From SAR92 bacterium MED-G29 (GTDB taxonomy: Bacteria; Pseudomonadota; Gammaproteobacteria; Pseudomonadales; Porticoccaceae), in the NCBI GenBank assembly GCA_002457245.1, contig NTJY01000005.1, positions 1-44,269 on the forward strand: a stretch of 44,269 bases of DNA, read 5' to 3'. Positions 1-44,269 of this stretch are shown here, piece after piece (the stretch's first letter is position 1; each line of letters begins with the position of its first letter). The notes beneath the pieces are model-generated. The model was not told the DNA's origin. It searched no databases and saw nothing but the letters and a program-made list of their open reading frames with translations. Position numbers and translations under genes: made by a program.

Positions 1-165
1 TTCTTCGACTGGAGCTTCTTCAGCTAGAGCTTCTTCCACTTGAGCTTCTTCAGCCGGAGCTTCCTCGACTGGCGCTTCTTCCACTGGCGCTTCTTCCACT
101 GGCGCTTCTTTCACTGGCGCTTCTTTCACTGGCGCTTCTTCGACTGGAGCTTGTTCAGCCGGAGC
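1..165 (-). repeat. 15-bp tandem repeat coding A-P-V-E-E
   Basis: Eleven head-to-tail 15-base units lie inside the partial gene at the window start and continue past the edge. Units on the minus strand follow GCN-CCN-GTN-GAA-GAA with synonymous drift (GCT/GCG, GTC/GTG). Two units carry AAA in place of GAA and two have lost the Pro codon. The central units are the most alike, as expected from recent unit duplication by slippage. Confidence 0.9.
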
Positions 166-336
166 TTTCTCTGCAGATGACTCTGATGGCATAACTGCTT
201 TAATCAGCGCTTCAGCTAGCAGGATCTTAATTTTTTCGTCAGCATTGACCCAGTTCTTATCCGAATCCTTCACTGCATATCGGCCCGAACCCTTTTGATA
301 TATTGTATATTCTTTCGTTTTTTTAATAACTTTCAT
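1..336 (-). CDS. Acidic Ala/Pro/Glu pentapeptide-repeat protein, 3' end outside window
   Basis: An open frame starts at ATG 336-334 and reads 112 codons to the window edge with no stop, so the C-terminus is missing. A good ribosome site (AAGAGGA, about 6 bases before the ATG) supports the start. Residues 1-57 form a small basic/mixed domain (begins MKVIKKTKEYTIYQKGSGRY) of a kind I cannot name. From residue 58 to the edge there are eleven consecutive pentapeptides of the form A-P-V/A-E/K-E, giving a strongly acidic, probably unstructured tail. It lies downstream of aspS on the same strand, 93 bases away. The function is unknown; a charged spacer or protein-binding tail is a guess. The frame is clearly coding because the repeat keeps a strict 15-base period. 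Confidence 0.8.
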   Translation of the reverse strand, partial: MKVIKKTKEYTIYQKGSGRYAVKDSDKNWVNADEKIKILLAEALIKAVMPSESSAEKAPAEQAPVEEAPVKEAPVKEAPVEEAPVEEAPVEEAPAEEAQVEEALAEEAPVEE

Positions 337-429
337 CTGTTTTTCCTCTTTAAATGATTACTCGTTAGAGCACTTAAATCACTCACTTTCAGTGACACTT
401 CCTACAGCTTTATAAAATCCATAATCAAA

Positions 430-2199
430 TTAGTCATCTTTATTCTTAAGACGGATGTTGAGCTCTCTTAGCTGCGCTCTATCAACCTTACTTGGGGCAT
501 CGGTTAACAGGCACGCTGCTGATTGAGTTTTAGGAAAGGCAATGACATCTCGAATTGATTCAGCGCCCACCATTAGCATTATAAGGCGATCTAAGCCAAA
601 GGCGACTCCACCATGAGGGGGGGCTCCAAATTTGAGAGCATCCAGCAGAAAGCCAAACTTTTCTCGCTGCTCCTGATCATTTATTCCAAGCACCTCAAAT
701 ACAACCGCCTGCATTTCTTGGTCATGAATCCTTATCGATCCACCCCCTAATTCGACTCCATTTAATACCATATCGTAAGCTCGAGATAATGCATTAGCCG
801 GATCATTTTCAAGCTCTCGAGCAGAACAAGATGGAGCAGTGAAAGGGTGATGCAGTGGTGTCAAAGCACCAGAATCAGTCATCTCAAACATCGGAAAGTC
901 AACCACCCAGAGAGGAGCCCAGTCACAGGTGTAGAGGTCTAGATCTTCGCCAACCTTACATCTTAAAGCACCCAGAGCTTCACTTACAACGGAAGCGATA
1001 TCTGCACCAAAGAATACAATATCCCCATTTTGAGCGCTAACTCTCTCCATAACCGATAATGTTACATCGTCACCTAAAAACTTGATAATTGGCGATTGAA
1101 GTCCTTCGATTCCATCTTCTAACGAGTTCACCTTAATCCAAGCTAATCCCTTTGCTCCATAGATACCAACAAACTTGGTATAGTCATCGATCTGTTTTCT
1201 CGATAAATCTCCGCCTCCAGGGACTTTCAGGGCAGTTACACGGGATAGGGGATCATTCGCAGGCCCTGAAAACACTTTAAATTCAATATCCTTCAACAAA
1301 TCCTTGATTTCAACTAACTCCAGTGGGATGCGCAGATCAGGCTTGTCGGATCCATAACGATGCATCGCGTCCTTATAAGTCATTTGGGGAAATTTAGAGA
1401 ACTCGACATTTAGATGTTCAGAGAAGACACTCGTTATCATCCTTTCAGTTGTTGACATAATATCGTCCTCGCTTACAAAAGAGGCCTCGATGTCAATTTG
1501 AGTAAATTCTGGCTGCCTATCTGCGCGTAAATCTTCATCTCTAAAACATTTTGCAATCTGATAGTAACGATCAAATCCTGCAACCATGAGCATTTGCTTA
1601 AATAGTTGAGGGGATTGCGGCATTGCAAAAAACTCACCCGGATGTGTTCTTGATGGAATGAGGTAATCTCTTGCACCTTCAGGAGTTGCCCGCGTCATGA
1701 TTGGAGTCTCTATATCTAAATATCCATCATCAACTAAGAAATTCCTTATCGAAGAGGTAACTGCTGAACGAAAACGTAATGCACTTTGCATATCTTTACG
1801 ACGCAAATCCATATATCGATATTTCAACCGAACGTCTTCACCAACAGTGACAAACTCATCCATCTGAAATGGCGGAGTTTGAGCGTTGTTTAGTATTTCC
1901 AGTTCAGTACCATAAACCTCGATCTCACCAGTATCCATGCTCGTATTGACCGTGTCTGCAGTTCTTGGCCTAACCACCCCGGTCACCTTAAGAACAAACT
2001 CTGACCTTACTCTATCTGCAGTATCAAAAAATGTTCCAGCATCAGAATCAAAGACTACCTGAACGATACCTTCTCTATCTCGAAGATCGAGAAAGATAAC
2101 GCCTCCGTGATCGCGGCGTCTATCGACCCATCCAGTTAATATGATTTTTTGATCGCAATGAGAGCTTCTCACTTCGCCACAATATATTGTTCGATCCAT
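430..2199 (-). CDS. aspS: Aspartate--tRNA ligase (probably Asp/Asn non-discriminating)
   Basis: Class II aminoacyl-tRNA synthetase of 589 residues, the normal length for bacterial-type AspRS. An N-terminal OB-fold anticodon domain (about 1-105) is followed by the catalytic core, with motif 2 at 219-236 ([18 protein letters not shown]). A GAD insertion lies at roughly 290-400 and motif 3 at about 530-543 ([14 protein letters not shown]). His31 in RRRDHGG and the absence of a Lys near residue 82 match the non-discriminating P. aeruginosa enzyme; E. coli has Leu and Lys there. This protein may therefore also charge tRNA-Asn with Asp, which would need GatCAB elsewhere in the genome (inference). 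The start is set by AGGA nine bases upstream. The fmdB-like gene ends 24 bases upstream, so the two are probably co-transcribed. Confidence 0.97.
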
Positions 2200-2223
2200 T
2201 TAATTTAATCCTACGCTTCCTAA

Positions 2224-2538
2224 TTACTGAGAATTAGATGCTTTATTATTACTATCCTTCGCCGTCTTTTTTTCAGTTTCAGTCGATTTTTGAGTTGAAG
2301 AATCACCGGGCTTTTCTGTAGCCGATGATTTATCATCCACGATGTTTCTTTTACTGCCTTGTTTAAAATCTGTTTCATACCAACCACTTCCGCTTAACCT
2401 AAATCCGGATGCTGAAATGAGCTTTTTCAAAGTCGGCTTACCGCAAGCGGGGCAATCTATCAACGGTGGATCGCTCATTTTTTGAAGTTTGTCTAGCTCG
2501 TGACCACATGATTGACAACGATACTCATAAATCGGCAT
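2224..2538 (-). CDS. FmdB-family zinc ribbon protein
   Basis: Protein of 104 residues with the FmdB/CxxC_CxxC regulatory-protein signature: it begins MPIYEYRC and has two zinc knuckles, C8-x2-C11 and C29-x2-C32, followed by the SGFRLSGSGWYETDF stretch typical of the family. The C-terminal 40 residues are Lys/Ser/Thr/Glu-rich and low in complexity. Proteins of this family commonly sit next to aspS in gammaproteobacteria, as here (24-base gap). The name comes from a putative regulator of formamide/amidase genes, but no biochemical role is established for the aspS-linked members. A nucleic-acid or protein-binding zinc ribbon is the safest reading. Confidence 0.9.
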   Translation of the reverse strand: MPIYEYRCQSCGHELDKLQKMSDPPLIDCPACGKPTLKKLISASGFRLSGSGWYETDFKQGSKRNIVDDKSSATEKPGDSSTQKSTETEKKTAKDSNNKASNSQ

Positions 2539-2707
2539 TACTTCGGTTCCAATCTGATAAATGTTAAATCAGGCCTTCCCCCTCTACTTGTCAGGGGTTC
2601 GCAGTATACATGAGGGATAGCCCTGTGAGAATGGTATTCATTAGGTGGCTTTTGAACATGAATAGCTTAAAAAACTAAAAAGAGTATTACATAATTGAAT
2701 TAGAAAA

Positions 2708-3127
2708 TTATATAGAAATTAAATTAGGTTCTAGCCTTAGACGTATGCTTTCTATCGTTTTTTTAAGAATTCTATTGTCGTAAGGTATCGTATTAACCTG
2801 ACCCCAAATAGGCTTAGGCCAGCAGGCATCTTTTTTGTATCGACAAACATGATGCATATGTAATTGAGATACGATATTTCCGATGGTAGCAATATTTAGT
2901 TTGTCAGGTGAAAAAATTTCTACCAAAGACTCTGATATCCAGGAGGACTCCAAAAGAATCTGATGCCTGTCATCCGGGCTTAATTGATATATCTCTTCAA
3001 TATCCTTTCGCCGAGGAATTAAAATTACCCACGGATAATTTGAGTCGTTACACAAACGAACAGAACTCAGAGGTAGATCTCCTATCCTAACGCTATCAGA
3101 TTCTAAACTAGCATGAAGTTCAAACAT
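2708..3127 (-). CDS. HIT (histidine triad) family protein
   Basis: Protein of 139 residues. The histidine triad is at residues 90-93 (QLHMHHVCR), followed by the family's downstream W-P-x-P-x-W-G element. HIT proteins are nucleotide hydrolases or transferases that act on nucleoside phosphoramidates and dinucleoside polyphosphates; the substrate here cannot be read from sequence. The ATG at 3127 is backed by AAGGA six bases upstream. The gene precedes fmdB/aspS on the same strand with a 169-base gap in which I see no gene. It is divergent from proS, with only 91 bases between the starts. Confidence 0.9.
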   Translation of the reverse strand: MFELHASLESDSVRIGDLPLSSVRLCNDSNYPWVILIPRRKDIEEIYQLSPDDRHQILLESSWISESLVEIFSPDKLNIATIGNIVSQLHMHHVCRYKKDACWPKPIWGQVNTIPYDNRILKKTIESIRLRLEPNLISI

Positions 3128-3218
3128 TCTTTATCCTTACCTCCTCAGATGTGCAACAGAGCAAATATCAACAGGAAAATGGTAACATCATCTTCCCTTC
3201 TCAGGTTTAAAAGAAATC

Positions 3219-4937
3219 ATGCGCGCAAGTAAATACTTAATTACAACCAAAAAAGAATCTCCGGCAGATGCAGAAATTATCAGTCATCAATTAATGTTAC
3301 GAGCAGGTATGATACGAAAGGTAGCATCAGGGCTTTATTCTTGGATGCCCTTGGGACTGAGAGTATTCCGAAAAGTTGAAACTATAGTGAGAGAAGAAAT
3401 GGATCGATCAGGTGCACTGGAGTTAATGATGCCAGTTGTGCAGCCAGCCGATCTGTGGGAGGAATCAGGCCGATGGAGTCAATTTGGCCCAGAACTTCTG
3501 AGATTAAACGATCGACATGATCGTGATTTTTGTCTTGGACCAACACATGAAGAGGTCATCACCGATATAATTAGAAGCGAGATTAGTAGCTACAAACAGC
3601 TGCCTGCTAACTTTTATCAAATCCAAACTAAATTTAGAGATGAAAGAAGACCTCGATTTGGTGTAATGCGAACTCGAGAGTTTTGTATGAAAGATGCCTA
3701 CTCCTTTCATAGCAATGCAGAATCCTTGCAAGAAACCTATCAACTTATGTATCAAACGTACTCAACCATCTTCGATAGAACCGGTCTCGACTACCGTGCT
3801 GTGCTAGCAGATACAGGCAGCATAGGAGGTAGTCTCTCACATGAATTCCATGTTCTGGCCGATTCCGGTGAGGATGCCATTGTTTTTTCAACAGAGAGTG
3901 ATTATGCGGCAAATATAGAAAAAGCCTCATCGCTTGTTCTAGATAAAAAGAAAGAAGCGGCGGATGTTAAAACTGAGATCACAACTCCGGATGTGCATAC
4001 CATAGGGGAGCTCTGTAAGTTTTTGTCATTAACCGCTGACAAAACCATTAAAACGTTAATCATTTCTACCGAAGATTCTGGCAAAGATAAATTAGTCGCT
4101 CTAGCTCTAAGAGGCGACCATCAACTCAATGAGTTAAAAGTCAAAAATATCTTAGGGATAAATGGCGATCTATGTCTTGCAAGTGAGGAGGAAATAAAAA
4201 AAGCTCTCAACTGCCATCCAGGGTCTATTGGACCTATAGATCTTAATTTACCTCTAATTGTTGACTCCAGCGCTGCGTGTGTTTCAAATTTTGTATGTGG
4301 AGCAAATAAAGACGGCTATCATTTTAAAAATGTCAGTTGGGATCGAGATTGCGGAGAACTATCTATCTCTGATATTCGCAATGTAGTATCTGGCGATTTC
4401 AGTCCTGATGGAAAGGGAAAACTGGAGATAAAGCGTGGTATCGAGGTGGGTCATATTTTTCAACTAGGAACAAAATACAGTGAAGCAATGAAAGCAACTG
4501 TTCTGGATGAAAATGGAAAAGAACAATTCATGAGTATGGGCTGCTATGGCATTGGAGTTAGTCGCATTGTTGCCGCTGCAATAGAACAAAATCATGATGA
4601 CAACGGAATCATTTGGCCTGAGGCTATAGCGCCGTTTCAAACCGTCATAGTGCCTATCAATATGCACAAATCAGAGCACGTGAGAGCAGTGTGTGAGAAC
4701 CTGTACCTGAGTCTTATGGATGCTGGAGTTGATACATTATTCATGGATGAGCCTAAAGCTAGGCTCGGAGTTATGTTAGCTGATGTTGAATTAATAGGAG
4801 TTCCACACAGAATCGTGATCGGAGAGAGAGGCCTACAAGATGGAATTATTGAATATCGTCATCGCAGGGCCTCAGAGAATGTTGACATCAAACTCAATGA
4901 GATCGTTGACTTCATTAAAAATATCGCAAAAAGATAG
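3219..4937 (+). CDS. proS: Proline--tRNA ligase
   Basis: Bacterial-type class II ProRS of 572 residues, which charges tRNA-Pro in the cytoplasm. The N-terminal core carries motif 1 ([20 protein letters not shown]) and motif 2 ([20 protein letters not shown]). A YbaK-like editing insertion, which clears Ala-tRNA-Pro, occupies roughly residues 225-400. Motif 3 ([15 protein letters not shown]) and the anticodon-binding domain follow. Length and domain order are normal. The DUF1445 gene begins 24 bases after the stop on the same strand, so proS may be the first gene of the D-glutamate/5-oxoproline transcript. Confidence 0.98.
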
Positions 4938-4961
4938 CGAAAAATTAATTTTGGATAAATC

Positions 4962-5747
4962 ATGTTAAGCCAACTAACGCCCAACGAGTTACGCTTAATG
5001 ATCCGCAATGGGCATTTCGATGGAATGACCTCAGGATACTGTCAAGGATTTATTCAGTGTAATCTGGTTATCCTGCCTGCAGATTGGGCAGAAGATTTCC
5101 TAGGCTTTTGCAAAGCCAATCCAAAGCCCTGTCCATTAATCAGCAAATCAGTTATTGGAGATCCAATCTTAGCTGATCTGGGGAAAGATATTGACATTAG
5201 GTCAGATATATCTCGCTATAGAATTTTTAAACATGGTGAATTGTGCAGAGAAGTTCGAGATATTACAGACGTTTGGCAAGATAATTTAGTAGCTTTTCTG
5301 CTAGGTTGCTCGTTTTCATTTGAAGAAGCACTCATCTCAAGCGGACTTGAGGTAAGAAATATAAGTCAAGGTGTTAATGTACCGATGTATCGTAGTGATA
5401 TCGATTGTCAGCCGTTTGGCGCCTTTTATGGAAAAATGGTAGTAAGCATGCGGCCTTTCAATTCAAGTGATTCTGAGCTAGCAAAACAAATTTCCACTCG
5501 TTTCCCAAAGGTTCATGGCGCTCCTATTCATCACGGAAATCCTAGTGAGATCGGTATTTTTGATTTAAACAAACCTGACTATGGAGATGCTGTTAATTTA
5601 AAAGAAGGAGAGGAGCCCCTTTTTTGGGCTTGCGGAGTGACGCCACAGGTTGCGTTGGAGCAAGCTAAGCCTCCTCTTTGCATTACGCACAGTCCCGGTT
5701 GCATGCTCGTAACTGACCTACTAAATAGTACTCTCGAACAAGCATAG
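4962..5747 (+). CDS. DUF1445 / D-glutamate cyclase N-half-like protein (YcsI family)
   Basis: Protein of 261 residues matching the DUF1445 'putative hydro-lyase' family along its full length. Family blocks seen are DIRSDISRYRIF, FLLGCSFSFEEAL, NVPMYRS, GKMVVSMRPF, RFPKVHGAPIHHGNP, FWACGVTPQ and ITHSPGCM. B. subtilis YcsI, a member, sits in the pxpABC region. DUF1445 is also the N-terminal half of mammalian D-glutamate cyclase DGLUCY, which dehydrates D-glutamate to 5-oxo-D-proline. Here it lies directly upstream of pxpA (34-base gap). The C-terminal half of DGLUCY (DUF4392) is fused to PxpC three genes later. A role in producing or handling 5-oxoproline from D-Glu is inferred from family and context; the older label 'hydro-lyase' is unproven. 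Confidence 0.92.
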   Translation: MLSQLTPNELRLMIRNGHFDGMTSGYCQGFIQCNLVILPADWAEDFLGFCKANPKPCPLISKSVIGDPILADLGKDIDIRSDISRYRIFKHGELCREVRDITDVWQDNLVAFLLGCSFSFEEALISSGLEVRNISQGVNVPMYRSDIDCQPFGAFYGKMVVSMRPFNSSDSELAKQISTRFPKVHGAPIHHGNPSEIGIFDLNKPDYGDAVNLKEGEEPLFWACGVTPQVALEQAKPPLCITHSPGCMLVTDLLNSTLEQA

Positions 5748-5781
5748 TTACAGACACTCGATTTTTAGTTAGGATAGCTCG

Positions 5782-6513
5782 ATGACTCTTCTCTTAAATT
5801 GTGATCTTGGTGAAAACTCATCGCACGAGCATTCCAATGTCGATGGTGCCGTCATGCCATTTATCGATCAAGCCAATATTGCTTGCGGCTATCACGCAGG
5901 TGATTCAGGAACTATGGCACAAACAATAGACTGTGCTTTACAACACAACGTAACAATTGGGGCTCATCCTAGCTACCCTGATCGAAAAAATTTTGGTCGA
6001 ATATCTATGGATATTCCTCTTAAGGAATTAATTAATTTAGTGAAGGTCCAGATTGGGACACTTATTGAGATTGGAAAGAAAGTAGGAGCGAATGTATCTT
6101 ATGTTAAGCCTCATGGAGCGCTTTATAATGACATGATGGTCAATGGGCATATTCGAAGTGCAGTCATGCAAGCGATAAGCGAGTACCCTCAAGAGTTAAA
6201 ATTTATGCTTCAGGCAACCCCACAGTCAGACATGCATGAGCAAGAAGCTCTTATTTTTGGGCTTGATTTAATTTTTGAGGTTTTCGCAGATCGTTGCTAT
6301 GCCGATGATGGCGCTCTGCTAAACAGAAAATTGCCGGGTGCCGTACATAATCGAGAAAAAATGCTATCTCAGGTCGCTCAATTGAAAAATGAGCGCTCCA
6401 TTACCACGGTGAGTGGGCGCGTTCTGTCACTGGAGGCAGATTCAATTTGTGTCCATGGTGATAATGCAGAGGGAGTCGCTGCCATAAAACAAATTCGTGA
6501 ATTAATTCAGTAG
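5782..6513 (+). CDS. pxpA: 5-oxoprolinase subunit A (LamB/YcsF family)
   Basis: Protein of 243 residues. It is a component of the ATP-dependent prokaryotic 5-oxoprolinase PxpABC, which opens 5-oxoproline to glutamate. LamB/YcsF signatures run along the length: LNCDLGE, QANIACGYHAGD, GAHPSYPDRKNFGR, VKPHGALYNDM, FADRCYADDGALL and a C-terminal ICVHGDNAEGV. The length is typical (about 245-255). The start is marked by AGGA before the ATG at 5782. pxpB follows after six bases. Together with pxpB and the pxpC part downstream, the full enzyme is encoded. Confidence 0.96.
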   Translation: MTLLLNCDLGENSSHEHSNVDGAVMPFIDQANIACGYHAGDSGTMAQTIDCALQHNVTIGAHPSYPDRKNFGRISMDIPLKELINLVKVQIGTLIEIGKKVGANVSYVKPHGALYNDMMVNGHIRSAVMQAISEYPQELKFMLQATPQSDMHEQEALIFGLDLIFEVFADRCYADDGALLNRKLPGAVHNREKMLSQVAQLKNERSITTVSGRVLSLEADSICVHGDNAEGVAAIKQIRELIQ

Positions 6514-6519
6514 CTTCGG

Positions 6520-7245
6520 ATGACAAAATATGATCCTAATATTTCAATTGCAGGTGAAAACTCACTTATCATTCATCTTTCTGAAAAATCTGATGTAGTT
6601 GTTGCCGACAGAGTCCAGCAAATCAGTGCCTTGGTTAGAACCTATTTAGGCACTGATCTCATCGATCTAATACCCTCTTATGCATCAATACTTGTTATTT
6701 ATGATAACTTTAAGACCGATCATTTTACCGTCTCGAAGGTTTTAAGACGAACTATTTTAGAGACAGAAAACTTAAACGTAACCAATCAAGTCAGAAACGG
6801 CAACCTAATAACCCTGCCAGTCTACTACTCCTTAGAATCAGGACCTGATTTATCCAATTTAGCCAAAAATACAAACCTTTCGATTGAAGAGGTGATGGCA
6901 ATTCATCAGCAAGTTGAATATCGAGTTTATGCCATCGGATTTGCGCCTGGATTCGCATACCTTGGGCATGTTGATGAACGCATTGCTGCCCCTCGGCTAT
7001 CCACTCCCAGACTGAGAGTACCTCGTGGAGCCGTCGCAATAGCAGATCAGCAAACGGCTGTGTACCCGAATGAATCGCCCGGAGGATGGAATCTTATCGG
7101 CTTGTGCCCTACTTTAATGTTTAACCCTAACGAGATACCCTGCATGCCCATAAAGACAGGTGATAGAGTTAAATTCAAAGCAATCGAACGTAATGAATTT
7201 ATTGAGCTGGGCGGGAATTTAATAGCTATGAGCAACAACCCGTGA
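6520..7245 (+). CDS. pxpB: 5-oxoprolinase subunit B (KipI family)
   Basis: Protein of 241 residues of the KipI/allophanate-hydrolase subunit 1 family, now assigned as PxpB. The conserved core YAIGFAPGFAYLG and the segment PRLSTPRLRVPRGAVAIA...SPGGWNLIG lie in the second half. Its stop overlaps the GTG start of the next gene by four bases (GTGA), so translation is probably coupled to the PxpC fusion. KipI in Bacillus was first described as a kinase inhibitor, but co-location with pxpA and pxpC supports the 5-oxoprolinase role. Confidence 0.95.
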   Translation: MTKYDPNISIAGENSLIIHLSEKSDVVVADRVQQISALVRTYLGTDLIDLIPSYASILVIYDNFKTDHFTVSKVLRRTILETENLNVTNQVRNGNLITLPVYYSLESGPDLSNLAKNTNLSIEEVMAIHQQVEYRVYAIGFAPGFAYLGHVDERIAAPRLSTPRLRVPRGAVAIADQQTAVYPNESPGGWNLIGLCPTLMFNPNEIPCMPIKTGDRVKFKAIERNEFIELGGNLIAMSNNP

Positions 7246-9005
7246 AAGGGTTTTTGGTTATAGAGCCTGGCATTCTAAGCTCCTTTCAGGACTTGGGACG
7301 CTCGGGGCAACATGACATTGGCCTAACCGTGGGAGGGCCAATGGATGTCCTATCATTCAGAAACGCCAATCAACTGTGTAGCAATGATAAAAATGCCTCT
7401 CTTATAGAGATTACGGTTGGTGGTTTAATAATTGAATCGAACCTAACGACCTATATTGCTCTGACAGGTGCCTCTTTTCCCTTAAAAATCAATGATACAT
7501 TTGTACGCAGTTCTACTACCCATAAAATTTACTCCGGAGATCGAATAGAGATTGGCTTCGCTGAAAATGGAATGAGAGGTTATCTTGCCGTTGCTGGTGG
7601 TTTCTCGTTGGAGACAGTATTTGGCAGCTGTTCTACCGTTAAGAGAGAAAAAATTGGTGGGCTTTATGGAGACGGTCAACCAATTACACATGGGGATTTC
7701 TTACCTTGCCCCGATAATATGGTATGTCCTCCATTTTTTTGGGAGACTAATCAGTTGTTTCGTCATTCATCGAAACATTCTGAGGTAACCACAATAAGAG
7801 TTATCCTCGGATATCAGGCACAAACATTTGATTCCACTCAAAGAGGTATATTTTTTAGCAGCGAATATATCTTGTCAGACCGAAATGATCGCATGGGAGC
7901 GCGCCTAACGGGTCCATCGGTAAAATCCTCCCTTAATGGAATCCTTTCAGAGGGAATATGCCTAGGTGCCATTCAATTTCCCCCAGATGGAATGCCAATT
8001 ATTTTGCTGAGAGATCGTCAAACTATTGGTGGTTACCCAAAAATCGGCTCGGTATTTTCTCTTGATTTAGACAAATTAAGTCAACTATCACCAGATAGTA
8101 AAGTATGTTTTGAACAATTGAGTATTGAAGAGGCCCATAACCTCCTCCATCTTGATTTAGCCAGGTCAAAGCTCCACAAACCCAAAGTCAATTTAAAGGC
8201 TCTATCAGGAGAAATTGAGCAACTTTTGGTAGATAAAAACCCAAGAGGCATGCGCGCTTTATACGAGGCGATTGAACCTGGATCGTATCTAAGGGCCGCC
8301 CAGTTAATAAATAATAATCTGGGAAAGATATTAATTGGGACAGGCTTCCCAGTGAACAGCACTTTTGAGACAGATGGGCCCGTGGGCGCTATAGCTTTGT
8401 ACAATGGAATTAAGAAATTAGGCGGAGACCCTGTAATAGTTTGTGATGACCCGTTACTTAGCTTCCTTGAAAGTTCATTCAATACCTGCAAAATTCAGCC
8501 TAATCAAGATAACGCCACCAAACTACTAAAGAAATACCAACCGTCTTTGATAATTTCTATAGAGCGTCCAGGGAAAGCCTCAGATGGAGAGTACTATAAT
8601 ATGCGTGGAGTTAACATAACCCCGAAATGTGCTGACTTTGATAGCATTGTGCTAAATGCAGATTGCCCTACTATATGTATTGGAGATGGAGGAAACGAGG
8701 TGGGTATGGGTAATCTTAATGAAGCTCTGCAGAAGCTAAACATAAATCCTTCAATTACAAACTGTGATGAACTTTTAGTTGCTGATGTTTCAAATTGGGG
8801 TGCTCATGGATTATTGGCAATTCTTTCATGTTTAATAGATCAGGATTTACTTGCTGAATGGGATAATGAAAAAGTTCTTGCCTACTTATCGAAGGGCGGA
8901 AGCGTTGACGGCGTTACTGGTAAAAACACTCTTTCAGAAGATGGTATGGATTCATCCATCAGTCAAAATATTGTTAATAAATTACGTAAACTTTCGGGTT
9001 TTTAA
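7242..9005 (+). CDS. pxpC: 5-oxoprolinase subunit C fused to DUF4392 (D-glutamate cyclase C-half)
   Basis: Protein of 587 residues, about 280 more than a stand-alone PxpC. Residues 1 to about 305 are a biotin-dependent-carboxyltransferase/KipA-type PxpC (starts with IEPGILSSFQDLGRSGQHDIGL; RNDRMGARLTGP near 216; PPDGMPIILLRDRQTIGGYPKIG near 247). Residues about 318 to 587 match DUF4392: TFETDGPVGA (374-383), SIERPGKASDGEYYNMRG (439-456), CIGDGGNEVGMGN (479-491) and VSNWGAHGL (516-524). DUF4392 is the C-terminal half of mammalian D-glutamate cyclase. The reading frame is continuous with no sign of a frameshift between the parts. The GTG start overlaps the pxpB stop. The fusion suggests that 5-oxoproline made by the cyclase is handed to the oxoprolinase (inference). 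Confidence 0.95.
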   Translation: MKGFLVIEPGILSSFQDLGRSGQHDIGLTVGGPMDVLSFRNANQLCSNDKNASLIEITVGGLIIESNLTTYIALTGASFPLKINDTFVRSSTTHKIYSGDRIEIGFAENGMRGYLAVAGGFSLETVFGSCSTVKREKIGGLYGDGQPITHGDFLPCPDNMVCPPFFWETNQLFRHSSKHSEVTTIRVILGYQAQTFDSTQRGIFFSSEYILSDRNDRMGARLTGPSVKSSLNGILSEGICLGAIQFPPDGMPIILLRDRQTIGGYPKIGSVFSLDLDKLSQLSPDSKVCFEQLSIEEAHNLLHLDLARSKLHKPKVNLKALSGEIEQLLVDKNPRGMRALYEAIEPGSYLRAAQLINNNLGKILIGTGFPVNSTFETDGPVGAIALYNGIKKLGGDPVIVCDDPLLSFLESSFNTCKIQPNQDNATKLLKKYQPSLIISIERPGKASDGEYYNMRGVNITPKCADFDSIVLNADCPTICIGDGGNEVGMGNLNEALQKLNINPSITNCDELLVADVSNWGAHGLLAILSCLIDQDLLAEWDNEKVLAYLSKGGSVDGVTGKNTLSEDGMDSSISQNIVNKLRKLSGF

Positions 9006-9127
9006 TAGTTTGAAGAAAAATTTGTCGCCTTTGACATAAAAACTATTAAATAATGTCATCATTTAGTCCATTTGGTTAGTAAAAACGTAGTTTTCCTTTG
9101 TTTGATTCGTGAACGACTGCTAATATT

Positions 9128-9147
9128 TTAGCTCAGACATCAGCTAA
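9128..9147. promoter_or_regulatory. Inverted repeat in the pxpC-dat gap (candidate operator or hairpin)
   Basis: The 198-base gap 9006-9203 contains no gene. Within it TTAGCT and AGCTAA form perfect six-base arms around an eight-base centre (cagacatc). There is no following T-run, so it is not a standard terminator. It lies 57 bases before the dat start and upstream of a TGGTATACC stretch (about 9161-9169) that resembles an extended -10 box with no convincing -35. It could be an operator for dat-alr, but this is weak evidence. Confidence 0.3.
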
Positions 9148-9203
9148 TAATGTAATTCATCTGGTATACCGACAAGCCCAAATCTTTTCAAGAGGAAAGT
9201 TGA

Positions 9204-10061
9204 ATGAGTATTGCGTTTCTAAACGACTCCTATATACCTATAACTGAGGCCAAGATATCGCCTTTGGATAGAGGCTTCTTATTTGGAGATGGGATTTATG
9301 AGGTTATTCCATCCTACCAAGGAAAGTTACTGGGATTTAAAGCGCATATCGACCGCATGCTTGATGGACTCAGCGGTATCGGACTAAAACTAAACTGGTC
9401 GCATAGCGACTGGCAGGATATGTGCGAAAAGCTTGCGGTTCAGAATGGAAATGGGAATCTCGGAATTTATCTGCAGGTCAGTAGAGGTGCAGATATCAAA
9501 CGATATCATGCCTTCCCTGAAGCCGTAAGCCCTACAGTGTTTGGCTTTACTTTTGATATACCTTCGCCCCCTGTGGCGGATAAAAATCGAGCAAAATCAT
9601 ACACCGTTTCCACATCAGAGGACTTAAGATGGCAGCGCTGTCATATCAAATCAACTGCTTTGCTTGGAAATGTGCTTCATTTTCAAGAAGGCTATGATCA
9701 AGGTAATGATGAAACCTTACTGTATAACAAAAGAAATGAACTAACTGAGGCAAGCGCTTGCAATGCTTTTATTGTCAAGGATGGAGTCGTCATCACCCCC
9801 CCTCTGGGCAATCAATTACTTCCTGGTATCACTAGAAATATGCTGGTAGACATCCTTAGAAAGGACGGGTCTATTAATGTGGAGGAGCGCGTCGTGACGA
9901 TGGAAGAGGTGAGAGGAGCTGATGAGGTCTGGATCACCAGTTCAACTAAAGAAATTGGAGCGGTTGTCTCAGTTGACGACGCTCCTGTTGGTGATGGAAA
10001 AATAGGGGATGTGTGGCTTGCCGCACAGGCTCTGTTTTCCAGCCATAAATATGATTACTAA
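9204..10061 (+). CDS. dat: D-amino-acid aminotransferase (class IV PLP fold)
   Basis: Protein of 285 residues, the usual DAAT length. It would exchange amino groups between D-Ala and 2-oxoglutarate to give pyruvate and D-Glu. Visible residues fit the Bacillus enzyme: Tyr32 in GDGIYEV, Arg100 and His102 in the R-x-H carboxylate-trap segment, PLP Lys149 in RCHIKSTALLGN, and the cofactor-phosphate segment LLPGITRNML. These favour DAAT over branched-chain aminotransferase or aminodeoxychorismate lyase of the same fold. AGAGGA precedes the ATG. Alanine racemase starts 14 bases after the stop, a pairing that makes sense for D-Ala/D-Glu interconversion. Confidence 0.9.
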   Translation: MSIAFLNDSYIPITEAKISPLDRGFLFGDGIYEVIPSYQGKLLGFKAHIDRMLDGLSGIGLKLNWSHSDWQDMCEKLAVQNGNGNLGIYLQVSRGADIKRYHAFPEAVSPTVFGFTFDIPSPPVADKNRAKSYTVSTSEDLRWQRCHIKSTALLGNVLHFQEGYDQGNDETLLYNKRNELTEASACNAFIVKDGVVITPPLGNQLLPGITRNMLVDILRKDGSINVEERVVTMEEVRGADEVWITSSTKEIGAVVSVDDAPVGDGKIGDVWLAAQALFSSHKYDY

Positions 10062-10075
10062 CTCAAACTAGTTAA

Positions 10076-11176
10076 ATGTCGAGGCCTACAGTAGCTCTGA
10101 TTGATCGATCTGCATTGCGAGCAAATATGGCTCTTGCTCAAAGCTTGGCACCAAAAACTCAGATCATGCCAATGGTAAAGGCCAACGCATACGGCCATGG
10201 AATGGTACAGGTTGCTCAAGCATTGTCCGAAAAAGCTCCTGCTTTTGGTGTCGCATGCATAGAAGAGGCTTTGGAACTGAGAAAAGCAGGGATTGAGCAA
10301 CCAATATTGTTGTTAGAGGGTACTTTCTCTAAAGATGAAATTGAAGTTGCTGCTAAAAGTAATTTCTGGTTAATGATCGAAAATGAGCCTCAAAAAGCTG
10401 CAGTACTCGAAGCTAAACTAGAATATCCCATTCACGTTTGGCTTGGCATAGATACTGGAATGCATCGCCTTGGTTTCCCGCCTGATCAGGTACAAGGCAT
10501 TTTTAGCCAATTAGAGCACAGCAGTAATATCTGTAGCACCATAGTGATAGCGTCCCACTTCGCGTGTGCAGACGATCTTGGTGGTCCGAAAACTATTCAG
10601 CAACAGAATACTTTTAAAAAATGTGTAGCCAGCACAGTACCTGATAGAGGTACTGATCGACAATTATCTATTGCTAACTCAGCAGCGATACTTGCCTGGC
10701 CAGATGCACATTTTGACTGGCAGCGACCTGGATATATGCTTTATGGAAATTCACCATTTACCACCGCTCAAGTGAATGCCGATATGCTCACACCAGCAAT
10801 GACATTTAAGTCAGCTGTTATCTCTCTAAGAAATATTAGTCCAGGCGAATCGGTTGGATATACGAGTAACTGGACATCCAATCGGCCGAGCTCTATCGCA
10901 ACCATAACGGTGGGTTATGGAGACGGGTATCCTAGGCATGCTCCTAATGGAACACCAGTGCTAATCAATAATATCCGGTGCCCTCTTGTGGGAAGAGTCT
11001 CGATGGATATGATTACCGTAGATGTCACTGACCTAGAATCTATAGAAATCGGTGATGAAGTTACTCTTTGGGGTCCAGATTTATCGGTCAACGAAATAGC
11101 CCATCATTGTGATACCATCGGGTATGAACTTCTGACTAGAATGCCATCTAGAGTTCCGAGAACCTATATTAATTAA
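10076..11176 (+). CDS. alr: Alanine racemase
   Basis: PLP fold-type III alanine racemase of 366 residues. PLP lysine is Lys35 in MVKANAYGHG. The second catalytic base is Tyr262 in GESVGYTSNW. Further family blocks are GIDTGMHRLGF, RPGYMLYG, TVGYGDGYPR and GRVSMDMITVDVT. It interconverts L- and D-alanine, either for peptidoglycan synthesis or, in this setting, for feeding D-Ala to or from the adjacent aminotransferase. Its stop shares four bases (TTAA, 11173-11176) with the stop of the convergent lrp gene. Whether it is the housekeeping Alr or a catabolic DadX-like copy cannot be told from this window. Confidence 0.96.
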   Translation: MSRPTVALIDRSALRANMALAQSLAPKTQIMPMVKANAYGHGMVQVAQALSEKAPAFGVACIEEALELRKAGIEQPILLLEGTFSKDEIEVAAKSNFWLMIENEPQKAAVLEAKLEYPIHVWLGIDTGMHRLGFPPDQVQGIFSQLEHSSNICSTIVIASHFACADDLGGPKTIQQQNTFKKCVASTVPDRGTDRQLSIANSAAILAWPDAHFDWQRPGYMLYGNSPFTTAQVNADMLTPAMTFKSAVISLRNISPGESVGYTSNWTSNRPSSIATITVGYGDGYPRHAPNGTPVLINNIRCPLVGRVSMDMITVDVTDLESIEIGDEVTLWGPDLSVNEIAHHCDTIGYELLTRMPSRVPRTYIN

Positions 11177-11649
11177 CCGTTAATATAGACGGCCGTTTCG
11201 GATTTTACATCCTGTATAACAACGTAAGTATGCGTCTGGCTAATATCCCTAATAGAAGCTAGCTTTTCACCTAGAAATCTTTGATAGTGTTGCATATCCG
11301 CCACTCGAATTTTTATTAGGTAATCAAACCCTCCCGCAACCATCTGACATTCCTGCACCTCAGGCAAATCTAACATTTCCTGATTAAAGCGCTTGAATGC
11401 CTCAGTGGTGGAACTTACTAGCTGAATCTCTATGTAAGCACAAAGGGCTGCATTGGCTTTTACTGGATTAATCAGGGCAACATAATCGGTAATAAAGCCA
11501 TCTTTTTCCAAACGCTTTACTCTCTCCAGACAGGGTGTTGGGGTGAGATTAACTTGACGAGCTAATTCAACATTAGCTATCCGGCCATCTCTCTGCAGCA
11601 CATTTAGAATACGCCGATCAATTCGATCAAGATTAGTAATCGTTTTCAT
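11173..11649 (-). CDS. lrp: Leucine-responsive regulatory protein (Lrp/AsnC family)
   Basis: Protein of 158 residues with an N-terminal winged helix-turn-helix (LDRIDRRILNVLQRDGRI, then VNLTPTPCLERVKRLEKDGF) and a C-terminal RAM/effector domain (DLPEVQECQMVAGGFDYLIK). It resembles E. coli Lrp closely, including the TPTPCLERV recognition helix. I place the start at ATG 11649, not the in-frame ATG 24 bases upstream, because AAGGGG lies five bases before it and the family begins close to LDRIDR. It is divergent from putA, across about 212 bases. This PutA has no DNA-binding domain, so Lrp is the natural candidate regulator of putA, as Lrp-type PutR is in alphaproteobacteria. Confidence 0.95.
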   Translation of the reverse strand: MKTITNLDRIDRRILNVLQRDGRIANVELARQVNLTPTPCLERVKRLEKDGFITDYVALINPVKANAALCAYIEIQLVSSTTEAFKRFNQEMLDLPEVQECQMVAGGFDYLIKIRVADMQHYQRFLGEKLASIRDISQTHTYVVIQDVKSETAVYING

Positions 11650-11731
11650 TGGCTCCCCTTTTAGTTTGTTCACTCTGCACTCTTAGCCAGCCAAACATAA
11701 AACTCTCAGCCCAAAATCCTAGCTATCTAAT

Positions 11732-11746
11732 CAGCATAATATCTTA
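11732..11746 (+). promoter_or_regulatory. Candidate Lrp box 1 upstream of putA
   Basis: CAGCATAATATCTTA matches 12 of 15 positions of the E. coli Lrp consensus YAGHAWATTWTDCTR. It lies in the very AT-rich lrp-putA intergenic region (11650-11861). AT-rich sequence matches this degenerate consensus easily, so this is only a candidate. Confidence 0.35.
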
Positions 11747-11816
11747 AAAATTTGTATTTTGTAATATTTAAACTCTACAAAAGTAATTAATCTGGAGTTT
11801 TATACTTGGTTATTCA

Positions 11817-11831
11817 TAGCAAAATATAGCA
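11817..11831 (+). promoter_or_regulatory. Candidate Lrp box 2 upstream of putA
   Basis: TAGCAAAATATAGCA also matches 12 of 15 positions of the Lrp consensus. It starts 85 bases after box 1 (about eight helical turns) and ends 30 bases before the putA ATG. Spacing on one helical face would suit cooperative Lrp binding, but the evidence is pattern only. Confidence 0.35.
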
Positions 11832-11861
11832 CATTTATTTATTTAAATTTAAGGTACTTAA

Positions 11862-14800
11862 ATGAAGCTTAACGCGCTCCGCCAACAAATTAGGAACAAC
11901 GAACACCAAGATGAACATGAGTCTGTTACCCAGTTATTGCGGAGTAATCCTCTATCTAAGGAAGCCAGAGAGAGAGTTTTGAAAGCGTCTCAGCAGTTGG
12001 TGACTGTATGTCGAAATAAAAAAATTAGTGGCGGAACTCTTGACGCATTCTTGCTTGAGTTTGGATTAGCCAATGATGAAGGCGTAGCACTAATGTGTTT
12101 AGCGGAGGCTTTGCTTCGTGTTCCCGATAATCTCACCGCTGACAGATTGATTGCCGAAAAAATTCAAGGGGGTAAATGGTCCAATCACCTCGGCCAATCT
12201 GAGTCCTTATTTGTTAACGCCTCTACGTGGGGCTTAATGTTAACCGGACATATCGTGAGTTTACATTCAGATATTACCACCGAAACAGACACGTGGTTAA
12301 AACGCCTAACAGCTCGCATGGGCGAGCCAGTTATTCGTTCAGCCATTATGCAGGCCATGCGAATTATGGGTGAGCAGTATGTGCTTGGCCGTTCAATTCA
12401 AGAGGGAATCAAAAAAGGCATTAGACGTAATGGACCAAAGGCTAAGTTTTCTTTTGATATGCTTGGTGAGGGTGCTAGAACTGAAGCTGATGCTGAGGCG
12501 TACTTCGCAGCCTACAGCAGCGCTATTGATCAAATTGGTATATCTAATACAGGAAGCCTAGACAGCGTTAAAGATACTGATGGAATTTCTGTAAAATTAT
12601 CAGCGTTACATTCGCGTTACTATTTTGCGCAATATCAACGAGTGATGGAAGAGTTATTATCTCGTATCAAAGCGCTTTGCTTGCAAGCTAAAAAACATAA
12701 TATCGGGCTGTCCATTGATGCAGAGGAATCTTATCGCTTAGATATTTCTCTCAGTATTTTCGAAGCGCTTGCTTACGACACTGATTTAGAGGGGTGGCAG
12801 GGTCTGGGATTTGTTTTGCAGGCCTATCAAAAACGAGCGCCAGATACCGCAAATTGGTTGGTTAAACTGGCTCAAAATACAAAAAGACGTTTGATGGTGC
12901 GTCTCGTTAAAGGTGCCTACTGGGACGCTGAAATTAAACATGCTCAAGAGTTTGGCCTGAAAAGCTATCCCGTCTTCACTCGAAAATCCAATACCGACCT
13001 GTGTTACCAATACTGTGCTGAATTATTATTAGCTGCGCCTGAAGCAATATTCCCTCAATTTGCAACGCATAACGCCTACACAACATTGATCATCCTTGAA
13101 CTTGCTGGCAACAAGGATTTTGAATTTCAACGGCTCCATGGCATGGGTGATAGCCTCTATAGACAGCTAATTAAAAAATATCCTGACACAACCATACCTG
13201 TTCGTGTGTACGCACCAATAGGCAACCACAAAGACCTTCTACCTTACCTTGTGCGCCGTTTGCTTGAGAATGGAGCTAATAGTTCGTTCGTGAACCGCTT
13301 TTTAGACAGAAAAACCCCTGTGGAAGAATTGCTGTTTGATACTCGAACTGCAGTCATGGAAGCCTTCCCCTATGAGCACAAAATGATACCCGTACCTAAG
13401 CTCTTGTTTGAAAATGCGAACGAGCCACGCAAAAATTCAAAGGGTATTGATCTTGATTCACCTCTACAAACAGAAGAACTGTTAACAGTAGTAAGAAAAA
13501 AATCTAGCGAACGCTTTATTGTCCATTCCCTAGTTAACGGTATCAGCACTGGTATTGCTCTTCAGGACCAATTCAATCCAGCTGACAATAATCACTTACT
13601 GGGTCAATACAGCATGGCGGAAGAAGAAGATATTCTGCAAGCGGTTGAATTTGCATATAGTGCTCAGCCTAAATGGGACCGTCTGGGCCATCTTAATCGT
13701 GCTGATATATTAGATACAGTGGCAAATTATATGGAACAGGAAACTGCCGAGATGATTGCGATTATCTCCTCAGAAGGAGGTCGAACACTAAACGATAGCC
13801 TCTCTGAAGTACGCGAAGCTATAGACTTCTGCCGATATTATGCTCTGCAGACTCGTCAGATATCTCGAGAAAAAGAGGCTAACTATACTGGCCGAGGAGT
13901 ATTTTTATGCATTAGTCCCTGGAATTTTCCTCTAGCGATTTTCACTGGTCAAATTGCTGCTGCGCTCGCCTCAGGTAACAGCGTCATTGCTAAGCCAGCC
14001 ATGCAAACTCCAATAATTGCGAACTATGCTGTGAAGCTTTTTCATAGAGCTGGCGTTCCAAGTAATGTCCTACAATTGTTACTTGGTAGTGGATCTAAAA
14101 TTGGAAGCATCTTAATCGAGGACGCTCGAATTTCTGGCATTGCTTTCACTGGATCAACAGCAACCGCGCTCAGAATCAACTATCAACTAGCGCAGCGCCC
14201 AGGTGGCCCCGTACCGTTTATCGCCGAAACAGGAGGTCAAAATTGTATGGTAGTAGATTCTACTGCCCTGCCTGAGCAAGTAGTTGATGATGTTATTACC
14301 TCTGCATTTTTAAGTGCAGGTCAACGTTGCTCCGCGTTGCGCGTGCTCTATATTCAAGACAATATTGCTGACAAAGTACTCTTGATGCTCAAAGGTGCGA
14401 TGGAATCAATGCACGCCGGTGACCCTCGCCTATTAAGCACTGATATGGGACCCGTTATCGACTGTGGTGCGGCTTCGGAACTACACGATCATATTGAGCG
14501 TATGAACGAAGAAGCTACTCTAATCGCCAAAATCGAACTCGGCCCTCACTGTAAGAATGGCAGTTTTGTTGCCCCTCATGTTTTTGAACTGCAATCTATC
14601 AACCAATTACATGATGAGGTATTTGGTCCAATACTGCATGTCATTCGATACTCAGCACAAAATCTCAGCTCAGTCATCAATCAAATCAACGAAACCGGCT
14701 ACGGCCTTACACTAGGTATTCATAGCCGAATTGAAGCTTTTACAGAAACAGTATTTCGTAACACCATCGTCGGCAACACTTACATCAATAGAAATACCGT

Positions 14801-15617
14801 TGGCGCGGTTGTTGGCGTTAATCCTTTTGGTGGGCGGGGACTTTCAGGTACCGGTCCCAAGGCCGGTGGCCCTAACTATTTATACCAATTCTCTAACGCG
14901 AGTACGATAGGCGATCAATCCAGTAAAAACTTCGATTTTAATTACAACACTAAGCCCCTTTGTTCTCAACTATCTGACTCCGTAGATAGGGCGAAAACAG
15001 CGATGGTCAAATGGACAAGCACATCAATTCAAGAGCGTGTAGATATGGTACTCAAAGTAGACAAAGCCATCATAGAAACCTCTTTAGAGACGTTGGTTAA
15101 AGATAAATTATCCCATCCCCTTCATCTGCCTGGTCCAACTGGTGAGAGCAACCAACTGAGTCTCCATGGCCGAGGCGTAATGCTTTTAATCATCAGAGAT
15201 GAAGATCCAAGGGTGACCATAACATTGCAAATTGCCAGCGCCCTGCTCTGTGGTTGCTCCTTGCTTATTTGTGCAGATGAGAGTCACGACGAAACCCTAA
15301 TCGACGTACTCAAACGTTACGAGGCATTGGGCCTACCTACAGGCATATTGCAAACCGTAGCCCTGAACATTGGAGCATCTCTCATTCAACACCCAGATAT
15401 TGCGGGCGTTATTGCTAACAGTTTTGGAGCCAATAGCAGCGCACTGCGTAAAGAAATGGCTAATCGCTCCGGTTGTATTATTCCTCTGATTGAATGGCCA
15501 AAGATCAATGCTGATTATAATTATCGCTGGCTTTTAGGTTTTTTAAGTGAAAGAACTCGCACCGAAAACTTAGTCGCACGCGGGGGAAATACACAACTGT
15601 TTAATCTAGCTAACTAA
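11862..15617 (+). CDS. putA: Bifunctional proline dehydrogenase / L-glutamate-5-semialdehyde dehydrogenase (type B PutA)
   Basis: Protein of 1251 residues that oxidises proline to glutamate in two steps, using FAD then NAD+, with electrons from the first step going to quinone. The proline dehydrogenase barrel spans about 190-480, with DAEESYRLD (286-294), RLVKGAYWDAEIK (347-359), FATHNAYT (400-407) and RRLLENGANSSFVNRF (465-480). The aldehyde dehydrogenase spans about 560-1020, with SPWNFPLA (685-692), Glu789 in ETGGQN and catalytic Cys823 in AGQRCSALR. The C-terminal 200 residues are the ALDH-like flap domain of long PutAs. There is no N-terminal ribbon-helix-helix, so it is type B and not its own repressor. 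AAGG seven bases upstream supports the start. Confidence 0.97.
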   Translation: MKLNALRQQIRNNEHQDEHESVTQLLRSNPLSKEARERVLKASQQLVTVCRNKKISGGTLDAFLLEFGLANDEGVALMCLAEALLRVPDNLTADRLIAEKIQGGKWSNHLGQSESLFVNASTWGLMLTGHIVSLHSDITTETDTWLKRLTARMGEPVIRSAIMQAMRIMGEQYVLGRSIQEGIKKGIRRNGPKAKFSFDMLGEGARTEADAEAYFAAYSSAIDQIGISNTGSLDSVKDTDGISVKLSALHSRYYFAQYQRVMEELLSRIKALCLQAKKHNIGLSIDAEESYRLDISLSIFEALAYDTDLEGWQGLGFVLQAYQKRAPDTANWLVKLAQNTKRRLMVRLVKGAYWDAEIKHAQEFGLKSYPVFTRKSNTDLCYQYCAELLLAAPEAIFPQFATHNAYTTLIILELAGNKDFEFQRLHGMGDSLYRQLIKKYPDTTIPVRVYAPIGNHKDLLPYLVRRLLENGANSSFVNRFLDRKTPVEELLFDTRTAVMEAFPYEHKMIPVPKLLFENANEPRKNSKGIDLDSPLQTEELLTVVRKKSSERFIVHSLVNGISTGIALQDQFNPADNNHLLGQYSMAEEEDILQAVEFAYSAQPKWDRLGHLNRADILDTVANYMEQETAEMIAIISSEGGRTLNDSLSEVREAIDFCRYYALQTRQISREKEANYTGRGVFLCISPWNFPLAIFTGQIAAALASGNSVIAKPAMQTPIIANYAVKLFHRAGVPSNVLQLLLGSGSKIGSILIEDARISGIAFTGSTATALRINYQLAQRPGGPVPFIAETGGQNCMVVDSTALPEQVVDDVITSAFLSAGQRCSALRVLYIQDNIADKVLLMLKGAMESMHAGDPRLLSTDMGPVIDCGAASELHDHIERMNEEATLIAKIELGPHCKNGSFVAPHVFELQSINQLHDEVFGPILHVIRYSAQNLSSVINQINETGYGLTLGIHSRIEAFTETVFRNTIVGNTYINRNTVGAVVGVNPFGGRGLSGTGPKAGGPNYLYQFSNASTIGDQSSKNFDFNYNTKPLCSQLSDSVDRAKTAMVKWTSTSIQERVDMVLKVDKAIIETSLETLVKDKLSHPLHLPGPTGESNQLSLHGRGVMLLIIRDEDPRVTITLQIASALLCGCSLLICADESHDETLIDVLKRYEALGLPTGILQTVALNIGASLIQHPDIAGVIANSFGANSSALRKEMANRSGCIIPLIEWPKINADYNYRWLLGFLSERTRTENLVARGGNTQLFNLAN

Positions 15618-15623
15618 TATCAA

Positions 15624-16109
15624 CTAAAACTGCCATTCGGTCCGCCCAGCAAAACTGTCGGCATTATTAGTCAGTCGAATAAAGGTTGGTGCTGCGCGGT
15701 AAAAAAAACTCTTCGCAAAAGCGGCACCAATCAACCTCTCTTGCTTAGTTTGCGGATTATCGATCAATGCTTTTATTTCAGGGAATCGACTAAAGTATAG
15801 GGCTTCAATATGTCCGGTCTCAGCGTCGTCAACTCGAGTAATAGAAACTTGTATCTGAGCACCACGAATTGATTGCCACTGGCCATCATAGTTAGAATAA
15901 ATAGACGCCGCAGAAACATCTCCCTCAGCCAACGCAGTAATATGCCGGCTGTTAGATGACGACAAAAAGTAAAGAGCAATTTGGACTTGGGTAGTATCAG
16001 CGACATAGAGAACTGGAGCGGACCAAGCACCCTCAGCATCATGGGTTGATAGTGTTAATACCGACTCTTGATGCAAAAATTGATATAGTTTATTGATCTC
16101 TTTAGACAT
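15624..16109 (-). CDS. YhbP-like (UPF0306) pyridoxamine-phosphate-oxidase-fold protein
   Basis: Protein of 161 residues with the split-barrel flavin-binding look of the PNPOx superfamily. The order of elements resembles E. coli YhbP: an early LTLSTHDAEGAWSAPVLYV strand pair, an SSNSRHITAL segment, an IRGAQIQV core, then YFSRFPEIKAL and a C-terminal FIRLTNNADSFAGRTEWQF. No catalytic role is known for this family. Its start overlaps the ubiX stop by eight bases (shared ATGTCTAA), so the two are translationally linked. A flavin-related partner role for UbiX, which uses FMN, is an inference. The stop lies only six bases from the convergent putA stop. Confidence 0.72.
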   Translation of the reverse strand: MSKEINKLYQFLHQESVLTLSTHDAEGAWSAPVLYVADTTQVQIALYFLSSSNSRHITALAEGDVSAASIYSNYDGQWQSIRGAQIQVSITRVDDAETGHIEALYFSRFPEIKALIDNPQTKQERLIGAAFAKSFFYRAAPTFIRLTNNADSFAGRTEWQF

Positions 16110-16668
16110 TACCCTGCCAGCGTTTTAGGCTGTCGGATTCAATATCGAATAAATCAAGTACTCTTGCTACTGAATGATTAATAATATCGTCTATCGTCTT
16201 GGGATCTGTGTAAAAAGCAGGTGCTGGCGGGCAAATAATAGCCCCTATCTTGCTGGCTTTTAACATCAGTTCGCAATGGCCAGTGTGCAAGGGGGACTCG
16301 CGTGGGACAATAACTAACCGACGACGCTCTTTAAGCATTACATCAGCCGCTCGAATAATTAGATTTTCTGCATAAGAATTAGCTATACCAGAGAGTGTTT
16401 TCATGGAGCATGGAACCACTATCATGCCATCGGTATGGAAAGAGCCACTAGCTATACTGGCGCTAATATTCTTAATATTATGTACCTCATCTGCAAGCTG
16501 CTCAACATCTTGTAGAGCCCAATCAGTCTCTATACCAATATTCATTTTGGCAGCATGACTCAAGATTAGATGAGTCTGAACCTCAGGATTCTCTCTCAAA
16601 ATCTCCAGTATTCGAATTCCATAGATCACTCCACTTGAACCAGACATGCCGACAACTATACGTTTCAT
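16102..16668 (-). CDS. ubiX: Flavin prenyltransferase UbiX
   Basis: Protein of 188 residues, nearly the same length as E. coli UbiX. It transfers a dimethylallyl group to FMN, giving the prenyl-FMN cofactor of UbiD-type decarboxylases, for example in ubiquinone synthesis. Signatures are VVGMSGSSGVIYGIRILE at the N-terminus, the GMIVVPCSMKTLSGIANSYAENLI block, RRLVIVPRESPLH and the C-terminal GAIICPPAPAFY. I chose ATG 16668 over an in-frame ATG 24 bases upstream because AGGA lies six bases before it and the protein then begins MKRIVVGMSG as in the family. No ubiD is present in the window. Confidence 0.93.
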   Translation of the reverse strand: MKRIVVGMSGSSGVIYGIRILEILRENPEVQTHLILSHAAKMNIGIETDWALQDVEQLADEVHNIKNISASIASGSFHTDGMIVVPCSMKTLSGIANSYAENLIIRAADVMLKERRRLVIVPRESPLHTGHCELMLKASKIGAIICPPAPAFYTDPKTIDDIINHSVARVLDLFDIESDSLKRWQGNV

Positions 16669-16814
16669 CTCTTTTCCTAATGCAGTTAGCAAACTGCTAA
16701 TATTTACCTTAATGGTTTAATTCTTTATCAATCAATAGTTAAAAAAATACGGACAATATTTCGTTGATCTAACTTTTGACTGGATCCTATTAGATAGCAT
16801 CATGAGGCGTCTTT

Positions 16815-17930
16815 TCATGCATGGGGCATCACGACAATGACGCCCTCCTCAGGATTCATATCCCCTGCAACGATAGCATCATAAACACTCACAAAACTAT
16901 CAAAACCATTTACCTCAGTTACTCGCATCCAATTAGTACTCTGCCGCATACGTCTTATCATAAACTCAGCAGCACGCTGATTAAAGACATCATGCCCCCA
17001 ATCACCTATGCGCTTTTGCACATGAGCTGGTGCAAAGAAAAAATTACTACGCCCCCGATTAATTTTAGCTCCCATAGGATCATTGTATGCTAGCGTGTCC
17101 CAATGAGTCATACCTACATTAATACAATTTAGCATTCGACTGCCGAGCGAGTCATGTATGGCACCCAACACCGCCCTATTACCTGACATATCGATGATGA
17201 CTGAAGATTTAGCACTGTTCAGAGTATCAAGCTCATCGTAACAACATACGTGAGAATAGCACCCCAAAGAACGTACAAAATCATAATTTGATTTTGAAGT
17301 AATTCCGAGGGTTTTAGGCGATATACCACTATCTAATAATCCTTGCGCCATACCGATCGCAGTTTTACTAGAAGCACTAAGAACAATTATTTGCTCGGCA
17401 CCATAAAAACTCTCCGATTTTAGCGCGTCGCAAAGACAAAATGAGGTTATATGTAACGGATTAAGTAGTGCCCGAATATTATCCACGGACTGGTCATAGC
17501 CGCTCTCATTAGCAAGCCTAACATAATTGTTATATACCGCTGGAAGTTCTGCTCTGTGGATACTTCCATCCATAAAACGGCCACTCGTTAACTTAGTAGG
17601 TCGCATAACTAGAAAATCTGCGGGAGGGAAGTATCCATAAACTCGCTCCCCCTCATCTAATCCATCGACTATAGAGCTAACAATGGTCGCGAAACCCCAA
17701 ACGGGCAAACAGCCCCACTCATTCTGGGCATCTTCTCTAGCAGGAAAGAATTTCCAATACCCAATAGTATCTCCAGCAGCTCCATAAGTAACATTATTCG
17801 CAGTGAATGCAAAACGATCGACTTGAACCAAAATTTGACCTTGATTCAAGTTTTCCCGAGCATGATTTATATCCGTCTTGATAATGCGCGTCTTGGTCAA
17901 ATCATTTCTATTAGTTTGAAATTCACTCAT
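16815..17930 (-). CDS. DUF2855 family protein (MDR/quinone-oxidoreductase-like fold)
   Basis: Protein of 371 residues that I recognise as DUF2855: N-terminal QILVQVDRFAFTANNVTYG, GYWKFFPA, WGFATIVSS and GERVYGYFPPADF, then a Rossmann-like half with IIVLSASSKTAIGMAQGL and VVLSA/VIIDMSGN-type strands. The layout resembles medium-chain dehydrogenase/reductases, but the family has no proven activity. The gene follows the flavoprotein gene with an 11-base gap, so the two are almost certainly one transcript. A role in reducing a small lipophilic or quinone-like substrate is inference from fold only. Confidence 0.85.
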   Translation of the reverse strand: MSEFQTNRNDLTKTRIIKTDINHARENLNQGQILVQVDRFAFTANNVTYGAAGDTIGYWKFFPAREDAQNEWGCLPVWGFATIVSSIVDGLDEGERVYGYFPPADFLVMRPTKLTSGRFMDGSIHRAELPAVYNNYVRLANESGYDQSVDNIRALLNPLHITSFCLCDALKSESFYGAEQIIVLSASSKTAIGMAQGLLDSGISPKTLGITSKSNYDFVRSLGCYSHVCCYDELDTLNSAKSSVIIDMSGNRAVLGAIHDSLGSRMLNCINVGMTHWDTLAYNDPMGAKINRGRSNFFFAPAHVQKRIGDWGHDVFNQRAAEFMIRRMRQSTNWMRVTEVNGFDSFVSVYDAIVAGDMNPEEGVIVVMPHA

Positions 17931-17941
17931 ATTTCACTTCT

Positions 17942-19342
17942 CTAAATTAACTGCTGATTAAATTGCTGGAGTTTTGTAATCGCTGGCAAAGCGCTGCTCT
18001 GAATTCTTGTTAAGATTTGTATTTTTTCATGGTCGTCCTTATCCACATTACTAATTAACCTGGAAAACCCATCGAGTCGGTTATCTCTAATCCATTGACG
18101 CAGTTTTTTATCTTGGGACCAACTAAATTGATTTAACATCATTGCTAGCGTCATAGGAATGAAATCAACGTCATAATTAGGTGGCGGAACAAGCGAGCAA
18201 AGTCTATTTTTTTCAGCTTCACCACTATAGTTAGCTTCAACATAGGCCGCCATAGACGCACTGAATGCAGGCTGATATGCTCGAATCATCTGCGGAGTGA
18301 TACAATCTTCACAAAAGACAGGAACTGGTGTCTTGTTACCAAAAGATCGCTCTAAACTTGCCGAGCAGTCGACATAAATATAATCTTCGCCAGTTTTTAT
18401 TTCACCTTCACTTAGCGAAACACGATCTATCTTGATTTCCTTTACATGCCCCATACGGACGACATTTTTAATACGTTGTAACTCTATAATCTCATCTTTA
18501 CTGATTGTTGCTGCGTGAAACATAGTTGGCCGTATATTTCGATCGAGCCGCAACAAATATCCACTTTTTTCAAGACGAACAAACATGTCTTCGATCGAAG
18601 TTGCTGCACTAATCGACTCATACTGAGCCGCTAAAGATCCTACTGATGAATTAAAAAAAGACTCTGTTGGTTGGGTATTTTGACGGTCTAACAACCATGA
18701 ATCACGAGGCCTAATCCAAGTAATATCATCAGGATCAACATCCCCACTAAGAAGCCAAAGACACGCATCTATTCCAGTTTTACCTCCTCCTATAACAACA
18801 TAACCATTAGGTTTTTTTGTAACTAGGGGTAAATTATTTAACGGCATGAAATTTACTTTTGGATCTACACTAAAGTTGGGTGTATGTGTTGAAGGCACCG
18901 AAATTGTCATAAAAGTCGCATCAACCAATTTATTATATGAAACGCTAAACTCTTTACCGGTGAGCTTAGATATAAACATCCCTTCTCCCTTGTATTCACA
19001 CATCGGGAAATATCTCACCCGGCCACTGGCTAAAAATCGTTGCCTCATTACCTCATCAAAATAAGCGAGCAACTCGGATCCAGTCGCCAGGTCATTCATG
19101 CCCTTATTTAAACCAATAGTATCGATAACACCTCGACTAAGTTCTTTTGAGCTGACGCCGAAATAAGCAGATGGCTGATGAAGTGTGACAAATGGATAAG
19201 CCATGTTCCAGTGTCCACCGGGGTTAGCATAACGATCAACAATAACAATATTTGCATCCGTCTCCGTTAGTAAAGTGTCAGCAAATGCCATGCCTACCAA
19301 CCCACTGCCAATTATTAGATATTCCGTCTCTAATTTTTTCAC
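17942..19342 (-). CDS. FAD/NAD(P)-binding flavoprotein, monooxygenase-like
   Basis: Protein of 466 residues. An N-terminal dinucleotide-binding motif, IIGSGLVGMAFADTL (residues 10-24), is followed by a conserved RYANPGGHWNMAYPFVTLHQPSAYFG segment. A second glycine-rich motif, VVIGGGKTGIDACLWL, follows near residue 180, the two-nucleotide layout of flavin-dependent monooxygenases and related oxidoreductases. The substrate cannot be read from the sequence. It starts with GTG at 19342 and is divergent from the acyltransferase gene across 179 bases. The DUF2855 gene is 11 bases downstream. I do not recognise a more exact name. Confidence 0.8.
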   Translation of the reverse strand: MKKLETEYLIIGSGLVGMAFADTLLTETDANIVIVDRYANPGGHWNMAYPFVTLHQPSAYFGVSSKELSRGVIDTIGLNKGMNDLATGSELLAYFDEVMRQRFLASGRVRYFPMCEYKGEGMFISKLTGKEFSVSYNKLVDATFMTISVPSTHTPNFSVDPKVNFMPLNNLPLVTKKPNGYVVIGGGKTGIDACLWLLSGDVDPDDITWIRPRDSWLLDRQNTQPTESFFNSSVGSLAAQYESISAATSIEDMFVRLEKSGYLLRLDRNIRPTMFHAATISKDEIIELQRIKNVVRMGHVKEIKIDRVSLSEGEIKTGEDYIYVDCSASLERSFGNKTPVPVFCEDCITPQMIRAYQPAFSASMAAYVEANYSGEAEKNRLCSLVPPPNYDVDFIPMTLAMMLNQFSWSQDKKLRQWIRDNRLDGFSRLISNVDKDDHEKIQILTRIQSSALPAITKLQQFNQQLI

Positions 19343-19521
19343 TATTAAGTTCCCTTAAATTTCAACTTATCAAAAAAATCGTCCGTACGCTTGACTCTAC
19401 GCCACAAACATAAATTTATCGAATGAGGATCATAGTTGCGCTGTTATTAAGACTCCATTAATAATTGCAATAATCAACTTTTTTGTTGCCGAAAATTTAG
19501 ACTATCCTTTATCCTGTAGAC

Positions 19522-20112
19522 ATGTCGATGAAATATACGCTTTTTTCTACGCCAATTATTACGCCAATGCTCCGCGTTCTGTCTAAAATTATGCTCAAAA
19601 TTATCCGGTGGAGAGTAGTTGGTACCTTACCAAAAGATCACAATAAATATGTGCTGATTGTCGCTCCGCATACTTCTAATTGGGATTTTTTCCTTTTTAT
19701 TTTTGCTGTTTCTGTTCTCGGCTTAAAGCCAAGTGTTCTCATAAAAGATACCATCTTCATCGGACCGTTAGGATGGTTTTTGCGATATTGTGGCGCGATC
19801 CCTGTTAATCGAAGGCAAGCTAACTCACTTGTAACTGACGTAGCAAGTATATTTAACAACAGTGATCAATTTGTGCTGATTATTACGCCAGAGGGAACCA
19901 GAAGTCCCAACCCCAATTGGAAGAGAGGTTTTCACCATATTGCACGCGCGGCAAAGGTTCCCGTTTTAGTGGTGTATGTTGACAGCAGTGTTAAAACTAT
20001 TGGGATTGAGGGTTTTATTTACCCAAGTGATGATGCCGAAAAAGATATTCTTGAAATTAAAACATTTTTTGACACGAAAAAAGGTCTCAAGCCTCAGAAT
20101 TACGCGTCTTAG
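19522..20112 (+). CDS. Lysophospholipid (PlsC-type) acyltransferase family protein
   Basis: Protein of 196 residues with the glycerolipid acyltransferase motifs: H50-x4-D55 in PHTSNWDFF, a PVNRRQ block near 94-99, EGTR at 124-127 in ITPEGTRSPNPNWKRGF, and VPVLVVYVDSS near 150. A hydrophobic N-terminal stretch suggests membrane association. Members add an acyl chain from acyl-CoA or acyl-ACP to a lysolipid or similar acceptor; the acceptor here is unknown. It is shorter than housekeeping PlsC (about 240), so an accessory lipid role is more likely. A second in-frame ATG lies six bases downstream of the chosen start; neither has a clear ribosome site. Confidence 0.87.
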   Translation: MSMKYTLFSTPIITPMLRVLSKIMLKIIRWRVVGTLPKDHNKYVLIVAPHTSNWDFFLFIFAVSVLGLKPSVLIKDTIFIGPLGWFLRYCGAIPVNRRQANSLVTDVASIFNNSDQFVLIITPEGTRSPNPNWKRGFHHIARAAKVPVLVVYVDSSVKTIGIEGFIYPSDDAEKDILEIKTFFDTKKGLKPQNYAS

Positions 20113-20184
20113 ACAAATAATGATCTGTTATCATTACCAATTAACCTCAACTTATTTTGGGTAAAACTTATCGACGATTTGTTA

Positions 20185-20673
20185 ATGAATTGGTTAGCCA
20201 GCAACAAGCAAAATGCGTGGTTAATGGTTCCAACTTTGGCTTTTCTGGAGGCGTGCCCAGGTATAGGCTTGTTTGTATCTGGAGTAATTTTATTGACAGT
20301 AAGTACACTCCTTTACTCTGAGCAATTAATGTCGATATCACAAATCATGGCTCTTGCATTTATTGGCGCCTGTCTATCGGACCATTTGGGATTCTATATA
20401 GGACGTTGGTTTGGCCCAAAACTTCGCTCCAGCTCTTTTGCAAAAAGACGCAGTGACGAAATCGCAAAAAGTGAAGAATTTATTAATAGATATGGAACAC
20501 TATCTATCGTTGTAGGAAGGCTCATACCCGCCGTAAGGAGTATGGTTCCTATGATGATCGGCGTAAGTAACACCTCCGGGCTAAAGTTTACGGTAGTTGA
20601 TATTATTGCTTGCGCGACCTGGTGTGCTGGTCTTGGATTACTCGCTAACGGCTTAGAGAATATCTTTGGTTAA
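20185..20673 (+). CDS. DedA family membrane protein
   Basis: About 162 residues, mostly hydrophobic, with DedA/SNARE-associated signatures: an early LEACPGIGLFVSG segment, the GACLSDHLGFYIGRWFG block and the C-terminal GRLIPAVRSMVPMMIGVSNTSGLKF. Four or so membrane spans are visible. DedA proteins are membrane lipid flippases/transporters needed for envelope homeostasis. It is shorter than typical DedA (about 200-220). I start it at ATG 20185; TTG 20179 in the same frame is possible, and no ribosome site decides it. It follows the acyltransferase by about 70 bases on the same strand, which suggests a shared lipid theme. Confidence 0.85.
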   Translation: MNWLASNKQNAWLMVPTLAFLEACPGIGLFVSGVILLTVSTLLYSEQLMSISQIMALAFIGACLSDHLGFYIGRWFGPKLRSSSFAKRRSDEIAKSEEFINRYGTLSIVVGRLIPAVRSMVPMMIGVSNTSGLKFTVVDIIACATWCAGLGLLANGLENIFG

Positions 20674-20681
20674 ACTCGAGA

Positions 20682-20996
20682 TTAACGTAATTTGACCGCC
20701 GTACCAAATACCAGAATTTCAGAAGATCCATCCATAATAGAGCTAGTCGTAAATCGTATTCCTACGATAGCATCTGCGTTCTTTTGCTCTGCACTTTCTA
20801 CCATGCGACTAATCGCAATATCTCGAGCTTCATTAAGCATTTCGGTGTAACCGCGGATTTCTCCACCAACAATACTTTTTAGACCTGCCATAAGATCACG
20901 TCCGATGTGCTTAGCCTGAACAACATTTCCCGTTACAACACCAACACTCTCTGAAATTTCTCGCCCTGGGATTATCTCGGTAGTTGAGTAAATCAT
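20682..20996 (-). CDS. YbjQ/UPF0145 family protein
   Basis: Protein of 104 residues matching the YbjQ heavy-metal-binding-like family over its whole length: GVVTGNVVQAKHIGRDLMAGLKSIVGGEIRGYTEML, then SRMVESAEQKNADAIVGIRF and a C-terminal VFGTAVKL. Members are small, probably oligomeric proteins of unknown role. GGTGA precedes the ATG. The gene is convergent with the DedA gene (eight bases between stops) and stands alone. Confidence 0.92.
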   Translation of the reverse strand: MIYSTTEIIPGREISESVGVVTGNVVQAKHIGRDLMAGLKSIVGGEIRGYTEMLNEARDIAISRMVESAEQKNADAIVGIRFTTSSIMDGSSEILVFGTAVKLR

Positions 20997-21067
20997 TTTT
21001 TATCACCTATATTAAGATTTCCTAATCTAAAATAAAGAAAATAATAACGCCATCTATTTCTTTGTTT

Positions 21068-22045
21068 TTAGGCCATTGAGAGAATAACCTTACCTTTAGC
21101 TCTTCGTTCTGCTATTGAACCGAATGCAGAGCCATGATCATCCAAAGCAAAAACTTCTGTAACTAATGGAGTGAATTTTCCAGTATCAATCATTCCAATA
21201 AGCTCTTTAAAGTTTTTAAGTGATTCAATTGGCTCCCTCTTCATCCATGCACCCCAGAAAACACCCACCATAGATGCTCCTTTGAGTAGAGCTAAATTAA
21301 GAGGCATTTTGGGAATAGGCCCAGATGCAAAACCAATTACTAAAAATCGTCCATCCCATGCAATCGCTCTAAAAGCTTGCTCTGAGAAATCACCCCCGAC
21401 TGGGTCATAGATAACATCCGCGCCCTTCCCTTTGGTCAGGTCTTTGACTTTTTCCTTTAGGTTCTCGTTGGAGTAATTAATCCTAAGATCGGCACCGGCT
21501 TTACACGCAAAATCAAGCTTATCTTCCGAGCTGGCAGCCGCTATAACTCTAGCTCCCATTGCTTTAGCAATTTGTATCGAAGCGATCCCAACCCCTCCAG
21601 CTGCGCCAAGCACTAAAAGTGTCTCACCTGGTTGTATTTTAGCCCTCTGTTTTAGAGCGTAGTAAGACGTCCCGTATGTCATTGCAAACCCAGCAGCCTG
21701 CTCATAAGACATGTTTTCGCTCTTAGAAAAGGTTGAAAATTCAGAGGTCACCACCTGCGTTGCAAAACCACCAATTTGAACCATCCCAACTACCTCATCT
21801 CCAACTTTTCGAGTCGTTACTCCTTCTCCTAGTTTTTTTACCACTCCTGACACCTCAGTACCCGGAATAAAGGGCAGTGATGGTTTGAACTGGTATTTTC
21901 CCTGAATTGTCAAAATATCTGGAAAATTGACACCGGCAGCTTTTACATCGATTAATACCTCTCCCGGCCCTGGTTCAAGATTATCACGCTCTTCAAGCTC
22001 CAAATCTTCAGTAGATCCAAATTCACTACACACCAATGCTTTCAT
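21068..22045 (-). CDS. NADPH:quinone oxidoreductase-like MDR protein
   Basis: Zinc-independent medium-chain dehydrogenase/reductase of 325 residues. An N-terminal GroES-like domain (GPGEVLIDVKAAGVNFPDIL, FIPGTEVSGVV) is followed by a Rossmann domain with the cofactor motif VLGAAGGVGIASIQIAKAMGA near residue 145 and GADVIYDPVGGD. No structural or catalytic zinc cysteines are present. It probably reduces a quinone or enoyl compound with NADPH. AGGGG precedes the ATG. It is 27 bases downstream of an acyl-CoA dehydrogenase, so a role in the same acyl-CoA pathway is plausible but unproven. Confidence 0.9.
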   Translation of the reverse strand: MKALVCSEFGSTEDLELEERDNLEPGPGEVLIDVKAAGVNFPDILTIQGKYQFKPSLPFIPGTEVSGVVKKLGEGVTTRKVGDEVVGMVQIGGFATQVVTSEFSTFSKSENMSYEQAAGFAMTYGTSYYALKQRAKIQPGETLLVLGAAGGVGIASIQIAKAMGARVIAAASSEDKLDFACKAGADLRINYSNENLKEKVKDLTKGKGADVIYDPVGGDFSEQAFRAIAWDGRFLVIGFASGPIPKMPLNLALLKGASMVGVFWGAWMKREPIESLKNFKELIGMIDTGKFTPLVTEVFALDDHGSAFGSIAERRAKGKVILSMA

Positions 22046-22072
22046 AGTTTACCCCTAGTCCTTCCAGTCCAA

Positions 22073-23290
22073 TTATTTGTTGTATGCCCGTAATTCACGT
22101 CTACTAATTACCATGCGGTGCACGGCATCAGGCCCATCCGCAAAGCGCAGTACTCTCTGAGCGCCATACCAGGTTGCTAAGGGCGTATCGCTTGATAAAC
22201 CTAGGCCACCATGCATCTGCATAGCTTCGTCAATAATTTTTAAAGACATATTAGGTGCAGCAACCTTTATCATAGAAATGAACGGTTGCGCAGCATCAGT
22301 ACCTACATTATCCATTAACCAAGCTGCCTTGAGGCATAGTAGTCTTGTCATCTCAATATTTATTCGAGCATCCGCGATAATATCGACATTACCCCCCAAC
22401 TTAGCCAAAGGCCGTCCAAAAGCTTCGCGACTGACTGATCTCTCACACAGTAACTTTAGAGCAGCCTCCGCCAAGCCAATAGATCGCATACAATGATGGA
22501 TTCGCCCGGGACCAAGACGCCCTTGGGCAACTTCAAAGCCTCTTCCAGGCCCTAAAATCATATTCTCTTTAGGTACCCTAACGTCTGTGAAACGCATATG
22601 CATATGACCATGAGGCGCATCATCAATATTCATGATCGTCATTGGCCTGAGATTTTTTACGCCGGGGGTATCAAACGGAACCAAAACTTGAGAATGCTGA
22701 GAGTGACGCGGTCCATCTGGGTTTGTATTACACATTACAATCATAATTTTACATCGAGGATCGCCGGCGCCAGAAATCCAAATTTTTTCACCGTTCAGTA
22801 CCCACTCATCATCGTCCTCAACACAACTCATCGCGATATTCGTTGCATCTGATGAAGCGACCCCTGGTTCAGTCATCGCATAAGCAGACCGAATCTCGCC
22901 ATTAAGGAGTGGAGTCAACCACTTATCCTTCTGCTCTTCAGTGCAATAACGAGCTAGAACCTCCATATTCCCTGTGTCAGGTGCAGAACAATTAAACACC
23001 TCTGGCGCTAAAAATGAACGTCCTGTCTCCTCAGCAATATAAGCGTACTCGACGGTATTCAAACCGAAACCTCCCTCCCAATGTGTCAGAAAGAAGTTCC
23101 ATAAATTTTTTGCTTTAGCTTTACTCTTCAAGCTCTCTAAAATTTCTGTTTGACGATCGGTATAGGCCCATCTGTCTCCTTTTTCAACCTCTTGGTGATA
23201 CTCCGCCTCCAAAGGCAGAATCTCTATATCAATAAAGTTTTTTACCTCTTCAAGTATCGGTTTAACTTTTTCACTAATTCCTAAATCCAC
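22073..23290 (-). CDS. Acyl-CoA dehydrogenase (ACAD10/11-like)
   Basis: FAD enzyme of 405 residues: YAMTEPGVASSDATNI is the flavin/substrate loop, WVLNGEKIWISGAGDPR follows, and MQMHGGLGLSSDTPLATWYGAQRVLRFADGPDAVHRMVI closes the C-terminus. The usual E-G-T-S-E-I-Q segment is replaced by ADGPDAVH, the pattern of the ACAD10/ACAD11 branch, whose substrates include branched or 4-hydroxy acyl-CoAs in animals. The substrate here is open. It starts with GTG at 23290 behind GGAG. A 209-base gap (23291-23499) separates it from the upstream ACAD genes; the MDR gene follows after 27 bases. Confidence 0.93.
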   Translation of the reverse strand: MDLGISEKVKPILEEVKNFIDIEILPLEAEYHQEVEKGDRWAYTDRQTEILESLKSKAKAKNLWNFFLTHWEGGFGLNTVEYAYIAEETGRSFLAPEVFNCSAPDTGNMEVLARYCTEEQKDKWLTPLLNGEIRSAYAMTEPGVASSDATNIAMSCVEDDDEWVLNGEKIWISGAGDPRCKIMIVMCNTNPDGPRHSQHSQVLVPFDTPGVKNLRPMTIMNIDDAPHGHMHMRFTDVRVPKENMILGPGRGFEVAQGRLGPGRIHHCMRSIGLAEAALKLLCERSVSREAFGRPLAKLGGNVDIIADARINIEMTRLLCLKAAWLMDNVGTDAAQPFISMIKVAAPNMSLKIIDEAMQMHGGLGLSSDTPLATWYGAQRVLRFADGPDAVHRMVISRRELRAYNK

Positions 23291-23324
23291 TAATTCAACT
23301 CCTAACTCATTGACAATTGTATGA

Positions 23325-23339
23325 AGCGGCTGCGCCGCT
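23325..23339. promoter_or_regulatory. GC-rich inverted repeat between ACAD genes
   Basis: AGCGGC-TGC-GCCGCT gives perfect six-base arms with a three-base loop, 35 bases upstream of the GTG of the 405-residue ACAD. No T-run follows on either strand, so it does not look like a standard terminator. It could be an operator or a leader hairpin. The rest of the gap 23291-23499 is AT-rich and shows no gene. Confidence 0.3.
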
Positions 23340-23499
23340 AAGCTGATAATCTTTGAAAAATCCTAACTTATATAAAATACAAAGAGTAGTTATATTCGCT
23401 ATTTTAATATTTGCTATAGATATCACTCAAAGCACTACGAACTATTAATTTAACTAGCAGAAGACGGTACTCTGAACTAATCCTTTCCTCTTTAGAACT

Positions 23500-24639
23500 T
23501 TAATATCCGCTAATCAAGGCATATCGATCCGCATGATAGCTATAGCCTCCGTAAAGCATTTGAGCTGGCCGAGCTCGCTTGATAAAAAATCCTATATCAT
23601 ACTCATCTGTCATCCCGATGCCTCCATGCAGCTGAATGGCCTCGTTTGTAGAGAGTTCAACAATTTCACAGAGCTTAGCTTTAGCAATACTTGCCAGCGC
23701 GGGACTTTTAGCGTCACCCTCATCTAAGGACTGTAGTGCTTTTAATACTATAGATTTGCAAAGCTCAATTTCACTCCACCAGCTAGCTGCACGATGCTGC
23801 AGAGCTTGGAAGGAGCCAATAAGAGTCCCAAACTGCTTTCTCTCTTTCATGTATTTGAGCGTGATGTCAAAGCTTTCCTGAGCTATGCCAAGCAACTCAC
23901 ACGCCAAATGGACATTAGCAACATCCAGCGCTGTTGAAAGTGGCCTAAACCCGCGATCAAATTCACCAAGCAAGCTATTTTCATCCACGTGAACATCGGT
24001 GAAGGTAATTATTGAAGAATTATGGCCATCAACCATATTAGTTCTCTCAATATTAATACCATTGGTATCACTATTTACATTAAATAAACTGATGCCTTTT
24101 AGGTCGCCGGGATTCCCCGAGGTCCTCGTTACAACTATAAGATTATCAGCCGAACTACCGTCAATGACATAGCGTTTTGTGCCATTAAGCACATACTCAC
24201 CATCCTGTTTACTTGCAGACATCTTAGTATTCGCAGGAGAATGTTGTGTCCCCTCATCAATCGCCAAGGCTAGCGTTAAATCACCGTTAGCAATTTTCCC
24301 TAATAATTCAGCTTTTTGACTGTCAGAGCCCGCTAAATTTATCAGTGTTACGCCCAATATTGCGGTAGAGATTAACGGAGAGGCAGTCAATGTACGTCCT
24401 GTTTCTTCAATAATTTGTCCCATCCCAACGTGACCAAACGCTAAACCTCCAAATTGCTCTGGGACAAGTATTGCAGCCCAGCCCATATCCGCCATTTTCC
24501 CCCAGAGAGCCGGAGAGTAACCAAGTTCACTACCTGAATCGCGTTGAGCGCGGACCTCTGAAATTGGTGCATGCTCGGCAAGGAATCCTCTTGCAGATTC
24601 CTTTAGCATTTGCTGCTCTTCGTTTACTACAAGTGCCAT
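23500..24639 (-). CDS. Acyl-CoA dehydrogenase, small-subunit type
   Basis: Acyl-CoA dehydrogenase fold of 379 residues (LVPEQFGGLAFGHVGMGQIIEETGR; YVLNGTKRYVIDGSSADNLIVV; EAIQLHGGIGMTDEYDIGFFIKRARPAQMLYGG). The C-terminus lacks the E-G-T-S-E-I-Q element, as in the small (PimD-like) subunits of two-gene ACADs. It lies 24 bases downstream of a larger ACAD subunit gene with matching style, so a heteromeric enzyme is likely. Such pairs act on dicarboxylic, aromatic or steroid side-chain acyl-CoAs; the substrate cannot be read here. AAGGA precedes the ATG. Confidence 0.9.
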   Translation of the reverse strand: MALVVNEEQQMLKESARGFLAEHAPISEVRAQRDSGSELGYSPALWGKMADMGWAAILVPEQFGGLAFGHVGMGQIIEETGRTLTASPLISTAILGVTLINLAGSDSQKAELLGKIANGDLTLALAIDEGTQHSPANTKMSASKQDGEYVLNGTKRYVIDGSSADNLIVVTRTSGNPGDLKGISLFNVNSDTNGINIERTNMVDGHNSSIITFTDVHVDENSLLGEFDRGFRPLSTALDVANVHLACELLGIAQESFDITLKYMKERKQFGTLIGSFQALQHRAASWWSEIELCKSIVLKALQSLDEGDAKSPALASIAKAKLCEIVELSTNEAIQLHGGIGMTDEYDIGFFIKRARPAQMLYGGYSYHADRYALISGY

Positions 24640-24663
24640 GTTACTTATCCTTTAAAAAATCTA

Positions 24664-25845
24664 TTAACCTAACCCGAGAATATTTTTTGCGATAATATTG
24701 AGCTGAACTTCCGAGGTGCCACCCTCAATTGAATTTCCCTTGGTGCGCAGCCAGGTCTTAGCCATCCACCCATCATTTTTTGACAGATCGCCATCCCAAA
24801 TAAGCTCGTCACTACCTCCAACTTTTAATAAAGTCTCAAAACGTCTTTTATTTAATTCTGTCCCGTAATATTTTAACATTGCAGAGGTGGCTCCAACGCC
24901 TTGACCAGCTTTAGCCTCATCATTAGCCCTCTCAGCCGTGCAAGCAAATGCAGCGGCATCAATTTCCCATTTAGCCACCTCTGTTCTCAAGAATAAGTCA
25001 TTCAAACGACCAAATGTTGTCCCTAAAGAGTCAATCGCTAGACTACCCAGCGTTTTGGAACCCGCACCAGTCAGTCCCATTCCTCCAATCATCTCTCGCT
25101 CATGCGTCAACAAATACTTGGCGATAGTCCAACCCTGGTTAATCTCACCTACTATTTGATCTTTTTCCACTCGCACGTCATCTAAAAATGTTTCACAGAA
25201 TGGAGAGCTACCAGAAATTAATTTGATCGGTTTTGGCTTGACCCCAGGAGTCTTCATATCAAATAAAACCAAACTAATACCCATTTGTTTCTTAGCATCT
25301 GGGTCGGTCCGCAGCAAACAGAACATCCAATCAGCTTTATCCCCGTAGGAAGTCCACACCTTCTGTCCATTAGCCAACAGATGGTCGCCCATATCCACAC
25401 CTTTACTTTGAAGTCCTGCCAAATCAGAGCCTGCATTTGGTTCACTGTAACCCTGGCACCATCTGATTTCTCCACGAACGATGGGTGGCAGATGCTGTTG
25501 TTTTAATGCCTCTGATCCAAATTTCAATAATGCTGGGCCTATCATCCATATACCAAAGCTTTCAAGCGGAGATCGCGCCTTAATTCTAGCCATTTCCTCT
25601 TTTAGAATCTTATGCTGCGCCTTGCTTAGCCCACCCCCACCATACTCAGTTGGCCATTCAGGAGCTGTCCAACCCTTCTCTCCCATCCTATCCATCCACA
25701 ATTTTTGGTCTTCACTTTTAAATGTAAAGTTGCGCCCTCCCCAACACCCATCATCGGCAGTTTTCATTGGCTTTCGCATAGTTTCGGGACAGTTATCCTC
25801 TAACCAATCACGAGTCTCAAGTCTAAAGCTATCTAAATTACTCAA
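24664..25845 (-). CDS. Acyl-CoA dehydrogenase, large-subunit type
   Basis: Acyl-CoA dehydrogenase of 393 residues resembling PimC-type large subunits: GWTAPEWPTEYGGGGLS, GYSEPNAGSDLAGLQ, QKVWTSYGDKADWMFCL, and a C-terminal RTKGNSIEGGTSEVQLNIIAKNILGL. It would form a complex with the 379-residue ACAD encoded 24 bases downstream. The start is TTG 25845, set by AGGAG about six bases upstream and by the normal N-terminal length. It is the first gene of the minus-strand ACAD run and is divergent from tesB across a 278-base region. Confidence 0.92.
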   Translation of the reverse strand: MSNLDSFRLETRDWLEDNCPETMRKPMKTADDGCWGGRNFTFKSEDQKLWMDRMGEKGWTAPEWPTEYGGGGLSKAQHKILKEEMARIKARSPLESFGIWMIGPALLKFGSEALKQQHLPPIVRGEIRWCQGYSEPNAGSDLAGLQSKGVDMGDHLLANGQKVWTSYGDKADWMFCLLRTDPDAKKQMGISLVLFDMKTPGVKPKPIKLISGSSPFCETFLDDVRVEKDQIVGEINQGWTIAKYLLTHEREMIGGMGLTGAGSKTLGSLAIDSLGTTFGRLNDLFLRTEVAKWEIDAAAFACTAERANDEAKAGQGVGATSAMLKYYGTELNKRRFETLLKVGGSDELIWDGDLSKNDGWMAKTWLRTKGNSIEGGTSEVQLNIIAKNILGLG

Positions 25846-26056
25846 GTAATTCTCCTACTAAAATATTTTTCCATGAAGTCGCGATCAGCAACGAGATTAG
25901 AGATGCTGACACAGAATTTGAAGAATTCGAAGTTACAGTATGTTATATTTGTTTACAAGAATTTCGGTGACTCAGCGCCCACAGAAACATTCCGCATAGC
26001 TGATTTTCTCTCAGTGTTTGCTAAAAAATAATCTCCATCGCGTGCCTCTGATTTAT

Positions 26057-26082
26057 TATAATCTCAGCTAACTTAGCTAAGT
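26057..26082 (+). promoter_or_regulatory. Candidate tesB promoter -10 with overlapping 12-bp palindrome
   Basis: A perfect TATAAT (26057-26062) is followed nine bases later by the perfect palindrome ACTTAGCTAAGT (26071-26082), about where transcription would start. The -35 position (TCCATC, 17 bases upstream) is poor, so an activator or UP element might be needed. The rest of 25846-26123 holds no gene. The palindrome may be an operator for a dimeric regulator of the divergent ACAD and thioesterase genes. Confidence 0.45.
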
Positions 26083-26123
26083 GGTTTATAACTCTAATGC
26101 CCGAATCTGAAGGATAATTCTAA

Positions 26124-27005
26124 ATGACCAAAGCTCTTGAACATCTTCTCGATATCCTTGAATTAGAGAGAATTGATACCAATATTTATCGAGGATTTAC
26201 TCCCGAAACTAGAAATCGAAGGGTATTTGGTGGCCAAGTTTTTGCACAAGCAATGCGTGCGGCACAAGATACTGTAAATAGTGAGCGACTAGTGCACTCC
26301 CAGCATGCCTATTTTTTAAGGCCCGGTGATCCCTCCGCTCCAATTCTCTATGAAGTCGATGCTATTAGAGATGGAGGATCTTTCACTACTCGAAGAGTTG
26401 TGGCATCTCAGAGGGGTAAGGCAATTTTTAATACAGAGATCTCTTTTCAAATACTCGAAGAGGGTCTTTGCCATCAAGCAGAAATGCCCAATTGCCCGGG
26501 TCCGGAAGAGCTTGAAGATGATTTTTATCGGTGGGCACAAGTTCGGGCGCAACTCGACTCTAAAGCTAAAAATAGAGCATCAAAGAATCGTCCATCCTTG
26601 CGCCCTATTGAGATGAGATCAGTCAATCCAATCAATTATATTGACCCATTGCCAAGAAAACCTGAACAATTAGTTTGGATAAAAGCCGCTGGAGAGCTAC
26701 CTAGTGATACAGATACTAATCTTCATTACGCAATTCTTGCTTATGCATCAGATTTCAGTCTTATGAGTACATCTCTCATGCCTCATGCGATTAGTATTAT
26801 GAATCCAAAGCTACAGCCGGCATCGCTGGACCATTGTATTTGGTTTCATGATAGCTTCCGAGCAGATGAATGGCTGCTCTACCACATGGATAGTCAAAGA
26901 TCGAGCCGAGCGAGAGGCTTGAGTAGAGGAACTTTTTATAGCCAAGATGGCCGGCTAGTTGCAAGTACAATACAAGAGGGCTTAATGAGGTTGCATAACG
27001 ACTAA
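26124..27005 (+). CDS. tesB: Acyl-CoA thioesterase II
   Basis: Double-hotdog thioesterase of 293 residues that hydrolyses acyl-CoA to free fatty acid and CoA. N-terminal VFGGQVFAQAM and HSQHAYFLRPGD mark the first hotdog. The catalytic set corresponding to E. coli TesB Asp204/Thr228/Gln278 is Asp210 (YASD), Ser234 (SLDHCIWFH) and Gln284 (STIQEGLMR). AAGGA precedes the ATG. It is divergent from three acyl-CoA dehydrogenase genes, which fits a role as a release valve in acyl-CoA breakdown. Confidence 0.95.
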   Translation: MTKALEHLLDILELERIDTNIYRGFTPETRNRRVFGGQVFAQAMRAAQDTVNSERLVHSQHAYFLRPGDPSAPILYEVDAIRDGGSFTTRRVVASQRGKAIFNTEISFQILEEGLCHQAEMPNCPGPEELEDDFYRWAQVRAQLDSKAKNRASKNRPSLRPIEMRSVNPINYIDPLPRKPEQLVWIKAAGELPSDTDTNLHYAILAYASDFSLMSTSLMPHAISIMNPKLQPASLDHCIWFHDSFRADEWLLYHMDSQRSSRARGLSRGTFYSQDGRLVASTIQEGLMRLHND

Positions 27006-27019
27006 ATCGTTTAGTAGTC

Positions 27020-27613
27020 TTATTTCTGTGTCGTTAAATCTCTAGGTGGTGAAGGAGTATTCAGAAACGTGAAAAACCAGTGTACTAAAATAATTAATGC
27101 CAGATCCTCTGTGACATAAAATAAACGGCTAAGTCCGAGACCACCTAAAAAGGCACCTATGCAATTTACAAGCTTCCAGCGTAGTGTAAAAAAATGAATA
27201 GTCGCAAAGACAGAATTGCTAATAATAAGACTGGCAATCAGTCCCGTCGAAGAAAGGATAGCGAGCGGGATTAAAAGTCTGAAAGCAATCTCCTCCAGAA
27301 TAGATATCAGCAATAAGTATAAAATCCAAATTATGGTGCGCGAATCGATTGTTCTGTGTCTAAGAAGTAAATAACCAATGAACAATGAAAATAATCCAGG
27401 TAATGCAACTAAGTAAAAAAAAGGCGTGTTACTTAACTTGACAAATCCTGACAGTAGAAGAAGATTTGAGTTCGTTAGAAAAAAGCATGCCAGAGCAATT
27501 GCAGCCATTGCTCCGCCATGACGACCAAGGACTTGACGAAAAGTTGTAATTTGTTGTCCGCCGGGTGCTGATCTGCGCTGCAGGCGGCCATGTTGTGAAG
27601 AGGCGTCAGTCAT
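27020..27613 (-). CDS. CPBP family intramembrane metalloprotease
   Basis: Membrane protein of 197 residues with several hydrophobic spans after a basic, soluble 30-residue N-terminus. The CPBP (Abi/CAAX protease-like) metal motifs are visible: E107-E108-x3-R112 (LEEIAFRL), F136-x3-H140 (FATIH) and His178 (LVHWFF). Members cleave within membranes; substrates are mostly unknown. It is convergent with tesB (14 bases apart) and appears to be a single-gene unit. Confidence 0.85.
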   Translation of the reverse strand: MTDASSQHGRLQRRSAPGGQQITTFRQVLGRHGGAMAAIALACFFLTNSNLLLLSGFVKLSNTPFFYLVALPGLFSLFIGYLLLRHRTIDSRTIIWILYLLLISILEEIAFRLLIPLAILSSTGLIASLIISNSVFATIHFFTLRWKLVNCIGAFLGGLGLSRLFYVTEDLALIILVHWFFTFLNTPSPPRDLTTQK

Positions 27614-27672
27614 ATAATAAATGCTCTTATTCGACTTTCAAGGCAACCAAAAGTCAGATAGCGTAACCTATG

Positions 27673-28734
27673 CTACAGATTCAGATACTTAGATTTTTTA
27701 TTACTTACTTTTTTTACATAGTTCCTAGTTTCTTCACGAATATGACGATTAGTAAGAAACCAGTAAAAATCTTTTGTAGACATCCTATTTATCCGCGCGA
27801 TAGCTTTAGTTTTGTTCCCGTTTTTATCCAAGCTCTTCCAAAGGTTCCCTGCACCGCCGTTATAACTTGAGATAACTGCATACTCCAGCTTACTAGGGTC
27901 GCGTATCCCTTTGAGATATCTATTGGACAAAATACTTAGGTAACCCGCAGCTACTTCAATATTATTTTTAGGAGTATATAAATAGCTTCTAGAAGGAGTA
28001 TGTTTATATCCCTTGATAAGATTAAAGTAGTCCCTTCCTGCAGTATTAGCCTTGATTTGCATGAGGCCTAATGCATTTGACCTTGACCGAGCAAGAGGAT
28101 TAAACGAGCTTTCTGTCTCCATAATCGCCATCATCAAGGGAACTGATACATTATGCTCAGCACTGGCGGCTTTTGCATATTTAACATATTTACCACCTGC
28201 AATTTCTTTGTGAGTCTCGACCATAGTAATCGACACTCTAAACCGGCCATCATCAAAAACTCTATCCCTTAAAAGAAAATCTGCAAAGTTTGCAGCTGGG
28301 CGCCAAGAATCCATTGGGTTACCCTTATTATCTAAAACTTGACCCCAAAAAAAAGGACGATTTGTTTTTTCATTTATCAAGCCAAAATCCTGCGCAGTTT
28401 TTGCATCAATAACTGAGGGATCTATTTGCGTTAATAACACATCGATGATTGATTGCCTGAGCATCTCAGGTGTTGTGGCGGCGACCAATATCAAACCCTT
28501 TTCAAAATCCACGAGAGTATTGGAATCATCCGTCTCATTAAATGAAAGAACAGAGGGATTATAAGAACCCATAGCATCTGATTGACTCTGGTACTCTCTT
28601 AATAACGCAGCGACATCATCATCATAGTCTTGAAAATCAATTGCTACTGCTGAGGAAATCCAAACGGCAGACATTACTACCAACAATTTCGACCTCAAGC
28701 GTGATAGATTGCAAAAGTAATTATATTTGTTCAT
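27673..28734 (-). CDS. Lytic murein transglycosylase, MltC-like
   Basis: Protein of 353 residues. An N-terminal hydrophobic stretch (about 15-31, ending SSAVA) looks like a signal peptide or anchor without a clear lipobox, unlike lipoprotein MltC of E. coli. Residues to about 190 form a DUF3393-like domain. The SLT domain follows, with MAIMETESSFNPLARS (catalytic Glu208), NALGLMQI, and VISSYNGGAGN, then FYWFLTNRHIREETRNYVKKV. It cleaves peptidoglycan glycan strands to 1,6-anhydro-muropeptides in the periplasm. It starts three bases after the SDR stop, an odd operon partner for a cell-wall enzyme. Confidence 0.9.
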   Translation of the reverse strand: MNKYNYFCNLSRLRSKLLVVMSAVWISSAVAIDFQDYDDDVAALLREYQSQSDAMGSYNPSVLSFNETDDSNTLVDFEKGLILVAATTPEMLRQSIIDVLLTQIDPSVIDAKTAQDFGLINEKTNRPFFWGQVLDNKGNPMDSWRPAANFADFLLRDRVFDDGRFRVSITMVETHKEIAGGKYVKYAKAASAEHNVSVPLMMAIMETESSFNPLARSRSNALGLMQIKANTAGRDYFNLIKGYKHTPSRSYLYTPKNNIEVAAGYLSILSNRYLKGIRDPSKLEYAVISSYNGGAGNLWKSLDKNGNKTKAIARINRMSTKDFYWFLTNRHIREETRNYVKKVSNKKSKYLNL

Positions 28735-28737
28735 AGC

Positions 28738-29538
28738 TTATCGTTGATAATCGCAGTCGGGATTTTGCTCAACCATTTCTGCTCTTAGCCCGCGCATACC
28801 CTTTAGCCATCTGTCGTAATCGGAGTATTTACGCTGCGTATAAGTATCCAACTCTTTGTGCGGCAAAATTAAGAATTTGTTATCTAAAATACCCTGAATA
28901 ATTGCTTCAGCTGCCGAGTCGGCTGACATTACATTATCACCGCCACTAACACCTCTACCACCTTCGGTCATTCGCGTTGACACATATAGAGGACAAACTA
29001 CAGAGACTTTAATATTATCATCAGCATGGGTTATGGCCAGTGACTCTGCAAATCTCAGAGCCGCTGACTTTGTCGCCGAGTAAGCTGCATCTCCGATCTG
29101 GCAAAGCAACGACGCGCCAGATGCAATATTAACCAGAGAACCGCCTCCACGGCGAATCATTTTAGGCACAAGCTCTCTTGCTGCATAAACATGTGCCATC
29201 ACATTAACGCCCCAACTGAGTTCCCACGATTCATTAGATGCAGATGCTGCCATCCAGCCGGGTCCATCTCCAAAAGCAACACCTACATTTGAAACAAAAA
29301 TATCAATAGGTCCCAACACTCTCTCGGTTTCAAGTACAGCATGTTTGATATCAGACTCCACACTGACGTCCCCGCCTACACCAAGCCCTCCTATAGTGGA
29401 AGCTACCTCTCGAGCTCTATCCAACTCAATATCCATTACAACAACTTTTGCTTTCGCTCGAGCAAAATGCTCACATAAAGATCGCCCTATCCCGTTAGCA
29501 CCGCCTGTAACAACAATTACCTTATTTTTAAAATTCAC
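28738..29538 (-). CDS. Short-chain dehydrogenase/reductase
   Basis: Classical SDR of 266 residues. The cofactor motif VVTGGANGIGRSLCEHFA is at the N-terminus, VSNVGVAFG is the NNAG-like element, and the active site shows Ser in NIASGASLL and Y-x3-K in YSATKSAAL. PLYVSTRMTEGGRG follows. The substrate is unknown; the cofactor is probably NAD(P)(H). GTG start at 29538. It lies 15 bases after the 4HBT thioesterase gene and 3 before the mltC-like gene, within a four-gene minus-strand run. Confidence 0.93.
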   Translation of the reverse strand: MNFKNKVIVVTGGANGIGRSLCEHFARAKAKVVVMDIELDRAREVASTIGGLGVGGDVSVESDIKHAVLETERVLGPIDIFVSNVGVAFGDGPGWMAASASNESWELSWGVNVMAHVYAARELVPKMIRRGGGSLVNIASGASLLCQIGDAAYSATKSAALRFAESLAITHADDNIKVSVVCPLYVSTRMTEGGRGVSGGDNVMSADSAAEAIIQGILDNKFLILPHKELDTYTQRKYSDYDRWLKGMRGLRAEMVEQNPDCDYQR

Positions 29539-29553
29539 TTTAAACTCTTATAC

Positions 29554-29991
29554 CTATTCGCTAGTCTTAACCATAATTTTTTGAAGAGCTAGTCTCAATT
29601 GCTCAGGAATAGTTACTGAGGTATGAGTCTCACGATCAACAAAAACGTGAGTAAACGTTCCCATTGCAGAAGCAATCGCATCTCTTTTTTTAAAAATGGC
29701 AATTCCATATTCTACCGAGCTATTGCCAAGGCGATTTACCCTCATACCAGCATTAATATCATCTGGATAGGAAATAGGAGACTTATACTGACAGTTAGAA
29801 GCAACTACAAATCCAGTAATACTCGCTGTATGTATATCTAATCCTCCCTGCTCAATGAGGTACTTATTAGCAATTGAGTCAAAATAGCTGTAGTAGACCA
29901 CATTATTCACATGCCCATAGATATCATTATCTAACCAGCGCGTGCTAATATCACAAAAGTAGCCATAATCCATCCTTTGGTCATCACTCAT
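29554..29991 (-). CDS. 4HBT hotdog-fold acyl-CoA thioesterase
   Basis: Protein of 145 residues, a single hotdog domain of the YbgC/4-hydroxybenzoyl-CoA thioesterase group: TRWLDNDIYGHVNNVVYYSYFD carries the usual Asp (D17-like position in family numbering) and the H-V-N-N segment, with FVVASNCQYKSPISYPDDI following. It probably hydrolyses a short or aromatic acyl-CoA. AGGAG precedes the ATG. It lies 19 bases downstream of the iron alcohol dehydrogenase gene and 15 upstream of the SDR gene. Confidence 0.92.
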   Translation of the reverse strand: MSDDQRMDYGYFCDISTRWLDNDIYGHVNNVVYYSYFDSIANKYLIEQGGLDIHTASITGFVVASNCQYKSPISYPDDINAGMRVNRLGNSSVEYGIAIFKKRDAIASAMGTFTHVFVDRETHTSVTIPEQLRLALQKIMVKTSE

Positions 29992-30010
29992 TTATTTTTC
30001 TCCTGAACAC

Positions 30011-31168
30011 TTAGAAGGCTTGGCGATAGATTTGTAGAGAGTCATCAAGACTCACCTCGCGAGGGTTATTGATTAATAAACGTTGCTGCAGCATCGATTG
30101 CTCAGCCAGCATCTGGAGATCAGATTCAGGAATATTCATCTGACGTAGTGTGGTTTGCAGGCCTAAATCCTTTGCCAAGTTAAGAAAGTAGTCAGCCAAC
30201 ATTTCAGTAATTTTAATAGAATCATTTGGCAACAAAACGTCCGGCATTATGAGCGGCGCTAACTCAGCATATAGCTCAGACGCGCATCGGGCATTAAACC
30301 GTAAAACATGTGGAAGGACCAGCGCATTAGTTAACCCGTGGGGAATATGATAGTTACCACCCAATGGATAGGCTAAAGCATGGACAGCAGCTACCGGCGC
30401 ATTAGCAAAAGCCTGACCCGCAAGCATTGATCCCAACAACATAGCACCACGCGCCTCAACATCATCACCTTGTTTCACAGCCTTGACAATATTGCTGGAC
30501 AGCAGGCGTAATGCCTCTTTAGCAAGTAAATCCGATAGTGGATTCTTTAGTCGCTTCGATGTAAAAGCTTCGATAGCATGCACCATAGCATCAATACCTG
30601 TAGCTGATGTCACGTGAGGAGGAAGACCCAACGTTAAAGTGGGATCTAGGATGATTTTATCTGCTAGGAGAACTCGACTAACAACTCCTGCCTTTGTGGT
30701 TTTTCCCGTAGTAATGATAGAGACCATAGTAGCCTCAGAACCTGTTCCAGCAGTCGTTGGAACTTGTATGAGCGGGATTCGATCTCCTGAGATTTTATCA
30801 ACACCATATATTTCAGAAAGTGGCTGGCAACCTTTAATTAACACCGACAACAATTTAGCAACATCCATTGAACTTCCGCCGCCAAAACCAATAACGCCAT
30901 CACATTTAAATGATTGAGCAATAGCGACAGCGTCTAGAACAATTTCTTCCGGAGGATCAGCGACTACATCACTATAGACATGATATTGGATTTTAAGTTT
31001 TTGGAGACTTTGTAGTGCTATATCCAGTAATCCATGCCGAATAATTCCATCATCAGTAACGACAAGCGCTCGACTAATTCCCAAACTGCTAGCAACATTC
31101 CCAAGGCTCTCGGATGTATCCGGACCCATGATTACATCGGAAACAGTACTAAAAAGAAACTCACTCAT
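30011..31168 (-). CDS. Iron-containing alcohol dehydrogenase
   Basis: Group III (Fe-dependent) alcohol dehydrogenase of 385 residues. NAD-binding GFGGGSSMDVAKLL and VPTTAGTGSEAT lie in the N-terminal half. Metal ligands are visible as Asp and His in GIDAMVHAIEAF and His in AAVHALAYPLGG and YHIPHGLTNA. It oxidises or reduces a primary or hydroxy-acid alcohol with NAD(H); the exact substrate is not readable. AGGA precedes the ATG. It heads a minus-strand run with a thioesterase, an SDR and an MltC-like gene, and follows the Moco operon after a 77-base AT-rich gap. Confidence 0.94.
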   Translation of the reverse strand: MSEFLFSTVSDVIMGPDTSESLGNVASSLGISRALVVTDDGIIRHGLLDIALQSLQKLKIQYHVYSDVVADPPEEIVLDAVAIAQSFKCDGVIGFGGGSSMDVAKLLSVLIKGCQPLSEIYGVDKISGDRIPLIQVPTTAGTGSEATMVSIITTGKTTKAGVVSRVLLADKIILDPTLTLGLPPHVTSATGIDAMVHAIEAFTSKRLKNPLSDLLAKEALRLLSSNIVKAVKQGDDVEARGAMLLGSMLAGQAFANAPVAAVHALAYPLGGNYHIPHGLTNALVLPHVLRFNARCASELYAELAPLIMPDVLLPNDSIKITEMLADYFLNLAKDLGLQTTLRQMNIPESDLQMLAEQSMLQQRLLINNPREVSLDDSLQIYRQAF

Positions 31169-31245
31169 AAGCTTTCCTAAAAATATAAATTACATTAAAA
31201 TAATTTTTCAAACCACTGTTTTAAAATTAAAAATATAGTATTTTT

Positions 31246-32262
31246 TTATCCGCCGGTCATATTCATAAATCTAACTATATCGATTTTATTAGGATCAAAG
31301 TAATGTCTTTCAGGTTTGCTCTTCAGAGCCTTTGAAATTTCATTTTTGAGCAAATCTTGATCGCCTGGGTGGCTTCTCATCACTGAGCGCAGATCTGCGC
31401 TGTGCTCATTTCCTAAGCAAAGGAGTAATCGCCCCTCAGCAGTCATTCGCACCCTATTACACGACTCACAGAAATTGTTTGACATAGGAGATATGAAACC
31501 AATCTTACTAGTAGAACCTACAACATTTGAATAACGGGATGGCCCTCCAGTGGTCTCAACACTATCGATAAGATGAAACTTAGTCTCTAATTTTTCTCGG
31601 ATATTTGCACTGCTAACTTGTGTTTTTGAACGATCATGCGTTGACATCGATCCAAGTGGCATTTCCTCAATAAATGAAATATCCATCTCATTGCTGACTG
31701 CAAAATGCGCTAAATCAATTACTTCATCATCATTAAAGCCAGCTAGGACAACTGCATTAAGCTTTATTTTCGTGAAATTTGCTTTTTTGGCAGCAACAAT
31801 TCCTTCGTACCATAAGCTCAAGTCACCATTGCGAGTCATCTCTCTAAATTTGGTTGGTTTTAAACTATCTACACTGATATTCAAGCGAGCCAGACCGGCT
31901 TGCCTAAGTTGCTGAGCCATCTTCGGGAGAAGCATGCCATTTGTAGTCATCGTTATCTCTTCAAGGCCATTTATATTGGAAATAGAGCGCACCAACTTGA
32001 TAATGTCTCTCCGAACTAGAGGCTCTCCACCTGTAAGACGAATCTTTTTGATCCCCAGCTCTACGAAGGCTAATGCGAGATCTCGCAACTCCTCCAGAGA
32101 TAGGATTTGTTGGCGAGGAAGAAAAGTCATATCCTCAGCCATGCAATAAGTACATCGTAGATTACAGCGATCAGTGACAGACAAACGCAAATAATCAATC
32201 GTTCTCCCAAATGGGTCTACTAAAGATGAAGGAGCCTCTTTTAATTGATTATCGCGATCCAT
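31246..32262 (-). CDS. moaA: GTP 3',8-cyclase (molybdenum cofactor step 1)
   Basis: Radical SAM enzyme of 338 residues that, with MoaC, turns GTP into cyclic pyranopterin phosphate. The N-terminal cluster ligands are C33-x3-C37-x2-C40 (DRCNLRCTYC). The C-terminal second cluster is in FCESCNRVRMTAEGRLLLC. The chain ends in Gly-Gly, which MoaA needs for activity. It is the last gene of the eight-gene minus-strand Moco operon, 28 bases after moeA. Confidence 0.97.
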   Translation of the reverse strand: MDRDNQLKEAPSSLVDPFGRTIDYLRLSVTDRCNLRCTYCMAEDMTFLPRQQILSLEELRDLALAFVELGIKKIRLTGGEPLVRRDIIKLVRSISNINGLEEITMTTNGMLLPKMAQQLRQAGLARLNISVDSLKPTKFREMTRNGDLSLWYEGIVAAKKANFTKIKLNAVVLAGFNDDEVIDLAHFAVSNEMDISFIEEMPLGSMSTHDRSKTQVSSANIREKLETKFHLIDSVETTGGPSRYSNVVGSTSKIGFISPMSNNFCESCNRVRMTAEGRLLLCLGNEHSADLRSVMRSHPGDQDLLKNEISKALKSKPERHYFDPNKIDIVRFMNMTGG

Positions 32263-32290
32263 AGTGACAGCAGTACCGGAATGACAGGAG

Positions 32291-33475
32291 TTAGTAGACT
32301 ATCACATCTAAAAGATCGTTAAAGCTGATATCTCGATGAATTTTTTGTTTCACTAGAACATCTCCCCAAGACACAGATGAAAGCACGCCACTGCTTTGAT
32401 TGGGATGTATCTCTACGCCAAGAGTCTTGCAATCAGCAACTAAACGCCCCCTTAAATAAACCTCTCTTGATTCCCCGGCTCGATTAAACAGGGCCTTGGC
32501 CTGAACTACTGGTGTTTTAAGCTTTTTAGCCCCTTGGCAACCCATTAAAAAGGGTCTAGCAAGTATCACAAATGTAACAAAAACTGATGCAGGATTTCCA
32601 GGTAATCCGACAAGAGGAACCCCTTGAACATGACCAAACGCGATTGGTTTTCCGGGCTTGATAGCGACCTTCCAGAATTCTATTTCTCCCAGTTCATCGA
32701 CAGCAGATCGAACATGATCTTCTTCTCCAACAGAAACTCCTCCAGCTGTCAAAATCACATCAACTTCATCACAAGCTTTGAGTAATGCATCTTTGGTCTC
32801 ACTTGGTTTATCTTTAACACAACCCAAATCCACAAACTCCATCCCAAGATCGCGAATAAGTCCTCCAAGCATTGGGCTGTTAGAATTATAAATTTTTCCC
32901 AAACCTAAGTAAGTGCCGGGCTCTACCAACTCATCACCTGTGGATAATACTCCTACCTTCATCGGGCGATAGACTAAAACATTGGTATAACCTTGCGATG
33001 CTAGTAATCCCAGTTCGGCAGGCTTGATTTTTGTACCGACAGGAATAATAACGTCGCTAAACTTGACGTCCTGACCACACTTCCTAATGTTCGCACCTGC
33101 TACTGCGTTCCTATCAAGATGAACCATTCCCAACTTTTCCTCACAGAGCTCCTGTATTGCGACAGTATCTGCCCCCAAAGGGATTTCTGCGCCTGTAAAA
33201 ATCCTTACGGCAGTTCCACGAACCAAAGGTGGAGACTCGGCCCCAGCAGTAATTCTTTGAGCTATGGGTAAACTAAATTTTGCAGCAACCGCATCTTGAA
33301 GGGAAAAAGCATATCCATCCATCGCGCTATTATCAGCTGGAGGAACATTACATGATGCCCTAACGTCTTGAGCACTCACCAAATTCTGAGACGACTCCAC
33401 CGAAACTGAAAGAGAGTCACAACGAACAACAGACTTCTGAATTAAGGCTTCAACAGCCTCATCAACGGCCAGCAT
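32291..33475 (-). CDS. moeA: Molybdopterin molybdenumtransferase
   Basis: Protein of 394 residues that inserts molybdate into adenylylated molybdopterin. MoeA signatures are PPADNSAMDGYAF near the N-terminus, a GVLSTGDELV stretch, IYNSNSPML, ILTAGGVSVGEEDHV, and VPLVGLPGNPASVFVTF, followed by the C-terminal domain. Its ATG overlaps the moaB stop by one base (TAATG) with AAGGA just upstream, so translation is coupled. Confidence 0.96.
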   Translation of the reverse strand: MLAVDEAVEALIQKSVVRCDSLSVSVESSQNLVSAQDVRASCNVPPADNSAMDGYAFSLQDAVAAKFSLPIAQRITAGAESPPLVRGTAVRIFTGAEIPLGADTVAIQELCEEKLGMVHLDRNAVAGANIRKCGQDVKFSDVIIPVGTKIKPAELGLLASQGYTNVLVYRPMKVGVLSTGDELVEPGTYLGLGKIYNSNSPMLGGLIRDLGMEFVDLGCVKDKPSETKDALLKACDEVDVILTAGGVSVGEEDHVRSAVDELGEIEFWKVAIKPGKPIAFGHVQGVPLVGLPGNPASVFVTFVILARPFLMGCQGAKKLKTPVVQAKALFNRAGESREVYLRGRLVADCKTLGVEIHPNQSSGVLSSVSWGDVLVKQKIHRDISFNDLLDVIVY

Positions 33476-33999
33476 TATTTATCCTTTTTGACAACATGTT
33501 GAATAAAGTTGCAGGGCTCAAAGGTGCTATCGAGTTGCTCGCGGATAATACCATCCCAACCAGTCTTACAAGCCCCTGTAGAACCAGGCAAACAAAATAT
33601 AGCTGTATGGTTGGCTAATCCTGCAAGACTACGCGATTGAACGGTTGACGTTCCTATTTCAGAGTAAGAAAGCTGCCTAAACAACTCGCCAAATCCCTCA
33701 ATATGCTTATCAAAAATCGGAGCTAATGCTTCAGGAGTGCTGTCACGCCCGGTAAAACCTGTCCCTCCCGTGGTCAAAATAACATCGATATTGTTATCAG
33801 CAATCCAGTTTGATGCAGTCGCTCGAATTTGATAAATATCATCAATAACTAATCGCCGCTCAATTAACTTGTGCCCATCCTTCTCAACGGCCTGTTGAAG
33901 CCACGCCCCAGAGGTATCAGTATCGAAGCAACGAGTATCAGAAATTGTCAGTATTGCCACCCTTACAGAATGCCGATTTGTCAAATCACTTCTCTCCAT
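33475..33999 (-). CDS. moaB: Molybdopterin-binding protein MoaB
   Basis: Protein of 174 residues of the MoaB/Mog fold: VAILTISDTR at the start, ILTTGGTGFTGRDSTPEAL, GTSTVQSRSLAG and CLPGSTGACKTGWDGII. It is closer to E. coli MoaB than to MogA. No mogA is seen in the window, so it may perform molybdopterin adenylylation itself, as is known for some MoaB proteins (inference). It lies between moeB (nine-base gap) and moeA (one-base overlap). Confidence 0.93.
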   Translation of the reverse strand: MERSDLTNRHSVRVAILTISDTRCFDTDTSGAWLQQAVEKDGHKLIERRLVIDDIYQIRATASNWIADNNIDVILTTGGTGFTGRDSTPEALAPIFDKHIEGFGELFRQLSYSEIGTSTVQSRSLAGLANHTAIFCLPGSTGACKTGWDGIIREQLDSTFEPCNFIQHVVKKDK

Positions 34000-34008
34000 A
34001 ATATTAAC

Positions 34009-34755
34009 TCAAAGTTCATGAGAGCAGACCATACATGCCTTGTCTCTCATCGATGTCATTGTTAACCACTGGCCGCGCTTACCATCGTATCTCTGCATTT
34101 CTCCATGCTGTTGAAAATAACCAAGCAACATTCTTATAGCGATCGTAGCCTGTAAACTTCCAATCACTCCTAAAACAGGTCCCACAACTCCAGAGTTAGA
34201 GCAATTCATCACAGGGTCTTGCAATTGACCATTGATTACACAATTAAAGCATGGACTAGAGTAATTATTGAAATCAAAGCCAATAAGCTGCCCCTCCCAG
34301 CCCACGGCGGCAGCGCTAACAAAAGGTATTTTGTTCTCAGAACACTGCTTATTCAATACATGACGAGCCGGCAGGTTATCCGTGCAATCAATGATTAAAT
34401 CATAGTGATAATTTAGAATTTCAGTATCCACAGCCCTTGGATATATTTCGATATTCACGCTGTCATTAAGAGCTTTCAACCGATCTTTTGCGCAACTCAC
34501 TTTAAATTCACCACAATCTTCTGATCGAAAAAGGACTTGTCGTTGTAAATTCGTTTTATCAACCCGATCAGGATCACAAAGAGCTAGAAATCCAACGCCA
34601 GCACCAGCCAAATAGGTAGAGACTGGGCATCCTAATCCTCCCAAACCAACAATTAATATTCGCGAATTAATGAGCTTTTCTTGTCCTGACTCACCAATGT
34701 CATCCATCAATAAATGTCGGCTATAGCGCATAAAATCATCATCATTTAAGGGCAT
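34009..34755 (-). CDS. moeB: Molybdopterin-synthase adenylyltransferase (MoeB/ThiF family)
   Basis: E1-like protein of 248 residues. An N-terminal RYSRHLLMDDIGESGQEKL is followed by the ATP-binding VGLGGLGCPVSTYLAGAGV and NLQRQVLF. DCTDNLPARHVLN follows, and two CxxC pairs (CFNC and the C-terminal CMVC) would bind zinc. It activates the MoaD C-terminus for sulfur transfer. Context in a Moco operon favours MoeB over ThiF. It overlaps the mobA stop by ten bases. Confidence 0.94.
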   Translation of the reverse strand: MPLNDDDFMRYSRHLLMDDIGESGQEKLINSRILIVGLGGLGCPVSTYLAGAGVGFLALCDPDRVDKTNLQRQVLFRSEDCGEFKVSCAKDRLKALNDSVNIEIYPRAVDTEILNYHYDLIIDCTDNLPARHVLNKQCSENKIPFVSAAAVGWEGQLIGFDFNNYSSPCFNCVINGQLQDPVMNCSNSGVVGPVLGVIGSLQATIAIRMLLGYFQQHGEMQRYDGKRGQWLTMTSMRDKACMVCSHEL

Positions 34756-35339
34756 AACAAACTCTTTGCATAAGATAAGTCTTGTTCTGTGTTGATGTTA
34801 AAAAAAGGATTTATTTTTTGCTTCGGCCAATCCAAGTACTCAGACTTTAATCTCTTCAGGAGAGGTTTAAATCCTCCTAACTGGTCGACAAGTAGAGCCT
34901 GCCTAACTGCATCTAGCACACGCTTGTTCCACAGTGAAAAAGTAGCCTGAATGAAGCCTTCATACCTGACAACAGCAACATCAGCATCAAATTGAACAAC
35001 AGCTTCATAGAGCTCTTTGACAAGGTTCACAGGGATAAAAGGCCCATCGCAAGGAGCTAGGAGGAGATAATCAGCATTCGTTAATTTCGGATACAGGAGG
35101 GTGCTATAAAGACCAGCTAGAGGACCTGAAAACTTTGCACCTTGATCTTCAATGATTGGATATCCAAGATTCGTCAGAGTCTCTTTATTCCCGCTTAAAC
35201 ATAGCAAATCAACTTGTGATGACAACCTGTCGGCAACATGATTCACCAAAGGTTTTCCTGCTAGTGAAACCAATGCCTTGTTGGGCGCACCCATTCTTCT
35301 GGACTGCCCACCAGCTAAAATAACCGCGTCGACATTCAC
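34746..35339 (-). CDS. mobA: Molybdenum cofactor guanylyltransferase
   Basis: About 197 residues; joins GMP to Mo-molybdopterin to give the guanine-dinucleotide form that bis-MGD enzymes such as formate dehydrogenase need. The nucleotide-binding motif VILAGGQSRRMGAPNKAL is near the N-terminus and APCDGPFIPVNLV is central. I start at GTG 35339, one base after the moaE stop, since the protein then has normal length (E. coli 194). In-frame ATGs up to 35378 inside moaE would add 13 atypical residues. Confidence 0.9.
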   Translation of the reverse strand: MNVDAVILAGGQSRRMGAPNKALVSLAGKPLVNHVADRLSSQVDLLCLSGNKETLTNLGYPIIEDQGAKFSGPLAGLYSTLLYPKLTNADYLLLAPCDGPFIPVNLVKELYEAVVQFDADVAVVRYEGFIQATFSLWNKRVLDAVRQALLVDQLGGFKPLLKRLKSEYLDWPKQKINPFFNINTEQDLSYAKSLLCP

Positions 35340-35340
35340 T

Positions 35341-35823
35341 TCAATGCCTGCCCCATTTAAGCATCGCATCCTCATCACTTGATTTTGGGCTTACCCAATG
35401 CCACTGATCTCCAATCATAACTCGCTTCCAAAAGGTCGCCTTGAGTTTCAAGTAATCCATTAAAAATTCAGCTGCATTAAATGCTTCAGATCGATGTTCA
35501 CTGGCAACGCCTACAAATACAATTTGGTCATTAGGAGATAACTTTCCAACCCGATGGATAATAGTTACGCCCAGAAGAGACCACCGCACCGCGGCCTCCT
35601 CAGCAATATTAGTCATGAGAGCCTCTGTCATCCCAGGGTAATGCTGCAAATCCATTGCGCTCAATGAATCACTCCTGACTTTTTGACTCTCGCTATTCTC
35701 GAAATCACGAACTAACCCAGTAAAAGTGACAACAGCTCCGATCTGATGACATAACAATCGAAGACGTTGATATTCCAGCCCTACGTCGAAATTCTCACAC
35801 TCAACTCGAATATGACTCTTCAT
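35341..35823 (-). CDS. moaE: Molybdopterin synthase catalytic subunit
   Basis: Protein of 160 residues, which with MoaD makes molybdopterin from cyclic pyranopterin phosphate. AVVTFTGLVRDF and LQHYPGMTEALM are early blocks, then HRVGKLSPND, ASEHRSEAF and MDYLKLKATFWKRV. The two active-site lysines of the family are Lys126 and Lys133 (E. coli 119 and 126). moaD ends seven bases upstream. Confidence 0.95.
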   Translation of the reverse strand: MKSHIRVECENFDVGLEYQRLRLLCHQIGAVVTFTGLVRDFENSESQKVRSDSLSAMDLQHYPGMTEALMTNIAEEAAVRWSLLGVTIIHRVGKLSPNDQIVFVGVASEHRSEAFNAAEFLMDYLKLKATFWKRVMIGDQWHWVSPKSSDEDAMLKWGRH

Positions 35824-35830
35824 ATCACGA

Positions 35831-36082
35831 TCAACCCCCTGTGACTGGAGGCAAGAAGGCTAGCTCATCTCCGTCGTTGATAGGATAATCCCACCCCACT
35901 ATGACTTTATTTACTGCGACAAGTACCTGCGCTGCTGCCAACTGCTTTCCCAAATTTACATTATCTTCAGAGAGCAGCGAACGAATTTTCTTAGGTGTGG
36001 CTTCAATTTCAGTGCAATTAACCTTTAATTCAATATTTTCGGAAAAGTCACCTAATCGACCAAAAAATAAAACCTTAACCAA
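35831..36082 (-). CDS. moaD: Molybdopterin synthase sulfur-carrier subunit
   Basis: Ubiquitin-like protein of 83 residues (E. coli 81) ending in the required Gly-Gly ([10 protein letters not shown]), which carries the thiocarboxylate. I choose TTG 36082 as start: GGAGG lies eight bases upstream and the protein then begins [11 protein letters not shown] like its family. An in-frame GTG at 36103 would add seven residues without a good ribosome site. The chosen start overlaps the moaC stop by eight bases. Confidence 0.92.
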
Positions 36083-36569
36083 TAGTTTTGCCTCCGATCT
36101 CACCAGAGATCCAATGCCCAGACTTACCCCCTGTTTTTTCCAGTAATCGCGTATCTTTGATCACAATACCCTTGTCTATACCTTTACACATATCATAAAT
36201 CGTAAGTGCAGCAATAGAGGCCGCGGTGAGTGCTTCCATTTCAACACCGGTTCTCCCAGTAGTTTTGCATAATGCAGAAATTGACAATATATTCTCTGAC
36301 ATCTCAAATTTGATGGTCGCTTTGGTTAGAGGTAATGGATGACACAAAGGTATCAGCTCACTACATCTTTTAGCAGCTTGAATACCCGCGATCCTAGCTG
36401 CGGCAAACAAATCACCTTTGGGCACATTATCATCATTAATTGCTCTTAAAATAGCCTCAGAAAGAATCACTTGCGAAACAGCAAGAGCACTTCGACTCGT
36501 CTCTTTTTTAAGAGAAATGTCAACCATATTGGCCTCTCCATCACTATTGAGGTGAGTCATCTTACTCAT
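36075..36569 (-). CDS. moaC: Cyclic pyranopterin monophosphate synthase
   Basis: Protein of 164 residues, acting right after MoaA. Family blocks are [48 protein letters not shown] and [28 protein letters not shown], followed by [15 protein letters not shown]. It heads the Moco operon, 191 bases from the probable start of the divergent sulfatase gene. I find no Moco riboswitch-like fold in that short leader by eye. Confidence 0.96.
36091..36095 (-). promoter_or_regulatory. Ribosome binding site that decides the moaD TTG start
   Basis: A perfect GGAGG on the minus strand sits inside the last codons of moaC, eight bases before TTG 36082-36080. It supports coupled translation of moaC and moaD and the rare TTG start. 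Confidence 0.7.
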
Positions 36570-36760
36570 AATTCAGGCTCTTGATTCAAAAATTAAACGA
36601 CACTCTGCTTCGTCCGTAATAGTACCGTAAATTTGTTATGGGCGGCATATCTATCGAAATTCAGAGCGTATTTTACCTGTGGAAGAGCTTCTACCTAAAT
36701 GGTAGGATTTGGTGGATCAAAAACGTAACTTCAAACCAAGAATATAAGGATCAAGGGCAA

Positions 36761-38254
36761 ATGCCTCTCAAGCTTATTTCATTTATCGCATTATTGATTC
36801 TTTGCAGTTTATGTCAGGCCCAGCTACTCAATAAAAAAGATCGGCCACCTAATTTTATTTTGATTTACACTGATGATATGGGTTATGCCGATGCTGGTCC
36901 CTTTGGCAATCCTTTGATTGCAACACCCGCCATCGATGCCATGGTGGAAAAAGGGCAAACTTGGACGAACTTTTACTCTTCAGCTCCAGTGTGCACCCCC
37001 AGTCGAGGCGCTCTCCTGACAGGAAAACTTCCAGTTCGTACTGGACTTTATGGCAACCAAATTTCTGTATTTTTCCCTGGTAGTAAAAGGGGTCTTCCTC
37101 ACTCTGAAAATACTATCGCCGAAGTCTTTCAACAAGAGAACTATGCGACTGGCATGTTTGGAAAGTGGCATTTAGGTGATGCTAGAACCTACTACCCCAC
37201 TCGACATGGATTTGACGAATGGCTTGGCATTCCCTACTCCAATGATATGGATTGGGAAGTAGATGGTATAAATATTGGCAATATCTTTAACCCGCCTCAA
37301 AAAATAGGCGAGAAGTGGGCATTAGTAACACCAAAGATAATGGAAATGGTGTATCAACCAAATATCACTGATTGGCAGGTTCCTTTAGTACATAGTCGAA
37401 GGGAATCCCATGGAGTGTTCAAAGATAGAGAATTAGAGAGGCCGGCAAAACAGAAAGTTATCACCCAACGATATACAAACGAGTCAATAAACTTTATTCG
37501 GCGATCAGTAAGAGAAAACCAACCCTTCTTTTTATATCTTGCTCATAGTATGCCGCATGTACCCCTTTTTAGATCTACTGATTTTGAGGGAAAGAGTGGA
37601 GCGGGAATCTATGGTGATGTTATAGAAGAGATAGACTGGAGCGTTGGAAGCATTCTAAAAGAGATCAAAGATCTGGAGATTGACGACACTACTTATGTTG
37701 TTTTTACAAGTGATAACGGCCCATGGCTTCTATATCGAGATCATGCAGGTTCAGCGAAACCCTTGAGAAACGGAAAAGCCACCACTTTTGAGGGAGGCAT
37801 GAGAGTAATGACCGTATTTACTGGACCTGATATTAGATCTGGGATCACTAAAGAGTTAGGCATGCAAACTGATTTATTTGTTACCTTTGCAAAACTAGCT
37901 GGGTTTGAAACTCCCAAAACAGCAACAGATAGCTTTGATCTGAGTCAAACTCTCAAATTTAATAGATCAAGTGGTAGAGAATTTGTACCCTATTACAGCG
38001 GGTCTGAACTCAGAGCGTTTCGTTATAAGAATCATAAAATTCATTTTGTTACGAAAGGAGCCTTCCAAGAGCCTCCAAAAAGAGTCGTTCATGATGTGCC
38101 ATTACTTATGGACCTAACTCTTGATGTGGGCGAAAAAATAGACATTTCAAAGTCTAATCCAGCAATACTTGCTGAGGTCATCCTGCAAGCTGAACGTTTC
38201 AAAGACTCAATTACAGTTCAGCCTTCGATAGTAGATATGCAATTCGGCGAATAA
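36761..38254 (+). CDS. Exported arylsulfatase (FGly sulfatase family)
   Basis: Sulfatase of 497 residues. The start at ATG 36761 (AAGG upstream) gives a signal peptide of about 20 residues (ISFIALLILCSL, probably cut after CQA), so it is exported. The sulfatase core begins with metal ligands Asp38-Asp39 in LIYTDDMGYAD. Cys78 in C-T-P-S-R is the residue oxidised to formylglycine. FGKWHLGD, HSMPHVPLF and FTSDNGPWLLYRDHAGSA follow, as in arylsulfatase A-like enzymes. It removes sulfate from an ester whose nature is unknown. It needs a formylglycine-generating enzyme, not in the window. It sits alone on the plus strand between the Moco and formate dehydrogenase operons. The upstream in-frame codons 36638-36760 are probably not translated. 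Confidence 0.9.
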   Translation: MPLKLISFIALLILCSLCQAQLLNKKDRPPNFILIYTDDMGYADAGPFGNPLIATPAIDAMVEKGQTWTNFYSSAPVCTPSRGALLTGKLPVRTGLYGNQISVFFPGSKRGLPHSENTIAEVFQQENYATGMFGKWHLGDARTYYPTRHGFDEWLGIPYSNDMDWEVDGINIGNIFNPPQKIGEKWALVTPKIMEMVYQPNITDWQVPLVHSRRESHGVFKDRELERPAKQKVITQRYTNESINFIRRSVRENQPFFLYLAHSMPHVPLFRSTDFEGKSGAGIYGDVIEEIDWSVGSILKEIKDLEIDDTTYVVFTSDNGPWLLYRDHAGSAKPLRNGKATTFEGGMRVMTVFTGPDIRSGITKELGMQTDLFVTFAKLAGFETPKTATDSFDLSQTLKFNRSSGREFVPYYSGSELRAFRYKNHKIHFVTKGAFQEPPKRVVHDVPLLMDLTLDVGEKIDISKSNPAILAEVILQAERFKDSITVQPSIVDMQFGE

Positions 38255-38346
38255 AATACGAGTTTGACTTAATTAAATGTGACAAACCCTAAGGCTATAA
38301 CTTATGTAAGAAGCATGGATGTTTCGCAAAGGGTGATTTCGGGCAT

Positions 38347-38583
38347 TTATTTCATCTTTTGGATAGCCGCCAGTTTTTTAACAGCACTGTAAGAGATACT
38401 CGTGAGACCTAAATCCTCTTTGTCTATTTGCTCGCTGATTAAATTTTTCATCGGTGGCGACCAAAATTTTTCCAGATGTTCTGAGACTTGCACAGCCACG
38501 AAATCTTCTTCACCATTTGAGCGCATATTAAGTGAAATTTGATTAACCATTTTCACCAATCGATCTATTTTTTTCGCACTCAT
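38347..38583 (-). CDS. fdsD: NAD-dependent formate dehydrogenase delta subunit
   Basis: Small protein of 78 residues matching FdsD: early IDRLVKMVNQISLNM, then VAVQVSEHLEKFWSPPMK and a C-terminal LTSISYSAVKKLAAIQ. It is a small subunit of the soluble formate dehydrogenase complex, thought to help maturation or stability. Its ATG overlaps the fdhD stop by four bases (ATGA). It is the last gene of the fds operon. Confidence 0.93.
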   Translation of the reverse strand: MSAKKIDRLVKMVNQISLNMRSNGEEDFVAVQVSEHLEKFWSPPMKNLISEQIDKEDLGLTSISYSAVKKLAAIQKMK

Positions 38584-39392
38584 TTTAATTCACTTATTAG
38601 TCGTTGTTCGTTAGCGTATATTACGTGCCTGTCGCGTCTAGAGAAGCCAACTAAAGTTAATCCACATTTCTCGGCTAATTCAATAGCTAGCGATGTTGGA
38701 GCTGATACAGATGCCAGTATCGGCATATCTGCGTTAGCTGCTTTAGATACCATTTCATAGCTTGCTCTGCTGGTTACGAGAGCAAAGCCTGGATCAATAG
38801 CGTTTCCACGAGCCCTCGCACCGATCAATTTATCCAAAGCATTATGCCGACCAACATCCTCTCTGAGTACTACAATATCACCATCAAGATTACACCAAGC
38901 GGCGGCGTGGACTGCGCCTGTCTGCTTTTGAAGTTCTTGGACCTCAGAAATTGTAATGATCGCACGCTGCAATGCAGCATGGCTTAACAAAATTTCACTG
39001 TTCACCCATTTAGGATTTGGAACCGCAATTTCTAGTGACTCAGCCCCACAAATGCCACACCCCGTCCTACCAACGAGGTTCCTGCGCTTTTCCTTAAGTC
39101 CAGCAAACCTCTCAGCGGTAATCAATGCGTGAAGTTCAATTCCTTTGTCCGTGGAGATCTCTTCAAGATCGAGTAATTGATCAGCGGTTTCGACAATTCC
39201 CTCAGTAAGACTAAATCCAAATACAAAATCTTCAAGATCCGAAGGAGTTGCCATCATCACCACATGTGAGATGCCATTAAAAACAATTGCCACAGGAGTT
39301 TCTGTCGCTACCTGATCTTCAACTGTTGAGATTTGACCGCCCTGCCAGACATGCCGTTGGACATAACTTGCGGGGTCAGTACTCATAATCAT
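38580..39392 (-). CDS. fdhD: Formate dehydrogenase accessory sulfurtransferase (FdhD/FdsC)
   Basis: Protein of about 270 residues needed to sulfurate the bis-MGD cofactor of formate dehydrogenases. The active cysteines are C112-x2-C115 in GRTGCGICGAESLE. LREDVGRHNALDKLIG and VTSRASYEMVSKAA follow, with a C-terminal GLTLVGFSRRD. I choose ATG 39392, which overlaps the fdsA stop by one base (TGATG); TTG 39395 and ATG 39386 are alternatives. It is the fdsC position of fdsGBACD operons. Confidence 0.95.
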   Translation of the reverse strand: MIMSTDPASYVQRHVWQGGQISTVEDQVATETPVAIVFNGISHVVMMATPSDLEDFVFGFSLTEGIVETADQLLDLEEISTDKGIELHALITAERFAGLKEKRRNLVGRTGCGICGAESLEIAVPNPKWVNSEILLSHAALQRAIITISEVQELQKQTGAVHAAAWCNLDGDIVVLREDVGRHNALDKLIGARARGNAIDPGFALVTSRASYEMVSKAANADMPILASVSAPTSLAIELAEKCGLTLVGFSRRDRHVIYANEQRLISELK

Positions 39393-42238
39393 CAATGCCT
39401 AGCTTTCGCCAGTAAATGCTGTTGCTGAGTATTAAACATTTTTTGACGTTCTTGCCAACGAGATGGGGCCGTAACCTTGCTAATCTGCACTGCTGTTACC
39501 TTGAATTCTGGGCAGTTGGTCGCCCAATCACTATTATCAGTAGTAATCACATTCGCGCCAGAAACTGGATGATGAAAAGTTGTATAAACCACACCTGGTT
39601 TAACACGACTAGTCACATCAGCGTGTAGAACAGTATTTCCAACACGGCTTTTTATACCCACCCAATCACCGTGCTTGATGCCTCGCTCTTCCGCGTCATG
39701 AGGATGGATCTCTAAGGTATCCTCTTCATGCCACTCACTGTTTTTAGTTCGTCGAGTTTGAGCTCCCACATTGTATTGAGACAGGATACGTCCAGTGGTC
39801 AAAAGAAGGGGGAATTTGCGATTAGCACGTTCCTCAGTGGGTACATACTCAGTTATCGCAAAGAATCCCTTACCACGAACAAACTCATCAACGTGCATAA
39901 CGGGCGTTCCAGCTGGTGTGTGATCATTACATGGCCACTGAATACTTCCCAATTTATCAAGTTTTGCGTAAGAAACGCCGTTAAATGTAGGAGTGAGACG
40001 AGCGATTTCATCCATAATTTCAGAAGGATGATCATATTGAAACTTGCAACCCAGAGCGTTAGCTAAAGCCATCGTACCCTCCCAGTCGGCCTTTCCACTT
40101 AGAGGCGGCATCGTTTTACGAACTCTTGAAATACGACGTTCGGCGTTAGTGAAGGTACCATCTTTTTCAAGAAACGATGCGCCCGGAAGAAAAACGTGGG
40201 CAAACTTAGCTGTTTCATTAAGAAAAATATCTTGGACCACCAAGCATTCCATGGAACTGAGCGCTGTCTCAACGTGCTGAGTATTTGGGTCAGATTGCGC
40301 AATATCTTCTCCCTGACAGTATAGACCCTTGAATTCACCATCAATAGCTGCATCAAACATATTAGGAATTCTCAAACCCGGCTCGGGATCAAGCGTGACT
40401 CCCCACTCACCTTCAAAAAGATTTCTTGTCACTTTACTGGAAATATGTCGATATCCTGGCAGCTCATGAGGGAAAGAACCCATGTCGCATGAACCCTGAA
40501 CATTGTTTTGGCCTCTTAGTGGATTAACACCAACTCCCTCTCGTCCAACATTTCCAGTTAACATTGCTAAATTAGCTATAGCCATCACAGCTGTGGAACC
40601 TTGACTGTGCTCTGTAACACCGAGGCCGTAGAAAATTGCCCCATTACCACCTTCCGCATAAAGTCTTGCTGCAGCCCTTAAATCGCGCGCAGGAACACCG
40701 CTAAATTGCTCAGTATTTTCCGGGGAGTGACGATCGTCACTTATGAAAGCTGACCATTTTTCGAATTCATCCATTTCACAACGATCTTCAATATACGTTG
40801 ATGCCTGCAGACCTTCTTTAACAATCACGTGTGCGAGCGCATTCAATACTGTGACATTGGTGCCCGGTCGAACTGGTAGATGAAAATCTGCGCTTATGTG
40901 CGGAGAATTTACCAGCTCAATTTCTCGCGGATCAATCACAATTAACTTAGCGCCCTCACGTAATCGACGCTTTAATCGAGATCCAAATACTGGGTGAGCT
41001 TCAGTTGGATTAGCGCCCATCACAATAATGACATCTGCTTTCGCTACGGAGGCAAATGTCTGTGTGCCAGCGGATTCCCCTAGGGTAGTCTTTAAACCAA
41101 AGCCGGTGGGCGAATGACAAACTCTTGCGCAAGTATCAATATTATTATTGCCAAATCCCATACGAACCATCTTTTGTACCAGATAGACCTCCTCATTGGT
41201 ACATCGAGAGGAGGAAATTGCGCCAATACTTGTGCGGCCATACTTTGACTGGATTTCTTTAAAGCGCTTGGCTGTATGATTTACCGCCGTCTCCCATGAG
41301 ACCTCTTGCCAAGGGTCATGAATACTCTCTCGAATCATTGGTTGGGTTATACGATCTTTGTGAGTGGCATAGCCGAAGGCAAATCGACCCTTGACACACG
41401 CATGACCTTCATTCGCCTTTCCATCTTTGTAAGGGGTCATACGAACTACGTCATTTCCCTTCATTTCGGCTTTAAATGAGCAACCCACACCGCAATATGC
41501 ACACGTCGTAATAACGGAATGCTCTGGCTTTCCAGCTTCAATAATACTTTTCTCAGTCAGAGTTGCAGTTGGGCAAGCAGCAACACATGCTCCGCAAGAG
41601 ACACAATCAGAGTCCATGAAATCCTCTGACTGTCCTGCACTGACTTTTGACTCAAACCCACGCCCATCAATCGTGAGTGCAAATGTGCCTTGAGTTTCCT
41701 CACAAGCTCTAACGCATCTTGAACAAACAATACATTTCGAAGGATCGAAGGTGAAATAAGGATTTGATTCATCCTTTTCCGCTACAAGATGATTGTCCCC
41801 CTCAAAACCATAACGCACAGATCTCAAGCCTACTTCACCTGCTGTGTCCTGAAGCTGACAATCTCCATTGGTAGGGCAAGTTAAACAATCCAAAGGATGA
41901 TCTGAGATGTACAGTTCCATTACATTACGTCGGAGCTTACCAATCTCACTTGATTGAGTGACAACCTGCATACCTTCTTCGACATTGGTCGTGCAAGAAG
42001 CAGGGAAACCACGCCTGCCCTCAATTTCAACCAAGCATACCCTACACGATCCAAAGGATTTTAAAGAATCTGTGGCGCATAATCTTGGAATCTTAATCCC
42101 TTTCTCTGCAGCTGCTCGCATCACCGAGGTACCTTCAGGCACTGTAACATCTGCACCGTCAATCGAGAGGGTAACCATAGTTTCACTTTCTATTTCAGGC
42201 GTACCAAAATCTGCCTGCGGTTCATAAAATTCAAGCAT
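39392..42238 (-). CDS. fdsA: NAD-dependent formate dehydrogenase alpha (Mo catalytic) subunit
   Basis: Protein of 948 residues that oxidises formate to CO2. The N-terminal [2Fe-2S] domain has C54, C65, C68, C82. A His-Cys3 [4Fe-4S] site follows (HPLDCLTCPTNGDC), then two ferredoxin clusters (CIVCSRCVRAC, CVSCGACVAACP). The molybdopterin part begins with a further cluster (CAYCGVGC) and carries the Mo ligand in IDTCARVCHSP, Cys374-His375. This is a Cys, not Sec, enzyme. The C-terminus has a bis-MGD-binding domain (HHPVSGANVITTDNSDWATN). I start at ATG 42238, one base after the fdsB stop; the upstream GTG/ATG extension of 14 residues is inside fdsB. Confidence 0.96.
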   Translation of the reverse strand: MLEFYEPQADFGTPEIESETMVTLSIDGADVTVPEGTSVMRAAAEKGIKIPRLCATDSLKSFGSCRVCLVEIEGRRGFPASCTTNVEEGMQVVTQSSEIGKLRRNVMELYISDHPLDCLTCPTNGDCQLQDTAGEVGLRSVRYGFEGDNHLVAEKDESNPYFTFDPSKCIVCSRCVRACEETQGTFALTIDGRGFESKVSAGQSEDFMDSDCVSCGACVAACPTATLTEKSIIEAGKPEHSVITTCAYCGVGCSFKAEMKGNDVVRMTPYKDGKANEGHACVKGRFAFGYATHKDRITQPMIRESIHDPWQEVSWETAVNHTAKRFKEIQSKYGRTSIGAISSSRCTNEEVYLVQKMVRMGFGNNNIDTCARVCHSPTGFGLKTTLGESAGTQTFASVAKADVIIVMGANPTEAHPVFGSRLKRRLREGAKLIVIDPREIELVNSPHISADFHLPVRPGTNVTVLNALAHVIVKEGLQASTYIEDRCEMDEFEKWSAFISDDRHSPENTEQFSGVPARDLRAAARLYAEGGNGAIFYGLGVTEHSQGSTAVMAIANLAMLTGNVGREGVGVNPLRGQNNVQGSCDMGSFPHELPGYRHISSKVTRNLFEGEWGVTLDPEPGLRIPNMFDAAIDGEFKGLYCQGEDIAQSDPNTQHVETALSSMECLVVQDIFLNETAKFAHVFLPGASFLEKDGTFTNAERRISRVRKTMPPLSGKADWEGTMALANALGCKFQYDHPSEIMDEIARLTPTFNGVSYAKLDKLGSIQWPCNDHTPAGTPVMHVDEFVRGKGFFAITEYVPTEERANRKFPLLLTTGRILSQYNVGAQTRRTKNSEWHEEDTLEIHPHDAEERGIKHGDWVGIKSRVGNTVLHADVTSRVKPGVVYTTFHHPVSGANVITTDNSDWATNCPEFKVTAVQISKVTAPSRWQERQKMFNTQQQHLLAKARH

Positions 42239-42239
42239 A

Positions 42240-43802
42240 TTAATGATCTCTTCGACTATTAAGGCCAAAGTCCTCCTCAAAGTGAGTCAAGGCACTTTGA
42301 ACTGGAAAGGGAGTCATCCCTCCCATGGCACACAATGATCCTAACTCCATTGTATCGCATAACTCATGCAACAAAATTAGATTATCATCTCGATCCTCAT
42401 TAGCAACAATTCTATCGATAACCTCAACTCCGCGGGTAGATCCTATACGGCAGGGTGTGCACTTACCACACGATTCAATTACACAGAATTCCATTGCAAA
42501 ACGAGCTTGAGCAGCCATATCCGCCGTATCGTCAAAAACAACAACTCCACCATGCCCTATCATAGCTTTAAGCGCAGCAAATGCCTCATAGTCAAGTGGC
42601 GTATCCCATTGAGACTCAGGTAAAAATGCGCCCAATGGACCACCCATTTGAATTGCGCGAATGGGACGACCAGAGAAAGTACCCTCTCCAAAAGTTTCAA
42701 CAACCTCTCTCAATGTCGCACCAAATGCAAGCTCTATAAGGCCACCCCTCTTAACATTTCCAGCCAGCTGAACTGCCAAAGTGCCTCTCGAACGACCCAT
42801 ACCAAAATTCTTATATGCATCAGAGCCTTCTTCCAAGACAGTTGCCGCAGCACCTAATGTCAAAACATTATTTACCACCGTGGGTTTACCAAAAAGCCCC
42901 TCAATAGCGGGTAAAGGAGGCTTAGTTCTCACCATTCCTCGTTTGCCCTCTAAACTCTCCAAAAGAGAAGTCTCTTCACCACAAATGTATGCCCCTGCGC
43001 CCAAACGAACTTCCAAAAAGAAATCCTTGCCCGAGTCACGAATATTTTCACCCAGGAAACCGGCCTTGTAAGCCTCTTTGATAGCATGATTTAGTATCTT
43101 GTGCGCAACTGGATATTCAGATCGCAAGTATATATAGCCCTGATTTGCACCCACAGCGAGCCCAGCAATCGTCATTCCTTCAATCAACTGGTACGGATCA
43201 GATTCCATAAGCAACCTGTCTGCGAACGTGCCTGAGTCCCCTTCGTCGGCATTGCAGACTATATATTTTTGCTCACCTGGCGCATCTAGTACGGTTTGCC
43301 ATTTGATGCCGGCTGGGAATGCTGCTCCGCCCCTCCCACGTAACCCCGAGTTTTTTAACTCATCAACAATTAATTGACTATCCATCGATAGCGCTTTGGT
43401 TAGCCCTTTAAATCCAGACAAACTTTGATAACTGTTGATACAGGTAGGATCACTTAGGCCTGAGCGCTTGAATGTGAGTCTCTGCTGTTTTGCCAGATAT
43501 TCAATATTTTCAACACTACCTAAAAACAATGGATGAGCGATGTTTTTAAGGTCACTATGGGAATCTTCCAACACATCTATTATCGAAGGAACATCAGACA
43601 TAGTTATAGGGCCAAATCCAAAACGATCGCCTTCAAACTCTATTTCAAGCAATGGCTCTAGCCAAAACATTCCGCGAGAACCATTGCGGATCAACTTGAC
43701 ATCCAACCCTCGACTGCTGATAGACTCTGTCAACAATGAAGCAATTTCATCACTTCCCAACGCTAACGCAGTTGTATCCTGTGGAACAAAAATATTTATC
43801 AA
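42240..43802 (-). CDS. fdsB: NAD-dependent formate dehydrogenase beta (NADH/FMN) subunit
   Basis: NuoF-like protein of 520 residues. A thioredoxin-like N-terminal part of about 110 residues precedes the flavin and NADH domain, with GLRGRGGAAFPAGIKW (153-168) and NADEGDSGTFADR. An SLBB-type segment follows. The C-terminal [4Fe-4S] site is in ESCGKCTPCRIGSTRG plus a later Cys (GSLCAMGG). It passes electrons from formate to NAD+. It starts with TTG 43802, with GGAG eight bases upstream, and overlaps the fdsG stop by four bases. Confidence 0.96.
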   Translation of the reverse strand: MINIFVPQDTTALALGSDEIASLLTESISSRGLDVKLIRNGSRGMFWLEPLLEIEFEGDRFGFGPITMSDVPSIIDVLEDSHSDLKNIAHPLFLGSVENIEYLAKQQRLTFKRSGLSDPTCINSYQSLSGFKGLTKALSMDSQLIVDELKNSGLRGRGGAAFPAGIKWQTVLDAPGEQKYIVCNADEGDSGTFADRLLMESDPYQLIEGMTIAGLAVGANQGYIYLRSEYPVAHKILNHAIKEAYKAGFLGENIRDSGKDFFLEVRLGAGAYICGEETSLLESLEGKRGMVRTKPPLPAIEGLFGKPTVVNNVLTLGAAATVLEEGSDAYKNFGMGRSRGTLAVQLAGNVKRGGLIELAFGATLREVVETFGEGTFSGRPIRAIQMGGPLGAFLPESQWDTPLDYEAFAALKAMIGHGGVVVFDDTADMAAQARFAMEFCVIESCGKCTPCRIGSTRGVEVIDRIVANEDRDDNLILLHELCDTMELGSLCAMGGMTPFPVQSALTHFEEDFGLNSRRDH

Positions 43803-44269
43803 GACTTTGCTCCTTTTACAGGGACATCGGAGGTCTGAAGCGCCATCATCAGTTGATCAAAACGGTTCTTACTGACGCGAGCATGGATGGCATCATCAAT
43901 TCTAATAGATGGCGAGCATGCACAATTACCAAGGCAGTAGACAGGCTCCAGCGTCAGCAGTCCATCTGCAGAAGTCTCACCATATTCAAGACCCAGCGAA
44001 CTTTTAGCATGAGACTCAATTTCTCGAGAGCCCATGGCCTGACATGCCTCAGCCCTGCAGATCTGCACGATATGTGTTCCGGTAGGTTCTGTTTTGAAGT
44101 CATGGTAAAAACTGATTACTCCATGGACCTCTGCCCGAGATAAATTTAGGCCTTTAGCAATCGATGGAACAGAGGACTCTGGCACATACCCAAATTCCTC
44201 TTTTAAAGCGTGCAAAAGAGGCAATAGACCGCCGGGCAATGATTTAAATTGCTCGACAATTTGATCCAC
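43799..44269 (-). CDS. fdsG: NAD-dependent formate dehydrogenase gamma subunit, 5' end at window edge
   Basis: NuoE-like [2Fe-2S] thioredoxin-fold subunit; at least 156 residues are seen. LLPLLHALKEEFGYVPESSV and VHGVISFYHDFK are the N-terminal blocks. Cluster ligands are the CRAEAC pair and CLGNCACSP. The codon at the window edge is GTG (44269-44267), which could be the start, but no ribosome site can be seen, so the gene is treated as possibly truncated. It is the first known gene of the fdsGBACD run; its promoter lies outside. Confidence 0.94.
   Translation of the reverse strand: MDQIVEQFKSLPGGLLPLLHALKEEFGYVPESSVPSIAKGLNLSRAEVHGVISFYHDFKTEPTGTHIVQICRAEACQAMGSREIESHAKSSLGLEYGETSADGLLTLEPVYCLGNCACSPSIRIDDAIHARVSKNRFDQLMMALQTSDVPVKGAKS

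Follow-up and report, generated by a model that had tools for sequence, protein, structure and literature searches.

D-Glutamate is a component of the bacterial cell wall, and wall D-amino acids form a large, slowly degraded marine pool. The prokaryotic 5-oxoprolinase PxpABC was reportedly described by Niehaus in 2017, and Yu is said to have found in 2022 that Pseudoalteromonas sp. CF6-2 uses D-Ala via a D-amino acid aminotransferase (DAAT). The dgcN route was reportedly also found in CF6-2, a strain that carries part of the gene run described below; its enzymes, DgcN and DgcA, are different from those of the run, and they mask the amino group before inversion, a chemical idea similar to that of the run's lactam. 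The B. subtilis gene ycsI we take to be that organism's DUF1445 gene.

Mouse DGLUCY, a mitochondrial protein uniting DUF1445 and DUF4392, converts D-Glu to 5-oxo-D-proline according to the accessible text of its report (PMC5339696), in agreement with a preliminary description of the DNA analyzed here, which had named these two families as the mammalian D-glutamate cyclase. C. glutamicum pxpTABC is a prokaryotic 5-oxoprolinase system (PMC13274462), and the B. subtilis pxp operon holds PxpA, PxpB and PxpC, as our run does, with ycsI there too (PMC10448178); unlike for our run, the portions of these two sources that were available name no DUF4392, DAAT, Alr or fusion. The excerpted literature further describes dgcN as a different D-Glu route in marine bacteria (Yu 2023; PMC12363236) and MurD2/MurL as another MurI-independent way to peptidoglycan D-Glu (PMC8788868). 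The parts are thus known singly, and a joint cluster is not described in the open-licence PMC texts searched, as far as their available portions go; the preliminary description likewise knew of no bacterial pathway with all of these steps in one cluster. DUF1445 and DUF4392 are poorly understood and known mainly from the vertebrate mitochondrial enzyme, and the cluster offers a testable bacterial function for them beside 5-oxoprolinase.

The gene run and its host

The window, i.e., the whole 44,269-nt stretch of DNA that was analyzed, comes from a SAR92-clade-like metagenome-assembled genome. Open reading frames and Pfam domains bear out the six-gene, plus-strand run previously proposed at 4962–11176, which lies among its neighbors as follows:

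3219–4937, plus strand: ProS, prolyl-tRNA synthetase, ending 24 nt upstream of the run and outside the pathway
4962–5747, plus strand: DUF1445 / D-Glu_cyclase family protein, proposed D-glutamate cyclase partner (PF07286, 5.4e-63)
5782–6513, plus strand: PxpA, 5-oxoprolinase subunit (PF03746, 4.9e-79; NF003816, 299.6 bits against a cut-off of 213)
6520–7245, plus strand: PxpB, 5-oxoprolinase subunit (PF02682, 6.5e-63; TIGR00370, 163 bits against 145.55)
7242–9005, plus strand: PxpC::DUF4392 fusion, 587 aa (PF02626, 7.5e-76; PF14336, 4.2e-69)
8226–8987, plus strand: DUF4392 / GLUCM-like_C domain (PF14336, 233.7 bits against 27.9)
9204–10061, plus strand: class IV aminotransferase, DAAT-like (PF01063, 5.8e-48)
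10076–11176, plus strand: Alr, alanine racemase (PF01168/PF00842; TIGR00492, 366.3 bits against 168)
11173–11673, minus strand: Lrp/AsnC-family regulator, convergent with alr and divergent from putA
11862–15617, plus strand: PutA, proline to glutamate, the downstream neighbor

The intergenic gaps of the run are, in order, 34, 6, −4, 198 and 14 nt, and among the window's open reading frames no transporter gene lies between its genes. That the 198-nt gap holds a promoter or terminator was considered and rejected, as a consensus scan found no promoter- or terminator-like site there and no inverted repeat was found at 8950–9260. ProS precedes the run in 24 of 25 other genomes of the genus whose fetched DNA reaches that far, and PutA adjoins it only in SAR92-type loci (among the best 80 of 453 loci); the Lrp/AsnC-family gene is probably the putA regulator.

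The DUF1445 protein (PF07286, 211.6 bits against a cut-off of 25) also scores above cut-off with an NCBIfam ‘putative hydro-lyase’ model, and its structural model (pLDDT 90.5) has as best Foldseek match the UPF0317 protein 2pif (49% identity), with a weaker NrpR-like match, 3nek (TM 0.36–0.46, E < 0.001). In the fusion, PxpC occupies approximately residues 1–305 and DUF4392 residues 329–582. The PxpC half falls below the cut-off of equivalog NF045499 (190.9 vs. 500 bits) and above that of the broader TIGR00724 (241.3 vs. 230.2), and its best solved chain is YbgK (PDB 5dud), which it resembles in sequence and fold as the DUF4392 half resembles TON_0340; RecJ-like enzymes rank after both groups of structures in the fold search. 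Six acidic DUF4392 residues (E49, D51, E114, D155, E159, D229) are invariant in the 23 rows of the alignment also used as search query (A1; L004, L021, L022, L024, L028 and L029 were not used), and they align with E59, D61, E115, D157, E161 and D246 of TON_0340, the metal ligands listed in PMC5132392. The accessible part of that paper gives this Thermococcus DUF4392 protein a low, Mn-dependent phosphatase activity and reports no cyclase.

The aminotransferase scores under the cut-offs of both DAAT models (TIGR01121, 223.4 vs. 277.45 bits; NF005209, 223.3 vs. 320), and its top PDB matches are D-amino acid aminotransferases. Y32, R100, H102, K149 and E182, presumably the PLP lysine and carboxylate-trap residues, are invariant in 35 aligned rows (A3, without G011 and G017, where the gene is broken in frame). 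The Alr alignment (A2) is without G004, where a contig end truncates the gene, and G022, in which none was found.

Like DGLUCY, then, the run has DUF1445 and DUF4392, with six DUF4392 metal ligands kept; whereas DGLUCY is one polypeptide, the run's DUF1445 is separate and its DUF4392 is fused to PxpC, and the run also brings a full oxoprolinase, DAAT and Alr. As in the CF6-2 DAAT system, D-Ala would enter through DAAT.

Conservation, fusion and joint change of the two DUFs

A neighborhood check, suggested when the run was first noted, found the gene set conserved well beyond the genus. Among 80 named loci, the best 80 of 453 by similarity, 63 keep all five partners (PxpA, PxpB, PxpC, DUF1445 and DAAT), within set distances of DUF4392 and on its strand, a conservation that is therefore beyond chance. 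Within the same sample, DUF1445 is present in 70 of 71 loci with DNA reaching far enough and DAAT in 73 of 79, missing from the run in six (L109, L124, L127, L128, L130, L132); Alr is present in 57, downstream in 52 of 75 and upstream in the other 5. Two alanine racemase types, told apart by identity only, occur in the run: the upstream ones are 30–33% identical to the window's Alr, and the second type is found in six clusters (L089, L096, L108, L113, L129, L135), with the three members scanned (L089, L096 and L113, downstream in the last) passing TIGR00492. In 17 of the 80 loci DUF4392 and DAAT are separated by a LysR-type gene, one member of which was scanned, and in two Alkalimonas loci (L088, L100) a family 3 solute-binding protein and a carboxylate/amino-acid-type transporter (42.8/230.2 bits) are encoded just upstream.

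The PxpC::DUF4392 fusion occurs in 14 other loci of the best 80 of 453 and is thus unlikely to be a sequencing error; by parsimony it arose at least twice. Both DUFs are present in 22 of 35 genomes of the genus (in G012 and G033 they lie on separate contigs) and neither in nine. Among the nine, no gene of the run was found in G031 and G032, and seven retain PxpABC-DAAT-Alr, an arrangement also seen in G044. Four further genomes have DUF4392 without DUF1445, their contigs stopping before DUF1445's place, and are uncallable; with these left out, co-occurrence of the two families in the genus gives a Fisher p of 5e-8. Two separate clades of the genus have neither DUF, and at least two joint changes of the pair are counted. 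In G037, DUF4392 stays beside PxpA, DAAT and Alr with PxpC and DUF1445 on other contigs. In the phylum sample DUF1445 mostly occurs without DUF4392 (38 of 43 genomes), and rhizobial DUF4392 genes sit in other contexts. Linkage, fusions and joint change argue, from gene content, that the two DUFs act with the oxoprolinase, in a block linked to DAAT and Alr.

D-Glutamate supply and the readings of the run

MurI is above cut-off in none of the 35 genomes of the genus, of which 22 are 90% complete or better (matches of 24 and 35 bits, below cut-off, occur in G007 and G019), as compared to 15 of 21 other genomes of the order and 184 of 249 in the phylum sample. Of the 35, 33 have a DAAT homologue, in pieces in two, and a DAAT match of at least 39% identity occurs in 39 of 41 MurI-less vs. 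2 of 15 MurI-bearing genomes, which are not phylogenetically independent. Because no MurI of the genus is above cut-off, DAAT and Alr probably also supply D-Glu for peptidoglycan there. The genus thus probably resembles MurD2/MurL systems in obtaining its D-Glu independently of MurI, and differs in that the window's genome has no MurL match. MurL as the clade's D-Glu source was rejected: a search of 69 genomes gave no match in 66, the window's included, the other three (G161, G211, G089) are not over cut-off, and none of the six genomes of the genus searched has one. DUF4392 does share a run with a MurL homologue in two unrelated genomes of other classes, neither of which is among those with a MurI match.

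We read the run as a D-glutamate homeostasis module that both supplies and disposes of D-Glu, at a probability of roughly one half (0.52). The reactions assigned to Alr and PxpABC are those of their known families: Alr would interconvert L-Ala and D-Ala, and PxpABC would use ATP to convert 5-oxoproline to glutamate. DAAT may move amino groups between D-Ala and 2-oxoglutarate to yield D-Glu, and DUF1445 and DUF4392 may form a two-gene D-glutamate cyclase that makes 5-oxoproline from D-Glu, be it surplus, recycled or scavenged; with DUF4392 tethered to PxpC, the lactam would be handed on. We infer that this drain would pull the reversible DAAT reaction and return glutamate that a MurI-less cell could not otherwise recover by racemization. 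Counting against this reading are the scores of DAAT and PxpC below their equivalog cut-offs, the Thermococcus phosphatase activity, the L form documented for PxpABC, the frequency of DUF1445 without DUF4392, the seven genomes of the genus that keep PxpABC-DAAT-Alr without the DUFs, the six loci with no DAAT, the MurI-positive hosts of the run, the dgcN route and the rhizobial contexts of DUF4392. The cluster hints at the means by which marine bacteria with no glutamate racemase may produce D-Glu and dispose of it.

The preliminary description had instead proposed a one-way funnel, in which scavenged peptidoglycan D-Ala and D-Glu are degraded through DAAT, the cyclase pair and PxpABC to glutamate, with Alr linking L-Ala. 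It is supported in part, by the conserved gene set, the joint change of the DUFs, the two fusions (by parsimony) and the two alanine racemase types, and a catabolic role fits MurI-keeping hosts: in the 50 genomes checked for MurI (50 of the 80 loci), 10 are MurI-positive and carry the run, 8 with DAAT in it (G226 and G298 are also MurI-positive carriers). MurI is over cut-off in four of the six genomes with the second-type racemase (L089, L096, L108 and L135, not L113 or L129), and those racemase copies may therefore be dedicated. The LysR-type gene and the Alkalimonas transporters point the same way, as does the CF6-2 variant, whose locus reads DUF1445-PxpA-DUF4392-DAAT, with a DAAT 57% identical to the window's and a GH3 gene upstream (best model beta-N-acetylhexosaminidase, 190.6 vs. 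207 bits). The annotation of 12.8 kb around that locus has no PxpB, PxpC or alr; the available text on the strain states that it grows with either D-Ala or D-Glu as the only source of nitrogen (PMC6962226). However, with MurI below cut-off throughout the genus, DAAT must be biosynthetic there unless another source exists; seven genomes keep PxpABC-DAAT-Alr without the DUFs, and the window's run has no transporter gene between its genes. Catabolism as the sole function is thus doubtful.

Those seven genomes, G044 and the 198-nt gap would also suit two side-by-side jobs, PxpABC and the DUFs repairing 5-oxoproline damage and DAAT-Alr making wall precursors, co-located for expression only. This is very improbable, as DUF4392 keeps company with DAAT where not all oxoprolinase subunits adjoin it (G037 has PxpA, DAAT and Alr there, with PxpC and DUF1445 on other contigs; Pseudoalteromonas has DUF1445, PxpA and DAAT, and no PxpB/PxpC beside it) and two alanine racemase types occur in the run. 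The bacterial DUFs might not be a D-Glu cyclase at all, DUF1445 helping PxpABC and DUF4392 acting on another small molecule as a metal-dependent hydrolase or phosphatase. B. subtilis has DUF1445 and no DUF4392, the accessible text places ycsI in its pxp operon (PMC10448178), and the Thermococcus phosphatase activity (PMC5132392, in part) and the lower-ranking RecJ-like matches are in keeping with this. We consider it quite unlikely, however, as DGLUCY, which forms 5-oxo-D-proline, is built from this pair of families (PMC5339696, as excerpted), and both the joint DUF change and the link with DAAT and Alr are in line with D-Glu.

Chirality of the lactam

In the homeostasis module a D-lactam would meet PxpABC, which the consulted portion of PMC13274462 documents on the L form of 5-oxoproline, with no D-form terms; this chirality gap, on which the preliminary description was silent, raises the question of which enantiomer the run's oxoprolinase opens and whether a lactam racemase exists. 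No gene for the step was seen among scanned representatives of recurrent neighbors outside the genus (LysR regulator, thioesterase, solute-binding, transglycosylase, Dus, tRNA-editing, peptidase, methyltransferase, transporter, efflux and MnmA proteins, and alanine racemases). The idea that DUF1445 has a known racemase fold was rejected, no racemase appearing by title in the best 50 of 386 Foldseek rows; these titles neither back nor exclude a lactam racemase. The run could, though this is unlikely, be a one-way, ATP-driven glutamate racemase of separate parts: DUF4392 would cyclize D-Glu to 5-oxo-D-proline, the lactam would be inverted, with DUF1445 the member most free for that step, PxpABC would open 5-oxo-L-proline to L-Glu, and the fusion would hold the steps together. 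If true, the run would be a lactam-based counterpart to the dgcN route and replace MurI run backwards.

Composition and conservation of the run

The six-gene run at positions 4962-11176 of the window is real, conserved and functionally coherent. A preliminary description had assigned its genes, all on the + strand, to DUF1445, PxpA, PxpB, PxpC joined to DUF4392, a D-amino-acid-aminotransferase-like protein (DAAT) and alanine racemase (Alr), and window ORFs and family profiles bore out both positions and families. PxpC and DUF4392 form a single protein of 587 aa, whose PxpC half resembles YbgK (5dud) and whose DUF4392 half resembles Thermococcus TON_0340, in each case by sequence and by fold (compared using an AlphaFold2 model, mean pLDDT 76.9). 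Because the window's DAAT and PxpC score below the NCBI equivalog cut-offs, their exact names are only likely; the closest solved relatives of this DAAT are D-amino acid aminotransferases. The single parts of the run are already known; no description of the joint gene combination or of the PxpC::DUF4392 fusion was found in the open-licence literature searched. The assembly holding the window comprises 1.30 Mb in 53 contigs and is 80% complete. Elsewhere in the window (31246-44269), molybdenum cofactor genes, a sulfatase-like gene and subunits of an NAD-type formate dehydrogenase were recognized by eye from translations.

There are 453 DUF4392 relatives in named genomes, and because our analysis rests on the 80 most similar, its counts are biased toward loci of the window type. 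Conservation of the gene set was seen among these best 80 of 453: PxpA, PxpB, PxpC, DUF1445 and DAAT were all present in 63 loci, and 44 also had a downstream Alr.

Genes found with DUF4392 in the best 80 of 453 loci
PxpC: 78/80; contig end in 1, absent in 1
PxpB: 74/80; contig end in 6
PxpA: 72/80; contig end in 7, absent in 1
DUF1445: 70/80; contig end in 9, absent in 1
DAAT: 73/80; contig end in 1, absent in 6
Alr, downstream: 52/80; contig end in 5, absent in 23

In five of the 23 loci that lack Alr downstream, an alanine racemase sharing 30-33% identity lies on the upstream side of DUF1445 (Maribrevibacterium, Marinomonas, Oceanobacter and two Marinobacterium records), and a Motiliproteus locus (L113) has one downstream at 32% identity; the alanine racemases of L089, L096 and L113 reach the model threshold. 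Among the same best 80 of 453, the nearest loci are SAR92-clade or Porticoccaceae records, HTCC2207 included, which make the window's host probably a member of the SAR92 clade, and nearly all hosts are Gammaproteobacteria by record title, the exceptions being titled deltaproteobacterium (L130) or merely proteobacterium (L119). A LysR-type gene lies between DUF4392 and DAAT in 17 of the 80 (on the opposite strand in L120), and ProS, Lrp and PutA adjoin the run solely in SAR92-type loci, though not in every one.

Absence of MurI and the supply of D-glutamate

The preliminary description had read the run as a one-way funnel carrying D-Ala and D-Glu through 5-oxoproline into central metabolism. 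This was half right: the gene set is conserved and coherent, but a biosynthetic side and the problem of chirality had been missed. Glutamate racemase (MurI) was found over cut-off in none of the 35 genomes of the window's genus, 22 of which are at least 90% complete; it was found in 15 of 21 genomes from other families of the order and in 184 of 249 in a phylum sample. Because a DAAT homologue with 39% identity or more is encoded in 39 of 41 MurI-less genomes, versus 2 of 15 with MurI, the genus probably obtains its D-Glu from DAAT and Alr. Aminotransferases of the DAAT kind have been named as a general D-Glu supply route (PMC8788868). Among 50 other DUF4392-bearing genomes, 10 have MurI, as do 3 of the 7 phylum-sample genomes that carry DUF4392, with G226 and G298 among these 3 having the cluster; in such MurI-positive hosts a catabolic role is more natural. 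In two genomes without MurI over cut-off, G017 (L142) and G011 (L051), the reading frame of the DAAT gene in the cluster is interrupted, and a second DAAT-like gene on contig C1 of G011 is likewise split; these breaks may reflect assembly error or decay.

Chirality and the joint presence of the DUF pair

Mouse DGLUCY, in which the same two families, DUF1445 and DUF4392, are joined, converts D-Glu to 5-oxo-D-proline (PMC5339696). The most economical reading is that the DUF pair of the run would form 5-oxoproline from D-Glu and that the 5-oxoprolinase PxpABC would then open it to glutamate. Either PxpABC of the window type would have to take the D form, which alone would give back D-Glu, or the lactam would have to be inverted; apart from Alr, the run contains no known racemase-type gene for such an inversion. 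As to the DUF pair itself, a DUF4392 protein has been described with six acidic metal ligands and low Mn-dependent phosphatase activity (PMC5132392), and all six ligands are invariant in our alignment of 23 rows. The fold of DUF1445 (model m6fdebef99a01) matches that of its family members and has a further, weak resemblance, at E 2e-5, to 3nek, an NrpR-like nitrogen repressor protein.

Within the genus, window included, DUF4392 occurs in 26 of 35 genomes and DUF1445 in 22, the four with DUF4392 only (G001, G006, G013 and G016) having contigs that stop short of the place of DUF1445. Neither gene occurs in nine genomes, of which two lack the entire run and seven retain ProS-PxpA-PxpB-PxpC-DAAT-Alr with both DUF genes gone from their places, G017 with its interrupted DAAT being one of the seven. 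Since these seven form two separate, well supported clades in a tree of Alr and DAAT, the DUF pair has changed together at least twice, by either loss or gain. The PxpC::DUF4392 fusion requires two origins on both trees built. In G044 (L145 2344-2925), the place between PxpC and DAAT that DUF4392 holds elsewhere is taken by a gene that, judged by eye, is phosphoribosyltransferase-like.

Across the 249 genomes of the phylum sample, DUF4392 occurs in 7 and both families in 5 (p 0.002, or 0.008 once the window's genome is left out), in one run in three of these and far apart in G147 and G236. DUF1445 was found in 43, as against 5 with both, and therefore mostly works without DUF4392.

DUF4392 in other gene contexts

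In G161 (L151 4080-6444) a MurL homologue comes immediately after a more distantly related DUF4392 gene, and G211 (L152 3757-8483) has the order DUF4392, unknown gene, MurD (294.1 of 211.95 bits), MurL homologue. The MurL homologues score 434.7 and 254.2 bits, respectively, below the 700-bit equivalog cut-off, and neither genome is among those of the phylum sample listed with a MurI match. These two cases tie DUF4392 to a second wall pathway that does without MurI.

Two Pseudoalteromonas megaplasmids carry DUF1445-PxpA-DUF4392-DAAT without adjoining PxpB or PxpC. On the CF6-2 megaplasmid (L161 2578-7676) the order is GH3 gene, DUF1445, PxpA, DUF4392, DAAT, the best model for the GH3 gene being beta-N-acetylhexosaminidase, under cut-off. 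CF6-2 is reported to use D-Ala by way of DAAT. DgcN and DgcA were reportedly discovered in CF6-2 and are said to be crucial to its use of D-Glu, so the DUF pair is less likely to be the main D-Glu route there. Either D-Ala or D-Glu suffices as sole nitrogen source for CF6-2 (PMC6962226), and an irreversible racemisation pathway has been described in which dgcN is the key gene (PMC12363236).

In rhizobia the neighbours of DUF4392 are different. On rhizobial plasmids (L158, L160) it lies beside a threonine/serine dehydratase gene or is duplicated beside amino-acid ABC transporters, and on S. meliloti pRM41A a 'putative hydro-lyase' (DUF1445) gene lies 3.7 kb upstream of it.
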